DNA of 64,000 bases from Luteibacter aegosomatis (GTDB lineage: Bacteria; Pseudomonadota; Gammaproteobacteria; Xanthomonadales; Rhodanobacteraceae), in contig NZ_CP095740.1 in assembly GCF_023078455.1 (NCBI RefSeq), positions 3,832,001 through 3,896,000 on the forward strand, written 5' to 3'. Position numbers and translations under genes: made by a program. The notes beneath the pieces are model-generated. The model was not told where the DNA came from. It searched no databases and saw only the letters and a program-made list of their open reading frames with translations. Below are positions 1 to 64,000 of this stretch, in pieces. The number at the start of each line of letters is the position of its first letter. The first letter of the stretch is position 1.

Positions 1-244
1 CGCCGTAGCTGGCCACCTGTGCCACGATCGCGTCGATGTCGTGCCACTGGCCGCCATGGAACGAGTATTCGGTGTCGCACCACACGCAGCGCAACGGGCA
101 ACCGGTGAGGCGCACGAAGACCGTGGGCCAGCCGATGGCATCGGCCTCGCCCTGCACGGAGTGGAAGATCTCGGTGATCCGCAGGCGCTCCCGGACGGGT
201 GCGACCGGCGGAACGTCCGCCGGCGTTGCGGTGCTGCCGTTCAT
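1..244 (-). CDS. queE: 7-carboxy-7-deazaguanine synthase, 5' part
   Basis: Radical-SAM enzyme of queuosine/7-deazaguanine synthesis (6-carboxy-tetrahydropterin to 7-carboxy-7-deazaguanine). Only the first 81 codons are inside the window; the gene runs off the left edge. The segment shows the family entry IFHSVQGE, then a G/P-x-VF-x-RL-TGC block and the radical-SAM cluster in the form CPLRCVWC (the CxxxCxxC iron-sulfur ligands), followed by DTEYSF. It begins with ATG at 244, 4 bases after the cpoB stop, so it is the last visible gene of the tol-pal run. Location next to cpoB is a common arrangement in gammaproteobacteria. Recognition is by motif only; the C-terminal half cannot be checked here. 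Confidence 0.9.
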   Translation of the reverse strand, partial: MNGSTATPADVPPVAPVRERLRITEIFHSVQGEADAIGWPTVFVRLTGCPLRCVWCDTEYSFHGGQWHDIDAIVAQVASYG

Positions 245-248
245 GGGA

Positions 249-1088
249 TCAGTTGGCCGTCTGGCGCTGCAGGCGGCGCAGGCGTTCCTGGGCGAGGCCG
301 GCGGCCTTGCTGGACGGATACTTCGCGACGACCTGCTTGAGCGTCGCCACGGCGGCATCCTGCTGCTTCAGCTCGATCTGGCAATAACCGACCTTGAGCA
401 GGCCATCGGAGACCTTTTCGCTCTGCGGATAGTTCTTCACCAGGCGCTGGAAGGCTTCGATCGCGACCGGGTAGTTCATGGTCACGTAGTACGACTCGCC
501 CAGCCAGTAGTACGCGTTGGGCGCCAGCGCGCTGTCGGGATACTTGGTGAGGAAGTCGCGGAAGCCGCGCGATGCGGTGACATAGTCGCCGCCGCGCAGC
601 GACTTGAACGCGGCGTCGTAAGCCGCCTGCTCGGCAGGCGCGGCCTGGCCCGGGCTGGTGGACGCGGCGGCGGGTGCGGCGGAAGGTGCCTGCGACGCGG
701 CCGCGGCGGCGGGCGTCGCGGGCGGAGGCGTCGATGCGGCAGCCGACGGCGGCGGTTGGGCCGGCGCGCCGCCCTTCTCGATACGGCCCAACCGCGAATC
801 GACGTCCGCGTATTGCGCCTTCTGGGAATCCTGGATCTGCTTGTTCTGGTGCTGGAGCTCTTCGATCTGCCCTTGCAGCTGGGATACCTGCTGCTGGAGA
901 TCGTTGACCTGGTTCACCAGCGACGTGGTGCCCGCGTTGGCCTGGCTCTGCTGCTCGAGCCGCGACACGCGGTCGGCGAGGCTGAGGCGATCCTGGGCGA
1001 CGGCGGGCAGAGCAAAAAGCGTGGCGGACGCGATTGCGCCCGCCACGCCAAGCCTGGCCGTGAAACGATTAGCCAGAGTCTTCTTCAT
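249..1088 (-). CDS. cpoB: Tol-Pal system protein CpoB (YbgF)
   Basis: Periplasmic partner of the Tol-Pal machine, known in E. coli to link outer-membrane constriction to peptidoglycan synthesis at division. The 279-residue product has a signal peptide (about 1-31, ending ALPAVAQ), a Gln-rich coiled coil at about 37-90, a low-complexity Ala/Pro linker (about 105-155), and a C-terminal TPR domain with three repeats built around AYYWLGESYY, VGYCQIELK and the final QERLRRL. The N-terminal coiled coil, linker and TPR order is that of CpoB. It starts 3 bases after the pal stop, so the two are translated from one message. Nothing unusual seen; the Ala/Pro linker is longer than in E. coli. Confidence 0.95.
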   Translation of the reverse strand: MKKTLANRFTARLGVAGAIASATLFALPAVAQDRLSLADRVSRLEQQSQANAGTTSLVNQVNDLQQQVSQLQGQIEELQHQNKQIQDSQKAQYADVDSRLGRIEKGGAPAQPPPSAAASTPPPATPAAAAASQAPSAAPAAASTSPGQAAPAEQAAYDAAFKSLRGGDYVTASRGFRDFLTKYPDSALAPNAYYWLGESYYVTMNYPVAIEAFQRLVKNYPQSEKVSDGLLKVGYCQIELKQQDAAVATLKQVVAKYPSSKAAGLAQERLRRLQRQTAN

Positions 1089-1091
1089 TGC

Positions 1092-1601
1092 TTACTTCGC
1101 GGTGTAGACGATCTCAACGCGACGGTTCTTGGCCCAGCAGTCTTCGTTGTGCTCACGGCAGGTCGGCTTCTCCTTGCCGTAGCTGGTCACGTTGACCTGG
1201 CCAGCCGAACCACCGGCAGCCTGGAGGGCGCTGGAGACGGCATTGCCACGACGCTCGCCGAGGCCGAGGTTGTACTCGCGGGTGCCGCGCTCGTCGGTGT
1301 TGCCTTCGAGGGTCATCGCCGACATCGGACGGTCACGCAGGTACTTGGCGTGGCAGGCGATGATCTGCTCGAACTCCGGCTTGACGTCGTTCTTGTCGAA
1401 GTCGAAGTAGACGACGCGCTGACGCAGGCAAGCGTCGGTGTCGAGGTCGGACGGCTGGTACTTGCCGTCGTTGGTCGGGGCCTGGGTCTGGGTGACCGGG
1501 GCCGACTCGGCCGGCGGCGGGGTCTTGACCTGCTTCTTGGAGCAAGCGACCGCGCCAACGCAGAGCAGGGCGGCCAGGGTGATGGTAACGGTCTTATTCA
1601 T
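1092..1601 (-). CDS. pal: Peptidoglycan-associated lipoprotein Pal
   Basis: Outer-membrane lipoprotein that binds peptidoglycan and the Tol proteins. The 169-residue product has a lipoprotein-type signal with the acylated Cys at residue 20 (AVAC, a slightly weak lipobox), a short Pro/Thr linker, and an OmpA-like domain with the diagnostic EGNTDERGTREYN and LGERR elements and a final NRRVEIVY. I place the start at ATG 1601, preceded by GAAGGAA seven bases upstream, rather than at an in-frame TTG at 1616. A hairpin terminator lies between tolB and pal, so pal and cpoB probably also have their own promoter in the 253-base gap. Confidence 0.96.
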   Translation of the reverse strand: MNKTVTITLAALLCVGAVACSKKQVKTPPPAESAPVTQTQAPTNDGKYQPSDLDTDACLRQRVVYFDFDKNDVKPEFEQIIACHAKYLRDRPMSAMTLEGNTDERGTREYNLGLGERRGNAVSSALQAAGGSAGQVNVTSYGKEKPTCREHNEDCWAKNRRVEIVYTAK

Positions 1602-1785
1602 GGGACGTTCCTTCAAACAGTTGAGTTCCGACAGTCGTTTTACGGTTTCGGGACAGACACCGCCGGTTGTCCGGCTGTTTTTCTACTTGCATCCACGTTG
1701 ACGGGGCGCTGTCCCGCACCCTACGCCCTCGCTCCGTCAGCCATCGAGTGACCGCCGGGTGTTCCATTATTCCTTATCGCCCGCG

Positions 1786-1810
1786 AAAAGGGCGCGGTTA
1801 TACCGCGCCC
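1786..1810 (-). terminator. Rho-independent terminator between tolB and pal
   Basis: A perfect 9-base inverted repeat (GGGCGCGGT / ACCGCGCCC, 1790-1810, 3-base loop) is followed on the minus strand by TTTT (1786-1789). It lies 45 bases after the tolB stop. It should end or attenuate the tolQRAB message ahead of pal. Confidence 0.65.
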
Positions 1811-1854
1811 CTCCCTGGACGTTGCCGACGTCGCGGCCCCCTGCGGGCGCGCCA

Positions 1855-3183
1855 TCAGCGCTGTCTATAGGGCCCCCATGCCGGTTCGCGCACGTCGCCG
1901 TCCGAAAGGACGAGACGCTGGCGCACCAGGCCGTCTGCCGAAACTGCATACAGGACGCCACGCGTACCCTGCGATGCCGCATAGAGAAGCATGCTCGCGT
2001 TGGGCGCGAAGCTGGGCGAATCGTCCACGTTGCCCGGGGACACGAAACGCACCTGACCGCCCAGGCTAAGGTCCATGATGGCGATACGATACACGTTCCC
2101 GTTGCCCTGCACCATCGCGATCTGCTTGCCGTCGTAGCTCACGTCGGCGCTGGCGTTGAAACCGCCCTGGAAAGTGACGCGCTGGGCATTGCCCCCGCTG
2201 ACCGACGTCTTGTAGATCTGCGGCTTGCCCGAGCGGTCGGAGGTGAACAGGATGCTCTGGCCGTCCGGGGTGAAGGTCGGCTCGGTATCGATGGCGAAAT
2301 TGTTGGTGATCCGGGTTTCGGTGCGGCTGGCCACGTCGATCACGAAGATCTCGGGGTTGCCCACGTAGGACAGGCTCACCGCCAGCTTGCTGCCGTCGGG
2401 CGACCAGGCCGGGGCGCTGTTGATGCCCTTGGGGTGCGACGCGATCAGGCTGCGCGAGCCCGTGGAAATGTTCTGGATGTAGACGGCCGAATTGCCGCTT
2501 TCGAACGACACGTAGGCGATCTTGCTGCCGTCGGGCGACCACGCCGGACCGAGCAGCGACTCACGAGAGCGGGCCACCACCTGCGGATTGTAGCCGTCCG
2601 AATCGGCCACGATGAGCGAGTACGTGGTGTTGTTGCCCGTACCGACCGCCGTGATATAGGCGATGCGCGTCCAGAACGCGCCGCGGACGCCGGTGATCTT
2701 TTCGTAGATCTGGTCGGCGATCTGGTGGGCCACGCCACGCAGGTCACCCGTGGGCGCCGTGAAGGACTGGGCGAGCAGGCTCTGCTGCCGGTTCACGTCC
2801 CACAGCTCGTACTCCACCTTGACCATGCCGCCGCCCGCATCGCTGATGCGGCCGATCGTGAGGAAGTCCTGCTTGAGCAGGCGCCAGGTGGCGAACTTGA
2901 TGTCCGAACCCTGCGACGGGGTCTCGACGATGTCGTTCTTGTCCAGGGAGCGGAATTTGCCGGAACGGTTGAAGTCGGCGCGGATGACGTCGGCGACGTC
3001 GGTCGGCAGCGGCGAGCCGCCGGCCTGGGCGAAGGGAACCACCGCGATCGGCGTCGCGGTGGCGACGCCCTTGGCGATTTCCACGTTGAGCGACTGGGCG
3101 GCGGCGGGTCCGGCCACGAGGGCGGCCAGCCCGGCGAGGGCGGCGGCGAAACGGAGGATCGTCTTGCGCATGGGCTGATTCAT
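1855..3183 (-). CDS. tolB: Tol-Pal translocation protein TolB
   Basis: Periplasmic beta-propeller protein that binds Pal and is released by TolA. The 442-residue product has a signal peptide (about 1-35, ending GPAAAQS), an N-terminal alpha/beta domain (to about 165, including IAVVPFAQ), and a six-bladed propeller with repeated blade signatures: SPDGSKIAYVSFE, PAWSPDGSKLAVS, FTPDGQSILFTSDR and the closing REPAWGP. Two starts are possible, ATG 3183 (MNQPM) and ATG 3171 (MRKTI); I chose 3183 because AGG sits 6 bases upstream. The reading frame is open much further upstream, but that part has no signal-like sequence and is a GC-rich artefact. Confidence 0.96.
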   Translation of the reverse strand: MNQPMRKTILRFAAALAGLAALVAGPAAAQSLNVEIAKGVATATPIAVVPFAQAGGSPLPTDVADVIRADFNRSGKFRSLDKNDIVETPSQGSDIKFATWRLLKQDFLTIGRISDAGGGMVKVEYELWDVNRQQSLLAQSFTAPTGDLRGVAHQIADQIYEKITGVRGAFWTRIAYITAVGTGNNTTYSLIVADSDGYNPQVVARSRESLLGPAWSPDGSKIAYVSFESGNSAVYIQNISTGSRSLIASHPKGINSAPAWSPDGSKLAVSLSYVGNPEIFVIDVASRTETRITNNFAIDTEPTFTPDGQSILFTSDRSGKPQIYKTSVSGGNAQRVTFQGGFNASADVSYDGKQIAMVQGNGNVYRIAIMDLSLGGQVRFVSPGNVDDSPSFAPNASMLLYAASQGTRGVLYAVSADGLVRQRLVLSDGDVREPAWGPYRQR

Positions 3184-3298
3184 TGCGACCTGAAGGAGAA
3201 AGTGGCGCCCGCATGGTAAGCGGGCTCCGATGGACCTGACTGACCCGATTCTGAATGCCCCGTGCCAGCCATGGCCGCGCGGGCACGCCGAACCATCA

Positions 3299-4234
3299 TT
3301 ACGGCCGGAACGTGAAGGTGAGGTTGCGCTGGAAGACGTCCTCGAAGCCCTGGTACGGCAACGGCTGGGCGCGGAGTACCGCGTTTTCCAGCGAAGCGCG
3401 GCCCGGGCCGTCGAACGGACAGCTGGCATCGACCTTGGCGCTCAGCACCTGGCCGCCCGGAATCTGCACGACGTGGACGATGCAGGCACCGTTGCCGATG
3501 TTCTCCGGCCGCAACCAGTTTTGCGTCACGGCATTCTGGATGGCCGCGATGTAGGCCGCCTGCTTGCTGTCGTCCTTGCCGTTCTGCCCGGTCTGGGGCT
3601 TCTCGGCGAAGGGCAGGTCCTCGCGGCCGTCGTCCTTGGCGTTGGCCAGATCCTTCAGCTGCTGCTCGGCCTGCTTCTTCTTGGAGTCGGCCTGCTTCGT
3701 GTTCGACTTGGCGGCATCGAGCTGCTTGAAGATTTCGTCGATCTGCTTCTGTTTTTCCTTGCGCTTTTCTTCCTGCGCGTCGATCTCGGCCTGCCGCTGG
3801 CGCTGCTGCTCTTCCTGCAGGCGCTTGGCGTCCTCGGCCTTTTGCACCGCGTCGTCGACGACCTTTTCCTGGTCCTTCAGGGCGGGAACTTTCGGCGGCG
3901 GCGGCAGGGTCTCGACCTTCGGCTTCTCCGGCGGCGGAGGCGTCGGCGTGGGCTGGGCCGGCGGCGGGGGAACGGTGTTCGGCACCGGCTTCTGCGTGTG
4001 CTTCGGCGGCGGCGCACCGGTGGGGCCGACCAGCACCGCTTCGATGGGTTGCCCCGGAAGCAGGATGGGCGCCTCGCACTTGAGCGGATTCCACTCGCGC
4101 GGAATCCCGAGCTTGTCGCCCCACTCTTCCCAGAACGTGCACGAGGTCACCGCGAGCCAGAGGAAGGCCGCGATGCCGACGTGGAGGACCGCGGCCCAGA
4201 AGACCGCGATAGACGTGCCGTTACGGTTTTCCAT
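3299..4234 (-). CDS. tolA: Tol-Pal inner-membrane energy transducer TolA
   Basis: TolA couples the proton-motive force harvested by TolQR to TolB-Pal. The 311-residue product has one N-terminal transmembrane helix (about 9-30), a Pro-rich segment (about 75-112), a long charged helix rich in Lys, Glu, Gln and Ala (about 115-205), and a C-terminal TolA domain containing AAIQNAVTQNWLRP and two Cys residues (GACIVHVV and DASCPF). It ends RNLTFTFRP. The gene overlaps the end of tolR by 14 bases, as expected for translational coupling. The Pro-rich spacer before the helix differs from the Gly-rich spacer of E. coli TolA. Confidence 0.95.
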   Translation of the reverse strand: MENRNGTSIAVFWAAVLHVGIAAFLWLAVTSCTFWEEWGDKLGIPREWNPLKCEAPILLPGQPIEAVLVGPTGAPPPKHTQKPVPNTVPPPPAQPTPTPPPPEKPKVETLPPPPKVPALKDQEKVVDDAVQKAEDAKRLQEEQQRQRQAEIDAQEEKRKEKQKQIDEIFKQLDAAKSNTKQADSKKKQAEQQLKDLANAKDDGREDLPFAEKPQTGQNGKDDSKQAAYIAAIQNAVTQNWLRPENIGNGACIVHVVQIPGGQVLSAKVDASCPFDGPGRASLENAVLRAQPLPYQGFEDVFQRNLTFTFRP

Positions 4235-4664
4235 TCTGCGCGGACTGCGGCTGGCTCATGAGGCCGATTTTGGAGATGCCCGCTTCCTGGAGGATCGGGA
4301 GGATCTGGTACACCTTGCCGTAGCCCACGCGGTCGTCGCCCGCGAGCAGGACCTGGATTTCCGGGTTGGCGTCGTGGAACGCCGTGATCTTCTTCCTGAA
4401 GTCGTCGATGCTGACCGGCTCGCGCTTGGCGCCGTTGGCGGTCAGGTAGACCTGGCCCTCCGCATCCACGGAGACCACGATCGGGTCTTTCTTGTCCTGG
4501 AGGGACTTGGCGTTGGTCTGGGGCAGCTGGATGTCCACGCCGAGGTTCATCATGGGCGTGGTGACCATGAAGATGATCAGCAGCACGAGCATCACGTCGA
4601 TATAGGGAACGACGTTGATCTCGGACTTGAGCTTCCGCTTTTGACGGCGGTGGGAAGTACGCAT
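4221..4664 (-). CDS. tolR: Tol-Pal proton channel subunit TolR
   Basis: ExbD/TolR family protein that forms the proton-conducting motor with TolQ. The 147 residues comprise a basic cytoplasmic N-terminus, a transmembrane helix starting NVVPYIDVMLVLLIIF with the essential Asp at position 23, and a periplasmic domain with VYLTANG, DDRVGYG and a C-terminal GLMSQP. Length and Asp position match E. coli TolR. It lies 16 bases downstream of tolQ and overlaps tolA. Confidence 0.97.
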   Translation of the reverse strand: MRTSHRRQKRKLKSEINVVPYIDVMLVLLIIFMVTTPMMNLGVDIQLPQTNAKSLQDKKDPIVVSVDAEGQVYLTANGAKREPVSIDDFRKKITAFHDANPEIQVLLAGDDRVGYGKVYQILPILQEAGISKIGLMSQPQSAQNGKP

Positions 4665-4680
4665 CGGGGAAACTCCGGGC

Positions 4681-5361
4681 TCAGGCCTCGTCCGTATGGA
4701 GCTGGCGCTGCAGCACCGAGGAGAATTCTTCCTGGAAGACCTCGTAGCGCGACGCGACGCGCTCGACCTTGTTGGCGTAGCGGTTGTACGCCCACACGGC
4801 AGGGATGGCGGCGAACAGGCCCATGGCGGTGGCGATCAGCGCTTCGGAGATGTGCGGGGCCACCACGGAAATGGTGACGTCCTTCATCTCGCCCAGGCCC
4901 TGGAAGGCGCCCATGATGCCCCACACCGTGCCGAACAGGCCCACGTAAGGGCTGATCGAACCCACGTTGGCGAGGAATTCGAGGTTCTGCTCGAGCTTGC
5001 CGATCTCGCGGGTGCCGGCCACGCGCATGGCGCGCTCGGAGCCTTCCATGACGCGATTGGCGTCGGTGATCCGGCGCTGGCGCTGGCGGGCGAATTCGCG
5101 GAAGCCGGCCTCGAAGATGTTTTCCATGCCGTGCTGGCCGTCGCGGTTACCCACCTCGCGGAATAGGGCGGCCAGATCGGCGCCCGACCAGAAGCGGTCT
5201 TCGAAGGCCTCGGCGTTGGCGTGGGCCTGCTTCAGCTGGGTGTACTTGCGGATGATGATCACCCACGAGAGAAAGGAGAACCCCAGAAGGAGCAGCATGA
5301 CCAGCTGCACGGGCAGGCTCGCTTCCGAGACCAGCTTGAAAATATTGAGTCCACCGTTCAT
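4681..5361 (-). CDS. tolQ: Tol-Pal proton channel subunit TolQ
   Basis: MotA/TolQ/ExbB family membrane protein. The 226-residue product has three predicted transmembrane helices (about 17-37, 131-155, 167-190). The last two contain the family signatures SPYVGLFGTVWGIMGAF and ISEALIATAMGLFAAIPAV; the Thr residues in these helices line the proton path in homologues. It starts at ATG 5361 and follows ybgC by 48 bases, giving the classical order ybgC-tolQ-tolR-tolA-tolB. Confidence 0.97.
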   Translation of the reverse strand: MNGGLNIFKLVSEASLPVQLVMLLLLGFSFLSWVIIIRKYTQLKQAHANAEAFEDRFWSGADLAALFREVGNRDGQHGMENIFEAGFREFARQRQRRITDANRVMEGSERAMRVAGTREIGKLEQNLEFLANVGSISPYVGLFGTVWGIMGAFQGLGEMKDVTISVVAPHISEALIATAMGLFAAIPAVWAYNRYANKVERVASRYEVFQEEFSSVLQRQLHTDEA

Positions 5362-5409
5362 CGCAAGAAGGCTCTCCGCCGTAAAATCAAAGGCTTGGGT
5401 AGTAAAGGG

Positions 5410-5799
5410 TCAGGCAGGAAACAGGCCGTCCGGCACCAGTGCCGGCCGCATCGTGTCGAAATTGACGCAGGCCACGCGCACCGTGGCGCGCACCAGGACC
5501 GCATCCCCGCGAACGATCTCCTGATCGAAAAGGATACTGGCTGAACGGTGCTCTTTGACGGCGACGCTTACCAGGAGTTCATCATCCAGACGGGCCGGAC
5601 GGAGGAAATCGATCTGCATGTCGCGGACGACGAAGCCCAGGCCCGTGGTGGCCCGCAGGGCACTCTGGTCGATGGTGTGCGCGCGCATCCACTCCGAGCG
5701 CGCCCGCTCCATGAAGCGGACGTAATTGGCGTGATAGACCAGACCGCCCGCATCGGTGTCTTCCCAGTAGATGCGGATGGGCCAATGGAAGACGCTCAT
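5410..5799 (-). CDS. ybgC: Tol-Pal associated acyl-CoA thioesterase YbgC
   Basis: Hot-dog fold 4-hydroxybenzoyl-CoA-type thioesterase, 129 residues. The N-terminus carries the family signature [16 protein letters not shown] with the catalytic Asp and the [12 protein letters not shown] helix. The start ATG at 5799 overlaps the ruvB stop by 4 bases (ATGA), so the gene is coupled to ruvB. Homologues hydrolyse short acyl-CoAs and sit at the head of tol-pal operons; the exact substrate cannot be read from sequence. Confidence 0.95.
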
Positions 5800-6836
5800 G
5801 GCTCGTCCTGAAAAAGATCGGGCGTCGCGGCCTGTCGAGGCGGCGGGTTGAGTCCCAGGTGGCGCCAGGCCTTGGCCGAGGCCATGCGCCCCCGCGCCGT
5901 GCGGATGAGGAAGCCCTGCTGGATGAGGTAGGGCTCCACCACGTCCTCGAGGGTGCCGCGGTCTTCGCTGAGCGCGGCGGCCAGCGACTCGACACCCACC
6001 GGGCCACCGTCGAAGTTTTCGATGATGATGCCCAGCAGGCGGCGATCGAGATCGTCGAAGCCCTCGGCGTCGACCTTGAGCATGTCGGTGGCCGCCCGGG
6101 CCAGGGCGTGGTCGATGCGGCCGTCGCCGCGCACGTCGGCATAGTCGCGCACGCGACGCAGCAGCCGGTTGGCGATGCGCGGCGTGCCTCGCGAACGGCG
6201 GGCGATTTCCATCGCCCCCTCCACGTCGCACTCCACGCCGAAGATGCGCGCCGCGCGGCGCACGATGGCCGTCAGCTCGTCGACGCTGTAGAACTCCAGG
6301 CGCTGGATGATGCCGAAGCGATCGCGCAGCGGACCGGTGAGCAGGCCGGCGCGCGTGGTGGCGCCGATCAGCGTGAACGGCGGCAGGTCGAGCTTGATCG
6401 ACCGGGCCGCGGGCCCTTCGCCGATCATGATGTCGATCTGGAAGTCTTCCATCGCCGGATAGAGCACCTCCTCCACCACGGGGGAAAGGCGATGGATCTC
6501 GTCGACGAAGAGCACGTCGTGCGCCTCGAGGTTGGTGAGCAGCGCCGCGAGGTCGCCCGCGCGCTCGAGCACCGGGCCGGAGGTGGAGCGCACGTTCACG
6601 CCAAGCTCGTTGGCGATCACGTGGGACAGCGTGGTCTTGCCCAGGCCGGGCGGACCGAAGATCAGCGTGTGGTCGAGCGCACCGCCGCGCCGCTTGGCGG
6701 CCTCGATATAGATGGCCATCTGCTCGCGCACCGCCTGCTGGCCGAGGTACTCGGCCAGGCGTTTCGGGCGGATGCTGGCTTCCAGCGCCTCGTCGTCCAT
6801 GGCGGCGGCGGAGGAAATGATGCGGTGCTCGGACAT
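5796..6836 (-). CDS. ruvB: Holliday junction branch-migration ATPase RuvB
   Basis: Hexameric AAA+ motor that drives RuvA-bound Holliday junctions. The 346-residue product has the Walker A motif [11 protein letters not shown], Walker [10 protein letters not shown], sensor-1 loop GATTRAGLL, arginine-finger region GPLRDRFG, and the C-terminal winged helix with [18 protein letters not shown] start it at ATG 6836 (MSEHRII), which gives the usual family length; the frame is open upstream only through a repeat element. In this genome it is separated from ruvA by the potassium transporter kup. Confidence 0.97.
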
Positions 6837-6863
6837 GGGCGCATTATGGCATCTACCAGACGG

Positions 6864-7015
6864 GGTGGGAGCGAACCCTGTCCGCGAGCCCTCCGGCTTT
6901 CCTTGCGAATGCGGCCATGCGGTGATCGTGCGGGCTTTGACCGCTTGCACGATCACCGCATGGCCTCATTCGCGATAGCCAACCCGAGGGTTCGCGGACA
7001 GGGTCCGCTCCCACC
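6864..7015. repeat. 152-base composite REP palindrome (family A pair)
   Basis: Two outward family-A units, 6864-6893 (reads GGTGGGAGCGAACCCTGTCC and on) and its inverted partner 6986-7015, enclose an inner inverted repeat: 6905-6931 and 6947-6973 match at 26 of 27 positions. The whole stretch between kup and ruvB can fold into one very long hairpin. It fills almost the entire kup-ruvB gap. Confidence 0.85.
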
Positions 7016-7030
7016 ACTTCGTTAGACCGG

Positions 7031-8929
7031 TCAGATCTCGACCTGCGCGCCCAGCTCGATCAGCCGGTTGCCCGGAATCTGGAAAAACGCCGTGGCCGGC
7101 AGCGCATTGCGGGCGAGGAAGGCGAAGAGCTTGTCGCGCCACAAGGCCATGCCGGGGCGGCGTACGTCCGCCACGATGGTTTCGCGCGACAGGAAGAACG
7201 TGGTGTCCATCATGTCGAAGTCGATGCCCAGGCTGCTCGCGCGCGACAGCGAGAGCGGGATGTTCGGGTCTTCCGCGAAACCGTAGCGCAATTGCAGGCC
7301 GTAGAAGCCGCCGCCGTACTCGATGAGCTCCATGCGCTCGTCGTAATCGGCCACCGGGGTTTCCAGCATCTCGACGGTGAGCAGCACGTTGCGCTCGTGC
7401 AGCACCTTGTTGTGCTTGAGGTTGTGCAGCATGGCGTGCGGCACGGAATTCTGGTTGGCGGTGAGGAACACGGCCGTGCCGGGCACGCGCAGCGGCGGGT
7501 GGTCGGAGATGTTGGCCACGAACGGTTCGAGCGCGAGACCGGATTGCTTGATCTCGCGCACCACGAGGTCGCGACCACGGCGCCAGGTGGTCATCACGGT
7601 GAAGATCACCACGCCCAGCACGAGCGGGAACCAGCCGCCATGGGCGATCTTCAGCGCATTGGCGCCGAAGAACGCGAGATCGGTGATGAGGAAGATCACG
7701 CCCACGGTGATCACCGCCGACCAGTGCCAGTTCCAGCGGCGCTTGGCCACCACCAGCGCCAGCAGCGTGGTCATGGTCATCGTGCCGGTCACGGCGATGC
7801 CGTAGGCCGCGCCGAGGTTGTTCGACGAGCGGAAGCCGAGCACGGCCAGCACCACCAGTACGAGCAGCAGGCGGTTGATCCACGGTACGAAGATCTGCCC
7901 GGACATTTCGCGCGAGGTGTGCACCACGGCCATGCGCGGCGAGTAGCCCAGCGACATCGCTTCGCGCGTCATCGAGAACGCGCCGGAAATGACCGCCTGC
8001 GACGCGATCACCGCCGCGGCGGTGGCCAGCGCGATCATCGGGTAGAGCAGGTTCTCGGGCACCAGCTTGTAGAACGGGTTCTCGATGGCGGTCTGGTCGT
8101 GCAGCAGCAGCGCGCCCTGGCCGAAATAGTTGATCAGCAACGCGGGCAGCACGAAGAAGAACCACGCGTAGCGAATGGGCTTCTTGCCGAAGTGGCCCAT
8201 GTCGGCATAGAGCGCCTCGCCGCCGGTGAGCGCCAGCACCACGCCACCGAGGGCGATGAAGGCCTGCTTGCCGTGCGACATGAAGAAGCTCACCGCGTGG
8301 CGCGGATCGAGCGCGTACAGCACCTGCGGATGCGCCATGATCTGGCGCATGCCGAGCACGGCCAGCACGAGGAACCACACCACCATCACCGGCGCGAACG
8401 CCTTGCCCACCAGATTGGTGCCATGCCGCTGGATGGCGAACAGCACCAGCAGGATCACCAGGCAGATGGGCAGCACGTAGGTATCGAGCGTGGGCGCCGC
8501 GACCTCCAGGCCTTCCACCGCCGAGAGCACCGACATGGCCGGGGTGATCACGCCGTCGCCGTAGAACAGGGAGGCACCGAAGATGCCGATGGCGGCCAGC
8601 ACCCAACGCGCCCGGGGCGAGCCGCTGACGCTGCGCTGGGCCAGGGCCATGAGCGCCATGATGCCGCCCTCCCCCTTGTTGTCGGCGCGCATCACGAAGG
8701 TGACGTACTTGAGCGAGATCACCATCAGCAACGACCAGAAGATCAGCGAGAGCACGCCGAGCACGGCCTCGGGTTGCGGGGTCATCCCGTGCGTGCCGAG
8801 GGTTTCCTTCATGGTGTAGAGCGGACTGGTACCGATGTCGCCGAACACGACGCCGATGGCGCCCAGGGCGAGCGTGGCGAGCTTCCTGCCGTGCGCGTTG
8901 CGCAGCTCTTCCTCGTGGGTCATGCCCAT
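7031..8929 (-). CDS. kup: Low-affinity potassium uptake transporter Kup
   Basis: KUP/HAK/KT family K+:H+ symporter, 632 residues. The first helix carries the family signature GVVFGDIGTSPLYT, followed by LSLIFWSL and NKGEGGIMALMAL; about 12 hydrophobic helices fill residues 18-450, then a hydrophilic C-terminal domain. Two ATG codons are close (8929 and 8923); 8929 is taken because GGAG lies 8 bases upstream. It follows the ruvA stop by 4 bases, so it is read with ruvCA. Placement of kup inside the ruv operon is an accessory insertion relative to E. coli. Confidence 0.95.
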   Translation of the reverse strand: MGMTHEEELRNAHGRKLATLALGAIGVVFGDIGTSPLYTMKETLGTHGMTPQPEAVLGVLSLIFWSLLMVISLKYVTFVMRADNKGEGGIMALMALAQRSVSGSPRARWVLAAIGIFGASLFYGDGVITPAMSVLSAVEGLEVAAPTLDTYVLPICLVILLVLFAIQRHGTNLVGKAFAPVMVVWFLVLAVLGMRQIMAHPQVLYALDPRHAVSFFMSHGKQAFIALGGVVLALTGGEALYADMGHFGKKPIRYAWFFFVLPALLINYFGQGALLLHDQTAIENPFYKLVPENLLYPMIALATAAAVIASQAVISGAFSMTREAMSLGYSPRMAVVHTSREMSGQIFVPWINRLLLVLVVLAVLGFRSSNNLGAAYGIAVTGTMTMTTLLALVVAKRRWNWHWSAVITVGVIFLITDLAFFGANALKIAHGGWFPLVLGVVIFTVMTTWRRGRDLVVREIKQSGLALEPFVANISDHPPLRVPGTAVFLTANQNSVPHAMLHNLKHNKVLHERNVLLTVEMLETPVADYDERMELIEYGGGFYGLQLRYGFAEDPNIPLSLSRASSLGIDFDMMDTTFFLSRETIVADVRRPGMALWRDKLFAFLARNALPATAFFQIPGNRLIELGAQVEI

Positions 8930-8933
8930 GGAT

Positions 8934-9530
8934 TCAACTCCCCAGCGCGGCGCGCAGCGCCTTGCGGATGATGGCTTCGGCCGAATCGCCGTCGGCGGCC
9001 ACCTTGGCGACCAGGCGGATGGCTTCGGGCGGCTTGTAGCCCAGTTGTTGCAAGGCCACCGTGGCCTCGCCCGCGGGATCGGCGGGCACCGGCTCGCCCA
9101 CCGCGGACACCGGCAGGCGCACGCCTACCGCGTCGACGCGGTCACGCAACTCCACCACCATGCGTTCGGCGGTCTTCTTGCCGATGCCCGGGATCTTGGT
9201 GAGGGCGACCACGTCACCCGCGTGCACCAGGCGCGAGAGTTCGTCGGTGGCCACGCCCGAGAGCACGGCCAAGGCGATCTTCGCGCCGATGCCGCTCACC
9301 TTGAGCAGGTGACGGAACATGGCGCGCTCGGCTTCGCGAAGGAAACCGTAGAGCGACACGCCGTCTTCCTTCACCGCGTAATGGGTGAGCAGGATCACTT
9401 CCTTGCCGGTGGCCGGCAGGTCGTAGATGGTCGACATGGGGGCGTCGACCTCGTAACCGACGCCACCCACCTCGATGAGGAGCGACGGCGGTTGTTTGCT
9501 TATGAGAGTGCCACGCAGGCGGCCGATCAT
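8934..9530 (-). CDS. ruvA: Holliday junction binding protein RuvA
   Basis: Tetrameric junction-binding subunit that recruits RuvB. The 198-residue product starts MIGRLRGTL and has the N-terminal OB fold (to about 64), a tandem helix-hairpin-helix region with [15 protein letters not shown] and [18 protein letters not shown], a flexible linker rich in Pro/Ala, and the C-terminal domain III ([15 protein letters not shown]) that contacts RuvB. The ATG at 9530 overlaps the ruvC stop by 4 bases. Confidence 0.97.
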
Positions 9531-10048
9531 CGGCGACGTCTCCATGCCGTGCGCGGGATGCCCACGCGTTGGATGCTGGAACGGGTGTGCGCGTGGGCGA
9601 TGGCGATCGCCAGCGCGTCGGCCGCGTCCGCCTGAAGCGGACCCTTGATGCCGAGGATCATCCCGATCATGTGCTGGACCTGGGTCTTGTCGGCACGGCC
9701 GGTACCGACCACCGCCTGTTTCACCTCGGTCGCTGCGTATTCGTGCACCACGATTCCCTGGCTGACCACCGCACATACGGCCGCGCCGCGCGCCTGGCCC
9801 AGCTTGAGGGCCGAATCCGCGTTGCGCGCCATGAAGACGCGCTCGATCGCGGCCTCGGCCGGACCGTGCGCGCCGATGATGGCGCAGAGTTCGTCAAAGA
9901 TGCGTTTCAGGCGCAGGGGGAAGGTGTCTTCCCCCGCCACCATCAGCGCACCGTGCCACACGTGGGTGAGCGCGCCGTTGTCCGCCACGTCGATCACGCC
10001 GACGCCCGTGCGCTGGCTGCCCGGGTCGATGCCGAGGATGCGGGTCAT
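9527..10048 (-). CDS. ruvC: Holliday junction resolvase RuvC
   Basis: Dimeric Mg2+-dependent endonuclease that cleaves Holliday junctions. The 173-residue product begins [15 protein letters not shown] with the first catalytic Asp at residue 7, has the second acidic site in AAIERVF, and ends with the acidic pair in [16 protein letters not shown]. Length and motif spacing are normal. It follows yebC by 46 bases and overlaps ruvA, giving yebC-ruvC-ruvA. Confidence 0.97.
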
Positions 10049-10094
10049 GACAGCGGATGTGACACGGGCGGGTGCGAAGGAGGCCGCGAAGGCC

Positions 10095-10841
10095 TCACTC
10101 GTCGTCCGCTTCCTGCGGAAGGATGGCGTTGTGGTACACCTCGTCGACGTCGTCGAGGCTGTCCAGGCGGGCCAGCAGCTTCTGGAACTGTTCGAGGGCT
10201 TCGCCCGTGGGCGTGACCAGCGGGCCGTTCGGGCGCATCACCACGTCGGAGCCGTCGATCTCGAAACCGGCGGCGGCCAGTGCCTTGCGCATGGCTTCCA
10301 CCGCGATCGGATCGGCGGCGAGCAGCACCGTGCCGATGCCGTTCTCGATGACGATGTCTTCGGCGTTGTTCTCGATGGCGGCCTCTTCGAGCTTCGCCTC
10401 CACGTCGGCGTCGCCGCCGGTGTGCACCACCACCTGGCCCACGCGGGTGAACTGGAACGCCACCGAATTGGTGGTGCCCATGTTGCCGCCCAGCTTGGTG
10501 AGCGCCGCGCGCACGTCGGCGACGGTGCGGGTCTGGTTGTCGGTGACGCAGTCGATGATGAGCGCGGTGCCCGCCGGGCCGTAACCCTCGTAGCGGATCT
10601 CGTGCATGTCGGCGCCGCCGTCGGCACCCGAGCCGCGCTTGATGGCGCGCTCGATGGTGTCCTTGGTCATGTTGGCGGCCAGGGCCTTGTCGACGGCCGC
10701 GCGCAGGCGCGGGTTGCCGGCCGGGTCGGGCACGCCGCCACGCGTGGCGATGGTGATTTCGCGGATCAGCTTGGTGAACACCTTGGCGCGCTTGGCGTCT
10801 TCGGCGTTCTTGCGACCTTCGATGGACGGGCCTCTACCCAT
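10095..10841 (-). CDS. yebC: YebC/PmpR family protein
   Basis: TACO1/YebC family protein of 248 residues, starting [15 protein letters not shown] after a CAGGAA ribosome site. Family features include [11 protein letters not shown], the acidic central domain and the C-terminal PNGPLVTP. Members are described both as DNA-binding regulators and as factors that help ribosomes through difficult sequences; which applies here cannot be told from sequence. Its position immediately upstream of ruvC is widely conserved. Confidence 0.95.
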
Positions 10842-10930
10842 GTTCGATTCCTGGACATACCGGACGGACAGGGGCGGGATTCTAGCGGAAGTGGGTTGCG
10901 CAGAGGGAATCGGAAGGATTCCGCGACCTG

Positions 10931-11012
10931 GATTCGCCGATACGATCGGCTCCCCCCCCTTCGGTAGCAAGCTTCCTACCAAAGGGGTGGGAGCCGATCG
11001 TATCGGCGAATC
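10931..11012. repeat. REP palindrome, family B copy 1
   Basis: Inverted repeat of about 35-base arms starting GATTCGCCGATACGATCGGC and ending in its reverse complement, with a central GGTAG...CTACC hairpin. One arm has a run of eight C where other copies read CCCACCC. It lies between yebC and the hydrolase gene, next to the end of the hydrolase gene. Confidence 0.85.
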
Positions 11013-11033
11013 AGGCTTGCGAGCACGCTTGGT

Positions 11034-11666
11034 TCAAGCGAGGTCGAAACGCCCTTCCCTGAGGAAAACCGCCACCTGCCGGGCGACGTCGGCCGATACC
11101 AGCATCCCGGTGTGGCTGGTTTCCAGCACGCAATGGGCGGCCAGCCCGGGCAGCCGGGTTTCTTCCACGCCCACCGTCCCGTCGTGCTGATCGCCCAGCT
11201 CGCCGATGAGGGAACCCAGGCCCACGGGCTGGCGCCCGGCGATCATGCCGACCTCGCGATGACCGTCCCAACGGTCGAGCCCATGTTCGAGCAGTTCGCG
11301 CGAGCGGCCCAGCAGCATGTCGCCACCCCAGCTGTGGGTCAGCCCCCGCGCCGCGCCGCTGCCGTTGAGCGGCGAGCCCAGGCAGACGATGCGGCCGTTG
11401 GGAAGGTCGTCGTCGCGACAGGCCAGCAAGGCCAGGATGCCACCCAGGCTATGCCCCACCACGTGGACCGGACCGGGGCCCAGTCCACGGATGCGCCGGC
11501 GCAGGCGCTCGATGGCCTGTTCCGGCGGCGCGGCCACGCTCATGTATTCGAACTGGTGGACGCGGAATCCCTCGTCACGCAGCCGGCGGTGGAGCATCGC
11601 CATCGCGAACCCGCGCATCCACAGGCCGTGGAGCAGGAGGACGTCGACGGGAGGCAGGGCATTCAT
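11034..11666 (-). CDS. Small alpha/beta hydrolase, lipase-like
   Basis: A 210-residue alpha/beta hydrolase with no signal peptide. It starts with a hydrophobic strand and the oxyanion-type LLLHGLWMRG, has the nucleophile elbow GHSLGG (Ser in HVVGHSLGGILALLA), and a late His in LETSHTGML; the acidic member is probably in the ELGDQHDGTVG segment. The family includes esterases and lipases of unknown substrate. I use ATG 11666 rather than the TTG two codons upstream. It starts 15 bases after the aspS stop, so it is expressed with aspS; this neighbour gives no functional hint. Confidence 0.85.
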   Translation of the reverse strand: MNALPPVDVLLLHGLWMRGFAMAMLHRRLRDEGFRVHQFEYMSVAAPPEQAIERLRRRIRGLGPGPVHVVGHSLGGILALLACRDDDLPNGRIVCLGSPLNGSGAARGLTHSWGGDMLLGRSRELLEHGLDRWDGHREVGMIAGRQPVGLGSLIGELGDQHDGTVGVEETRLPGLAAHCVLETSHTGMLVSADVARQVAVFLREGRFDLA

Positions 11667-11681
11667 CGGCAACCGGACCGA

Positions 11682-13451
11682 TCAGGCCTTCGGCGGCTCC
11701 GCGGCCACCCGCACGTGCAGTTCCTTCAGCTGCGGCTCGGACACCGGCGACGGCGCGTCGGTCATCAGATCCTGCGCGCTGGTGGTCTTCGGGAAGGCGA
11801 TGACGTCGCGGATCGACTCGGTGCCGGCCATGAGGGCGGCGATGCGGTCGATGCCGAAGGCCAGGCCGCCGTGGGGCGGCGCGCCCAGGCGCAGCGCCTT
11901 GAGCAGGAAGCCGAACTTGGCCTCGGCCTCTTCCGCGCCGATGCCGAGCAGGTCGAACACCGCGCTCTGCATCTCCGGACGGTGGATGCGGATGGAGCCG
12001 CCGCCGATCTCGTTGCCGTTGAGCACCATGTCGTAGCCGCGGCTCACCGCGACGGCGGCGTTGGCGCGCAGGTCGGCGATGTCGTCGACCTTGGGCGCGG
12101 TGAACGGATGATGGAGCGCGACGAAACGCTGTTCTTCGTCGTCGTATTCGAACATGGGGAAGTCGGTGACCCACAGCGGCTTCCAGGTGTTCTCGACGAA
12201 ACCGCGATCGCGGCCGACCTTCAGGCGCACGGCGCCCATGAAGTCGGTGACGGTCTTCCAGCGGCCCGCGCCGAAGAACACGATGTCGCCGTCGGCGGCA
12301 CCGGTGAGCTTCAGCACCTGTTCGAGCGCGGCATCGTCGAGGAACTTGGCCACCGGCGAGTTGATGCCCTCGCGCCCCTTGGCGAGGTCGTCGACCTTGA
12401 GCCAGGCCAGGCCCTTCGCGCCGTACTTGCCGGCGAATTCGGCGAGGCCGTCGATCTCCTTGCGCGACAGCGCGGCGCCGCCGGGCACGCGCAACGCGGC
12501 CACGCGACCGGCCGGGTCGTTGGCCGGCTCGGCGAACACCTTGAATTCGATGTGCTTGACGGCATCGGCCACGTCGACCAGTTCCAGCGGGTTGCGCAGG
12601 TCGGGCTTGTCGGAACCGTAGCGGCGCATCGCCTCTTCGTAGGTCATGCGCGGGAAGCGCGCGTCGAGTTCCACGCCGCGCACTTCGCGGAACACGTGGC
12701 GGATGAGGTCTTCGACGAAGTCCTGCACGTCGTGCTCTTCGACGAACGCGAACTCGAGGTCGAGCTGGGTGAATTCCGGCTGGCGGTCGGCGCGGAGGTC
12801 TTCGTCGCGGAAGCAGCGGGCGATCTGGTAGTAGCGGTCGAAGCCCGCCATCATCAGGATCTGCTTGAACAGCTGCGGCGACTGCGGCAGCGCGTAGAAC
12901 TGACCCGGGTGCACGCGGCTGGGCACCAGGTAGTCGCGCGCGCCCTCGGGCGTGGCCTTGGTGAGGATCGGGGTTTCGATGTCCTGGAAGCCGGCGGCAT
13001 CGAGGTAGCGGCGCAGGGCGCGGACCAGCGCGGTGCGCGTGCGCATCATGTGCTGCATCTCGGGACGGCGCAGGTCGAGGTAGCGGTAGGTCATCCGCAG
13101 GTCCTCGTTGGGCGTCTCGTGCAGCGCGAACGGCAGGTCGCGCGCGGCGTTGAGGATCTCGACGGTGTCGGCCAGCAATTCGACGGTGCCGGTCTTGAGC
13201 TTGTCGTTGACCGAGATGCGCTTGCGGACCTGGCCGGTGACCTTCACCACGTATTCGTAGCCCAGTTCGCCCGCGACGGCGAAGGCGGCGGCGTTGTCGC
13301 GCTCGATCACGATCTGGGCGATGCCCTCATGGTCGCGGAGATCGACGAAGGCCGTGTGGCTCTGGAGGCGAATGGTGTTGACCCAGCCGCAGAGGGTCAC
13401 GTCCTTGCCGATCAGCGACTCGTCGATGAGGCCGCAAAAATGGGTGCGCAT
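11682..13451 (-). CDS. aspS: Aspartyl-tRNA synthetase
   Basis: Class IIb synthetase of the bacterial type, 589 residues. It has an N-terminal OB-fold anticodon domain ([11 protein letters not shown]...FVDLRDHEG), the catalytic core with motif 2 region [20 protein letters not shown], the bacterial GAD insertion domain (about 300-420), and motif 3 [18 protein letters not shown]. Length is typical. It leads a two-gene unit with the small hydrolase; a terminator-like hairpin separates it from the upstream DUF3011 gene. Confidence 0.98.
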
Positions 13452-13494
13452 GCGCTTGAAGCTCCGGCCGCCCGTGGGCGGTGAATGGCGTGGG

Positions 13495-13524
13495 AAAAGA
13501 CCCCGGATCGTAGCAGATCCGGGG
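13495..13524 (-). terminator. Rho-independent terminator of the DUF3011 gene
   Basis: Perfect 9-base stem CCCCGGATC / GATCCGGGG (13501-13524, 6-base loop) followed on the minus strand by TCTTTT. It lies 60 bases beyond the DUF3011 stop and upstream of aspS. Confidence 0.75.
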
Positions 13525-13584
13525 CCTTTCCTGCCGCGAGAACCGGCTGCATCGCCGTTCTGCGGTGTCCCGCCCGCGAATCGC

Positions 13585-14118
13585 TCAGCGACCGCCTACG
13601 CCGAAGATGCCGCGGCAGCCGCGGTCGACCCAGATGCCGTCGCGCGTGGCTCCCCAGCTGTAGCCTTCCTGGCAGCGGGCGTCGGAGTTCTGGCGGACCA
13701 GACGCACGCCGCCGCGCGTGTCGACGGGGCAGAATCCACGCTTGCCGTCGCGGCTGCCGCAATCGACTTCCTGGTAGCGACCGCCACCCCAACCGCCGCC
13801 GGGACGTCCGCCACCCCATCCCGGGCGGTCGCCGCCCCAGCCGCCGGCCTCGGCGAAGATGCCACGGCAACCGTCGTCGACCCAAAGGACGCCGCGGTCG
13901 ATGTCCCACGTGCGGCCACGGATGCAGGCCGCCTTGGAGTCCTGCCGGATCAGGCGGGCATCGCGCCAGCCGACTCGGCATTCGCCGCGGCGGCCATCGC
14001 TGCTGCCGCAGTCGCGGGTATCGCCGCCACCATAGCGCTGGGCCTGTGCCGGGAGCGACACCGCTCCCATCGCGAACGCCATCGCCGCCACGGCGACCCC
14101 ACCAAGAAATGCGCGCAT
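13585..14118 (-). CDS. Secreted DUF3011 domain protein with two repeats
   Basis: A 177-residue exported protein of unknown function. Residues 1-26 form a signal peptide ending LPAQAQ. The mature part contains two copies of a Cys-containing DUF3011 module (about 36-88 and 117-173), each with CGS-D-rGeC, a central LIRQ/LVRQ strand, and the ending GIxVDxGCRGIF. They are joined by a Gly-rich linker with repeated GWGGG units. Paired Cys in each module suggest disulfides in the periplasm or outside the cell. The start has GAGGGAG upstream. No partner is evident; the gene has its own terminator. Confidence 0.85.
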
Positions 14119-14210
14119 GCCCCTACTCCCTCGTCAGTTGCGACCGATCGTCGGCGGCTACGCTATCGCAAGAAACCGCAACGCGGATTGAATGGATTCT
14201 TGCGGGAAGA

Positions 14211-14489
14211 TTACGTGTCGGAGGAACTTGACGGGGCCGGCGCCGGCGCCGGTGCGGGAGCGGGCGCGGACGAACCGTTGTCGGCCAGGTTGCGCTTCTT
14301 GTCGCCGTCTTTCTTGAAGTCCGTCTCGTACCAGCCGCCACCGGCCAGGCGGAACTGGGGGGCGCTCAGCATACGGCCCACGCGAGGCTCGCCGCAGTTC
14401 GGACACACGGTGGGATCGGGATCGGAGATCTTCTGCAGGCGATCGAAGCGGTGGCCGCAGGCCTGGCACTGGAATTCGTAGATAGGCAT
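14211..14489 (-). CDS. FmdB-family zinc-ribbon protein
   Basis: A 92-residue protein that begins MPIYEFQCQACGHRF, with four Cys (CQAC and CPNC) forming a zinc ribbon, the hallmark of the FmdB/putative regulatory protein family. A conserved middle (LSAPQFRLAGGGWYETDF) follows, then a low-complexity tail of alternating Ala-Pro and Ser residues. ATG 14489 is preceded by GAGGAAG. Function is unknown for most members. The Ala-Pro tail is encoded by a short degenerate tandem repeat (GCCGGC-like units, about 14235-14270) that could vary in length between strains. Confidence 0.85.
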   Translation of the reverse strand: MPIYEFQCQACGHRFDRLQKISDPDPTVCPNCGEPRVGRMLSAPQFRLAGGGWYETDFKKDGDKKRNLADNGSSAPAPAPAPAPAPSSSSDT

Positions 14490-14819
14490 GGAAAGGCTTC
14501 CTCGGGAGCACCAGCCGGCCATTATCGGGTGGCGCGCGGCCTTTTCAATCCTGCGCCCGGGTGACGGGACACCGCCATACCTGACGAACGCCGCCAGCCT
14601 TTTCGCATTGCACCAAAATGGCGAAACAAGCCATTTTCATACCAAATCCTTTTTTTAAGGTGTTTCGTAGCGAACTTTCCCCTTATTGGCGCAAAACGAA
14701 ACTGTCGTATTGACGCACTGCAACAGCCCTGCCTAGCTTCGATACAACACGGCCGCCGGCCGTGTCGCGGGGTGTGCCGCGCCCCGCGTGCCGACAAGCT
14801 CGCCCTGGGGAAACTACCG
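14490..14819. other. Divergent intergenic region with inverted repeat
   Basis: 330 bases without a gene between the FmdB gene and a TonB receptor. It is AT-richer than its surroundings around 14610-14715. It contains a perfect inverted repeat AAAATGGC-N7-GCCATTTT at 14615-14637, which could be a regulator site, and the putative receptor promoter listed separately. No small ORF with a convincing ribosome site was found. Confidence 0.5.
14710..14739 (+). promoter_or_regulatory. Putative promoter of the TonB receptor at 14820
   Basis: TTGACG (14710-14715), a 16-base spacer, then CCTAGCTT (14732-14739). It ends 80 bases before the start codon. The same arrangement (TTGACA, 17 bases, GCTAGCTT) precedes the receptor gene at 42242. 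Confidence 0.45.
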
Positions 14820-17309
14820 ATGACGAAAGGCACGACCCTCCGACGCAAGCCCGGAAGCCGTTGGCTACCGGCCCTTGGCCTCATGATCGTAACCCCGGGT
14901 TACGCCCAGGAAGCGACTTCGCCGCCCCAGGCGGGCGAGGCACGCCAGCTCGACCAGGTGGTCGTGACCGGCACCCGCACGACGACTCGCACGGAAGCCA
15001 GCTCGCTATCGCCCATCGACGTGCTCACCCCACGGGACCTCACGTCCACCGGCAGCCCGGAACTGGCCACGGCGCTCGCCCGGCTCCTGCCGTCGCTCGA
15101 CTTCCCGCGCCCGGCGATCAACGACGGCAACGACGCGATACGCCCGGCCAGCCTGCGCGGCCTGTCGCCGGACGCGACCCTGGTGCTCGTCGACGGCAAG
15201 CGTTACCACACCTCGGCGCTGGTCAATTACAACGCATCCGTCGGCCGCGGCTCGGCGCCGGCGGACCTGAACTCGATCCCCATCTCGGCCATCGACCATA
15301 TCGAGGTCCTGCGCGACGGCGCCGCGGCGCAATACGGCTCCGACGCCATCGCCGGCGTGATCAACATCGTGCTGAAACACGGCGCCGCGGAGGGATCGAA
15401 CACCATCACCGCCAACGGCGGCATCATGGACAAGGGCGACGGCGCGACCAACGGCATCGACGGCTCGGTGGGCGTCGACCTGGGCGGCAAAGGGACCGAC
15501 GCCAAGGGCTGGCTGCGCGTGGCGTGGAATTACCAGAACACCATGAACACCAACCGCGCGGCCCCCCTTAGCCTGTTCACCCCGGAAGAGGCGGCCGACG
15601 GCAATATCGCGCACCAGCGTTACGGCGACCCGGCGGTGAAGACGTACCAGGCGCTGACGAACTTCCAGTACGCCGTGGCGCACAACGTGGACGTGTACGG
15701 CGTGCTCAGCCTGAGCCGGCGCGACGTGACCTCGAACGGCTATTACCGCGGCGCCACGAACGCCCGCAACGTGCCCGAGGTGTACCCCGACGGCTTCCTT
15801 CCGCAGATCGTCAACCACACCAACGACAGCACCGCCATCCTCGGCATCAAGGGCACGACGGACGGCGGCTGGCGCTGGGACGCCTCGGGCAACTACGGCA
15901 TCAACTCGCTCGTTTTCGACGTCGCCCACAGCATCAACACCAACCTCTACTACTCTACCGGCCAGTCGCCGACGTACTTCAACGCGGGTACCTTCAAGAA
16001 CTCGCAGGCGCTCGCCAACGTCGACATCGGCAAGGACTTCAGCGTGGGCTGGCTACCCAATCCGCTGACGCTCGCGTTCGGCGCCGAGTACCGCAAGGAG
16101 AAGTACCAGATCGACGCGGGCGACCCGGATTCCTACTACTTCAACCAGACCACGCTGATTCCGGGCACCGACACCCCGTACGCGGGCGGCGCGCAGGTGT
16201 TCCCCGGCCTGTCGCCCTCCGCCGCGGGAAGCTTCACCCGCCACAGCGAGGCGGCCTACGTCGATCTCGAAACCGACGTCACCGACCGCTTCTCCGCCGG
16301 CATCGCCGGGCGTTACGAGCATTACAGCGATGCGGGCGCGACCCGTTCGGGCAAGGTCTCGATGCGTTACCAGTTCACGCCGGATTTCGCGTTGCGCGGC
16401 ACGGTCTCCAACGGCTTCCGCGCCCCGTCGCTCGCGCAGCAGAATTACCAGTCCGTCGTGACGATCATCGACCCCAGCACGGGGCAGCTCGCGCAGACCG
16501 GCACGTACCGTACGTCCGATCCGGCCGCGGTCGCCCTCGGCGCGAAGGCGCTCAAACCGGAGAAATCCTTCAACTACGGCCTCGGTGCCGTATGGGAACC
16601 GATCGCGAACCTGAGCGCCACGCTGGACGTGTACCAGATCCGCATCTGGAACCAGATCCTCTACTCCGACACGATCAGCCTCACCGATCCGGTGCTCGCC
16701 GCGTACTTCAACAGCGTGGTTCCCGGCCAGCAGGTCACGGCCGTCCAGTACTTCGCCAATGCGGCGACCACGCGCACGCGCGGCGCGGACCTGGTGGTGA
16801 ACTACCGCATACCCACCACGAACGCCGGCGAGTTCAACCTGATGGCCAGCGGCAACTACAACAAGGTGAAAGTGCTGGACGTGGCCGCCACCCCGGCCAT
16901 CCTGCAGGCGAACTCGTCGGAGGGCATCGAGCTGTTCGGCCGCTCGAGCCAGGGCCTGCTGACCAAGGCCACGCCACGCACCAAGTACGTCCTCGGCGGC
17001 GACTGGTCGCTCGGCGGCTTCCATGCGCACGCGGACCTCACCCGCTACGGCGCGGTCACGCGCGTGACGACCGACGCGTCGACGGACCAGACGTTCGCCG
17101 CGCGGTGGCTGCTGAACACGTCGGCGGGTTACACGCTCGACGCGTGGAGCTTCACGCTGGGCGTCGACAACGTGACCAACCAGTACCCGACGCGCGTGAG
17201 CCCGACCAACACCGGCGAGGATTATTACAGCGGCCTGCAGTACTCGGCGCTGTCGCCCTTCGGGTTCAACGGCCGGTATTACTACGCGAAGGTCGGCTTC
17301 CGGTTCTGA
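14820..17309 (+). CDS. TonB-dependent outer-membrane receptor
   Basis: An 829-residue receptor for energised uptake across the outer membrane; ligand unknown. Residues 1-30 are a signal peptide ending TPGYAQE; a TonB-box-like segment DQVVVTGTRT lies at about 44-53. The plug (to about 190) has LRGLSPDATLVLVDGKRYH, IPISAIDHIEVLRDGAAA and YGSDAIAGVINIV. The rest is a beta-barrel of alternating aromatic strands, ending AKVGFRF with the terminal Phe of outer-membrane proteins. ATG 14820 is chosen because GGGGAA precedes it and gives a proper signal peptide. It lacks the N-terminal Oar-like domain of the two receptors further right. It stands alone between divergent and convergent genes. Confidence 0.9.
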   Translation: MTKGTTLRRKPGSRWLPALGLMIVTPGYAQEATSPPQAGEARQLDQVVVTGTRTTTRTEASSLSPIDVLTPRDLTSTGSPELATALARLLPSLDFPRPAINDGNDAIRPASLRGLSPDATLVLVDGKRYHTSALVNYNASVGRGSAPADLNSIPISAIDHIEVLRDGAAAQYGSDAIAGVINIVLKHGAAEGSNTITANGGIMDKGDGATNGIDGSVGVDLGGKGTDAKGWLRVAWNYQNTMNTNRAAPLSLFTPEEAADGNIAHQRYGDPAVKTYQALTNFQYAVAHNVDVYGVLSLSRRDVTSNGYYRGATNARNVPEVYPDGFLPQIVNHTNDSTAILGIKGTTDGGWRWDASGNYGINSLVFDVAHSINTNLYYSTGQSPTYFNAGTFKNSQALANVDIGKDFSVGWLPNPLTLAFGAEYRKEKYQIDAGDPDSYYFNQTTLIPGTDTPYAGGAQVFPGLSPSAAGSFTRHSEAAYVDLETDVTDRFSAGIAGRYEHYSDAGATRSGKVSMRYQFTPDFALRGTVSNGFRAPSLAQQNYQSVVTIIDPSTGQLAQTGTYRTSDPAAVALGAKALKPEKSFNYGLGAVWEPIANLSATLDVYQIRIWNQILYSDTISLTDPVLAAYFNSVVPGQQVTAVQYFANAATTRTRGADLVVNYRIPTTNAGEFNLMASGNYNKVKVLDVAATPAILQANSSEGIELFGRSSQGLLTKATPRTKYVLGGDWSLGGFHAHADLTRYGAVTRVTTDASTDQTFAARWLLNTSAGYTLDAWSFTLGVDNVTNQYPTRVSPTNTGEDYYSGLQYSALSPFGFNGRYYYAKVGFRF

Positions 17310-17319
17310 TCGAACGCAA

Positions 17320-17353
17320 GACGGCCATCGTGCGCGAACGCACGATGGCCGTC
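17320..17353. terminator. Bidirectional hairpin between TonB receptor and clpB
   Basis: Perfect 15-base stem (GACGGCCATCGTGCG and its complement, loop CGAA) lying between the receptor stop (17309) and the convergent clpB stop (17357). There is no T-run, so it may act as a convergent barrier or mRNA 3' end stabiliser. Confidence 0.6.
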
Positions 17354-17356
17354 GGG

Positions 17357-19939
<2,583 letters not shown>

Positions 19940-20002
19940 GGTTGTGGTCTCCGAAAGGTTCGGCGCCCCCGGGACCCTCCCCGCGACCGCCACTGACGTC
20001 AC

Positions 20003-20031
20003 AGATGCGGGTGAGATCCTGCGGCTTCAAC
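20003..20031 (-). promoter_or_regulatory. Putative sigma-32 heat-shock promoter of clpB
   Basis: On the minus strand GTTGAAG (20025-20031), a 14-base spacer, then CCGCATCT (20003-20010), against the sigma-32 consensus CTTGAAA-N13 to 15-CCCCATNT (5 of 7 and 7 of 8, with the N position counted as a match). It lies 64 bases upstream of the clpB ATG. Confidence 0.6.
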
Positions 20032-20110
20032 GGTATAACACGCGTGGGCGATAGCGGATCTTTCACGTCCACGCGGGCATCCTCGACAGGTTTCCTTCCA
20101 TGGAGCCGCC

Positions 20111-20887
20111 GTGACCGCCCGACTGCCGCCACCGCCGTCCGATCTCGTCCACCCGGGAAGTGCCCTCTTCCTCGACGCCGACGGCACCTTGCTCGATTTC
20201 GCCGACGATCCGGACGCGGTGGCCCCCGCCGCCGGACTCCTCGCCACGCTCGACGCGCTGCACGAAGCCCTGGGCGGCGCTCTCGCCCTGGTGAGCGGAC
20301 GCCCCATCGACGGACTCGACCGCATCTTCGGCCGACCCGGTTGGGCCGCCGCCGGGCAGCACGGCCTCGAGCGTCGCGACGGTCGCGGCGAGGTGACCAC
20401 CATGTCGGTCGACCGCGACGAACTGTCGCGCCTGCGCGCCGTGGTGCATGCCGTGGGCGACGCGTTGCCGGGCGTGCGCGTGGAGGACAAGAGCTGGTCG
20501 GTGGCGCTGCATTGCCGCGAGCGTCCGGAATACGACGCGGAACTGGCACGCCGCGCCCCGGAGATCGTCGCCGCCTTCCGCGGCTTCGAACTGCAGCCCG
20601 GCAACCGGGTGTACGAGTTCAAGCCTCGGGGCATGGACAAGGGCATCGCCGTATCCCGTTTCCTGGACGAAGCGCCATTTCGTGGCCGGGTTCCCGTCTA
20701 CCTCGGCGACGACCTCACGGATGAACATGCCTTCGCGCTGGTGAACGAGCATGGCGGCGCATCGGTGCGCGTCGGCGACAGGACGCCAACCCACGCGGCG
20801 TTCACGTTGTCTAGCCCGGCCGACGTCCACGCTTGGCTGAATACCGTGAAGACCACACTCACGCGGGGAGCCGCAAACGCAACATGA
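20111..20887 (+). CDS. otsB: Trehalose-6-phosphate phosphatase
   Basis: HAD-superfamily phosphatase of 258 residues that makes trehalose from trehalose-6-phosphate. Motif I is FLDADGTLLDF with the nucleophile Asp and acid Asp two residues later; ALVSGRPIDGLDRIFG is motif II, FKPRGMDKGIAV carries the motif III Lys, and YLGDDLTDEHAF is motif IV. The start is GTG 20111, preceded by GGAG at a good distance; no ATG fits. The stop overlaps the otsA ATG by 4 bases (ATGA), so the two enzymes are coupled for osmoprotectant synthesis. Confidence 0.96.
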   Translation: MTARLPPPPSDLVHPGSALFLDADGTLLDFADDPDAVAPAAGLLATLDALHEALGGALALVSGRPIDGLDRIFGRPGWAAAGQHGLERRDGRGEVTTMSVDRDELSRLRAVVHAVGDALPGVRVEDKSWSVALHCRERPEYDAELARRAPEIVAAFRGFELQPGNRVYEFKPRGMDKGIAVSRFLDEAPFRGRVPVYLGDDLTDEHAFALVNEHGGASVRVGDRTPTHAAFTLSSPADVHAWLNTVKTTLTRGAANAT

Positions 20888-22299
20888 GCCGACTAGTCGT
20901 CATATCGAACCGGGTGGCGCTGCCCAAGCAGACCCAGACCGGCGGCCTGGCCTCCGCGATGAACGCGGCCCTGCAGGAAATGGGCGGCCTGTGGTTCGGC
21001 TGGAGCGGCAACCTCGCCGCCGAAACGGGCAAGGAGCTGCATGAGGTCGAAGACGGGCATATCAGCTACGCCACCATCGATCTTTCCAAGGCGGACCACG
21101 ACGATTACTACAGCGGCTTCGCCAACCGCGCGCTCTGGCCCCTGTTCCACTACCGCGGCGACCTGGTCGACTACCGCCGCGACCATCTCGAGGGCTACCT
21201 GCGGGTCAACCGGATCTTCGCCAAGCGCGTCGCGAAGCTCCTGAAGAAAGACGACATCGTCTGGGTGCACGACTACCACCTGATACCGCTGGCCGCGATG
21301 TTGCGCGAACTGGGCGTGGAGAACCGCATCGGCTTCTTCCTGCATACGCCGCTGCCCGCGGCGGGATTGCTCATCACCCTGCCCCGCCACCGCGAGATCC
21401 TCGAATCCTTCGCCTCCTACGACCTCGTGGGCCTGCACACGCAGCGCGACCTGCGCGCGCTGGAAGACTACTTCCTGCATGAACTGGGCGCCGCGATGCG
21501 CACGGGCGGACGGATCCGCGCGGCCAACGGGCGCATCTTCCGCGCCGGCGTGTTCCCGATCAGCATCGACACCGCCGAAGCGGTGGAACTGGCCCATCGT
21601 GCCGAGGACGCCGGCGCGGTCGCCAAGCTCAAGGCCTCCATCGACGATCGCGCGCTGATCATCGGCGTGGATCGCCTGGATTATTCCAAGGGTCTGCCGG
21701 AGCGCTTCGAGGGCTTCGCCCGACTTCTGCGCGACCACAAGGACCTTCGCGGACGCGTATCGCTGCTGCAGATCGCGCCGCCGTCGCGTTCCGACGTGCC
21801 CGAGTACCGCTCGCTTCGTCGAGAGCTGGAGCGCAGCGCGGGGCATATCAACGGCCAGTACGCCGAACCGGATTGGGTGCCCATCCGCTACGTGAACAAG
21901 TCGTTCGGGCACAAGGTGCTGGCGGGTTACTTCCGCACGGCCAAGGTGGGCCTGGTGACGCCGCTGCGCGACGGCATGAACCTCGTGGCGAAGGAATACG
22001 TGGCCTGCCAGGATCCACAGGACCCCGGCGTGCTGGTGCTCTCGCGCTTCGCCGGCGCGGCGCAGGAACTGGACGCGGCGTTGCTGGTGAATCCGTCCGA
22101 CCTCGACGAGGTGTCGGAGGCCTTGAAGCGCGCGCTGGAAATGCCGCTGAAGGAGCGCCGCATGCGCTGGCAGTCGATGATGGACGTGCTGGAACGCAAC
22201 GACATCACGGCGTGGCGCAACGCGTTCCTGCATGCGTTGACGGAGCCGCCAAGGGTCAAGCCGGAGATCTACGTGCCGACGCCGGTGATGGCGCCCTAA
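20884..22299 (+). CDS. otsA: Trehalose-6-phosphate synthase
   Basis: GT20 glycosyltransferase that joins UDP-glucose and glucose-6-phosphate. The 471-residue product begins MSRLVVISNRVALP, contains the acceptor-site region GLWFGWSGN, VWVHDYHLIPLAAMLR, GFFLHTPLPA, the donor-binding VDRLDYSKGLPERFEGF, and the C-terminal TPLRDGMNLVAKEYVACQ with the nucleotide-binding residues. Length is normal for bacterial OtsA. It is followed immediately by a family-B repeat. Confidence 0.97.
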   Translation: MSRLVVISNRVALPKQTQTGGLASAMNAALQEMGGLWFGWSGNLAAETGKELHEVEDGHISYATIDLSKADHDDYYSGFANRALWPLFHYRGDLVDYRRDHLEGYLRVNRIFAKRVAKLLKKDDIVWVHDYHLIPLAAMLRELGVENRIGFFLHTPLPAAGLLITLPRHREILESFASYDLVGLHTQRDLRALEDYFLHELGAAMRTGGRIRAANGRIFRAGVFPISIDTAEAVELAHRAEDAGAVAKLKASIDDRALIIGVDRLDYSKGLPERFEGFARLLRDHKDLRGRVSLLQIAPPSRSDVPEYRSLRRELERSAGHINGQYAEPDWVPIRYVNKSFGHKVLAGYFRTAKVGLVTPLRDGMNLVAKEYVACQDPQDPGVLVLSRFAGAAQELDAALLVNPSDLDEVSEALKRALEMPLKERRMRWQSMMDVLERNDITAWRNAFLHALTEPPRVKPEIYVPTPVMAP

Positions 22300-22314
22300 G
22301 CGTCTCGCTAGCCC

Positions 22315-22394
22315 GATTCGCCGATACGATCGGCTCCCACCCTTCGGTAGATACCTCGCTACCGAAGGGTGGGAGCCGATCGTATCGGCGAATC
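22315..22394. repeat. REP palindrome, family B copy 2
   Basis: An 80-base nearly perfect palindrome: arm GATTCGCCGATACGATCGGC... CCCTTCGGTAG, loop ATACCTCG, and the inverted arm. It sits between the convergent ends of otsA and pgeF, where it may also act as a 3' end structure. Confidence 0.9.
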
Positions 22395-22402
22395 CCGTAC
22401 CC

Positions 22403-23119
22403 TCAGCGCGTCCAGATGAGCGAGGCGAATCGCCCGCTTTTCGCCCCGTCGCGCCGGTACGAATAAAGCCGCTCGTCGGTGAACGTGTCGAAGCCGCCTC
22501 CCGAAACCCGGCCGACGCCCGCCGCCGCTAATCGACGCCGCGCCAGCGCGTAGAGATCGCACAGCCAATGCCCCGGTCGCGTCGCCGTGAAGGCCGAGGC
22601 CGCGCCGGCATCGCCGTCGACGAACGCCGCGCGAACCTCCTCGCCCACCTCGTAGGAAACCGCGCCGATGGCGGGACCTAGCCAGGCTTGCACGCCATGG
22701 GCCGCCATCCGCTCCACGGTCCGCTCCAGGACCCCGGCGGCCAACCCACGCCATCCGGCGTGCGCGGCCCCGATGGTCCGTCCATCCGACGAAACGAACA
22801 GCACCGGCAGGCAATCGGCCGTGAGGATCGCCAGCACGCGCCCCGGGCCGGAGGCCACGGCGGCATCCGCCTCCGGCTCCTCGGCGCCCGGCACGGCCTC
22901 GGCCACGGCCGTGCCGTGCACCTGTCGCAGCCACAAGGCCTCTCCCGGCAGGCCGAGGGCCGTCACCAGGGCGGCGCGGTTGGCCCGCACGGCGTCCACG
23001 TCGTCACCCGAGCGCAGGCCGAGGTTGAACCGGGCATAGGGCCCCTCGGACACACCAGGGCCCTGCCGCGTCGACACCGCAGCGCCCACGGGCGCCTCCC
23101 ACTCGGGACGAATCCACAT
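22403..23119 (-). CDS. pgeF: PgeF (YfiH/laccase-domain) peptidoglycan editing factor
   Basis: Multicopper-oxidase-like single-domain family also called YfiH or DUF152. Homologues have purine nucleoside phosphorylase or polyphenol oxidase activity, and the E. coli member prevents incorporation of Ser in place of L-Ala in UDP-MurNAc. The 238-residue product has the conserved metal ligands in RQVHGTAV, LTADCLPVLF and AAHAGWRGLA, and GPAIGAVSYEVGEEV. It starts 3 bases after the rluD stop, the same rluD-pgeF order as in many proteobacteria. Confidence 0.93.
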   Translation of the reverse strand: MWIRPEWEAPVGAAVSTRQGPGVSEGPYARFNLGLRSGDDVDAVRANRAALVTALGLPGEALWLRQVHGTAVAEAVPGAEEPEADAAVASGPGRVLAILTADCLPVLFVSSDGRTIGAAHAGWRGLAAGVLERTVERMAAHGVQAWLGPAIGAVSYEVGEEVRAAFVDGDAGAASAFTATRPGHWLCDLYALARRRLAAAGVGRVSGGGFDTFTDERLYSYRRDGAKSGRFASLIWTR

Positions 23120-23122
23120 GGG

Positions 23123-24100
23123 TCAATCCTCGATCGGATGCTCGAGCGTATCGGCGCGCAGGGCCTCGATCAGCGCCTCCTGCTCCGGCGGGCGGGGGGA
23201 ATCGAATTCCAGGTATTCCCCGGTGACCGGATGCTCGAACGCCAGCTTCTCGGCGTGCAGGGCCTGCCGGCGGAAACCGCGCAGGGCGTCGATCAGCGTC
23301 TGGCTGGCCCCGCGCGGCAGGCGCAGGCCGTTGCCGTAGAGCGGGTCGCCGACCAGCGGATGGCCGATATGGGCCATGTGCACGCGGATCTGATGGGTGC
23401 GGCCGGTCTCCAGGTTGCACTGGAGCACGCTGTGGGCGCGGAAACGCTCGCGCACGCGGTAATGCGTGACCGCCTCCTTGCCGCCCATCTCCACGTCGCG
23501 CACGCCCTGCTTGAGGCGATCGTGCTGGTGGCGGCCGATGGGCTCGTCCACCGTGCCGCCAGCCACCATCGTGCCCAGCACCACCGCCTCATACTGGCGG
23601 TGCACGTCGTGCCGCGACAGCATCGCCACCAGCGCGGTCTGCGCGGCGATGGACCGGGCCACCACCATCAGGCCCGAGGTGTCCTTGTCCAGGCGGTGCA
23701 CGATGCCGCCACGCGGCAGCCCGGCCAGCGCGGGGTCGTGGTGCAGCAGCGCGTTCAGCATCGTGCCGGCCGGGTTGCCCGCGCCCGGGTGCACGACCAG
23801 CCCCACGGGCTTCTCGATCACCATCAGGTCGGCATCCTCGTGGAGGATGTTCAGGGCGATGTCCTCCGGCTGGGCGTGGACCTCGGCCTCCAGCTCCGCC
23901 TCCAGCACCACCGTCTCGTTGCCCCTTACCAGGTGCCGGGGCGCCACGGGGGCGCCGTCGAGCAGCACCTTGCCCTCCTTGATCCAGGCCGTGAGCCGGG
24001 ATCGGGAATAGTCGGGGAACATCTCGGCCAGGGACTGGTCGAAACGCCGTCCCGCCGCCGCCACGGGGACCGTGGCCTCGTGCCTTACCTTCGTCGTCAT
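23123..24100 (-). CDS. rluD: 23S rRNA pseudouridine synthase RluD
   Basis: Modifies U1911, U1915 and U1917 of 23S rRNA in E. coli. The 325-residue product has an N-terminal S4 domain ([18 protein letters not shown]), the catalytic motif [15 protein letters not shown] with the essential Asp, the [18 protein letters not shown] motif and GDPLYG. It is divergently transcribed from bamD, a conserved arrangement (rluD back to back with bamD). The intergenic space is only 69 bases. Confidence 0.96.
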
Positions 24101-24169
24101 ACCACCTCGCCCGGCCGGCGGCCGGTTTCGGCTATCATGCCCTTTCGCTCAAGCATCCGAACTCTCTCA

Positions 24170-24997
24170 ATGCGTGCAACCAAGATCACCATTCTGCTCC
24201 TCCTCGCCCTGTCGATGAGCGCCTGCTCGATGTTTCGCAGCAAGAAGGAAACGATCGACACCATGCCGGTCGAGCGGCTGTACGCCAACGCCCACGAGTC
24301 GCTCGAGCACGCCGACTATGCCGCCGCGGAAAAGGCCTATCAGCGCCTGATCGCGCGCTTCCCGTCCGGCGACATCAACGAGCAGGCCCAGATCGAGCTG
24401 GCCTACGCGCAATACAAGGACAACAAGCCGGACGACGCGTACTCCACGATCAACCGCTTCATCAAGACGTTTCCGACCCACAAGCACGCAGATTATGCCT
24501 ATTACCTGCGCGGCCTGATCAATTTCGACCGTACGGGCGGTTTCATCGAGCGCTATTTCAACCGCAGCTCCGATGCCTCCACGCGCCGCGACCAGGGTTT
24601 CAACCTGACCGCGTTCGACGATTTCAGCCAGCTGACCCGTCGTTATCCGAACAGCGCCTATGCCACCGACGCCCGCCAGCGCATGATCTTCCTGCGCAAC
24701 CAGCTGGCTCGCTTCGAGGTGAACGTGGCCGAGTACTACCTGCGCACCAAGTCGTACATCGCCTCGGCCAACCGCGCCCAGTACGTGATCGAGCACTACC
24801 AGCAGTCGCCGGAAACCGCCGACGCCCTGGCGATCCTCACCCGCAGCTACCTGGCCCTCGACCGCAAGCCGCTGGCCGACCAGACCCGCCAGGTGCTGGC
24901 CCTGAACTACCCGGACCACCCCTACCTCACCGATCCGGAGTGGCCGCACCACCCGTCGACGCTGAGGAAGGCGATTCCCTTCTCGGGTCACCACTAA
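24170..24997 (+). CDS. bamD: Outer-membrane assembly lipoprotein BamD
   Basis: Essential TPR lipoprotein of the BAM complex, 275 residues. The N-terminus MRATKITILLLLALSMSAC is a lipoprotein signal with Cys at 19. The mature protein has five TPR-like repeats beginning MPVERLYANAHESLEHADYA and containing FIKTFPTHKHADYAYYLRGL, FSQLTRRYPNSAYATDARQR and AEYYLRTKSYIASANRA. ATG 24170 gives the signal; the frame is spuriously open far upstream across rluD and pgeF. Confidence 0.96.
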   Translation: MRATKITILLLLALSMSACSMFRSKKETIDTMPVERLYANAHESLEHADYAAAEKAYQRLIARFPSGDINEQAQIELAYAQYKDNKPDDAYSTINRFIKTFPTHKHADYAYYLRGLINFDRTGGFIERYFNRSSDASTRRDQGFNLTAFDDFSQLTRRYPNSAYATDARQRMIFLRNQLARFEVNVAEYYLRTKSYIASANRAQYVIEHYQQSPETADALAILTRSYLALDRKPLADQTRQVLALNYPDHPYLTDPEWPHHPSTLRKAIPFSGHH

Positions 24998-24998
24998 G

Positions 24999-25026
24999 AA
25001 AAAAGCCGGCGAAAGCCGGCTTTTTT
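24999..25026 (+). terminator. Rho-independent terminator after bamD
   Basis: Twelve-base stem AAAAAAGCCGGC / GCCGGCTTTTTT with a GAAA loop, starting one base after the bamD stop. The A/T ends make it functional in both directions. Confidence 0.92.
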
Positions 25027-25031
25027 CTTGT

Positions 25032-25184
25032 GTGGGAGCGGACCCTGTCCGCGAACCCTCAGGCGGCCCATGTCGAATGAGGCCATGCATTCATGCCGGG
25101 GAGCGGTAAAAACCCCGCCCGATCATCGCAATGCCTCGTTCGCCCGGTGCGAGTTCGAGGGTTCGCGGACAGGGTCCGCTCCCA
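25032..25184. repeat. Composite REP palindrome, family A pair
   Basis: Outer units 25032-25060 (GTGGGAGCGGACCCTGTCCG and on) and 25156-25184 are perfect inverted copies. The inside is partly inverted (GTCGAATGAGGCCATGC against GCAATGCCTCGTTCG). Same architecture as 6864-7015 but with a different, less perfect centre. It lies between the convergent bamD and nadE. Confidence 0.85.
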
Positions 25185-25198
25185 CCACGGCTCTCCGC

Positions 25199-26815
25199 TC
25201 AGCGCCAGCCCGAGGTGATCGGGTAGCGCCGTTCCCGCCCGAACGCCTTGGTCGTCACCCGCGGCCCCGGTGCCGCCTGGCGGCGCTTGAACTCGTTGAT
25301 GAACACCAGGCGGATCACCCGGCGTACCGTGGCGTCTTCGTGGCCGGCAGCGATGATGTCCTCGGCCGAGGCCTCCCCTTCGATGAAGTGCTCGAGGATG
25401 GCATCCAGATCGTCGTAAGGCGGCAGCGAATCCTGGTCGGTCTGGTCGTGGCGCAGTTCGGCCGAGGGCGGACGCTCGATCACCGCATCGGGAATAGCCC
25501 CGTCGATGGCGGCCCGCCAGCGCGAGAGGCCGTACACCACGGTCTTGTAGACATCCTTCAGGGGCGCATAGGCGCCGCACATGTCGCCATAGAGGGTGGC
25601 GTAGCCCACCGCCATCTCGCTCTTGTTGCCCGTGGAGAGCAGCAGGCGGCCGGTCTTGTTCGACATGGCCATGAGCAGCACGCCGCGCGCGCGCGATTGC
25701 AGGTTCTCTTCGGTGATGTCCGGCGAGCGCCCGTCGAATACGGGCGCCAGCGTGCCGGCGAAGGCCTGGTAGATGCCCTCGATCGGCAGCACGTGGTACT
25801 CCACGCCCAGGTGCTCCGCCTGGGCCTTGGCCTCGCGCAGGGAGAGGTCGGAGGTGTACTCGGTAGGCATCATCACGGCGGTGACCTTGTCCTTGCCCAG
25901 CGCATCCACCGCGATGGCGAGGGTCAAGGCGGAGTCGATGCCGCCGGACAAGCCGAGCAGCACGCCGGAAAAGCCGTTCTTGCCCACGTAGTCGCGCACG
26001 CCGCGCACGAGGCCGGCGTACATGACGGCTTCGCTCGAGGTCGGACGATCCGCCGGCCAGTCGACCGCCGCGAGGCGCTTCGTCTGCGTGTCGTAGTCGA
26101 CGGCCAGCAGCATGTCCTCGAACGACGGAGCGCGCGCGGCGATGCCGCCGTCGGGCTGCACCAGCAACGAATGCCCGTCGAACAGGAGGTCGTCCTGCCC
26201 TCCCACGAGGTTCACGTAGGCGATGGCGACGCCGTTGTCGACGGCACGCTGGCGCAGCAGCGCCTCGCGGGTAGCCGCCTGGCGCCTGTCGTAGGGCGAG
26301 GCGTTGATCACCAGGATGAGCTCGGCACCCGACTGCGCCGCGTGGGCGGCCGGTTCGGCTTCCCAGATGTCTTCGCAAATGAGCATGCCCACCCGCACGC
26401 CTTCGATGGTGAAGACGCGAGTGGTGTCGCCGGGACGGAAGTAGCGCTTCTCGTCGAACACCGTGTAGTTGGGCAGCGCCTGCTTGTGGTACGTCCACTC
26501 GACCTGGCGTTCGCGGATCAGCGAGGCGGCGTTGTACACCTCGCCCCGCGTATCCGGATGCCCGACCACCGCCGAAATGCCGTCGATGGACGGAGCGAGC
26601 TCCTCGAGTTCGCGCGCGCAGGAAGCGAGGAAGCTCGGTCGCTGGAGGAGATCTTCGGGCGGGTAACCCGACAGGGTGAGTTCGGGAAAGGCGATGAGCG
26701 AGGCGCCGAGGCGGTCGCGCGCCTCGGTCGCCAATGCCTTGACCTTCAGTGCGTTGCCGGCCGTGGCACCGACCGGGAAATCGTACTGGGCCAGGGCGAA
26801 GCGAAAGATGGACAT
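25199..26815 (-). CDS. nadE: Glutamine-dependent NAD+ synthetase
   Basis: Two-domain enzyme that amidates nicotinic acid adenine dinucleotide using glutamine. The 538-residue product has an N-terminal nitrilase-type glutaminase (Glu in FPELTLSGYPPEDLL, Lys in YHKQALPNYTVFDE, Cys in GMLICEDIWE) and a C-terminal ATP-PPi synthetase domain (GLSGGIDSALTLAIAVDALG, STGNKSEMAVGYATLYGDM). It ends RYPITSGWR as usual. I start at ATG 26815 (MSIFRFALAQ); the open frame upstream crosses repeats. Confidence 0.96.
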   Translation of the reverse strand: MSIFRFALAQYDFPVGATAGNALKVKALATEARDRLGASLIAFPELTLSGYPPEDLLQRPSFLASCARELEELAPSIDGISAVVGHPDTRGEVYNAASLIRERQVEWTYHKQALPNYTVFDEKRYFRPGDTTRVFTIEGVRVGMLICEDIWEAEPAAHAAQSGAELILVINASPYDRRQAATREALLRQRAVDNGVAIAYVNLVGGQDDLLFDGHSLLVQPDGGIAARAPSFEDMLLAVDYDTQTKRLAAVDWPADRPTSSEAVMYAGLVRGVRDYVGKNGFSGVLLGLSGGIDSALTLAIAVDALGKDKVTAVMMPTEYTSDLSLREAKAQAEHLGVEYHVLPIEGIYQAFAGTLAPVFDGRSPDITEENLQSRARGVLLMAMSNKTGRLLLSTGNKSEMAVGYATLYGDMCGAYAPLKDVYKTVVYGLSRWRAAIDGAIPDAVIERPPSAELRHDQTDQDSLPPYDDLDAILEHFIEGEASAEDIIAAGHEDATVRRVIRLVFINEFKRRQAAPGPRVTTKAFGRERRYPITSGWR

Positions 26816-26922
26816 GGGGGATCCGTGCGGTCGCGGGGATCGCCCATGATACCGCGCGGACGCCATGGGAGCCGCTTCGGAAGCGGCGCCAAGTCGCTTC
26901 GAGCGCCGCCGCACCCCCGCAC

Positions 26923-27058
26923 CGTCGTTCCTGTGAAAACAGGAACCCAGCGCCCCGGTTCACGACCTTCACGACGACGTTCCATCGGCTTGTCGTAGGA
27001 GGCCGCCTCGCGAAAACCCACCTGGTGGCGCTGGATTCCTGCGTGCGCAGGAATGACC
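26923..27058. repeat. Inverted pair of family C repeats
   Basis: Unit 26923-26950 (CGTCGTTCCTGTGAAAACAG and on, ending GAACCCAG) and inverted unit 27029-27058 (CGCTGGATTCCTGCGTGCGC and on, ending GAATGACC). Each can form its own short hairpin. This type of repeat is common in Xanthomonadales intergenic DNA. The pair fills the gap between the VanX-type gene and nadE. Confidence 0.75.
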
Positions 27059-27077
27059 AACAGTGGACCTGGCAGGG

Positions 27078-27779
27078 TCACTCCACGGGCACGTCGAAGA
27101 TCGTCGACGCTACCGCCGACGGCAGCGAGTAATGCCACCACTCCGCCGGATAGTTGACGAAGCCACGCGCCTCCATCGCCCGCTTCAGCCGTTGCCGGTT
27201 CGCGCGCTGCGGCGCCGTGATGCGCGGATCGTCGGTATGCGCCAGTGGATCGAAGAAATCGAAATCCGTCCCCATGTCCAGCGGCACGCAATGCCCCGCA
27301 TCGCAACGCATCAGCGTGAGGTCCACCGTGGCGCCACGGCTGTGCCCGGATACCGGGGCGATGTATTCGCCCAGCAGCTTGTCCTTGCCGAGGTTCGGGT
27401 AGTGCGCCGCCTTCGTGCGCACGTCCGACAGATCGCCCGCCCACCGAACGAATGCCGCGACGGCGCGGGCCGGCCGATAGCAATCCCATACGCGAAGCCG
27501 GTAACCCTCGCCGCGCAGATCGGCGTCGACGGCGGCGAGCGCCTTCGCGGCGGCGGTGCGAAGGAAGCACTTCGGTGCCCGGTACCCGTCGACCGGTGCG
27601 CCGGTGAAATTGTGCGCGCCCGCGTAGCGCATGTCCTCGTCGATGTCCGGCACGAGCGAGCGCACGTCGGTCAGACCCGCCTCGGCCGCCGTGCGGGCGG
27701 GGGACACGGGCGGCGTTTCCGCCGCGCTCGCATCGAGGGCAAGCGCGACGAAGAGGAAAAGGCGGATATGCATCGTCAT
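27078..27779 (-). CDS. VanX/DdpX-type D-alanyl-D-alanine dipeptidase
   Basis: Zinc dipeptidase of the peptidase M15D family, 233 residues, with a signal peptide (about 1-18, ending LDASAAE) that puts it in the periplasm. Family marks are VPDIDEDMRYAGAHNFTG near the start, VWDCYRPARAV, the zinc motif GHSRGATVDLTL (His and Asp ligands) and AEWWHYSL (catalytic Glu and last His ligand). Such enzymes cut D-Ala-D-Ala; without vancomycin-resistance genes nearby the likely role is use of cell-wall D-Ala-D-Ala. ATG 27779 has GAGGA six bases upstream. It is the last gene of a minus-strand unit with an Oar-like receptor and a transglutaminase-like protein. Confidence 0.9.
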   Translation of the reverse strand: MTMHIRLFLFVALALDASAAETPPVSPARTAAEAGLTDVRSLVPDIDEDMRYAGAHNFTGAPVDGYRAPKCFLRTAAAKALAAVDADLRGEGYRLRVWDCYRPARAVAAFVRWAGDLSDVRTKAAHYPNLGKDKLLGEYIAPVSGHSRGATVDLTLMRCDAGHCVPLDMGTDFDFFDPLAHTDDPRITAPQRANRQRLKRAMEARGFVNYPAEWWHYSLPSAVASTIFDVPVE

Positions 27780-27815
27780 GGATCGTCCTCGCGACACCCT
27801 GGGGCCTCGCCGTAG

Positions 27816-27835
27816 GCACCGGCCTGCGCCGGTGC
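27816..27835. repeat. Short hairpin between receptor and dipeptidase genes
   Basis: GCACCGGC-CTGC-GCCGGTGC, an 8-base perfect stem in the 94-base gap between the TonB receptor stop and the dipeptidase start. Resembles the core of short Xanthomonadales repeats; no T-run, so not an obvious terminator. Confidence 0.5.
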
Positions 27836-27873
27836 GACGAAGTCTATCGCAGCGGCACCGATGCGCCCAAGGA

Positions 27874-30864
27874 TCAAAAATCGATCGATACCGTCAACTG
27901 CCCGAACCGCGGCGACTGGAACCGCTGGGGCTGCAGGTAGGTCGGGTTGAGCCCGCCGACCGAGGTCTGCAGGTCCTGGTCGACGCCCAACGTGCGCTGC
28001 TGGTTGAGCAGGTTGTAGACCGCCAGCTTAACGCGCAGGTTGTTCTTTTCGTCCAGAGGCAACAGGTAGGTGATGCTGGCGCCCAGGTCGAACGTCCATG
28101 GCGTGCGCGACGCACCGCGCGGCGACGCCCTGTAGACCCGGTTCTCCGACACCGGATCGGTGCAGTTCTCCACGCAGATGAAATAGCTGTGGTACACGGT
28201 CCTGTCGTAGGGATTGCCCACGCCGTATCCGGTGATCGGGCTTCCCGAGAGCGCCGTGAGGTTCGCGCCCACCTGCCACTGCTTGCTGATCGCGTACGTG
28301 CCGCGCAGCTTGAACTGGTGGCGATGGTCGTTCGGCAGGTAGCCGCTGGAGAGGTTCACCCAGGGATCGTCGAAGTTTTCCGTGCGGCCGGTGTCGTCGA
28401 AATTGGTGTCGGAATTCACCGGCCCCTCGGCATTGCCACGATTCCACGACAGCACGTACGAGGCGTTGAACATCCACTTGTCGTCCCATGCGCGGTCGAG
28501 CTGGAATTCCATCGAGGCGAACGTGCGCTTGGGCTTCTTCCAGCCGCGTTGGCCGAGGTAGTTGCCCGACGCGTCGTAGAGCGCCCAGCCCTCTTTCGAG
28601 GTGTCGATGGTGAGGTAACCGTCGGCCACGCCGTCGCAGTCGGTATCGCCCCATACGGTGACGTTGCGTCCGGGATTGGCCATCACGTAGCCGATCTTGC
28701 CCGCGGGGCCACACTGCGGCGTGGCCGTGATGTTCATGTCGTCGATGGCGTCGTGCAGCTTGCGATAGGTGCCGCTCACGCCCCACGACCACGTATCGGA
28801 GATGGCCTGCTGGAAGCCGAGGATGGCTTCGTCCTGGTAGACCGAGTCCATGTGCTTGTCGACTTCGGAACGCAGGTCGCCCACCGTGCCGTTGCCTTGC
28901 GACGTATCCACGCCGCCGATCTGCGGCCCCAGGATGGGCACCGCATAGGACGAACCGTTGCGGTCGAGGATCCGGTAGCCGTCGAAGCCGTAGTAGGTGC
29001 GCTCGTCGAGCAGGCCGCCGGCCTGCTTGATGTTGATCACGTTGGCGACCGGCAGGTAATAACGGCCGAGGTTGCCGAAGACCTTCATGGTGCCGTCGCT
29101 CATCACGTCCCAGGAGAAGCCCAGGCGCGGCGCGATCATGTTGTCCATCTTGATGTAGCTGCGGCCCTCGCCGGTCTTGTTGTCGAAGGCGTCGCGGCGC
29201 AGGCCCACGTTGAGCAGGACATCGGGCGTGATGTTCCAGTTGTCCTCGACGTAGTAGGCGCTGTTGGTGGTCTCGAACGTGCCGGCGATCTCGTAGCGGC
29301 GGGCACGGACGTAGGCATCGTACCCGCCGGGCACCACGCCGCCGTTCTCGATGGTGGATCCCGGCGTGGTCGGATAGATGTTGTAGTAGAACGCCCCCGG
29401 CCCGGGATAATGGCGCGAGTAGTCCGAGGTGTCGATTTCATGGTCGTAGCCGAAACGCACGACGTGGTCGCCCAGCGCCCACTCGAAGTCCGCGCGCGAC
29501 TGCTTGCGCGTGTCGTTGCGTTTTTCCACCGCCGTGCTCGTGCTGCATCCCAGCGGCACGCCGGGGCCGGCGACGCCGGTGGCTCGCGCGACGGGATTGC
29601 AGTCGAGGTCGGACTGGCCGCGCGTGAACGACTCGCGCTCGTTGCGGCCGTACATGAGTTTCATCGACAGGTTGTCCACCAGGTAGCTGGTGAAGGTACC
29701 CGCCCAGTTGCGGCCGCCCGTGTCGCTGTAGATCTCGTCGTTCTTGTTGCCGAGCGTATCGGTGTCGTAGTCGTAGCTGTAGACCTTGCCCACGTTCTTG
29801 TCCTTGTCGGAGAAGGCCATGAACTCGAGCAGGTTCTTGTCGTTGATGTGCCAGTCGACCTTCGCGCCCCAGAAGCCGGAGTCGGTGTCGTTCTGGGTGA
29901 GCACGGTGCCCGCGTTGTCGGTGTTCTGCGGCGTGTAACCCCGCGCCTCGTACATCGCGAAGAAGAACAGCTTGTCCTTCACGATGGGACCCGACGCGTA
30001 CACGTTCATCTTGGTGCGCGAGTAGCGGTCTTCCGACGAGGTGATATACCGCTCGCCGTCCCAGTAGCGGTTCTTCGCGGCCGCCTGCCAGGCGCTGGGT
30101 TCGAAGGTCATCTCGGCACCGGCCTTGAACTCGTTGGTGCCCGAACGCGTGACCGCGTTGACCACGCCGCCGGTGGTGCGGCCGAACTCCACCGAGTAGC
30201 CGCCGGTCTTCACCTGGAACTCCTGGTAGAAGGCGAAGGGAGCCTGGGAGAAGCCGTTGCGGTTATAGAAATCGGTGACGTTCAGGCCGTTCACGTAGAA
30301 CGAGTTTTCCGCCACCGACGAACCGCCGAACGAGATGCCGCCGAAGCCCGCGTTGCCCTTGTTCACGCCCGGCGCCAGCAGGGCCACGGCCTGTACGTTC
30401 TGGTCCACCGGCAGACGGCGAATTTCCTCGCGGCTGATGTTGGTGGCGGTTTCGGTGGAGCTGACGTCCACGGCCGATATCACCACCGGCGCGCTCACCT
30501 GCACGCCTTCGAGTTCGGTGGTCGCCTTCGAACGGTCCACGAGGTTCACCGTGGTGGCGTTACCCAGGCTCACGTTGACCTGGGCGGTCTCGCCGACCGG
30601 TTGGCCGTCGAGACGGCTGTCCAGCGTGTAGTGACCGATGGGAAGGAAGGGAAAACGGTAGTTTCCGTCGCGGTCGGCGGTCACCGTGCGGGTCAGCCCC
30701 GTCGACGGATCGCGCACCGTGACGCTGGCACCCGGCCGCGTGCGACCCACGATCGAACCGTCGGTATTGGCCGCATGCGCGGCGCCACCCATCGTCAGGC
30801 CCATGCAGATCGCCATGCAAAGCGCGGCGTGGCGCGGCATGCGCCGCGTGCTGATCTCCCCCAT
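27874..30864 (-). CDS. Oar-like TonB-dependent receptor with N-terminal CarboxypepD_reg domain
   Basis: A 996-residue outer-membrane receptor. After a signal peptide (about 1-32, ending GGAAHAA) comes a carboxypeptidase-regulatory-like beta-sandwich (about 35-105: SIVGRTRPGASVTVRDPSTG, DGNYRFPFLPIGHYTL), then a plug with ISREEIRRLPVDQNVQAVA and NSFYVNGLNVTDFYNR, and a long barrel ending TVSIDF. This architecture is shared with Myxococcus Oar and with many Xanthomonadales and Bacteroidetes receptors for peptides or glycans. It lies 45 bases after the transglutaminase-like gene and is followed by the D-Ala-D-Ala dipeptidase. From this context I infer that it imports cell-wall peptides; the ligand is not readable from sequence. 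Confidence 0.9.
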   Translation of the reverse strand: MGEISTRRMPRHAALCMAICMGLTMGGAAHAANTDGSIVGRTRPGASVTVRDPSTGLTRTVTADRDGNYRFPFLPIGHYTLDSRLDGQPVGETAQVNVSLGNATTVNLVDRSKATTELEGVQVSAPVVISAVDVSSTETATNISREEIRRLPVDQNVQAVALLAPGVNKGNAGFGGISFGGSSVAENSFYVNGLNVTDFYNRNGFSQAPFAFYQEFQVKTGGYSVEFGRTTGGVVNAVTRSGTNEFKAGAEMTFEPSAWQAAAKNRYWDGERYITSSEDRYSRTKMNVYASGPIVKDKLFFFAMYEARGYTPQNTDNAGTVLTQNDTDSGFWGAKVDWHINDKNLLEFMAFSDKDKNVGKVYSYDYDTDTLGNKNDEIYSDTGGRNWAGTFTSYLVDNLSMKLMYGRNERESFTRGQSDLDCNPVARATGVAGPGVPLGCSTSTAVEKRNDTRKQSRADFEWALGDHVVRFGYDHEIDTSDYSRHYPGPGAFYYNIYPTTPGSTIENGGVVPGGYDAYVRARRYEIAGTFETTNSAYYVEDNWNITPDVLLNVGLRRDAFDNKTGEGRSYIKMDNMIAPRLGFSWDVMSDGTMKVFGNLGRYYLPVANVINIKQAGGLLDERTYYGFDGYRILDRNGSSYAVPILGPQIGGVDTSQGNGTVGDLRSEVDKHMDSVYQDEAILGFQQAISDTWSWGVSGTYRKLHDAIDDMNITATPQCGPAGKIGYVMANPGRNVTVWGDTDCDGVADGYLTIDTSKEGWALYDASGNYLGQRGWKKPKRTFASMEFQLDRAWDDKWMFNASYVLSWNRGNAEGPVNSDTNFDDTGRTENFDDPWVNLSSGYLPNDHRHQFKLRGTYAISKQWQVGANLTALSGSPITGYGVGNPYDRTVYHSYFICVENCTDPVSENRVYRASPRGASRTPWTFDLGASITYLLPLDEKNNLRVKLAVYNLLNQQRTLGVDQDLQTSVGGLNPTYLQPQRFQSPRFGQLTVSIDF

Positions 30865-30909
30865 CTCCCCACTCCCATAAGATGATGTAACGGGTTGTGT
30901 TCGCCGCCG

Positions 30910-32538
30910 TCAGCGCGCCGGGCCGCCCCCCTGCGGCATGTCCAGGCGCTGCCAGCGGAAGTCGTAGTCCCACTGGTCGAAATAAAGGTTGCCGCCCTTC
31001 CATTCGGCCTCGCCGCGCTGCGAATCGACCGTCTCCGAACGGAAGAACGTCTTGGCCGGTACCAGCGGCTGCGAGAAGTCGTCGTTGAACGCGATGCGGT
31101 AGGCGTCCAGGCCGCCGAGGTAGAACCACGCCAGGCGGTCGTCGCCCGGCCTGGCGTGCGCGCCGGGCGCCAGACGTCCGAACGTCACGTCCATCGGCAC
31201 CCAGCCGTAGGGCGCGAGATAGAGCTGGCCCCAGTCGTGGATATTGTCGTAACGGTCGTCGGAGAAGATCCATCCCGACTGCCAGCGCGCCGGTATGCCG
31301 TTGAGGCGAAGCAGCGTGATGAGCAGCAACGTCTGCTCGCCGCAGTCGCCGTGGCCGGCGTGCAGCGTGTAGTCGCCGATGTTGGAGATCGTGGAGTATT
31401 CGCGTGCGCCGGCCCAGGGGATGTCGTCGACGGCGGCGAAGAGCTTTTGCGCGATGCGGTAGGGGTTGGTCTCCTCGCCCACCACGTTCTTCGAGAACGC
31501 GCGCATGTCGTCGGTAAAGACCACGTGCGGTGCGCGCTCGGCCACATAGGGCGCGAGGTCGGGCGTGATCGGCACGCGTTTCACCTTCGCCGGATCGATG
31601 TCGACGTAACGGCCGCGCAGGGTCACCTCGTAGGTCACCGAGAAGACGGTGGGCTTGCCTGCCTCGGCTTTCTTTTCCAGATAGGCCGTGCGTTGCGCGG
31701 TGGATGCCGGTGCGACCTCGGCCTTGACCGGTTCGCTGCCGACGAGACGGATGTCGTCCTGCTGGCCCGGGATGTCCTGCGGATAGGGAATCCAGGCACG
31801 GATCGTCTCGCCGGCCGGCACCGCATCGGGGTGCACGGTGAGCGTCTGCGTCACCCGCTCGCGCATGGGCAACACGTTGACCTTGCCCGTGCGCAAGGCC
31901 TCGGCGCGGATCGCGCGATGATGGTCGTTGAGGATTTCGTTGGGACCGTCGTCGAACGGCTTGGGATCCTTCCGTCGCGCCCGGGCCTCCGCGCTGATGC
32001 GGAACAGGTTGCCCGGAGCGCGATTGAAATACAGCGTGCGGCCGTCGACGACCTGCTTCTCGAGCAGCCCCGCGGCGTCCCAGCGCGCGAATTCGGCGTC
32101 GGTGAGATCGGGAATCGCCTTGCGCAGGCGCGTCTTCACCGCATCGGCGTCCAAGGTGAAGTCGAGCAGGATGCGGCGCATGCGTTCGCGCTGGAAGAGC
32201 AGCGCGGCTCGCCGGGTATCGTCGAGGCCCGGTTGGGCGAGGGCCTTGGCGATGGCGGATTCGGCGGTCCTGAAGTGGCCGGCATCGATGTCGCTCGCGA
32301 TCGGTTCGGGCCATGGCGAGCTGGGCAGGCTGGTATCGCCGGGGCGATCGGCTGCCACTCCTGCGACAGCGACGCTTTGCTTTGCAGGAATCGCGGACAG
32401 GGTCCGCTCCCGCCCCTCCGCAGGGAGGTCACTAGCGGAGGGTGAGTGCGGACCCTGTCCGGACGCCGGGAGTGCGAGCAACATCGAACACGCGAAAAAC
32501 GCATGGCGGAAGATCGCTGGTCGGATGGCCGCTTTCAC
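30910..32538 (-). CDS. Secreted transglutaminase-like cysteine protein
   Basis: A 542-residue exported protein. From the GTG at 32538 it has a typical signal peptide (basic N-terminus, LLALPAS about 20-26), then about 24 residues encoded by a REP element, a poorly characterised N-terminal half, and a transglutaminase-like core in the last third: the Cys in GDCGEQTLLLITLLRL, His in NIHDWGQLYLAPYG and Asp in WVPMDVTFG form the triad. Family members act as proteases, amidases or cross-linkers. It leads the operon with the Oar-like receptor and the D-Ala-D-Ala dipeptidase, so a peptide-cutting role is plausible. The open frame continues upstream to a TTG, but only the GTG gives a clean signal. 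Confidence 0.8.
   Translation of the reverse strand: MKAAIRPAIFRHAFFACSMLLALPASGQGPHSPSASDLPAEGRERTLSAIPAKQSVAVAGVAADRPGDTSLPSSPWPEPIASDIDAGHFRTAESAIAKALAQPGLDDTRRAALLFQRERMRRILLDFTLDADAVKTRLRKAIPDLTDAEFARWDAAGLLEKQVVDGRTLYFNRAPGNLFRISAEARARRKDPKPFDDGPNEILNDHHRAIRAEALRTGKVNVLPMRERVTQTLTVHPDAVPAGETIRAWIPYPQDIPGQQDDIRLVGSEPVKAEVAPASTAQRTAYLEKKAEAGKPTVFSVTYEVTLRGRYVDIDPAKVKRVPITPDLAPYVAERAPHVVFTDDMRAFSKNVVGEETNPYRIAQKLFAAVDDIPWAGAREYSTISNIGDYTLHAGHGDCGEQTLLLITLLRLNGIPARWQSGWIFSDDRYDNIHDWGQLYLAPYGWVPMDVTFGRLAPGAHARPGDDRLAWFYLGGLDAYRIAFNDDFSQPLVPAKTFFRSETVDSQRGEAEWKGGNLYFDQWDYDFRWQRLDMPQGGGPAR
32392..32462. repeat. REP element (family A ends) inside the transglutaminase-like gene
   Basis: Inverted arms 32392-32421 (CGCGGACAGGGTCCGCTCCC and on) and 32435-32462 enclose a short centre. 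The arms carry the family-A palindrome. The element is translated on the minus strand without a stop as about residues 26-49, directly after the signal peptide. Confidence 0.85.
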
Positions 32539-32586
32539 CGTTCGGTATCCCCGTCGAACCGTGGTGGGTGGGTCGTGCGTCCTGGC

Positions 32587-32615
32587 TGTGTAACATGCTT
32601 GCAAACGCCGGTCAA
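32587..32615 (-). promoter_or_regulatory. Putative promoter of the minus-strand unit
   Basis: On the minus strand TTGACC (32610-32615), 17-base spacer, TACACA (32587-32592), 49 bases before the GTG start of the transglutaminase-like gene. It overlaps the plus-strand promoter. Confidence 0.5.
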
Positions 32616-32626
32616 TAATTTATGCT
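32599..32626 (+). promoter_or_regulatory. Putative promoter of the plus-strand unit
   Basis: TTGCAA (32599-32604), 16-base spacer, TATGCT (32621-32626). Transcription would begin near 32633, just before the palindrome at 32641-32658 and 60 bases before the DUF819 start. Confidence 0.5.
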
Positions 32627-32640
32627 TCATCGCAACTCGT

Positions 32641-32658
32641 CAGGAATAGATATTCCTG
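32641..32658. promoter_or_regulatory. Palindromic operator candidate for the divergent units
   Basis: Perfect palindrome CAGGAATA-GA-TATTCCTG. It lies immediately downstream of the plus-strand promoter and 26 bases upstream of the minus-strand -35, so one bound regulator could control both. The RpiR-type regulator encoded at 36437 in the plus-strand unit is the natural candidate; this is inference. Confidence 0.55.
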
Positions 32659-32691
32659 GACGCCGTGGCGACACCACCCGGAGGGGGACGC

Positions 32692-33840
32692 GTGATCCAG
32701 TCGGTTTGGCCTTACTTGGCCGTGATGCTGCTTGCGGCGGGTTTCTGGCCCGCGATCGAACGCCGCTTCGGCTGGAAGGTGTTCGAGGTGCTCCCTCCCA
32801 TCGTGCTCACCTATCTCACCGTCACGGCACTGTCGGTCGCCGGGACGTGGACGGCCACGCCGGAAATCCACGCGGCGCAGGACATGCTGGTGACCCGCAT
32901 GGTGCCCGCCCTGCTTTTCCTGCTGATGATCAACTGCGACCTGCGCGCGATCCTCGCCCTGGGTCCACGCGTGCTGGGCGTCTTCGCCTGCACCGCGGTG
33001 AGCCTGTTCGCCGCCTTCGTCGTCACCTTTCTCCTCTTCCGCCACTGGATGCCCGGCGACGGCTGGAAGCCGCTGGCCGCGCTCTCGGGAAGCTGGATGG
33101 GCGGCACCGCGAACATGATCGCGGTGAAGCAGGCCATCGGCATGGCCGATACGTCACTGGCCACGTCGTTGCTCACCGATGCCCTGTGCTATTCGATGTG
33201 GGTGGTGGTGCTGTTCTCCGTCGCCCGCCTCGCGCCGGCGTTCAACCGCTGGACGCGAGCGAAGTCGAGTGCGGACATGGCGGTGGCGCAGACCGCGACG
33301 CGGGCACCGGCCACCGGCGACAGCGTGCTGCTCTGGCTGGGCATCGCCGTGGGCGTGGCCGCCCTGTCCACGGTGCTGGGCAGCTTGATGCCGATAGGCA
33401 ACATGGTCTCGGCGACCACCTGGACCATCCTCATCGCCACCGCCGCGGGGCTCGTCGCCGCGCATACGCCGCTGGCAAGCCTGCCCGGCGCGCAGGCCGT
33501 GTCGAGCGCGCTGCTGATCTCGGTCGTGGCGGTGCTGGCGTCGCAGAGCAGTTTCGCCGGTATCGCCGCGGCGCCGCTGTACCTCGTGTGCGGCGTCACC
33601 GTCATCGCCACGCACGCGGTCTTCCTGTGCCTGTTCGCGCGCCTGTTCCACTTCGACCTTTACCTTTGCGGCATTTCCTCGCTCGCCCACATCGGCGGCG
33701 TCGCCGCCACGCCCGTACTGGCCGCCACGTATTCCCGCTCGCTGGTGCCTGTTGGCATCCTGCTGGCCCTGCTCGGTTATATCCTCGGCACGGGCTTCGG
33801 CTTGCTCGTGGCCTCCGTGCTGTCGTCGCTGGCTTCCTGA
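32692..33840 (+). CDS. DUF819 family integral membrane protein
   Basis: A 382-residue membrane protein with about ten hydrophobic helices, recognised as DUF819 (YjcL-like) from the pattern WPAIERRFGWKVFEVLPPIV near the start, LLFLLMINCDLRAIL, the glycine-rich GSWMGGTANMIAVKQAIG, and LAHIGGVAATPVLAATYS near the end. The family is thought to be transporters related to the BART group, with unknown substrate. Start is GTG 32692 with a strong GGAGGGGG site; no ATG fits. As first gene of the plus-strand unit with a murein endopeptidase and dipeptide epimerase, it is the best candidate for the inner-membrane importer of released peptides. Confidence 0.82.
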   Translation: MIQSVWPYLAVMLLAAGFWPAIERRFGWKVFEVLPPIVLTYLTVTALSVAGTWTATPEIHAAQDMLVTRMVPALLFLLMINCDLRAILALGPRVLGVFACTAVSLFAAFVVTFLLFRHWMPGDGWKPLAALSGSWMGGTANMIAVKQAIGMADTSLATSLLTDALCYSMWVVVLFSVARLAPAFNRWTRAKSSADMAVAQTATRAPATGDSVLLWLGIAVGVAALSTVLGSLMPIGNMVSATTWTILIATAAGLVAAHTPLASLPGAQAVSSALLISVVAVLASQSSFAGIAAAPLYLVCGVTVIATHAVFLCLFARLFHFDLYLCGISSLAHIGGVAATPVLAATYSRSLVPVGILLALLGYILGTGFGLLVASVLSSLAS

Positions 33841-33841
33841 C

Positions 33842-35323
33842 ATGGACCTCGGTATGAACATGCTTCGCACCACCCTGCTGGTGGCGGCCTTGGCGCTCGC
33901 GTCGGCCAAGGCGCACTCGCAAGCCCCTTCGCCGATACGATCGGCTCCCACCCCTTCCGGTAGCACCCTTCCCGCCGAAGGGGTGGGAGCCGATCGTATC
34001 GGCGAAACGAGCCTGCCGCCTTCAGGAGTGCTCGGCGTCACCGACGCGCAGTTGGACCCCTCGTACTGGGTGAGCCGGCTGCCGGACGCCGACGCCGTGG
34101 TGCTCGACGCACGCGCCATCGCCGCGCTCAACGGCAAGGTGGCCCGGCTCGATCCGTCCATGCATGACATCCGCCACTTCGGCGCGACGTTGCCGCGCGA
34201 ACAGGTGAAGGGCTGGATCGAAAAGCTCACCAGGGCGCCGTCGAAACCCCTGTTCGACATCGAAGGCAAGCCGGTACCCGCGGCCACCGTCGACGGCATC
34301 ATGGCGAACGCCGCCCTCGACGCCGTACCCGCCGAGGTGACGCCACGTTACGGCATGGCCGTGCGCCGCAGCGCCCTGCGCGGTTATCCCACCGATCTTC
34401 GCGTGTTCAGCCACGCGGGCGATACCGACATCGACCGCTTCCAGGAAAGCACGTTGTTCCCCGGCGACCCGCTCGTGGTGGTTCACGCGAGCCGCGACGG
34501 CCACTGGCTCTTCGTGGTGAGCCCGCGCTATGCCGCGTGGACGCATGCCGACGACGTCGCCTACGGCGACGCGAAGGCGATCTTCGCGCACGTGGACGCC
34601 ACGCCCTACCGGGTGATCACCGGCGCGAAACCCGACACCGTCTACACGCCCGAGGTACCCGCGCTTTCCGAACTGCAACTGGACATGGGCACGCGCGTGC
34701 CGCTGGATACCTCGGTGCCGCCGGACCAACCGGTGAACGGGCAGACCGCGTACACCTCGTGGACGCTCAGCCTGCCCGTGCGCGACGCGAACGGCGACCT
34801 GTCGTTCCATCCCGCCCTGCTCCAGCGCAACGCGGACTCGTCGGCGGACTACCTGCCGCTCACGCGGGCGAACGTCATCCGCCAGGCGTTCAAGTTCCTC
34901 GGCGAGCGGTACGGTTGGGGCCATGCCTACAACGGCCGCGACTGCAGCGGCTTCGTCTCCGACGTGTACCGGAGCATGGGCGTGCAGATGCCGCGCAACA
35001 CGCGCGACCAGAGCATCAGCCCGGGCCTGGAACACACCGTGTACACGGACAAGGACGACCACGACGCCCGCGTGAAGGCGGCGATGGCGTTGGAGGTGGG
35101 CGACCTCGTCTACATCCCCGGCCACGTGATGATGGTGATCGGCAAGATCGACGGCCAGCCCTACGTGATCCACGATGTGGGCGGCATGAGCTACCGGCGG
35201 GACGACGGGAGCCTGCGCCACGTGAAGCTCAACGCGGTGTCCGTCACGCCCCTCCTGCCGATGATGTTCGACGGCGACGCCACCTTCGTCGACCGCATGA
35301 CCAGCATCGTCCGCATCCGCTAA
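33842..35323 (+). CDS. SH3-NlpC/P60 cell-wall endopeptidase (YkfC-like)
   Basis: A 493-residue exported enzyme. Residues 1-28 are a signal peptide ending AKAHSQA; residues about 29-55 are encoded by a REP element; two SH3-like domains follow (about 180-320, with AVRRSALRGYPTD and GDPLVVVHASRDGHWLFVV), and the NlpC/P60 domain (about 340-480) has the catalytic Cys368 in NGRDCSGFVSDVYRSMGV and His in YIPGHVMMVIG, with a second polar residue in YVIHDVGG. This SH3-SH3-NlpC layout is that of gamma-D-glutamyl-L-diamino-acid endopeptidases, which release L-Ala-D-Glu from stem peptides. The start follows the DUF819 stop by one base and is uncertain (33842, 33854 or 33860). Confidence 0.88.
   Translation: MDLGMNMLRTTLLVAALALASAKAHSQAPSPIRSAPTPSGSTLPAEGVGADRIGETSLPPSGVLGVTDAQLDPSYWVSRLPDADAVVLDARAIAALNGKVARLDPSMHDIRHFGATLPREQVKGWIEKLTRAPSKPLFDIEGKPVPAATVDGIMANAALDAVPAEVTPRYGMAVRRSALRGYPTDLRVFSHAGDTDIDRFQESTLFPGDPLVVVHASRDGHWLFVVSPRYAAWTHADDVAYGDAKAIFAHVDATPYRVITGAKPDTVYTPEVPALSELQLDMGTRVPLDTSVPPDQPVNGQTAYTSWTLSLPVRDANGDLSFHPALLQRNADSSADYLPLTRANVIRQAFKFLGERYGWGHAYNGRDCSGFVSDVYRSMGVQMPRNTRDQSISPGLEHTVYTDKDDHDARVKAAMALEVGDLVYIPGHVMMVIGKIDGQPYVIHDVGGMSYRRDDGSLRHVKLNAVSVTPLLPMMFDGDATFVDRMTSIVRIR
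33928..34006. repeat. REP palindrome (family B copy 3) inside the NlpC/P60 gene
   Basis: Arms TTCGCCGATACGATCGGCTC and on, and the inverted arm ending GGCGAA, with the usual CCGGTAG/ CCCGCCG centre. It lies within the open reading frame immediately after the signal-peptide codons and is read through as about 26 residues without a stop. Confidence 0.88.
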
Positions 35324-35335
35324 ACGGCCCATTCC

Positions 35336-36427
35336 ATGAAGATCACCGACATCCGCTTCGGCATGCTCCGCGTGCCGCTCAAGACCGCCTTCAAGACCGC
35401 CCTGCGCACCGTCGACACCGTGGAAGACATCGTCGTGATGGTGCATACCGACGATGGCCGCATCGGCTACGGCGAAGCCCCGGCCACGGCGGTCATCACC
35501 GGCGACACGCACGGCTCCGTGCTCGATGCCATCCGCCACTACATCGCCCCGCGCATCGTCGGGCAGGACGTGGCCGACCTCAACCGCCTCACGCGCCTGA
35601 TCCAGGGCGCGATGGAACGCAACACCAGCGCCAAGGCCGCCGTCGAGATCGCCGTCTACGACCTCTGGGGCCAGCTCTACGGCGCGCCGCTCTACAAGCT
35701 GCTCGGCGGCGGCGATCCGGTGATCACCACCGACATCACCATCAGCGTCGACTACATCGACAAGATGGTGGCCGATTCGGTATCCGCCGTGGAGCGCGGT
35801 TTCGAATCGCTGAAGATCAAGGTTGGCAAGGACATCGGCGTGGACATCGAACGCGTGCGCGCCATCCATGCCGCCGTGGAGAATCGCGCCCTGCTCCGCC
35901 TCGACGCCAACCAGGGCTGGACGGCGAAAGAGGCCGTCTATGCGTTGCACGCGCTGGAAGACGCCGGCGTGCGCCTGGAACTGGTCGAACAGCCGGTGAA
36001 GGCGCGCGACCTGGAAGGCATGCGCTACGTCACCGAGCGCGTGCATACGCCGGTGATGGCCGACGAGAGCGTGTTCGGCCCACTGGAAGTGATGGAACTC
36101 ATCCGCATGCGCGCGGCGGACATCATCAACATCAAGCTGATGAAGACCGGCGGCATCTCCAACGCCATCCGCATCGCCGACATCGCCGGCCTGCACGGCA
36201 TCGACTGCATGATCGGCTGCATGCTCGAATCGAGCATCAGCGTGGCTGCCGCCGTGCACGTGGCCGTCGCCAAGGCCGACGTCATCACCAAGGTGGACCT
36301 CGACGGTCCCTCGCTGTGCGCCTACGATCCGGTGGACGGCGGGGTCACCTTCAACGAGTCGGAAATCTCCATCACCGACGCCCCCGGTCTCGGCATCCGC
36401 GAAATCCGCGGCCTGGAAGCCCTTTAG
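35336..36427 (+). CDS. ycjG: L-Ala-D/L-Glu (dipeptide) epimerase
   Basis: Enolase-superfamily enzyme, 363 residues, that converts L-Ala-D-Glu from murein into L-Ala-L-Glu. Catalytic features are all visible: the KxK motif in SLKIKVGKD, metal ligands in LLRLDANQGW (Asp), LVEQPV (Glu) and VMADESVFG (Asp), the second catalytic Lys in NIKLMKTGG, and the substrate-recognising DLDGP near the C-terminus that marks Ala-Glu epimerases. No signal peptide, so it is cytoplasmic and acts after import. It lies 12 bases after the NlpC/P60 gene, matching the product-to-substrate order. Confidence 0.92.
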   Translation: MKITDIRFGMLRVPLKTAFKTALRTVDTVEDIVVMVHTDDGRIGYGEAPATAVITGDTHGSVLDAIRHYIAPRIVGQDVADLNRLTRLIQGAMERNTSAKAAVEIAVYDLWGQLYGAPLYKLLGGGDPVITTDITISVDYIDKMVADSVSAVERGFESLKIKVGKDIGVDIERVRAIHAAVENRALLRLDANQGWTAKEAVYALHALEDAGVRLELVEQPVKARDLEGMRYVTERVHTPVMADESVFGPLEVMELIRMRAADIINIKLMKTGGISNAIRIADIAGLHGIDCMIGCMLESSISVAAAVHVAVAKADVITKVDLDGPSLCAYDPVDGGVTFNESEISITDAPGLGIREIRGLEAL

Positions 36428-36436
36428 GAAGCGACC

Positions 36437-37270
36437 ATGTCTCCTCTGGTGAAGATCCGCTCCGAACGCGACCGCATGTCGGCGGTGGAGCGGCGCATCG
36501 CCGATTTCGTGCTGGAAAACGCCCAGTTGCTGCGGGACTACTCGTCTCAGCAACTCGCGAACGCGCTGGGCATCAGCCAGTCGAGCGTCGTGAAATTCAC
36601 CCAGAAGCTGGGCTTTCGTGGCTATCCCGACCTCAAGTACTCCGTCGGCGAGGCCATCGGCCGCGCCGACGACGGTGAAGCACCCGATGCCGGGCATGCC
36701 GGCGACGCGGTGGGCGCGATGCTCTGGGAGCGAAAGACGCGGGCGGAAGAAGCCACCGGATCGATCAATCCGCCGGACGTCATCGCCCATGCCGCCGACG
36801 CGATCGGTGCCGCCGGCAAGGTATTCCTCATCGGCCTGGGCGAAGACGACCTGCACGCGCACTCGTTCGCGCTGCGCCTGTCGCTCTTGGGTATCGTCGC
36901 CATGCGCCAGCACGACGTCGGCGGCATGGCGGCACAGGTCGGTTTGGCCGGTGCCGGCGACGTGCTGGTCGTGTTCTCCGAACACGGCCGGCACCCCCTG
37001 CTGACCAAGGTCGCCCGCCACTTCCGCGAGCGGCGCGGTCGCGTGGTGAGCGTCACGCGGCACACCGCCAACCCGCTTCGCGCGGTGGCCGACCTTTCGC
37101 TCGTGGTCGCCGCGCACGACGATGCCTCCTACGTGCAGTCGCTGATCTACCAGTCGACCGTGCAGCAGCTGATGGATCGCGTCTTCGTCCATTTGTGCGA
37201 AGGCGACGGGGGCCGGCACCAGCGTTACGTGGACGCCCTCGATCGCATCCACCGGCTATTCGAACCCTGA
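36437..37270 (+). CDS. RpiR/MurR-type transcriptional regulator
   Basis: A 277-residue regulator with an N-terminal helix-turn-helix of the RpiR type (ERRIADFVLENAQLL, QQLANALGISQSSVVKFTQK, GFRGYPDLK) and a C-terminal SIS sugar-phosphate-binding fold (about 115-245: AAGKVFLIGLGEDDLHA, VLVVFSEHGRHP). MurR of E. coli, in the same family, senses MurNAc-6-phosphate. It begins 9 bases after the epimerase stop with GGAAG upstream. Lying in the middle of the unit it most likely controls it, probably through the palindrome at 32641-32658. No murQ-like etherase is next to it. Confidence 0.88.
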   Translation: MSPLVKIRSERDRMSAVERRIADFVLENAQLLRDYSSQQLANALGISQSSVVKFTQKLGFRGYPDLKYSVGEAIGRADDGEAPDAGHAGDAVGAMLWERKTRAEEATGSINPPDVIAHAADAIGAAGKVFLIGLGEDDLHAHSFALRLSLLGIVAMRQHDVGGMAAQVGLAGAGDVLVVFSEHGRHPLLTKVARHFRERRGRVVSVTRHTANPLRAVADLSLVVAAHDDASYVQSLIYQSTVQQLMDRVFVHLCEGDGGRHQRYVDALDRIHRLFEP

Positions 37271-37283
37271 CCGGAATCCTCCC

Positions 37284-38039
37284 ATGCCCATGCGCGCCTT
37301 CCGCCTCACCGGCCTGCTCGCCCTGTCGCTGTCCACCGGCGCCCTCGCCTACGAGGCGCCCGTGGCGTGGTCCGTGTCGAGGCAGATGATCGTCGTCACC
37401 ACCGATGGCTGGAACGCCGACCACGGCATCCTGCGCACCTATGTGCGCGACGGTACCCGCTGGAAGGCGGAAGGCACGGCCACCGACGTCACCATCGGCA
37501 AGGCGGGCAGCGCGTGGGGCCGGGGACTCAGCCCGGCGCAGACGGACGGCCCGCAAAAGCGCGAGGGCGATGGACGCAGCCCTGCGGGCGTGTTCCGGAT
37601 CGGCACGGCCTTCGGCTATGCCGAGACCCATCCCACGGCCATGCCTTACATGGGACTCAAGGCCTCGGATTACTGCGTGGACGTCGACGGTTCGCCCTAC
37701 TACAACCAGTTGGTGGACGAAGCCGAGGTCGGCCCGAAAGCCGTGGCCGGCGCCACCGAGGCGATGCGCCGCGACCTGCACTTCAACGGCGACCGCGCCT
37801 ACCGGATCGGCTTCGTCATCGAACACAACGCCGACGGCAAGAAGGGTGCGGGCAGCTGCATCTTCGCCCACCTGTGGAAGTCGCCCACCTCGCCGACCGT
37901 CGGCTGCACGGCGATGACGGACGGCGCGATGGAACGCCTGCTGGCCTGGCTCGATCCCAGCAAGAAACCCGTCTTCGTGCTGCTTCCGAAAGACGAATAC
38001 GCCCGCCTGCGGGATGCCTGGAACCTCCCCGTCCCATGA
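37284..38039 (+). CDS. Secreted YkuD-like L,D-transpeptidase family protein
   Basis: A 251-residue protein with a signal peptide (about 1-22, ending STGALA). It carries the catalytic motif of the L,D-transpeptidase family in the COG3786-like form: IFAHLWKSPTSPTVGCTAM, with the reactive Cys in VGCT and the His in FAHLW. Upstream elements RSPAGVFRIGTAFGYA also match. Members either link meso-DAP residues or act on free peptides and D-amino acids; no peptidoglycan-binding domain is present here, which together with the neighbours suggests an accessory muropeptide-processing enzyme rather than a wall builder. It follows the regulator by 13 bases. Confidence 0.82.
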   Translation: MPMRAFRLTGLLALSLSTGALAYEAPVAWSVSRQMIVVTTDGWNADHGILRTYVRDGTRWKAEGTATDVTIGKAGSAWGRGLSPAQTDGPQKREGDGRSPAGVFRIGTAFGYAETHPTAMPYMGLKASDYCVDVDGSPYYNQLVDEAEVGPKAVAGATEAMRRDLHFNGDRAYRIGFVIEHNADGKKGAGSCIFAHLWKSPTSPTVGCTAMTDGAMERLLAWLDPSKKPVFVLLPKDEYARLRDAWNLPVP

Positions 38040-39148
38040 GCACCCATGACGTCGTCGTCATCGGTGCCGGGATCGCCGGCGCGTCGATCGCGTATTTCCT
38101 CGCGCCGCACGCCCGCGTGCTCGTCCTGGAGCGCGAGGCGTTTGCGGGCATGCACACCACGGGACGCTCGGCGGCCCACTTCAGCGAAACCTACGGTTCG
38201 GCCCAGGTTCGCGCGCTGACCCGGGCCACGCGTCCGTTCCTGTCGTGTCCACCGGAGGGTTTCGCCGCACAGCCGATCCTGCATCGCCGGGGCTCGTTGG
38301 TGGTGGCACGGGAGGACCAGGCCGACGCATTGCGCGAGAACCATCGACGCTTGCGCATGCGTACGCCATCCCTGGCCCTGCTCGACCGGGAAGATATCCT
38401 TGCCCACGTTCCTGTGCTTCGCCCGGAGGCCGCCTGCCTCGGGCTATGGGAGCCGGACGCCGCGGACATCGACGTGAACGAGCTGCACCAGGCCTTCCTT
38501 CGCGGCGCGAAAGCACGAGGCGCGCACCTCCGCATGCATGCCGAGGTGCGCTCGATCGAGCGCGACGGGCACGGCTGGAGGATCGACGACGATATCCGGG
38601 CGGCGATCGTCGTGAACGCCGCGGGGGCATGGGCGGATGGCGTGGCGTCGCTGGCCGGCGTGACGCCGATCGGCCTGGTGCCCCGACGCCGCTCGGCGTT
38701 CCTCTTCGAACCGCCCGCGAACGTCGCCACGGCAGGCTGGCCTTTCGTGGTGGATGTCGACGAATCGTTCTACTTCAAGCCCGATGCGGGCCTCTTGCTG
38801 GGCTCGGCCGCCAACGCCGACCCCACGCATCCGCACGACGTGCAACCGGAGGAATACGACATCGCCCTCGGCATCCATCGCATCGAGCAAGCCACCACGA
38901 TGTCGATTCACCGGCCCACGCGTACGTGGGCGGGATTGCGTAGCTTCGTCGCCGACGGCGACCTGGTCGGTGGCTATGCGGCGGATACGCCAGGGTTTTT
39001 CTGGCTGGCGGCGCAGGGTGGCTACGGCATCCAGACCAGTGCGGCGATGGGCGAGGCATGCGCGATGCTGGTGTTGGGGCGGGAGCTGCCAGCGCACCTG
39101 GCGGATGCGGGGATCACGCGGGACATGCTTTCCCCTTCGCGACTATGA
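38036..39148 (+). CDS. FAD-dependent oxidoreductase, DAO/DadA-like
   Basis: A 370-residue flavoenzyme of the D-amino-acid oxidase/glycine oxidase family. The N-terminal dinucleotide motif is VVIGAGIAGASIAYFL; VLEREAFAGMHTTGRSAAHF binds FAD; VVNAAGAWADGVASLAG and the C-terminal RTWAGLRSF ... WLAAQGGYGIQTSAAMG complete the fold. No signal peptide. It overlaps the transpeptidase-like gene by 4 bases (ATGA). In a locus that frees D-Ala and D-Glu, oxidation of a D-amino acid is the simplest role; substrate cannot be read from sequence, and D-arginine dehydrogenase-like specificity is an alternative. Confidence 0.83.
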   Translation: MSTHDVVVIGAGIAGASIAYFLAPHARVLVLEREAFAGMHTTGRSAAHFSETYGSAQVRALTRATRPFLSCPPEGFAAQPILHRRGSLVVAREDQADALRENHRRLRMRTPSLALLDREDILAHVPVLRPEAACLGLWEPDAADIDVNELHQAFLRGAKARGAHLRMHAEVRSIERDGHGWRIDDDIRAAIVVNAAGAWADGVASLAGVTPIGLVPRRRSAFLFEPPANVATAGWPFVVDVDESFYFKPDAGLLLGSAANADPTHPHDVQPEEYDIALGIHRIEQATTMSIHRPTRTWAGLRSFVADGDLVGGYAADTPGFFWLAAQGGYGIQTSAAMGEACAMLVLGRELPAHLADAGITRDMLSPSRL

Positions 39149-39173
39149 CCCCTCCGCCCGCTCGAGCTTATCG

Positions 39174-39205
39174 CCCAGGGTTCCCGCTTGCGCAGGAACC
39201 CTGGG
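39174..39205. repeat. Family C repeat/hairpin after the oxidoreductase gene
   Basis: CCCAGGGTTCC (39174-39184) and GGAACCCTGGG (39195-39205) form an 11-base stem with a 10-base loop. It lies between the convergent ends of the oxidoreductase and the second receptor gene and may serve as a 3' end structure. Confidence 0.6.
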
Positions 39206-39242
39206 CCTGGAGTCCGGGTGTCGCGAGACGTCGGATCGGTTT

Positions 39243-42242
39243 CTAGAAGTCGTAAGACACGCTCAACCGCCCATACCTCGGTGCCTGCCGCTGCGTGATC
39301 ACGCCGAACTGCGGCTCGGGCAGGCCCGGTCCCGCTTCCGAGTACGGATACTGCTGCAATGCCCGCTGTTCGTTGAGCACATTGAACACATTGGCGTTGA
39401 AGGCGAGCTTTCCTTCGGCGAAGCCCGGCCGCCAGCTCACGCCGAGATCGATCTGACGGATCCAGGGCGTGCGCCCCTGCGTACCCGGCGGCGACGGTTC
39501 GCCATCGCAATAGTGGTAATGGCCACCGTACTTACCCGGATCCTCGTGATCCGGACCGTAGTAGCCCAGGCAGTGACGCGGCGTACCGGAGACGATGCTC
39601 ACGTTGCCCGACACCAACCACTCGGGCGCGATCTGCCAGTACCCGAACAGCTTGAACTGATGCGTGTGGTCGTTGCTCTGCGGACCGTTGGTGTGCTCCA
39701 TGATGTAGGCGTTGTCCCAATCCTCGCTCGTGGACGCCGCCGTCTGGTTGAGGTCGGAACGAAGCTGGCCTTCCGTATTGCCATAGCTGCGCGAGAACAC
39801 GTAGTTGGCCCGGGCATACCACGTACCGTCGAACGGATGCTCGAGCAGCAGCTCCAGGCTGTAGTAGGAGCGCTTGAGACGGTCGAAACCCAACTCGCCG
39901 TTGGTGATCGGCACGTCGACGTGGTTGCCGGCGGTATCGAGCAACACGAACGTGTTCGCCTGGCCGGGATTGAACAGGTAGCAGCTGTTGGCCTGCGCCG
40001 TATCGATGTTCAGCCCGAGCGACTGTCCCTTCTCGACGATGCGCTGGATGTCGCAGTAGTCGTCGATGGCATTGCGCAGCTTGCGATAGGTGAGCTTGGC
40101 CCCGTAGATCCACTCCGGGCCGAAGGTCTTGGTGAAGCCGAGGATGTATTCGTCCTGGTTTTCCGGCTTCATGCCACGGGCCGCGACGGTCTTCGGATCG
40201 GGAAGCTGGCCGAAGTTATTGTTGGCCGACACGGGTACGCCGGGCGCGATGGCCGTCAATCCCGTCGGCTGGCCATCCGGCGCGATACCCTGGTAAGTGA
40301 AGTACTGCGACGTGCTCAATGCGCCGCCGGCGGCGTTGAGCGCGGGATTCAACGGCAGCGCGAGGTAATAGCGTCCGGCATTGCCATACACCTTGAAGCT
40401 CGCGTCGCCGTTCACGTCCCAGCTGAAGCCGAGGCGCGGCGCCCATTGCGGCGACGTCTGCTTGATGTACTGGTCGCCGTTGGCGTTGTAGTTGGTGAAC
40501 TGGTCGTTGCGCAGGCCCAACGTGAGCAGCCAGCGGTCGGACACCTGCCACGCGTCCTCCACGTACTGCGCACGCTGGCTCGAACGCACCGTCGCGAGGC
40601 TCGACGAGACGCCGCGTATCACGTAATAGCCTTCCTCGCCGCCGGGATAGTTGCCCGGCGCGTCCACCCCGAGACCGGTGGAGATCGGCAACGCGGGGTC
40701 GCCCTGCTGGTAATCCCACGAATAACCGGGTCCCGACGTGGCCGTGCCCTGGTCGAAGGCGCGGGCCTGCTGGTTGTCGATGCCCAGCGTGATGGCGTGG
40801 TCGCCCAACGTGTAGTGCACGTCGAAGCGGGTGTTGGTCGTCTCGTTGCGTCGACCGGGATTGGACAGCGAGGTCACCGTCTGGCCCGAGGTTCGCGGAA
40901 CACCCCCGGTCAACGCCGGGTTCTGGAACTGCGCATCGTCGATGTAGACCGCGTTTTCGTCGTAACCGGACGGCGAGACGTAATTGTTCGTGCGCATCTT
41001 GCCGTACTGCGCGCTGATCGTGAGGTTGTCGGTGAGGTAGCCGGTGTACTTGGCCGTGTAGACGTCTCCGCCGAACTTCTCGTTATTGGCGCCGGACAGG
41101 CGCGGGCCGCGGTGGCCGTCGGCATAATCGTAGGAATAGATCGTTCCCGAGCGTTCGGTCTTGTCCGAGGCACCGGTCACTTCGACGATGTTGCTGTCGT
41201 TGATGTTCCAGTCGAGCTTGGTGTACCAACGTGGCAGCTGATAGCGGTACGAGCGGTATGGGGTGGCCTGCGTCACGTCGTTGGCGACCGCGCCCGTCTG
41301 CCGCTCCACTTCCGCGGCCGCGAAGATGTAGAGCTTGTCCTTCACCAACGGGCCGCCGCCGTAGAGGCTCGCCGTGGTGGACGTGCGCGTGCTTGCGGAA
41401 TTCAATTGGAACAGGCGACCCGCCACCGGCTGCGGCGGCAGGCCGTTGGTGTAATAGCTGTTCTTTCCGTCGGCGCGCAGTCCGTTCGGCTCCCATATGA
41501 GCTGCGCCCCCGCATGCCACTCGTTGGTGCCACGCTTGCCCACGACGTTGATCACGCCACCGTCGGAACGCCCGTACTGCGCGCTGTAGCCGCCGGTGAA
41601 AACCTCCTCCTGTTCGATCGCGCCATACGGCAGCGAGATGCCTCCGAAGCCACGCAAGGGATCGGTGGTATTGAATCCGTTGACGTAGTAGGCGTTTTCG
41701 CTCGCCGCCGAACCGCCGAACGACACCAACGAATTGCCCGTGGCGCTGGTGTAGCTGCCACTGTTGTTCACGGCGCCGGGGGCGAGCAGCGCGATGGCTT
41801 CGGAACTGCGGCCCAGCGGCAACTTGGCCAGCTGTTGCGAAGTGACGACGGTGCGCGAATCCACCGTGGACACGTCGATGGACGGCAACGCGTTCGCCCG
41901 CACGTCTACTCCGCCGAGGTCCGTCGCCTCCGCCGCGACGAACGATACCTCCACGCCCGATCCCACGCGCAACGTCACGTCGTCGCGCGATTTCGTCACC
42001 GCCCCCTCATGCACCAGCGCCACGGCGTAGGTGCCCAGGGGAAGCTGGGCCGCACTGTAGCGACCGCGCTCATCGACGGGCACCTCGCGGGTTACGCCGG
42101 TATCGCTCGTCACGCGAACGACATCGCCTCGCCCTCCATCGACCTGGCCATAGATCGAACCGGTGGTTGATTGGGCAAACGCGGCGGGAGAAAGGGCGGC
42201 AAGCAGCGAAGCCGCAAGGATCGATCGTCGGAAGGAAAGCAT
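39243..42242 (-). CDS. Oar-like TonB-dependent receptor, second copy type
   Basis: A 999-residue receptor of the same architecture as the one at 27874-30864. Signal peptide about 1-23 (ending PAAFAQS), a CarboxypepD_reg-like domain about 27-95 (GSIYGQVDGGRGDVVRVTSD, ERGRYSAAQLPLGTYAVAL), plug with VVTSQQLAKLPLGRSSEAIA, ENAYYVNGFNTTDP and YGRSDGGVINVVGKRGTNEW, and a barrel ending RLSVSYDF. The two receptors share plug motifs but differ along the barrel, so they are paralogues with probably different ligands. It is convergent with the muropeptide unit and has an unusually long leader with its own promoter. Confidence 0.9.
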   Translation of the reverse strand: MLSFRRSILAASLLAALSPAAFAQSTTGSIYGQVDGGRGDVVRVTSDTGVTREVPVDERGRYSAAQLPLGTYAVALVHEGAVTKSRDDVTLRVGSGVEVSFVAAEATDLGGVDVRANALPSIDVSTVDSRTVVTSQQLAKLPLGRSSEAIALLAPGAVNNSGSYTSATGNSLVSFGGSAASENAYYVNGFNTTDPLRGFGGISLPYGAIEQEEVFTGGYSAQYGRSDGGVINVVGKRGTNEWHAGAQLIWEPNGLRADGKNSYYTNGLPPQPVAGRLFQLNSASTRTSTTASLYGGGPLVKDKLYIFAAAEVERQTGAVANDVTQATPYRSYRYQLPRWYTKLDWNINDSNIVEVTGASDKTERSGTIYSYDYADGHRGPRLSGANNEKFGGDVYTAKYTGYLTDNLTISAQYGKMRTNNYVSPSGYDENAVYIDDAQFQNPALTGGVPRTSGQTVTSLSNPGRRNETTNTRFDVHYTLGDHAITLGIDNQQARAFDQGTATSGPGYSWDYQQGDPALPISTGLGVDAPGNYPGGEEGYYVIRGVSSSLATVRSSQRAQYVEDAWQVSDRWLLTLGLRNDQFTNYNANGDQYIKQTSPQWAPRLGFSWDVNGDASFKVYGNAGRYYLALPLNPALNAAGGALSTSQYFTYQGIAPDGQPTGLTAIAPGVPVSANNNFGQLPDPKTVAARGMKPENQDEYILGFTKTFGPEWIYGAKLTYRKLRNAIDDYCDIQRIVEKGQSLGLNIDTAQANSCYLFNPGQANTFVLLDTAGNHVDVPITNGELGFDRLKRSYYSLELLLEHPFDGTWYARANYVFSRSYGNTEGQLRSDLNQTAASTSEDWDNAYIMEHTNGPQSNDHTHQFKLFGYWQIAPEWLVSGNVSIVSGTPRHCLGYYGPDHEDPGKYGGHYHYCDGEPSPPGTQGRTPWIRQIDLGVSWRPGFAEGKLAFNANVFNVLNEQRALQQYPYSEAGPGLPEPQFGVITQRQAPRYGRLSVSYDF

Positions 42243-42413
42243 GGAGCTCCTAAGTGCACGGTGTGGGCGACGACCCTCACCGCGCCACGTGTGGACGTGG
42301 CGAATGCGAGGGTGACGGTCGCGCGGGCATGGACGCCCGTTGCGCCGGAAAGGCGCCGGTTCGTGGAATCGGTCGGCTAGACGAGGGGCGCTCGAGCGCC
42401 CGACATCACGTCG

Positions 42414-42488
42414 TCAATGCGAGTGCGTACATCGCGCGCAAGGCGCGAAAGCCCAGCGGGAGACGCCGGCAACGTTGGAGTGGCGCAT
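42414..42488 (-). CDS. Possible 24-residue leader peptide
   Basis: ATG at 42488 with AAGGGG six bases upstream encodes a 24-residue peptide beginning MRHSNVAGVSRWAF and ending CARCTHSH, then TGA. The stop lies 12 bases before the palindrome at 42386-42401. It resembles no peptide I recognise. The strong ribosome site and position between promoter and receptor suggest a regulatory leader, but an accidental ORF is quite possible. Confidence 0.3.
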   Translation of the reverse strand: MRHSNVAGVSRWAFAPCARCTHSH

Positions 42489-42522
42489 GATGAACCCCTT
42501 CGGCACATGCTGCTATGCGTCA

Positions 42523-42553
42523 AAGCTAGCACACCTTGCCGACGCCGTGTCAA
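42523..42553 (-). promoter_or_regulatory. Putative promoter of the second Oar-like receptor
   Basis: On the minus strand a consensus TTGACA (42548-42553), 17-base spacer, then GCTAGCTT (42523-42530). Same motif pair as at 14710-14739 before another TonB receptor. Confidence 0.55.
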
Positions 42554-42612
42554 GCATTTAGGCGTCCAAACGAATTCATCGTGATGCGCCTCATGTTTCC
42601 TTTGAAACTTCC

Positions 42613-42628
42613 GATTGGACGTCCAATC
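42613..42628. promoter_or_regulatory. Perfect 16-base palindrome, operator candidate
   Basis: GATTGGACGTCCAATC, 60 bases upstream of the TTGACA box of the receptor promoter. A related half site GGCGTCCAAACG occurs at about 42562-42573. The position suits an activator for the receptor or a shared operator with a rightward gene. Confidence 0.45.
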
Positions 42629-42914
42629 GCGAAGGCGCAGGTCGTGGCCCGCCCCGTTCACGTGCATCGCATCGCGCGACGGCTCGTATCGTGTCGTTGC
42701 CCGCGAGATACGCCACCTGCCGGTTGCCGAACATGAAGACGGCGCCGTCCTCTATCGTGGCGGCTGGTGGTGCGAGAGCACCATGCATCCGTACTCGTTC
42801 GGCCAGCGATCGAAATACCACGCGTATACCAAGGAGAATCGGCGACGCATCCGCGGCCACGTGATCGTCGGCGTGGACGTGCCGTTCCACGAACGGGTGG
42901 TCGTCGACGGGTAA
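42615..42914 (+). CDS. Possible small hypothetical protein or gene remnant
   Basis: An open frame whose last 70 codons have the G/C-rich third positions of local genes and a plausible composition (REIRHLPVAEHEDGAVLYRG, HPYSFGQRSKYHAYTKE, then VGVDVPFHERVV at the end). No ATG/GTG start precedes this part: the only in-frame starts are a TTG inside the palindrome and an internal ATG at 42782, which would give 44 residues. It may be a 5'-truncated remnant. The opposite strand is also open over this stretch, so the call is weak. No family recognised. Confidence 0.3.
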   Translation: MDVQSRRRRSWPAPFTCIASRDGSYRVVAREIRHLPVAEHEDGAVLYRGGWWCESTMHPYSFGQRSKYHAYTKENRRRIRGHVIVGVDVPFHERVVVDG

Positions 42915-42935
42915 CGGCTTCGTCATCGCGAGGAC

Positions 42936-42963
42936 AAAAAAAACCGCGGCCCGGAGGCCGCGG
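42936..42963 (-). terminator. Rho-independent terminator of sucCD
   Basis: Stem CCGCGGCC / GGCCGCGG with loop CGGA, followed on the minus strand by eight T. It lies 36 bases after the sucD stop. A T-run on the other side makes it bidirectional. Confidence 0.92.
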
Positions 42964-42998
42964 CTTTTTCTTCGTACCGGCGAACCGGAACGAACGGC

Positions 42999-43871
<873 letters not shown>

Positions 43872-43885
43872 GTTGCTTTCGCTCC

Positions 43886-45046
43886 TCAGGCCGCGGCGGC
43901 CACGGCCTTCTGGGCCGCATCGTTGAGATCGTCGGCCGGCGTGATCGCCAGGCCCGAGTTGGCCAGCAGTTCGCGGCCCTGCTCGACATTGGTGCCCTGC
44001 AGGCGCACGACCACGGGGATCTTCAGGCCCACTTCCTTCACCGCGGCGATGATGCCCTCGGCGATGAGGTCGCAACGCACGATGCCGCCGAAGATGTTGA
44101 CCAGGATGGCCTTGACCTTGTCGGACGACAGGATGAGCTTGAACGCCTCGGTGACGCGCTCCTTGGTGGCGCCGCCGCCGACGTCGAGGAAGTTGGCCGG
44201 CTCGCCGCCCGCCAGCTTGATGACGTCCATGGTGGCCATGGCCAGGCCCGCGCCGTTCACCATGCAGCCGATCGAGCCGTCCATGGTCACGTAGTTGAGG
44301 TTGTGCTGGACGGCGGCCGCTTCGGCGGCGTCTTCCTGCGTGAGGTCGCGCATGGCGGCGAGGTCCGGATGACGGAACTCGGCGTTGTCGTCGGAGTTGA
44401 CCTTGCCGTCGAGGGCGGCGAGGTTGCCGTCGGCGAGGATCGCCAGCGGGTTCAGCTCGACCAGGGCGAGATCCTTCTCGTTGAAGAGCTTGTAGAGGCC
44501 CAGCATGATCTTGACCAGCTGGTTCACCTGCTTGCCTTCCAGGCCCATCTTGAACGCGAGTTCGCGCGCCTGGTACGGCTGCAGGCCTTCGACGTAGTCC
44601 ACCACGAGGGTGTGGATGTCTTCGGGGGTATCGTGAGCGACCTGCTCGATGTCGACGCCGCCGTGCTTGGAGGCGATGAACGAGATGGCCTTGGTGTCAC
44701 GATCGGTGAGGATCGAGAGGTAGAGTTCCTTCGCGATGTCGGTCGCGTCGGTCACCAGCACCAGGTTCACCGGCAGCGCGCGGCCGGCCGACTGGTAGGT
44801 TTCCATCTGGGTGCCGAGCATGCCCTTGGCGGCGGCATGGACGTCGTCCAGGCTACGGCAGAACTTGACGCCACCGGCCTTGCCGCGACCGCCGGCATGG
44901 ATCTGGGCCTTGACCATCCACTGCGAACCGCCCAGGTGCTTGGCGGCGTCGACGGCGGCGTCGGGAGAGTTGGCGACCTTGCCCGGGGGCACGGCGATGC
45001 CGTACTTCGCGAACAGTTCTTTGGCCTGGTACTCGTGGAAATTCAT
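43886..45046 (-). CDS. sucC: Succinyl-CoA synthetase beta subunit
   Basis: ATP-grasp subunit of 386 residues. It begins [17 protein letters not shown], has the nucleotide-binding [16 protein letters not shown], metal site [10 protein letters not shown], and C-terminal [17 protein letters not shown] and [20 protein letters not shown] 45046 has GAGG at the right distance. It is the first gene of sucCD, divergent from pilSR with a 287-base gap. Confidence 0.98.
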
Positions 45047-45257
45047 TCGATACCTCGAGCGAACGGGAAAAACTCGTGAGAAAAGCGCGCGGCCGCGAAC
45101 GACTCGCACGGGAGTGGGGAGATGGAGCGATTGCGCCTTTTTCACGCAATACGGCCGCGTATTTTCCCGGATGGCGCCCCGGAAGGAAAGGGGCGCCGCC
45201 GCATACGCCGCCGCACGGGGGCTTTCCGGACCCTCGTCACACTGCCGTCGACGCGTG

Positions 45258-45285
45258 TTGCCGCCGCCGGGGCGGCCCCTATACT
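45258..45285 (+). promoter_or_regulatory. Putative pilSR promoter
   Basis: TTGCCG (45258-45263), 16-base spacer, TATACT (45280-45285), 48 bases before the pilS GTG. The 287-base sucC-pilS gap holds nothing else that I can identify except GC-rich inverted repeats. Confidence 0.5.
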
Positions 45286-45333
45286 GGCGGGCATCGAGGG
45301 CCCCGCCGGGCCTGCCCGCGGAGAACATCACCG

Positions 45334-46980
45334 GTGTCCACGCCCGCGCCGACCAAGGCAGCCAAGACCGGCACAACGCCGACCAGCCCCCGCCACGAAC
45401 TGTTCTTTTTCAACTACTTCCGGCTGGGCCAGGCCGCGGTCTACACCGCCCTCGCCTTCCGGCCCGAGCACCTGACCTGGCCCGCCCTGCCCGAACCGTT
45501 GTTCGCCCGCCTCCTGGGCATGGCCTACCTGCTCGCCGCCCTGGTGCTGGTGGCGCGCACCCGCCGATCGCTCCACCGTCCGATCCTCGTCGTCTCCACC
45601 GGGCTGGTGCTGGACATCGTGGCCGCCCTGCTGGCCCTGGTGCTGATGCACGACGTGCGCATGGGCGTATCGATGATGCTGGCGGTGAACATCGCCACCG
45701 GCGCCCTGCTCCTGCCGCTGCGCCTGTCCATGTTCTTCGCCGCGCTCGCCACCCTGGGCATGCTCGGCCATTCCGTGTTCGACCTGGCCGACGCCTCGGG
45801 CACGACGGACCGCGAACTGGCGGAATACGGCCTGTTCGGCGCGGCCTACTTCGCCTGCGCCACGCTGTGCTACCTGCTCGGGCGCAACATCCGCGCCTCC
45901 GAAGCCCTCGCCGAGCAACGCGGCCTCGATCTGGCCAACCTCGCCCAGGTCAACGAGCTGATCATCCGCCGCATGAAGACCGGCGTGCTGCTGGTGGACG
46001 AGAGCAACCGCATCCACCAGCTCAACGAATCGGCCTGGATGCTGATGGGCAACCCCTCGGCCGACCAGCGCGACCTGGGCACCCTTGCCCCGGAGCTTTC
46101 GCGCCGCCTGTACCACTGGCGCACCTCGGGCAAGCTCGACGAAAGCGCCACCATGCTGGCCGACGGCACACCCGAGGTGGTCCCGCGCTTCTCCCGCCTG
46201 GCGCCCAACGACGACTCCCACGTGCTGATTTTCCTCGACGACACCTCGCTGGTGTCGCGCCGCGCGGAAGAACTCACCCTGAGCTCGCTCGGGCGCCTGT
46301 CGGCATCCATCGCGCACGAAATCCGCAATCCGCTCGCGGCGATCCACTATTCGGCGCAGCTGCTCGCCGAATCCACGGACATGAACGATACCGACCTGCG
46401 CATGGTCGAGATCATCAACAACCACTGTTCGCGGCTCAACGAGATCATCGAGAACATCCTCCAGCTATCGCGGCGCGAGCGCTCGCGTCCCGAGACGCTC
46501 GACCTCAGCCAGTGGGTGCACCACTTCGTGGCCGAGTACAAGCAAGGCAACGACCTGGGGGCCGATATCCTGCGCGCCGTCTCCGGCAGCGAGCCCGTGG
46601 CCGCGGTGGCCGACCCGCAGCACCTCCAGCAGGTGATCTGGAACCTCGTGCAGAACGCCCTGCGCTACGGCCGCCTGCCCGGCGAGCCGGCACGGGTGAT
46701 GGTGGTGGCCCGGCATTCGGAAGCCGGGGTGCCCATCGTCGAGGTCATCGACCGTGGCCCGGGCATTCCGCCCAAGGTGGCCGCGCAGATCTTCGAGCCC
46801 TTCTTCACCACGCACGAATACGGCACGGGACTGGGCCTGTACCTTGCCCGGCAGATGAGCGAAGCCAACCAGGCCGCGCTCGAATACGTGCGCGTGGCGG
46901 GCGGCGGCAGCTGCTTCCGGGTGAGCCTCACGCCCCCGGCGCGCAGCGCCACGGCGCTGCCCGCCGCCGCCCAGGCATGA
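45334..46980 (+). CDS. pilS: Type IV pilus sensor kinase PilS
   Basis: Membrane histidine kinase that, with PilR, controls pilin transcription. The 548-residue product has an N-terminal block of six hydrophobic helices (about 20-190), a PAS-like domain (about 200-310, [20 protein letters not shown]), the phosphorylated His328 in [20 protein letters not shown], and the ATPase region with [23 protein letters not shown] and [11 protein letters not shown]. Start is GTG 45334 with GGAG ten bases upstream. It is followed by pilR, but no pilin or pilBC genes lie in the window. Confidence 0.92.
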
Positions 46981-47047
46981 GCCCGGCGCTTTGCTCTCGC
47001 GGCCGGGGCGGTTACATTGAGAATATTCACCGAATTTTCCGGACCCC

Positions 47048-48454
47048 ATGAGCAAGCAGACCGTACTGGTCATCGACGACGAGCGGGACATCCGTGAGTT
47101 GCTGACCATCACCCTGGGCCGAATGGAACTCGACGTCGACGCCGTGGGCAGCGTCACGGACGCACGGAGCGCCCTCGCGGGGCGTCGTTACGACCTTTGC
47201 TTCACCGACATGCGCCTTCCCGACGGCAGCGGCCAGGAGATCATCGAGCTGATCGCGGCCAGCTATCCCGACATGCCCGTGGCGATGATCACCGCTTACG
47301 GCAACGTCGATGCCGCGGTCAACGCGCTGAAGGCCGGCGCCTTCGACTTCGTCTCCAAGCCGGTCGACATCCACCTGCTGCGACGCCTGGTACGCACCGC
47401 CTTGCGCCTGTCCGAAGAGCGCAAGGCGGAAAGCGGCGCCAAGGCGGCCGGCGGCCCGGGCGCCGACCGCCTCATCGGCGATTCGCCCGTGATGGCCGAG
47501 GTGCGCGGCAAGATCGCCAAGCTCGCCCGTAACCAGGCGCCCGTGTACATCGCCGGCGAATCCGGCGTGGGCAAGGAACTGGTCGCCCGCCTGATCCACG
47601 AGCTGGGCCCGCGCTCGGCCGGCGCCTTCGTGCCGGTGAACTGCGGCGCCATTCCCTCCGAGCTGATGGAAAGCGAGTTCTTCGGCCATCGCAAGGGCAG
47701 CTTCACCGGGGCGCACGCCGACAAGGAAGGCCTGTTCCAGGCCGCCCAGGGCGGCACGCTGTTCCTCGACGAAGTGGCCGAGCTGCCGCTGCACATGCAG
47801 GTGAAGCTGCTGCGCGCCATCCAGGAAAAGGCCGTGCGCCCCATCGGCGGACGCGACGAGATTCCCGTCGACGTGCGCATCCTCTCGGCCACGCACAAGA
47901 ACCTCGCCGCGCTCGTCGAACAAGGCCTGTTCCGCCAGGATCTCTTCTACCGCATCAACGTCATCGAGCTGCGCGTGCCGCCGCTGCGCGAGCGCCGCGG
48001 CGACGTGCCGAAGCTCGCCGACTTCGTCCTGCGCCAACTGGCCGACGAGGCGGGCACGGCACCGAATCGCCTGCGTCCCGAAGCCCTCGCGGCGTTGGAG
48101 GCGTATCACTTTCCCGGCAACGTGCGCGAGCTGGAAAACATCCTCGAGCGCGCGATGGCGATGTGCGAGGGCGACACCATCGAGGCCGACGACCTGATGC
48201 TGCCGCAACGCGCGCCTGCCGCGGTGCCGACGCAGGCCACGCCGGAATCGGTGCTCGCGGCGGCGGCGGGCATCCCCGCGCCGGTGGCCGCCGGCCATGA
48301 CGGCTCGCTCGAGGATTACATCTCGAACATCGAGCGCGACACGATCATCAAGGCGCTGGAAGAGTCGCGTTACAACAAGACGGCGACGGCCAAGAAGCTG
48401 GGAATCACGTTCCGGGCGTTGCGGTACAAGTTGAAGAAGCTCGGGATCGATTGA
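47048..48454 (+). CDS. pilR: Sigma-54-dependent response regulator PilR
   Basis: NtrC-type activator of 468 residues. The receiver domain has Asp54 in CFTDMRLPDGSG; the AAA+ domain has Walker A GESGVGKELVARL, the sigma-54 contact loop in the form GSFTGA, Walker B GGTLFLDEVAELPL and RINVIELRVPPLRERRGD; the C-terminal Fis-type helix-turn-helix is NKTATAKKLGITFRALRYKL. The GSFTGA variant and pairing with PilS point to PilR. Expected target is a sigma-54 promoter of the pilin gene, outside this window. Confidence 0.94.
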   Translation: MSKQTVLVIDDERDIRELLTITLGRMELDVDAVGSVTDARSALAGRRYDLCFTDMRLPDGSGQEIIELIAASYPDMPVAMITAYGNVDAAVNALKAGAFDFVSKPVDIHLLRRLVRTALRLSEERKAESGAKAAGGPGADRLIGDSPVMAEVRGKIAKLARNQAPVYIAGESGVGKELVARLIHELGPRSAGAFVPVNCGAIPSELMESEFFGHRKGSFTGAHADKEGLFQAAQGGTLFLDEVAELPLHMQVKLLRAIQEKAVRPIGGRDEIPVDVRILSATHKNLAALVEQGLFRQDLFYRINVIELRVPPLRERRGDVPKLADFVLRQLADEAGTAPNRLRPEALAALEAYHFPGNVRELENILERAMAMCEGDTIEADDLMLPQRAPAAVPTQATPESVLAAAAGIPAPVAAGHDGSLEDYISNIERDTIIKALEESRYNKTATAKKLGITFRALRYKLKKLGID

Positions 48455-48539
48455 GCACGGCGTAAAGGGGCGATGGAGCGCGCTTCGACGCAAGTCCGAG
48501 GTAGCAACGACGTTTCATCGGCTTTCGTCTTCGCACGAT

Positions 48540-49442
48540 TCACGCCCGGTCGCTTTCCCTGAGAAAGGCGACGAACGCCCGCAATGCCGCCGACTGGTGG
48601 CGTCGGCTCGGGAAGTACAGATAGAGCTCGCCGATCGGGTGGGACCATGCGGGCATCACGCGCACGAGCTTTCCGGCGGCGACGGGCTCGGCCGCCATCC
48701 CGGCCGGCACGCTGGCGATGCCCAGCCCTGCGATGGCCAGGGCGATCTGCGACGCCAGGTCGTGCACGATCGCCGCCGACGATGGCACGAACGAAACGGT
48801 GTCGCCTCCGCGGCGCAGGGTCCAGGGGATGATCAGGCCGGTGCCCTGGCTGCGGCAGGCGATCGCGCGATGCTCACGCAGGTCGTCCGGCGCCCCCGGC
48901 ACGCCCCGTGCGTCGAGATAGGCCGGCGACGCGACGAGGATCGCCTCCGAGGCAGGCGCGACGGACAGGGCGACCATGTCCCCATCGAGATGATCCCCGT
49001 AGCGCAAACCGGCGTCGTAGCCCTCCTTGACGATATCCACCAGGCGCGCCTCGACGGCGATCTCGAGGTCCACGTCGGGATAGCGCTCCTGGAAAGCCAC
49101 CAGCACCGGCGCGACGTACAGTTCGAAGGGCGCGCGCGGCATGGTCAGGCGCAACTGCCCGGTGGGCCGTCCGCCCCGACCCGAGGCGTCTTCCGCGGCC
49201 TGTCGCAGCGACGCGAGCGCGGGCGCCACCGTGCGCAGGTAGTCGTCGCCGACGTCGGTCAGGCTGAGGCTACGGGTCGAGCGACGGAACAGTGACGCGC
49301 CGAGCCGCTTTTCGAGGGCGCCGATCGCCTGACTGACCGCGGAGGGCGACATGCCCAGGCGCCGGGCGGCTTCCGAGAAACTGCCCGCCTCCGCCGCGGC
49401 GACGAAGATGGCCACTCCCTCCAAGGAATCCCTCGTTCGCAT
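48540..49442 (-). CDS. LysR-family transcriptional regulator
   Basis: A 300-residue regulator with the LysR helix-turn-helix (FVAAAEAGSFSEAARRLGMS, SAVSQAIGALEKRLGASLF) and a periplasmic-binding-type effector domain (about 90-295). It resembles the CrgA/YafC-like group that control nearby oxidoreductases or transporters. ATG 49442 has AAGG seven bases upstream. It is divergent from the hydrolase gene at 49525 across an 82-base gap, the usual arrangement of a LysR protein and its target. Confidence 0.92.
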   Translation of the reverse strand: MRTRDSLEGVAIFVAAAEAGSFSEAARRLGMSPSAVSQAIGALEKRLGASLFRRSTRSLSLTDVGDDYLRTVAPALASLRQAAEDASGRGGRPTGQLRLTMPRAPFELYVAPVLVAFQERYPDVDLEIAVEARLVDIVKEGYDAGLRYGDHLDGDMVALSVAPASEAILVASPAYLDARGVPGAPDDLREHRAIACRSQGTGLIIPWTLRRGGDTVSFVPSSAAIVHDLASQIALAIAGLGIASVPAGMAAEPVAAGKLVRVMPAWSHPIGELYLYFPSRRHQSAALRAFVAFLRESDRA

Positions 49443-49524
49443 CGCTCACCTTGAAGTACGGCTTACAGCCTCGTTCGCGATTGTAGTGATAGTGGCGAAA
49501 ACCCTTCCATCCTACGATCCTCCC

Positions 49525-50673
49525 ATGACCCCGACCGACGATCGCCCCGACTCGCCGCATCTCCCGTCCGCGCACGCGTCGACGCTCGACCGACGCACGT
49601 TCCTGCTCGGCCTGCTCGCCGCCGCCGTCCTGCCCGGGGCCGCCTGGGCCGCGTCCTCGCCCGCGCCGGCCTCGCGCACGTTCGCCACGCGGCGCCATAC
49701 CACGCATTACCTGGAGAAAGGCCCGGCGGACGGACCGCTGATGTTCTTCCTCCACGGTTGGCCGGAACTGAGCCTGGTCTGGCGGGCGCAGATCGACGCG
49801 TTCGCCGCCGAGGGCTGGCGCTGCATCGCACCCGACATGCGCGGCTACGGCGGTTCCTCCGCCCCGACGGCCACCGGAGCCTACACCCAGGAACAGGTGG
49901 TGGCGGACATGATCGAGCTGCACGATCATCTCGGCGGCAAACCGGCGATCTGGGTCGGGCACGATTGGGGCAGCGTCGCCGTGGCTTCGCTGGTGTCGCA
50001 CGAACCGGCACGCAGCCGTGGCGCCGTGATGATCTCGGTGCCGTATTTCCCCACCGGCAACACCTTGCGCACGCTGGTGCCTCTGGTCGACCGGTCGATC
50101 TATCCGGCGGACCGGTTCCCCGATGGGCAATGGGATTACTACCGCTACTACACCACGCACTTCGCCTCGGCCGTGGCCGACCTGGATGCCGACAAGGCGT
50201 CCTCGCTGGCCTCCATCTACCGGCCCGGCGATCCGTCGAAGATGCGCGAGCCGGCGGCGAACGCGATGGTCACGTCAAAGGGCGGACGCTTCGGCGCCGC
50301 GCACCGCGCACCGCCGACCCGGCCCGATCCCGCGCTGTGGCCGGCCGAGGACTTCGACGCGCTGGTGAAATCGTTCGAGGCACGCGGTTTCCGGCCGCCC
50401 TGCGCGTGGTACCTCAACGACGATGCCAACACGGTTTATGCGGCCAAGGCGCCGAACGGCGGACATCTCGCGATGCCGGTGCTGTTCGTCAACGGCGCCT
50501 ACGACCAGATGAACACCATCCAGGGCAATCGTCTGGGCGATCCGATGCGCGCGGCCTGCGCCGACCTCACCGTGACGAACCTCCAGGGAGCGCACTGGCT
50601 GCCCCTGGAGCGAAAGGCCGAACTCGTCCAGGCCATTCGCGACTGGCTGCGTATTAAGCGGCTGACGGCATGA
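49525..50673 (+). CDS. Exported epoxide-hydrolase-like alpha/beta hydrolase
   Basis: A 382-residue enzyme with a twin-arginine-like signal (STLDRRTFLLGLLAAAVLP, ending GAAWAA), so exported folded. The catalytic domain is epoxide-hydrolase-like: HGWPELSLVWRAQIDAF with the oxyanion HGWP, PDMRGYGGSSAP, the nucleophile Asp in WVGHDWGSVAVASL, a cap domain with aromatic residues (WDYYRYYTTHF), and the final His in LQGAHWLPLERKAELV. The nucleophile Asp rather than Ser distinguishes it from esterases. Likely regulated by the divergent LysR gene; natural substrate unknown. Confidence 0.88.
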   Translation: MTPTDDRPDSPHLPSAHASTLDRRTFLLGLLAAAVLPGAAWAASSPAPASRTFATRRHTTHYLEKGPADGPLMFFLHGWPELSLVWRAQIDAFAAEGWRCIAPDMRGYGGSSAPTATGAYTQEQVVADMIELHDHLGGKPAIWVGHDWGSVAVASLVSHEPARSRGAVMISVPYFPTGNTLRTLVPLVDRSIYPADRFPDGQWDYYRYYTTHFASAVADLDADKASSLASIYRPGDPSKMREPAANAMVTSKGGRFGAAHRAPPTRPDPALWPAEDFDALVKSFEARGFRPPCAWYLNDDANTVYAAKAPNGGHLAMPVLFVNGAYDQMNTIQGNRLGDPMRAACADLTVTNLQGAHWLPLERKAELVQAIRDWLRIKRLTA

Positions 50674-50676
50674 CCA

Positions 50677-50695
50677 CGCGTCCCTGCGGGACGCG
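50677..50695. terminator. Hairpin between convergent hydrolase and hybrid kinase genes
   Basis: CGCGTCCC-TGC-GGGACGCG, an 8-base perfect stem in the 32-base gap between the two stops. No T-run follows in either direction. Confidence 0.5.
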
Positions 50696-50705
50696 CCGTC
50701 ATGGC

Positions 50706-52256
50706 TCAGCCCGTTTCCGTATCGCTCGCATCGAGGGCCTCGCGCACGGTGCGCAGTAGCGCATGCGACGGCACGGGCTTGTTGAGCACGTAGAGGTGGT
50801 CCAGTTGCGGCAGTTCGTCGAGGTTCGGCGGCGAATCCGACCGGGCCAGCAGCAGCACCGCGCCTCGGTAACCGTGATCCAGCAACGCGGCCAGCGTGCG
50901 CACGCCGGTGAACAGGTTCATGTCGGCGTCCATCACCACGAGGTCGGGCACGCCGTGCGCTTCGATCCATTGCAGCGCCGCCGTGCCGCTCTGGCTCGCG
51001 CCCGCCTGGTAACCGTAGGCATCGAGGGTATCCACCAGCAGTGACAGCTGCACGGCCTCCTCGACCACCACCAGCACGCGCTCGGCCTCGCCCTGCAGCA
51101 TGGATTCCATGCCCGGCAAGGTATCCTCGTGCTCCACGGCCAACGGCAGGTAGAGATGGAACTGCGTGCCCTCGCCCTCGCGGCTGCGCACGCGCATCAG
51201 GCCGCCGTGGCTGGCCACGATGCGCTTGCACGACAGCAGACCCAGCCCGGTACCGCCCTCCTTCGTCGTGAAGAACGGCTCGAACAGACGCCGCAATACG
51301 GGTTCGGGCATGCCCGCGCCCGTGTCGATCACGGACAGGCGCAGGTAACGGCCCGGCTCGGCCGTCTCGTTTTCCACGAAGAAATCGTCGGCCAGGTTCA
51401 CCTGTGCCGTTTCGATCCGCAGCGAACCGCCCTCGGGCATCGCCTGTATCGCGTTGAGGCAGAGGTTGAGCAGGCACTGCTGCAGTTCGGTGTGGTTGCC
51501 TTCGAACGACACGTCCGGATCGACGATATCCATGCTCATGTCGATCGTGCGAGGCACGCTGCCCTGCATGAGCAGCTTCAACGCATCCAGCAGCGCGCCC
51601 AGGCGAACCTGTTCAGCGCGTCGCGCGCCACGCGCGAACGACAGCATCGACGACACCATCTCGAGGCCACGACGGCCGCAATCGCGCACGAGCGTCCCCA
51701 GGCGCGCGAGGCGCGGATCGTCCGCGTAGTCTTCCAGCGTGTCGCCGGCGAGCAGAAGCGGCTGCAGCAGGTTGCGCAGATCGTGGCTGAGGCCGCCGGC
51801 CAGCAAGGCGAGGCTTTCGAAACGCTGCGCCCGAATCAGTTCCTGCTCCGCGCGCGCACGCGCGCGCTGCTCTTCCGCCTCGCGCAGCGCGCGGCGCACC
51901 GCCGAGGCCAGGCGCGCGGTGTTCTGCTTCAGGATGTAATCGGTGGCGCCGTTACGCAGCGCCTCGATCGCGGCTTCCTCGCCGAGCGTGGCCGAAATGA
52001 AGATGAAGGGAACGGCGGCGTCGCGCGCGCGCAGTATCTCCAGCGCACGCTCGCCGCTGAATCCCGGCAAGCTCAGATCGGAAAGCACGATGTCGGGATG
52101 GAACGTGTCCAGCGCCTCGACGTAAGCCTTCTCGTCGTCGACCAGATGCACCTCGTAATCGAGGCCATCGTGGTCCAGTTCGGTCAACACCAGCTCCGCG
52201 TCGAGCGGGCTGTCTTCCACCTGGAGGATCCTGACCTTTTGCCCTTGGCCATTCAT
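50706..52256 (-). CDS. Receiver-kinase-receiver hybrid sensor protein
   Basis: A 516-residue soluble signalling protein. An N-terminal receiver (about 8-125; acidic pair VEDS, phospho-site Asp60 in IVLSDLSLPGFSG, Lys in DYILKQN) is joined by a coiled coil to a kinase core with LLAGGLSHDLRNLLQPLLLA (His) and ATPase motifs LLNLCLNAIQAMPEG, DTGAGMPEP and TGLGLLSCKRIV. A second receiver-like domain (about 385-505) has VVEEA in place of the usual DD, a phospho-site in LVVMDADM and KP near the end. No membrane segment. It is the last gene of a three-gene signalling unit, 25 bases after the single-domain receiver. Confidence 0.9.
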   Translation of the reverse strand: MNGQGQKVRILQVEDSPLDAELVLTELDHDGLDYEVHLVDDEKAYVEALDTFHPDIVLSDLSLPGFSGERALEILRARDAAVPFIFISATLGEEAAIEALRNGATDYILKQNTARLASAVRRALREAEEQRARARAEQELIRAQRFESLALLAGGLSHDLRNLLQPLLLAGDTLEDYADDPRLARLGTLVRDCGRRGLEMVSSMLSFARGARRAEQVRLGALLDALKLLMQGSVPRTIDMSMDIVDPDVSFEGNHTELQQCLLNLCLNAIQAMPEGGSLRIETAQVNLADDFFVENETAEPGRYLRLSVIDTGAGMPEPVLRRLFEPFFTTKEGGTGLGLLSCKRIVASHGGLMRVRSREGEGTQFHLYLPLAVEHEDTLPGMESMLQGEAERVLVVVEEAVQLSLLVDTLDAYGYQAGASQSGTAALQWIEAHGVPDLVVMDADMNLFTGVRTLAALLDHGYRGAVLLLARSDSPPNLDELPQLDHLYVLNKPVPSHALLRTVREALDASDTETG

Positions 52257-52281
52257 GACGGTATCCGCTGCCCCTGCCCGA

Positions 52282-52728
52282 TTACTCGCCGTCCGGGCGC
52301 TGGTTGAGCACGGCCCAGAAATGCCCCAGGGTCTGCACCGCCTTGAAGAACTGGTCGACGTCCACGGGCTTGAGCACGTAGGCGTTCACGCCCAGGTTCC
52401 AGCTGCGCGCGAGGTCGCTCTCTTCGCGCGACGACGAAAGGATCACCACGGGAAGACGCTTCCAGCGCTCGTCGGCGCGAAGATGCTGCAGCACTTCCAG
52501 GCCGTCCATGCGCGGCATCTTGATGTCGAGCAGGATCACGGCCGGCTCGCTTTCGCCGCGGTGGGCGTGGGCGCCGCGGCGATGCAGCCAGTCGAGGCAC
52601 TCCACGCCGTCCTCGACATGGACCACGGGATTGGCGAGTTTCGCCTCGCGAAGCGCGTCGATCGCCATTTCGGCGTCGGCCATCGAATCTTCGACGAGGA
52701 GGATGGTGCGCAGGTCGCGCTTGTTCAT
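52282..52728 (-). CDS. Single-domain response regulator (Rcp1-like)
   Basis: A 148-residue CheY-like protein without an output domain. It has ILLVEDSMADAEMAI (acidic pocket), phospho-site Asp68 in VILLDIKMPRMDGLEVL, the switch Ser in VVILSSSREESDLA and Lys in AYVLKPVDVDQF. The family typically shuttles phosphate between kinases, often next to phytochrome-like kinases. Its ATG overlaps the stop of the upstream kinase by 4 bases, so it is the direct partner of that kinase, and the hybrid kinase downstream is the probable next step. Confidence 0.92.
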   Translation of the reverse strand: MNKRDLRTILLVEDSMADAEMAIDALREAKLANPVVHVEDGVECLDWLHRRGAHAHRGESEPAVILLDIKMPRMDGLEVLQHLRADERWKRLPVVILSSSREESDLARSWNLGVNAYVLKPVDVDQFFKAVQTLGHFWAVLNQRPDGE

Positions 52729-54521
52729 GAATCACCCGTTCTTGCGCCCGGAACGTCCGAGGCCGGTAGAGAAAAATGGAAGGTGGCGCCGCGGTCGATC
52801 TCGCCCTCGGCCCAGGTACGCCCGCCATGGCGGGCGACGATGCGCCGCACGTTCGCCAGCCCGATGCCGTTGCCGGGAAATTCGGAGGCACGGTGCAGGC
52901 GCTGGAACACGCCGAACAGCTTGCCCGCGTATTGCATGTCGAAACCGGCGCCGTTGTCGCGCACGAAGAATTCGTAGTCGCCCGCGCTCGTGCGATCCAG
53001 GCCGATCTCGATGCGGGCGACCTCGCGGTTGCCGGTGTACTTCACGGCATTGCCGATGAGGTTCTGCCACACGGTGCGCAGCATGTTCTCGTCGCCGATC
53101 ACGATGGGCATCGGCGCGATGCGCCATTCGAGGCGGCGGCTGCCCACGTCCGATTCCACCAGCGAGCGCGCCTCTTCCACCAGCGACTGCATGTCGACCG
53201 GTTGCAGGCGCAGCGCACCGCGGCCGAGGCGCGAGAAGACCAGCAGGTCGTCGATGAGCTGCGCCATGCGCCGCGACGAACTGCCGATGACGTCGATGTA
53301 GTGGCGCACGCGGTCGTCGGCCCGGTCGCCCAGATGGGTTTCCAGCTTGGCGGCGAACCCGGAGATATGCCGCAACGGCGCGCGCAGGTCGTGCGATACC
53401 GAATAGCTGAAGGCCTCCAGCTCGCGGTTCACGTCGGACACCTGCTCGACCTTGCCTTCGAGCTGGCGATTGAGTTCGTTGACCTTCTGTTCGACGAGCG
53501 CTCGCGCGGTGATGTCGCTCACGGTGAGCAGCAACGCCGGCGTGGCGTCGTCGGGCTGCTCGATGCGGCGCGCGTTGATCACCACGAAGCGATCGACCCC
53601 GTCGACGGTGCGCTGGGTGAGTTCGTAATCCCACAGTTCGCGATCGCGGGCGATCACGTCGGCCAGCCGCTGCAGCAGCGCCGAATCGGTCCACGCTCCC
53701 TCGCCGATCTCGTTCAACGGGTGGTTGATGCCGCTTTCGGTATCGAATCCATAGAGTTCGGCAAAGGCGGTATTGACCAGCAGCGTGCGCAATTCCCCGT
53801 CGAGCATGGCGATCGGCTCGCGCACCGCCTGCACGATGAGCTGCGAGCGCATCACCGCCTCGGCCGTCTTCGATTCGGCGGCCAGGCGGATGGCGATCTG
53901 CCGTTCGGAAACGATCACCACGATGCCGAGCAGGGCGATCTGGGCCAGTGCCGCCACCAGCAGCACCACGCGGTTGTTGGACGCCAGGCCCTGGGCCTGG
54001 GCGCGACGCGCGCCGAGCAGCTTGGACTCCTCGTCGAGCAACTCGAGCACCTTGGCGCGCACCGGGAACATGTGGCGTGCATCCTCCATCGAGGCCAGCG
54101 CGCCGGCGCGATCGCCCGATTTCAGGCGCGCCATGGCCTGGTCGGTGAGCGCGAGCCGCCCGCTCGCGATGGATTCGATGTTGCCCAGCCGGTTGAGCTG
54201 ATCGACGTTGTCGCGCGTCATCGCGCGGAGCGAGGCGAGGATCTCGGGCACCTTCCGGCGCGGGGCCTCGATCCGTTCGTCGAGCTCGGGATCGTGTTCC
54301 GCCCCGGCCAGCAAGGTGTACATGGCCGCCTCGCTGCTGCGCAGGACGGCATCGAGGCGGTAGACGCTGGCTTTCACGTCGGCCGTATGGGTCACCCAGT
54401 CGCGCGAATTCAGCGCGTCTTCGGCGCTGGAACGGGTCACCACGTACGGCAGGGCCACGATGGCGAGCACGGCGGCGAGCAGGCCCACCAGCCGCCAGCG
54501 CAACCCAATGCGTTCGATCAT
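52725..54521 (-). CDS. CHASE3-PAS membrane histidine kinase
   Basis: A 598-residue sensor kinase. Transmembrane helices at about 10-30 and 188-206 bracket a helical CHASE3-type periplasmic domain (DVKASVYRLDAVLRSSEAAM, TRDNVDQLNRLGNIESI). Then come a PAS domain (about 225-345), a coiled coil, the His377 box SYSVSHDLRAPLRHISGF, and an ATPase domain with WQNLIGNAVKYTGN, DNGAGFDMQYAGKLFGVFQ and GNGIGLANVRRIVARHGG. The kinase core is of the phytochrome-like type, but no chromophore domain is present. It heads the unit with the single-domain receiver and the hybrid kinase; the signal is unknown. Confidence 0.92.
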   Translation of the reverse strand: MIERIGLRWRLVGLLAAVLAIVALPYVVTRSSAEDALNSRDWVTHTADVKASVYRLDAVLRSSEAAMYTLLAGAEHDPELDERIEAPRRKVPEILASLRAMTRDNVDQLNRLGNIESIASGRLALTDQAMARLKSGDRAGALASMEDARHMFPVRAKVLELLDEESKLLGARRAQAQGLASNNRVVLLVAALAQIALLGIVVIVSERQIAIRLAAESKTAEAVMRSQLIVQAVREPIAMLDGELRTLLVNTAFAELYGFDTESGINHPLNEIGEGAWTDSALLQRLADVIARDRELWDYELTQRTVDGVDRFVVINARRIEQPDDATPALLLTVSDITARALVEQKVNELNRQLEGKVEQVSDVNRELEAFSYSVSHDLRAPLRHISGFAAKLETHLGDRADDRVRHYIDVIGSSSRRMAQLIDDLLVFSRLGRGALRLQPVDMQSLVEEARSLVESDVGSRRLEWRIAPMPIVIGDENMLRTVWQNLIGNAVKYTGNREVARIEIGLDRTSAGDYEFFVRDNGAGFDMQYAGKLFGVFQRLHRASEFPGNGIGLANVRRIVARHGGRTWAEGEIDRGATFHFSLPASDVPGARTGDS

Positions 54522-54567
54522 GCTTCCGTCATCCCCGCGACGATTCCCGTTCGGCCAGAACGGGCAT

Positions 54568-54590
54568 TGTAAACGCGGGGGCGGTTTACA
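54568..54590. promoter_or_regulatory. Inverted repeat upstream of the kinase operon
   Basis: TGTAAAC-N9-GTTTACA, a perfect 7-base inverted repeat 47 bases upstream of the kinase ATG, between it and the end of the mannosidase gene. Could be a regulator site for the kinase operon. Confidence 0.4.
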
Positions 54591-54627
54591 TCCGTGAAGC
54601 CCGCGTGACGGAAGCGAAAGAAACCCG

Positions 54628-56976
54628 TCAGTTCGCGGGCTGACTCATGGAGTACGGCTGCGCGCCCCTGCCGGTCGCCCAGTCCTTCGCCGGGGTTTCC
54701 TGCATCGAGAAGTGCAGTTCGCCGCCGGCCACGATCTCCTCGTGGCGAATGAAGGTGCGGTCCAACGGCTTGCCGTTGAGCGTGACCTTGCCGACGTAAG
54801 GGTGCTTCGCGTCGAGGTGGTCGGTGCTGACCGTGAAACGCTTGCCGTTGGAGAGATTGAGCGTGGCCTTTTCCACGAAGGGACGGCCGATCACGTACTG
54901 GTTGCTGCCCGGCGCCACCGGGTAGAAGCCCAGCGCCGTGAAGGTGTACCAGGCCGACATCTGGCCGAGGTCGTCGTTACCGACCAGGCCCGTCGGCGTC
55001 GGCGAGTACTGGCTCTTCATGATCTCGGTAAGGCGTTCCTGGGTCTTCCAGGGCTGGCCGGCGTAATCGTAGAGGTAGGCCACGTGGTGGCTGGGTTCGT
55101 TGCCGTGGGCGTACCAGCCGATGAGGCCGGTGATGTCCTCCACGTGGGCGAACGACTTGGGGTCGACCTTGGCGTCGAATACCGAATCGAGCTTCTTGAC
55201 GAAGGCATCGGCGCCGCCGAGCGCGTCGATGAGGCCGGCGACGTCCTGCGGCACGTACCAGGAATACTGCCAGGCATTGCCTTCGGTGTAATCGCTGCCA
55301 TAGGCGGCCGACGAGGGATCGAACGGCTCCCGGTAGCTGCCGTCGCTCTTGCGCGCGCGCAGGAAACCGGTCTTGGTGTCGAAGCTGTTCTTCCAGTTGC
55401 CCGCGCGCTTGGTGAAGGTGGCGGCGACGTCGTCCTTGCCCATGGCCTTGGCCATCTGCGCGAGCGACCAGTCGTCGAAGGCGTATTCCACCGTCTTGGA
55501 GGCCGCTTCCGGCGAACGGTCGATCGCCACGTAGCCGAGCTTCATGTAATCGTCCAGGCCGCCGTAGGGCCCGTAGGTGGCGCTGGCCACCATGGCCTCC
55601 AGGGCCTTGTTCGCGTCGTAGCCGCGGATGCCCTTCATGTAGGCATCGGCGATCACCGGCACCGCGTGGTAGCCGATCATGCACCAGGTTTCCATGCCCT
55701 GGTACGCCCACACGGGCAGGATGCCGAACGGGCTGGCCTCGCGCGCGGCGATGAGCGAGCTGACGAAATCGTTGCTCTTTTCCGGCTCGAGCAGGGTCAT
55801 CAGCGGCTGCTGGGCACGGTAGACGTCCCACAGCGACCAGGTGGAATAGAAGTCGAAGCCCTTGGCCTGGTGTACCTGGTCGTCCGGACCGCGGTAGCGG
55901 CCGTCGACGTCCATCGACAGCGTGGGCGAGAGCATGGCGTGGTAGAGCGCCGTGTAGAACGTCTTGCGGGTCTGCGCGGGGGCCTGCACGTCGACCACGG
56001 AGAGGGTCTTCTCCCAGGCGTCGCGGGCTTCGTCGCGGCGGGCGTCGAAGTCGAAGCCGGCGCCATCCTTGTCGAGGTTGGCCACCGCGTTGTCCTCGCT
56101 CACCGAGGAAATGGCGACCTTCACCACCAGCGGCTTGTCGAGGTTGCCGAAGTCGAACACGCCTTCGAGCGCCCTGCCGCTCAGGCCGTCGGTGTCCTCG
56201 GCGCGGTTGCCCGGACCGGCAAAGCCCCGGTAGGGCACGTTCTGTTCGCGGTTCTTCAGGCTGCGCGAGGCCAGCGGCTGGTTGAAGCGCATGGCGAAAT
56301 ACAACTGGCGGCCCGGGGCCCAGCCACGCGTGGTGCGGCCGCCGGTGACCGTGCCGTCGTCGCGCACGCGCAGCGACGACCACAGCACCTTGCCGTCGTA
56401 ATCGTAGATGCTGGGGCGCAGGTCGAGCAGGAGGTGGGCAGGCTTGCCCTTGGGAAAGGTGTAGCGGTGCCAGCCCACCCGCCGTCCCGCGGTCAACTCG
56501 GCACGCACGCCGTAGTCGGCCAGGGTGACGGCGTAGTACCCTGCCTCGGCTTTCTCGCTCGCGTGGTCGAAGCGCGAGCGGTAACCGCTACCGGGCTGGT
56601 CGGGGGTACCGGGGTCCAGCCTCACGTCGCCGGCGATGGGCATGACGAGCACGTCGCCCAGGTCGGAATGGCCGCTGCCGGAGAAATGCGTATGGGAAAA
56701 GCCCATGATGCTCGAATCGCCGTGCTGGTAGCCGGCGGCGTATTTGTACGCATGCTTGAAGTCCGGCATGGCCGTGTCCGGCGACAGCTGGATCATGCCG
56801 AAGGGGACCGTCGCGCCGGGGAAGGTGTGGCCGTCGCCACCCGTGCCGATCAGCGGGTCGACCGAAGCGACGGCGTCGCGCCCCTTGCCGGTGGAGGCGG
56901 CCAGGGCGAGCCCGGGCAGGGCCAGGGACAGGGCGGCGGCGAGCAGGCCGCGGCGCAGGCGGGACGGGTTCGGCAT
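54628..56976 (-). CDS. GH92 family exo-alpha-mannosidase
   Basis: A 782-residue exported calcium-dependent alpha-mannosidase (GH92). The signal peptide is about 1-29, ending LPGLALAA. Family marks are PLIGTGGDGHTFPGATVPFG at the mature N-terminus, SHTHFSGSG, DFYSTWSLWDVYRAQQP, GYHAVPVIADAYMKG, the NEPSHH motif and GNDDLGQMSAWYTFTALGFY. GH92 enzymes remove terminal mannose, typically alpha-1,2, from high-mannose N-glycans or yeast mannan. ATG 56976 has GAGGGG upstream. It is divergent from a LacI regulator that heads genes for mannose import and conversion. Confidence 0.93.
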   Translation of the reverse strand: MPNPSRLRRGLLAAALSLALPGLALAASTGKGRDAVASVDPLIGTGGDGHTFPGATVPFGMIQLSPDTAMPDFKHAYKYAAGYQHGDSSIMGFSHTHFSGSGHSDLGDVLVMPIAGDVRLDPGTPDQPGSGYRSRFDHASEKAEAGYYAVTLADYGVRAELTAGRRVGWHRYTFPKGKPAHLLLDLRPSIYDYDGKVLWSSLRVRDDGTVTGGRTTRGWAPGRQLYFAMRFNQPLASRSLKNREQNVPYRGFAGPGNRAEDTDGLSGRALEGVFDFGNLDKPLVVKVAISSVSEDNAVANLDKDGAGFDFDARRDEARDAWEKTLSVVDVQAPAQTRKTFYTALYHAMLSPTLSMDVDGRYRGPDDQVHQAKGFDFYSTWSLWDVYRAQQPLMTLLEPEKSNDFVSSLIAAREASPFGILPVWAYQGMETWCMIGYHAVPVIADAYMKGIRGYDANKALEAMVASATYGPYGGLDDYMKLGYVAIDRSPEAASKTVEYAFDDWSLAQMAKAMGKDDVAATFTKRAGNWKNSFDTKTGFLRARKSDGSYREPFDPSSAAYGSDYTEGNAWQYSWYVPQDVAGLIDALGGADAFVKKLDSVFDAKVDPKSFAHVEDITGLIGWYAHGNEPSHHVAYLYDYAGQPWKTQERLTEIMKSQYSPTPTGLVGNDDLGQMSAWYTFTALGFYPVAPGSNQYVIGRPFVEKATLNLSNGKRFTVSTDHLDAKHPYVGKVTLNGKPLDRTFIRHEEIVAGGELHFSMQETPAKDWATGRGAQPYSMSQPAN

Positions 56977-57145
56977 CGGTGGTACCCCTCGAATGGACGC
57001 GTGATTCGCGGTCAGGATCATTTGGATCGTGACAAACAGCCAGAAAGTAGCAAAGATGCCGACGTCGCGCATGTTGCAGTGCGTGATGCATCCAAGACAC
57101 CACCGCGCGATCATCGCCCGGTTTAGATCGTTTGAAGGAGTAACG

Positions 57146-58195
57146 ATGCCGAGGACCACCCCGCAGCGCCGCAAGGTGACGCTGGCCGATATCGCCCAAG
57201 GTTGCGATGTATCGCGAGCCACCGTCTCGCTGGTGCTGCGCGGCAGCCCGCTCGTCAACTCCGCCACCCGGGCCCGCGTCGAGGCCGAGCTCAAGCGGCA
57301 AGGCTACGTCTACAACCGGGCCGCCGCCAACCTCCGCCGCCGCACCTCCTCGAGCATCGGGCTGGTGGTGAACGACCTGGGCAACCCCTTCTTCGCCGAA
57401 TTCGCCGCCGGCGCCGACGAATCGCTGGCCAGCGCCGGCTACGTCACCCTGCTGGGCAACACGGGCGAATCGCCCGAGCGCCAGCAGGCCGTGCTCACCT
57501 CGCTGGTGGAGCACGGCCCGGCGGGCATCATCCTGTCGCCCGCCGAGGGCAGCGAAGGCGAGCGCGTGCTCTCCGCCGTCGGCATGCACACCCCCCTGCT
57601 CGTGTTCAACCGCGAACTGCCCGACGACGAAGGCACCCATCGCTGGGACACGCTGGAAATGGACAACGAACACGGCGCGCGCCTGGCCACCGAGCACCTG
57701 ATCGCCCTCGGCCATCGGCGCATCGCCTTCTTCGGCGGCCATCGCGACTCCAGCTCGGTGGAACAACGCCGGCGCGGCTACATGAGCGCCATGCGCGACG
57801 CCGGCCTCACGGTGGATCCGAACTGGCTCATCGAGAGCGCGCCCACGCGCCTGGAAGCGGCGCGCCAGACCGGTGCGCTGTTCGCGCGCGATCCGGCGCC
57901 GACCGCGGCGGTCTGCTACAACGACGCCGTCGCGCTGGGCCTGATGCTGGGGCTCACGCGCCGCGGACGCCGTCCCGGTGAGGATTTCGCCCTGACGGGC
58001 TTCGACGACGTCGCCGAAGCCTCGGTCTGCGTGCCTCCCCTCACCACCATCGCGGTGGACCCGCGAGGCCTGGGCAGGCGCAGCGCCGAACTGATCCTGC
58101 AACGATTGGGCAATCCCGAGACGGATACGGCCTATACGATCGCCCCCGTCCGGCTGGTAGTGCGCGAAAGCAGCTGCCCGCCGACTTCACCCTAA
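57146..58195 (+). CDS. LacI-family regulator of the mannose locus
   Basis: A 349-residue repressor with the LacI helix-turn-helix (KVTLADIAQGCDVSRATVSL, hinge NRAAANLRRRTS) and a sugar-binding periplasmic-type domain (IGLVVNDLGNPFFAEFAAGA, GFDDVAEASVCVPPLTTI). The ATG at 57146 has a near-ideal GAAGGAG site. The 169-base gap to the mannosidase gene is fairly AT-rich and includes GATCATTTGGATC and TTTAGATCGTTTGAA, possible operators, though neither is a clean palindrome. It probably controls both the mannosidase and its own downstream transport genes. Confidence 0.92.
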   Translation: MPRTTPQRRKVTLADIAQGCDVSRATVSLVLRGSPLVNSATRARVEAELKRQGYVYNRAAANLRRRTSSSIGLVVNDLGNPFFAEFAAGADESLASAGYVTLLGNTGESPERQQAVLTSLVEHGPAGIILSPAEGSEGERVLSAVGMHTPLLVFNRELPDDEGTHRWDTLEMDNEHGARLATEHLIALGHRRIAFFGGHRDSSSVEQRRRGYMSAMRDAGLTVDPNWLIESAPTRLEAARQTGALFARDPAPTAAVCYNDAVALGLMLGLTRRGRRPGEDFALTGFDDVAEASVCVPPLTTIAVDPRGLGRRSAELILQRLGNPETDTAYTIAPVRLVVRESSCPPTSP

Positions 58196-58222
58196 TACCA
58201 ATAACAAACAAAGGAGCGCCCC

Positions 58223-59545
58223 ATGGCCACAGGTCCTTCGCCATTGCCCAGCTCGTCGTCTTCGGCGGGTACGGGTGATACCCGCTACACCTACTTCCCC
58301 CTTGCCCTGGGCGTGATGACGACGATCTTCTTCATGTGGGGGTTCCTGACCTGCCTGAACGACATCCTCATCCCCCACCTGAAGGCCGTGTTCGAACTGA
58401 ACTACGCCCAGGCGCTGCTCATCCAGTTCACCTTCTTCGGCGCGTATTTCATCATGTCGCTGCCCGCCGGCCGGGTCGTCGCCGCGCTGGGCTACAAGAA
58501 GAGCATCGTCGCCGGCCTGATCGTCTCGGGCATCGGCGCGGCCCTGTTCTGGCCCGCCGCCGGCATGCGCGTGTACGGCTTCTTCCTGGCCGCGCTGTTC
58601 ATCCTCGCCACGGGCATCACGGTGCTGCAGGTGGCCGCCAACGCCTACGTGGCGCTGCTCGGCCCCGAGAAGACCAGCTCCAGCCGCCTCACCCTGGCCC
58701 AGGCGCTGAACTCGTTCGGCACCTTCCTCGCGCCGTTCTTCGGCGGCTTCCTCATCCTCTCCAGCGAGGTCAAGAGCAGCGCCGACATCGCGAAGATGAA
58801 CGCCGCGGAGCAGATCTCCTATCGCGCGCACGAGGCCTCCACCGTGCAGGGCCCGTACATCGGCCTGGCCGTGGTGCTCGTGCTGCTGGCGATCGGCGTC
58901 TACCTGTTCAAGCTGCCCGCCCTGGAAGAAACCACCGAGAAGGCCGACGACAGCCAGCACTCGCTGATGGACGCCCTGAAGACCCCGCACGTGTTCTTCG
59001 GCGTGCTGGGCATCTTCTTCTACGTGGGCGGTGAGGTGTCGATCGGCAGCTTCATGATCAACTACCTGCAATTGCCCGAAATCGGCAACATGACCGGCGC
59101 GGTCGCCGCCAGCCACGTGGCTTTCTACTGGGGCGGCGCGATGGTCGGCCGCTTCATCGGCTCGGCGCTGCTGGCCAGGTTCTCGCCGCGCATGCTGCTT
59201 GCCGTGTTCGCCGTGATCAACGCCCTGCTGGTCATCACCACCATGGTCACCACCGGCACCGTCGCGGTGTACAGCATCGTCGTCATCGGCCTGTTCAACT
59301 CGATCATGTTCCCGACGATCTTCTCGCTGGGCATCGAGCGCATGGGCCCGCTGACCGGCAAGGCCTCGTCGCTGCTGATCATGGCCATCGTGGGCGGCGC
59401 GATCATTCCCTGGCTGCAGGGCGTGATCGCCGATGCCATCGGCCTGCAACATGCCTTCTTCATCCCGCTCATCTGCTACGCGTACATCGTGTTCTACGGC
59501 CTGAGCGGCTCGAAGGTCCGTAACGTGCCCGTCGCGTCGCGCTGA
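58223..59545 (+). CDS. FucP/GluP-type sugar:H+ symporter (MFS)
   Basis: A 440-residue permease with about 12 transmembrane helices, of the FHS (fucose-galactose-glucose) branch: MTTIFFMWGFLTCLNDILIP, QALLIQFTFFGAYFIMSLPA, ATGITVLQVAANAYVALLGP, LTLAQALNSFGTFLAPFFGG and NSIMFPTIFSLGIERMGP. It lies 27 bases after the LacI gene with AGGAG at a good distance. Within this cluster the likely substrate is mannose released by the GH92 enzyme; glucose, galactose or fructose transport by the same branch cannot be excluded. Confidence 0.9.
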   Translation: MATGPSPLPSSSSSAGTGDTRYTYFPLALGVMTTIFFMWGFLTCLNDILIPHLKAVFELNYAQALLIQFTFFGAYFIMSLPAGRVVAALGYKKSIVAGLIVSGIGAALFWPAAGMRVYGFFLAALFILATGITVLQVAANAYVALLGPEKTSSSRLTLAQALNSFGTFLAPFFGGFLILSSEVKSSADIAKMNAAEQISYRAHEASTVQGPYIGLAVVLVLLAIGVYLFKLPALEETTEKADDSQHSLMDALKTPHVFFGVLGIFFYVGGEVSIGSFMINYLQLPEIGNMTGAVAASHVAFYWGGAMVGRFIGSALLARFSPRMLLAVFAVINALLVITTMVTTGTVAVYSIVVIGLFNSIMFPTIFSLGIERMGPLTGKASSLLIMAIVGGAIIPWLQGVIADAIGLQHAFFIPLICYAYIVFYGLSGSKVRNVPVASR

Positions 59546-59559
59546 TCCCATCCGCATGA

Positions 59560-59595
59560 CGGTGGCCGGCACGACGCCGGCCACCGTGTTTTTTT
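59560..59595 (+). terminator. Rho-independent terminator between permease and kinase genes
   Basis: Eleven-base stem CGGTGGCCGGC / GCCGGCCACCG (loop ACGAC) followed by TG and seven T (59589-59595). It lies 14 bases after the permease stop and 31 bases before the kinase start. Confidence 0.88.
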
Positions 59596-59626
59596 CCATC
59601 CCTCGCCCCAAGGACACGCCGTTCGC

Positions 59627-60604
59627 ATGTCTTCCATCCTCTGCTTCGGCGAGGCGCTGATCGATTTCCACGCACAGCCCCAGGGCGGCGCCGGTCAGCC
59701 TCCCGCTTTCGTACCCTTCGCCGGCGGCGCGCCCGCCAACGTGGCCGTCGCCGCCGCCCGCCTGGGCGGTCGCGCGCGCTTCGCTGGCATGCTCGCCCGC
59801 GACATGTTCGGTGATTTCCTGCTCAAGAGCCTCACCGACCTCGACGTCGGCACCGAGGACGTCGCCCGCACCGACGAGGCGCCCACCGCATTGGCCTTCG
59901 TGGCCCACGACGCCAAGGGCGACCGCAGCTTCAGCTTCTACCGTCCGCCCGCCGCCGACCTGCTGTTTCGCCCGGAGCACTTCCGCGCGAACGCGTTCGA
60001 CGACCTGGCCGTCTTCCACGTCTGCTCCAACTCGCTGACCGAGGCGGCCATCGCCCGGACCACGATCGTGGGCATGCAGCGGGCCCGCGAGGCGGGTGCG
60101 CTGGTCAGCTTCGACATGAACCTGCGCCCGGCCCTGTGGCCCAAGGGCGAAGACCAGCTTCCGCGCCTGTGGCAGACGCTGTCCGAAGCCGACGTGATCA
60201 AGCTCAGCGCCGAGGAGTTCGCCGCCGTGCACGACGGCGGCGACGACGAATCCGTGCTCGAACGCCTGTGGCAGGGCCACGCGCGCCTGCTGCTGGTGAC
60301 CGACGGCGCCGAACCGATGCGCTGGTTCACGCGCACGGCACGGGGCGTGATCCAGGGCTACAAGGTGGATGCGGTGGATACCACCGCCGCCGGCGACGCC
60401 TTCGTGGGCGGCCTGCTCGCCCGCCTCGCCGACCAGGGCATCAAGCCGGCCGGCCTCGATGCGCTGGTGGCCGACGAGGCCCGCCTCGTCGCACTGATCC
60501 GCTACGCCGCCGCCTGCGGCGCGATCACCGCCACCCGCAAAGGCTCGTTCACCGCCATCCCCGACCAGGCCGAAGTGAAGGCCTTCATGGAGAAGCACGC
60601 ATGA
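59627..60604 (+). CDS. PfkB-family fructokinase
   Basis: A 325-residue ribokinase-family sugar kinase. N-terminal GEALIDFHAQP and VPFAGGAPANVAVAAARLGG bind sugar; SFDMNLRPALWP is typical of fructokinases; the C-terminal VDAVDTTAAGDAFVGGLLA holds the anion hole and catalytic Asp. It likely phosphorylates fructose made by the downstream isomerase to fructose-6-phosphate. Its stop overlaps the isomerase ATG by 4 bases. A strong terminator separates it from the permease gene upstream. Confidence 0.9.
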   Translation: MSSILCFGEALIDFHAQPQGGAGQPPAFVPFAGGAPANVAVAAARLGGRARFAGMLARDMFGDFLLKSLTDLDVGTEDVARTDEAPTALAFVAHDAKGDRSFSFYRPPAADLLFRPEHFRANAFDDLAVFHVCSNSLTEAAIARTTIVGMQRAREAGALVSFDMNLRPALWPKGEDQLPRLWQTLSEADVIKLSAEEFAAVHDGGDDESVLERLWQGHARLLLVTDGAEPMRWFTRTARGVIQGYKVDAVDTTAAGDAFVGGLLARLADQGIKPAGLDALVADEARLVALIRYAAACGAITATRKGSFTAIPDQAEVKAFMEKHA

Positions 60605-61821
60605 CGAACGTCCCCCTCCCCGATTTCCATAACGTCGACGTCCTGCGCGAGCACGTCGCCACCACCATGAAGTTCTACGCGCCCAACGAGGTCGATAAGG
60701 CCGGTGGGTTCTTCCAGTACTTCAAGGACGACGGCTCGGTCTACGACCGCAGCCATCGCCATCTCGTGTCGAGCACGCGTTTCGTGTTCAACCACGCCAT
60801 GGCCTACCTCGAGTTCCACAAGCCCGAGGACAAGGACCTGGCGATGCACGGCCTGAAGTACCTGCGCGAGGTTCACCTGAATCCCGAAACCGGCGGCTAC
60901 GCCTGGACGATCCGGGACGGCAAGCGCGACGACCAGATGAACCACTGCTACGGCCTGGCCTTCATGCTGCTGGCCTACTCCTGCGGCGTGAAGGTGGGTT
61001 TCGAGGAAGCCAAGGGCTGGCAGAACGAGATCTGGGACTTGCTCGAAAAGCGTTACTGGGAGCCGGAGCATGGCCTGTACCGCGACGAGGCCGACAAGGA
61101 CTGGAACTTCACCACCTACCGCGGCCAGAACGCGAACATGCACATGACCGAGGCCATGATCGCCGCGTGGGAAGCCACGAAGGACGATCGCTACCTCGAT
61201 CGCGCCATGCTGCTGGCGAACAACATGACCCAGCGCCAGGCGGGCCTCACCCCGCAGAAGCTGGTCTGGGAGCATTACCACCCGGATTGGTCGATCGACT
61301 GGGACTACAACAAGGACAATCCCAAGCACCTGTTCCGTCCGTGGGGCTTCCAGCCGGGCCACCAGACCGAGTGGGCCAAGCTGCTGATGATGCTCGAGCG
61401 TTACACCAAGGGCACGTCGCGCCACGAGCAATGGCTGGTGCCGACCGCGCGCCACCTGTTCGACGAGGCGCTGAAGTTCGCCTGGGACAAGGAATACGGC
61501 GGCATCGCCTACGGCTTCGATCCCGAGGGCGTGGTGTGCGACGACGACAAGTATTTCTGGGTGCAGGCCGAGTCGCTGGCCGCCGCGCAGCTGCTTTTCG
61601 AAGCCACCGGCGATGCGTCCTACGACCAGTGGTACGAGAAGATCTGGGCGTACAGCTGGGAACACCTGGTCGACCACACGTACGGCGCCTGGTATCGCAT
61701 CCTCACGCGCAAGAACGAGAAGTACGACGACGAGAAAAGTCCCGCCGGCAAGACCGACTATCACACGATGGGCGCTTGCTACGAGGTGATGGCGTCGTTG
61801 CGGCGGATGCAGGGGAAGTAA
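60601..61821 (+). CDS. AGE-family sugar isomerase, probable mannose isomerase
   Basis: A 406-residue (alpha/alpha)6-barrel enzyme of the N-acylglucosamine 2-epimerase family. Features include GGFFQYFKDDGSVYDRSHRH near the start, STRFVFNHAMAYLEF, the catalytic-His segments in MNHCYGLAFMLLAYS and GFQPGHQTEWAKLLM, and KYFWVQAESLAAAQLLF with the Trp/Gln/Glu typical of mannose/aldose isomerases (YihS-like) rather than GlcNAc epimerases. In this cluster mannose to fructose is the expected reaction, feeding the overlapping fructokinase gene. No signal peptide. Confidence 0.88.
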   Translation: MTNVPLPDFHNVDVLREHVATTMKFYAPNEVDKAGGFFQYFKDDGSVYDRSHRHLVSSTRFVFNHAMAYLEFHKPEDKDLAMHGLKYLREVHLNPETGGYAWTIRDGKRDDQMNHCYGLAFMLLAYSCGVKVGFEEAKGWQNEIWDLLEKRYWEPEHGLYRDEADKDWNFTTYRGQNANMHMTEAMIAAWEATKDDRYLDRAMLLANNMTQRQAGLTPQKLVWEHYHPDWSIDWDYNKDNPKHLFRPWGFQPGHQTEWAKLLMMLERYTKGTSRHEQWLVPTARHLFDEALKFAWDKEYGGIAYGFDPEGVVCDDDKYFWVQAESLAAAQLLFEATGDASYDQWYEKIWAYSWEHLVDHTYGAWYRILTRKNEKYDDEKSPAGKTDYHTMGACYEVMASLRRMQGK

Positions 61822-61842
61822 TTCGCGAGACCCGGCGGAAGA

Positions 61843-61962
61843 CACTGGTCCCCTGCCTTCGCAGGGGCGACGTGATGCAATCTGGTAGTTCGTCGTTCCC
61901 GCCATGGCCCGACGGACTGCCACCTCCCGGCTCGTCGTTCCTGCGAAGGCAGGAACCCAGTG
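61843..61962. repeat. Two family C repeats
   Basis: Units at 61843-61872 (CACTGGTCCCCTGCCTTCGC and on) and 61933-61962 (CGTCGTTCCTGCGAAGGCAG and on) form an inverted pair that fills the gap between the convergent isomerase and LigD-polymerase genes. Confidence 0.75.
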
Positions 61963-61972
61963 CCTTTCGCCG

Positions 61973-62845
61973 CTACGGTAGCGACTGCTTCAACGTGCCC
62001 ATGCCTTCCCAGGGATCCGCCTCCAGGCTGCGCCCTCGCCTTACCGCCTTGTTCATATCGAACGCCGCGCCCGTCTTCAACCGCGCGATCTCCTCCCAGC
62101 GCACGGGCATCGCCACCGGCGCCCCTTCCCTCGCCCGCAACGACCATCCGGTGACGCTCGTGGCGCCGCGCGTGTTGCGCAGCCAGTCGATGAAGATCAG
62201 CCCCTCGCGCTTGGCCTTGCTCGCCTGGGCGATGTAGCGCTTCGGCGCATCGGCCACCATGGCGTCCGCGATGCCTTCGCAGAAAGCCTTCACCGCATCC
62301 CACGACGGTCCCGTGCGGAAGGGCGCCACGACGTGCAGGCCCTTGCCGCCCGACGTGCGCACGAAGCTCGTCAAACCGATATCGCCCAGGCGCTCGCGAA
62401 TCTCGCGCGCCGCCGCCACGATGTCTTTCCAGGGCACGCCCTTGGCGGGGTCCAGGTCGAAGATGAGGCGATCGGGCTTGTCCGGATCGTCCACGTGCGA
62501 ACCCCACGGATGGAATTCGAGGGTATTCATCTGCACCAGTTCGATGACACCGGCGACGTCCTCGACGTAGATGTACTGCGCTTCGTCGCCACCCTTCTCT
62601 TCCAGCACCACGGGTTTGACGTGACGGCCCAGCGTGTCGGCATGGTGTTTCTGGAAGAAACAGGCGCTGCCCAGTCCGCCGGGGCAACGCACCAGCGACA
62701 GCGGTCGACGCGCGAGCTCGGGCAGCATCCATGCCGCGACGCTCTCGTAGTACGCCACCACCTCTCCCTTCGTCGGCCCACCGGGCCCGAAGACCTCGCG
62801 CTCGGGGTGGGTCACGTTGACGCCGGCGACGGTGAGCGCCGCCAT
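61973..62845 (-). CDS. ligD: Stand-alone LigD polymerase-domain protein (end joining)
   Basis: A 290-residue archaeo-eukaryotic-primase-type polymerase, equivalent to the polymerase domain of LigD in bacterial non-homologous end joining. Motifs: FGPGGPTKGEVVAYYESVA, RCPGGLGSACFFQKHH, the catalytic Asp pair in LIFDLDPAKGV, TSGGKGLHVVAPF, and FIDWLRNTRGATSV. No phosphoesterase or ligase domain is attached; the protein ends after the polymerase fold. It starts one base after the Ku stop, so the two are co-expressed. A ligase partner is not in the window. Confidence 0.92.
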   Translation of the reverse strand: MAALTVAGVNVTHPEREVFGPGGPTKGEVVAYYESVAAWMLPELARRPLSLVRCPGGLGSACFFQKHHADTLGRHVKPVVLEEKGGDEAQYIYVEDVAGVIELVQMNTLEFHPWGSHVDDPDKPDRLIFDLDPAKGVPWKDIVAAAREIRERLGDIGLTSFVRTSGGKGLHVVAPFRTGPSWDAVKAFCEGIADAMVADAPKRYIAQASKAKREGLIFIDWLRNTRGATSVTGWSLRAREGAPVAMPVRWEEIARLKTGAAFDMNKAVRRGRSLEADPWEGMGTLKQSLP

Positions 62846-62846
62846 G

Positions 62847-63767
62847 TCAGCTCGCCCGGCGGCGTTTCGCGGGCGCCTTGCGCGCGGGCGTCTTCTTCGC
62901 CGCGGCTTTCTTCGCCGTCTTCTTGGCCGGCGCCTTCTTGGCGGCGGTCTTCTTCGCCGGCGTGCGCTCCTTGGCGCCGATGCTCTTCTTCAGCAAGGCC
63001 ATGAAGTCGACGACGTTGGTGGTGGCGTTCTCCGGCGTGCGCTCGTCCTCGTCGTCGACCGTGGCGGTGACGCCCTTGCTCTTGAGCCGCTTTTCGATGG
63101 CCTTGCGCAGCTTCTCGCGGAACTCGTCGCGGTAGTCCGTCGGCTTCCACTTGCCCGACATCGAATTGATCAGGTCGACGGCCATGTCCATTTCGCGCGA
63201 CGAGATCCGGTAATCCGACGCCGCCTTGTCCGGCAGCGCGTATTCGCCGACATCCACGATTTCGGACGCGTAACGCAGCAAGTTGAGCAGCAACGCGTCA
63301 TCCTGCGGATAGACCGCCGCGAGATATTCCTTGGTACGGATCACCACTCGCCCGATGCCGACCTTGCCCGTCTTCTTCAACGTCTCGCGGAGCAGCACGT
63401 AACCCTTCTCCGCTTTTTTCGCGGGCACCAGCACGTACGGCTTCTCGTAGTAGGCGGGTGATATCTCCTTGCCGTCGACGAAGGTATCGATCTCCACCGT
63501 TTCATGGGCATCGCTGGCGGCGTGGCGGATGTCCTCCTCTTCGAGCACCACGTAGTTGCCCTTCTGGTACTCGAAGGCCTTGACGATCTCCTTCCACGGC
63601 ACCTCGTCGCCGGTCTCGGCATTGACGCGCTCATAGCGGACCGGCGTGTTGTCGCGCTGGTCGAGCATGCGGAAATGCAGGTCGTTGCGCCGCTCGCCCG
63701 ACATCAGGCGGATGGGCACGTTGAGCAGGCCGAACGAGAGCGTTCCGGTCCAGATGGGACGGGCCAT
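62847..63767 (-). CDS. ku: Bacterial Ku end-binding protein
   Basis: A 306-residue homodimeric DNA-end-binding protein. It begins MARPIWTGTLSFGLLNVPIR, with the Ku core (VRYERVNAETGDEVPWKEIV, REMDMAVDLINSMSGKWKP, YRDEFREKLRKAIEKRLK) to about residue 235. The C-terminal tail of about 45 residues is a Lys/Ala/Pro repeat (TPAKKTAAKKAPAKK-like), seen in some Ku proteins and thought to add non-specific DNA binding. It is the first gene of the pair with the LigD polymerase. Confidence 0.95.
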   Translation of the reverse strand: MARPIWTGTLSFGLLNVPIRLMSGERRNDLHFRMLDQRDNTPVRYERVNAETGDEVPWKEIVKAFEYQKGNYVVLEEEDIRHAASDAHETVEIDTFVDGKEISPAYYEKPYVLVPAKKAEKGYVLLRETLKKTGKVGIGRVVIRTKEYLAAVYPQDDALLLNLLRYASEIVDVGEYALPDKAASDYRISSREMDMAVDLINSMSGKWKPTDYRDEFREKLRKAIEKRLKSKGVTATVDDEDERTPENATTNVVDFMALLKKSIGAKERTPAKKTAAKKAPAKKTAKKAAAKKTPARKAPAKRRRAS

Positions 63768-63839
63768 GGGGCGATCCTCGGGCTCACGGGACCCTGAGGA
63801 TCACCCCGGGCATGTGGATGCGAGGTCGAGGCTAGCCCC

Positions 63840-63916
63840 TTCGCCGACACGGTCGGCTCCCACTCCTCCGGTAGCAAGCTCACTACCGGAGGGGTGGGAG
63901 CCGATCGTATCGGCGA
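63840..63916. repeat. REP palindrome, family B copy 4
   Basis: Arms TTCGCCGACACGGTCGGCTC and on, and the inverted arm ending in ATCGTATCGGCGAA, with the centre CCGGTAG-N-CTACCGG. The left arm carries two changes from the other copies. It lies upstream of ku, close after the end of the next gene. Confidence 0.88.
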
Positions 63917-63934
63917 AGCAAGCTGGCCCCGTCG

Positions 63935-64000
63935 TTACTTACCCTGCACCACCGGCAACTCGATGGCGCTCGCCATCCCCGCCGTATGCCACACCTGCTG
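63935..64000 (-). CDS. C-terminal fragment of an unidentified protein
   Basis: The last 21 codons and TAA stop of a minus-strand gene that continues beyond the right edge; it ends HTAGMASAIELPVVQGK. G/C-rich third positions support coding. Too short to assign a family. Confidence 0.5.
   Translation of the reverse strand, partial: QQVWHTAGMASAIELPVVQGK

Follow-up and report, generated by a model that had tools for sequence, protein, structure and literature searches.

A conserved RpiR-linked locus of Luteibacter aegosomatis, probably serving the use of peptidoglycan stem peptides, with a DUF819 transporter as candidate dipeptide importer

The closest described counterparts of the locus analysed here are the Bacillus ykfABCD-dpp and B. 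cereus ykfBC clusters, which likewise join an epimerase to a gamma-D-Glu-diamino-acid endopeptidase; for B. cereus, linkage of ykfB and ykfC, breakdown outside the cell and import of L-Ala-gamma-D-Glu have already been proposed, the importer lying beside ABC genes (dpp, oppA) or being called unidentified in the available text (PMC2954226). The E. coli AmpG-Mpl and MpaA-YcjG-PepD pathways share the conversion of L-Ala-D-Glu to L-Ala-L-Glu and on to amino acids (PMC2954226). YejBEF-YepA of Agrobacterium also provides a non-AmpG route for cell-wall fragments, but as a muropeptide ABC importer in the cell's own recycling, and its abstract names neither DUF819 nor an epimerase (PMC9790009). For the endopeptidases DvLysin (3M1U) and PnpA, the available text of PMC7860986 describes no membership in an uptake locus.

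We analysed a locus within a stretch of 64,000 nucleotides (the window) and read it, with a probability of roughly 0.65, as a locus under RpiR control that gathers and catabolises stem peptides of peptidoglycan, in which a DUF819 protein most likely imports L-Ala-gamma-D-Glu. Unlike the Bacillus clusters, it has DUF819 as candidate importer and adds genes for M15, YkuD-like, DAO, receptor, transglutaminase-like and RpiR proteins. In E. coli, AmpG import precedes the cytosolic processing of peptides, whereas here the endopeptidase is predicted to be exported and AmpG-family and Mpl genes, both over cut-off, stand elsewhere in the genome; ordinary recycling therefore has its own genes. An earlier note on this DNA had known of no described system with this exact set, including a TonB receptor and DUF819; of its elements, the ykfB-ykfC linkage and dipeptide import had a precedent in the B. 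cereus model (PMC2954226).

Gene content and layout

Gene identities, conserved linkage, the fold of the DUF819 model and the association of a palindrome with RpiR were computed directly. Every gene named in the earlier note was found by open reading frames and Pfam, in the positions and orientations of Table 1. Its interpretation, a complete muropeptide uptake and degradation system, was supported in linkage and direction and had to be corrected in several identities and in completeness: most relatives also carry LysA, M19 and a beta-lactamase-like hydrolase, so the set in the window is not complete, and LysA has no match anywhere in the 64 kb. The plus-strand genes show operon-like spacing, with gaps of 13, 12, 9 and 13 bp and a 4-bp overlap of the final pair (YkuD-like/DAO). 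A second Oar-type receptor adjoins the locus (39243-42242) and most relatives have extra genes between M15 and the receptor, both features absent from the earlier note.

Table 1. Features of the locus. Starts of DUF819, NlpC/P60 and the flavoenzyme were refined from reading frames, that of DUF819 also from homologue lengths.
Feature	Position	Strand	Basis
M15 D,D-dipeptidase-like (VanX-like), predicted exported, 239 aa	27078..27797	-	PF01427 5e-44
Oar1, Oar-type TonB-dependent receptor, 996 aa	27874..30864	-	OMP_b-brl_4, Plug, CarboxypepD_reg
Transglutaminase-like cysteine hydrolase, predicted exported	30910..32604	-	Transglut_core 1.3e-16
Sigma-70-like promoter match, weak, 9/12	32590..32619	+	One match, against a mean of 0.0 in shuffles
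Palindrome CAGGAATAGATATTCCTG, putative RpiR operator, between both units	32641..32658	.	Family-locus comparison
DUF819 membrane transporter, 382 aa, candidate L-Ala-gamma-D-Glu importer	32692..33840	+	Pfam 9e-74
SH3-NlpC/P60 endopeptidase (DvLysin/PnpA-like), predicted exported	about 33854..35323	+	SH3_6 + NLPC_P60
Dipeptide epimerase (YkfB-like L-Ala-D/L-Glu epimerase), predicted cytosolic	35336..36427	+	MR_MLE; 1jpm
RpiR-family regulator	36437..37270	+	HTH_6 + SIS
YkuD-like (L,D-transpeptidase/carboxypeptidase-like), predicted exported	37284..38039	+	PF03734 2e-6, 28.7 bits
FAD D-amino-acid dehydrogenase, DauA-like, predicted cytosolic	38036..39148	+	DAO 1e-55; 3nyc

By sequence, the epimerase is of the L-Ala-D/L-Glu (YkfB) type: its best PDB match is the B. 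subtilis enzyme 1jpm (342 bits, residues 1-354 of 363), with the positions KIK, D, E, D, K, DxD and Arg retained; we take KxK, D, E, D, K, Arg24 and DxD to be the catalytic and specificity positions of the B. subtilis enzyme. Models of other epimerase types stayed below their NCBIfam cut-offs (NF041118, 256 of 500; PRK15129, 112 of 343). The flavoenzyme does belong to the DAO family, as the note had it, and by sequence is closest to the D-arginine dehydrogenase DauA (3nyc, 421.8 bits, residues 5-370 of 370), a type marked by broad activity on D-amino acids; DauA is not known as a D-Glu enzyme.

The NlpC/P60 protein best matches 3m1u (8.6e-28), with the alignment running from residue 149 on and keeping the catalytic Cys and His; of the c-clip, SH3b and NlpC/P60 domains that mark the DvLysin/PnpA type, c-clip (PF12912) was not reported by Pfam at 1e-3, and for PnpA we take PDB 6sqx. 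Membership of the YkfC subfamily, which the earlier note had brought up, was rejected because a PRN motif stands where YkfC (3h41) reads PRD, which places Asn opposite the hallmark Asp256 that binds the free amine of the N-terminal L-Ala (PMC2954226). At this position, 75 of 78 NlpC sequences carry Asn, two Asp and one is unscorable; the two with Asp come from loci without DUF819 (L164, L165), and three other DUF819-less loci (L160, L161 and L163) have no Asp there.

M15 is closest in the PDB to VanX (1r44, 6e-41) and falls below the NCBIfam VanX equivalog cut-off (179 bits against 320); it carries SGHSRGATVDL and EWWHY, which we take to be zinc-site motifs. L,D-transpeptidases have an HGC-type catalytic motif; the YkuD-like protein reads SPTVGC, passes PF03734 (cut-off 23.4 bits) and has no PDB match. 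The transglutaminase-like protein also has no PDB sequence match, and Cys397, His432 and Asp448 (numbered from base 32532), invariant in 26 aligned sequences, are likely the triad of a hydrolase of this type. Oar1 has the Plug and barrel domains of a TonB-dependent receptor. DUF819 (PF05684, CPA/AT-type transporters) scores above its profile cut-off, and its structure model has the CitS/AspT fold of Na+/citrate and Asp/Ala transporters, although it shares 11-13% identity with CitS (2HCT) and AspT, whose substrates are citrate and Asp/Ala; a PDB sequence search for DUF819 returned nothing, and searches of the open-licence literature found no paper giving DUF819 a muropeptide role.

Linkage in relatives

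The linkage that the note had proposed to look for was strongly evident, both within the family of the window and in several groups beyond it. All 41 other family loci carry both epimerase and NlpC/P60 genes, and 39 each carry an Oar1-type receptor, the transglutaminase-like, RpiR and YkuD genes. Beyond the family we used named loci, the best-scoring 80 of 177 from a scan of genome contigs and not a random sample; contig ends truncate several of them, L001 is the window itself and L080 duplicates L056, and no Bacteroidota were seen among these best 80 of 177. An epimerase gene is linked to DUF819 in 48 of the 80. Where at least 4 kb was present on both flanks (56 of the best 80 of 177), 40 loci have the epimerase and 16 lack it, 51 have at least one of epimerase, NlpC, YkuD, MurQ, NamZ and kinase, and 5 have none of the peptidoglycan genes tested. 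The epimerase lies on DUF819's strand in 87 of 89 epimerase-bearing loci (family plus best 80 of 177 named). Another DUF819 clade, which sits apart in the tree, gave 0/31 linkages; L077, L078, L079 (divergent DUF819), L056, L067 and L072 were left out of these controls; among these six, neighbours of the epimerase family occur in L056, L077 and L078. On these counts, chance linkage was rejected. Across genomes, the epimerase (E <= 1e-60) accompanies window-type DUF819 in 42/42 against 6/55 others (Fisher 2e-21, kinship ignored).

Relatives' loci bring in LysA and MurQ, over their cut-offs, and NamZ, kinase, SSF, S66 and M19, partners that, judged by sequence, would complete the pathway. Only 6-7 of the best 80 of 177 named loci have a receptor resembling that of the window near DUF819, and 4 have YkuD there. 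Six epimerase-bearing family loci lack DUF819 and the receptor together, which favours the reading given here. Against it, four of them keep RpiR, the transglutaminase-like gene and the epimerase, and two keep NlpC and the epimerase, so the chemistry can run without DUF819 or a receptor.

Regulator and palindrome

The regulator, called MurR-type in the note, is of the RpiR family; its identity as MurR was rejected, as it scores 67.7 bits against the NCBIfam equivalog cut-off of 408 and the genome has no MurQ over cut-off (22-23 bits against 302). A conserved palindrome goes with RpiR: GGAAT-N4/5-ATTCC, at 9-10 of 10 positions, occurs in 35 of 39 RpiR-bearing family loci, in neither of the two RpiR-less ones and in 0.4% of 1576 random stretches. 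An exact-site scan of the genome found four copies, one at the locus and three within reading frames predicted from base composition, and thus no genome-wide RpiR regulon. The sigma-70-like match stands just before the palindrome.

Proposed route and alternatives

For substrates, receptor cargo, transport direction and regulation we infer the following route. The Oar-type receptor would bring cell-wall peptides or muropeptides across the outer membrane; exported YkuD-like and M15 proteins would trim them at the D-Ala end, the transglutaminase-like hydrolase may also trim at some bond, and exported NlpC/P60 is predicted to cut between gamma-D-Glu and mDAP. DUF819, as an elevator-type transporter, would carry a small acidic product, most likely L-Ala-gamma-D-Glu, across the inner membrane, where the cytosolic epimerase would convert L-Ala-D-Glu to L-Ala-L-Glu, which ordinary dipeptidases can split, while the DauA-like dehydrogenase may oxidise some freed D-amino acids; RpiR would bind the palindrome and control both units. 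The direction assumed in the earlier note fits, because signal peptides, judged by eye, were seen in the M15, NlpC/P60, YkuD-like and transglutaminase-like proteins and not in the epimerase or flavoenzyme, and DUF819 has a transporter fold. The locus looks built to collect bacterial cell-wall fragments and use their D-amino-acid peptides, and relatives in several phyla suggest DUF819 as the entry route of the key dipeptide. This gives one clade of the DUF819 family a testable function and makes it a candidate for the importer left unidentified in the YkfC literature. It further suggests that several bacterial groups scavenge cell-wall peptides in an organised and regulated way, some lineages by means of an outer-membrane receptor. 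In the wider reading, some diderms have DUF819 joined to a dedicated TonB receptor and an RpiR switch, which makes a peptidoglycan-peptide utilisation locus; we give this reading as a whole an even chance.

DUF819 could instead carry DAP or a tripeptide. Such a change of cargo within the same pathway, to DAP, DAP-D-Ala, D-Ala(-D-Ala), free D-Glu or tripeptide, is rather unlikely, and it draws on a DAP-decarboxylase-like gene within 6 kb in 31/41 family loci: LysA in relatives should be cytosolic, and therefore DAP must enter too. M15 adjoins DUF819 in L067 and, in the available text of PMC12671195, in N. meningitidis, and alanine racemase (L072) or a DgcN-like gene of D-Glu catabolism (L077) lies near it. 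However, the dipeptide epimerase is its most constant partner across phyla, joined by PepV in two Bacillota loci (over the NF005591 and under the TIGR01886 cut-off), and LysA, missing from the window, is within 10 kb in just 12 of the best 80 of 177 named loci.

Instead of feeding on outside peptidoglycan, the locus might turn over the cell's own wall or signal cell-wall stress, which we consider a slightly weaker and likewise unlikely reading. All the enzymes would act on the strain's own fragments too, RpiR/SIS regulators sense sugar phosphates, and relatives' clusters hold the beta-lactamase-like gene; yet the recycling genes present elsewhere, a TonB-type receptor without an obvious place in periplasmic recycling, and the absence of the epimerase (E <= 1e-60) from 49 of 97 family genomes speak for the uptake of outside peptidoglycan.

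The transglutaminase-like protein may serve other peptides, as its gene occurs in nine genomes without epimerase or DUF819, beside an M61 aminopeptidase in both such loci checked by Pfam and, in 6/9, with an Oar-type receptor that resembles the second receptor of the window more than the first. General peptide scavenging by receptor, protease and peptidases, with an epimerase that broadens dipeptide use, would fit these loci, and dipeptide epimerases with other specificities exist; it is nevertheless very improbable here, as the epimerase is closest to the B. subtilis enzyme, with DxD and Arg positions kept, and its partners elsewhere are MurQ, NamZ, LysA, NlpC/P60 and S66.

Layout of the locus and its enzymes

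The earlier note had read this part of the window as a muropeptide-type gene set in two back-to-back units, and the presence of these genes was confirmed: in the 4.76 Mb single-contig genome, all of its genes were placed, in two divergent units, between nadE and a second Oar-type receptor. Signal peptides were recognized by eye at the start of the M15, receptor, transglutaminase-like, NlpC/P60 and YkuD-like proteins, and none on the epimerase, the RpiR regulator or the FAD D-amino-acid dehydrogenase (DAO). The second receptor occupies the same place in three of six other same-genus loci (L029, L037 and L038; stretches of limited length).

Features of the putative muropeptide locus and its borders
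Feature	Coordinates	Strand	Remark
nadE	25199-26914		border
Transglutaminase-like, Oar-type receptor, M15		-	minus unit
Perfect palindrome CAGGAATAGATATTCCTG	32641-32658		divergent region
DUF819, NlpC/P60, epimerase, RpiR, YkuD-like, DAO		+	plus unit
Second Oar-type TonB receptor	39243-42242		border; adjoins locus, convergent with DAO

The nearest matches were B. subtilis L-Ala-D/L-Glu epimerase for the epimerase (1jpm, 342 bits), VanX for M15, D-arginine dehydrogenase DauA for DAO (421.8 bits) and 3m1u for NlpC/P60, which on alignment to 3h41 carries Asn opposite the Asp that defines YkfC. Among 78 NlpC/P60 sequences, with the window's own genome and locus L056 each counted twice, the motif was PRN in 65, RRN or ERN in 10, PRD in 2 and unscorable in 1. 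L164 and L165, the two loci with an Asp-bearing enzyme, have no RpiR, transglutaminase-like or DUF819 gene, which may reflect a substrate change along with the transporter change; since other DUF819-less loci do not carry the Asp, there is no clean rule linking it to the absence of DUF819.

Conservation and putative regulation in the Rhodanobacteraceae

PF05684 (DUF819) was present in 44 of 97 family genomes, two of whose matches (G004 and G063) fall in another DUF819 clade; the window-type protein occurs in 42 genomes, the window's included. In the 41 other family loci, tblastn placed both the epimerase and NlpC/P60 within 6 kb of DUF819 in 41/41, bearing out the linkage in relatives that the earlier note had proposed as a check, while receptor, transglutaminase-like, RpiR and YkuD-like genes were each found in 39/41 and DAO in 26/41 (28/41 within 10 kb). 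The most frequent order (12/41) was M15-BlaE-M19-LysA-receptor-transglutaminase facing DUF819-NlpC-epimerase-RpiR-YkuD-DAO, and 10 further loci showed it with M15 missing from the sequence stretch covered. BlaE (a beta-lactamase-like hydrolase), M19 (membrane-dipeptidase family) and LysA (DAP decarboxylase; TIGR01048 above cut-off in L162) lay within 10 kb in 38, 34 and 31 of the 41 loci, respectively, and none had a tblastn match within the 64-kb window.

An epimerase (E ≤ 1e-60) was detected in 48/97 family genomes, comprising 42/42 with window-type DUF819 versus 6/55 others. All six epimerase loci without DUF819 are also without the receptor; four retain M15, transglutaminase-like, RpiR, epimerase and YkuD genes, and two retain M15, M19, NlpC, epimerase and YkuD. 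Conversely, L013 and L035 keep DUF819 and lack the receptor, transglutaminase-like and RpiR genes, and a receptor without DUF819 was not seen among epimerase-bearing family loci; DUF819 is thus retained without the receptor. The transglutaminase-like gene was found in 53/97 genomes, nine of which (L166-L174) have neither epimerase nor DUF819. An M61 (glycyl) aminopeptidase gene adjoins it in both Pfam-checked loci (L172 and L173), all nine loci have an open reading frame of that cluster next to it, and six of the nine carry an Oar-type receptor more similar to the window's second receptor. YkuD-like genes adjoin it in L166, L168 and L170.

For the palindrome, 0.08 matches with up to 3 mismatches were expected in the window. 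When the 150-base stretch preceding DUF819 was scored for GGAAT-N4-6-ATTCC, 35/39 RpiR-bearing family loci reached at least 9 matching positions out of 10, versus 0.4% of 1576 random stretches; the motif was perfect in 25, always with an N4 or N5 spacer. These loci are mutually related and therefore not independent. The two RpiR-less family loci scored 7 and 8 of 10. Four RpiR-bearing DUF819-less loci keep the motif (9-10/10), and RpiR-less L164 and L165 do not (7/10). The exact motif occurs four times genome-wide, and its reversed control zero times. L160-L163 have RpiR, its palindrome and most enzymes, with DUF819 and receptor absent.

DUF819 relatives outside the family

Scanning with four DUF819 sequences yielded 177 related stretches, the best 80 of which came from Alteromonadaceae, Woeseiaceae, Kordiimonas, Robiginitomaculum, Sulfurovum, Clostridium and kin, Riflebacteria, one Fusobacteriaceae bacterium and others. 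At distances of up to 6 kb from DUF819, these 80 contained an epimerase in 48, NlpC/P60 in 38, an SSF symporter in 17, a kinase in 11, MurQ in 9, NamZ in 7 and a window-like Oar receptor in 6. Where at least 4 kb was available on each side (56 loci), the epimerase was present in 40, and 51 carried one or more genes out of epimerase, NlpC, YkuD, MurQ, NamZ and kinase; L085, L091, L092, L112 and L147 had none of the six. Across the family loci and these 80 together, the epimerase lay on DUF819's strand in 87/89 cases. In Kordiimonas-type L113 and L122, the window's arrangement of an Oar-type receptor standing divergently before DUF819-NlpC-epimerase recurs. Genes for RpiR, LysA-like and beta-lactamase-like proteins lie close by (in L122 also S66 and DAO). 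L056 reads DUF819-NlpC-epimerase-YkuD, then an SSF-cluster gene, kinase, MurQ (above cut-off) and NamZ. PepV accompanies DUF819 and epimerase in two Bacillota loci, L140 and L098 (554 and 526 bits, above the NF005591 cut-off of 435 and below the TIGR01886 cut-off of 632). In Clostridium-type L098, L116, L128, L140 and L150, a small protein of a single cluster (DUF3870 in L128) is encoded next to the DUF819 and epimerase genes or between them.

In a tree of 72 DUF819 sequences, made by a quick method and containing long branches, 31 formed one clade, with an epimerase in 0/31 loci within 10 kb, and the window with 36 others formed a second, 26/37 with an epimerase (SH-aLRT 95 and 94). In ten loci of the former (L054, L055, L057-L062, L064, L069), DUF819 lies between members of two constant gene clusters, which Pfam, run on L055, identified as a Transglut_core2/TPR protein and a member of the DAHP-synthase-I family; this clade likely has a different function. 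L067, L077, L078 and L079 fall outside both clades. M15 adjoins DUF819 in L067 (6382-8461); in N. meningitidis, the M15-DUF819 pair is reported to be one of three variable configurations (PMC12671195). In L077 (9399-13469), a divergent member of the DUF819 family stands beside a GntR-like regulator (by eye), a DgcN-like gene (454 bits, cut-off 480) and an enolase-superfamily gene that is a putative DgcA by position; this neighbourhood would link DUF819 to D-glutamate catabolism.

Place in metabolism

Elsewhere in the genome, one gene scored above the cut-off for TIGR00901, a model of AmpG-type permeases, and one above that for Mpl; no MurQ exceeded its cut-off. The locus is therefore additional to ordinary recycling, which favours the use of stem peptides as food. 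The earlier proposal of a complete muropeptide uptake and degradation system is partly supported: conserved linkage and the separate recycling genes speak for it, and the absence from the window of the relatives' LysA, M19 and BlaE speaks against its completeness. DUF819 is a well-founded candidate importer; a search of open-licence literature found no DUF819 in an L-Ala-gamma-D-Glu import pathway. A cotton paper (PMC6121227) reportedly mentions DUF819 genes. For B. cereus, a route of extracellular breakdown followed by L-Ala-gamma-D-Glu import had already been put forward, and the same paper notes adjacent ykfB and ykfC in several genera (PMC2954226). Land plants possess bacterial-type L-Ala-D/L-Glu epimerases (PMC3605383).
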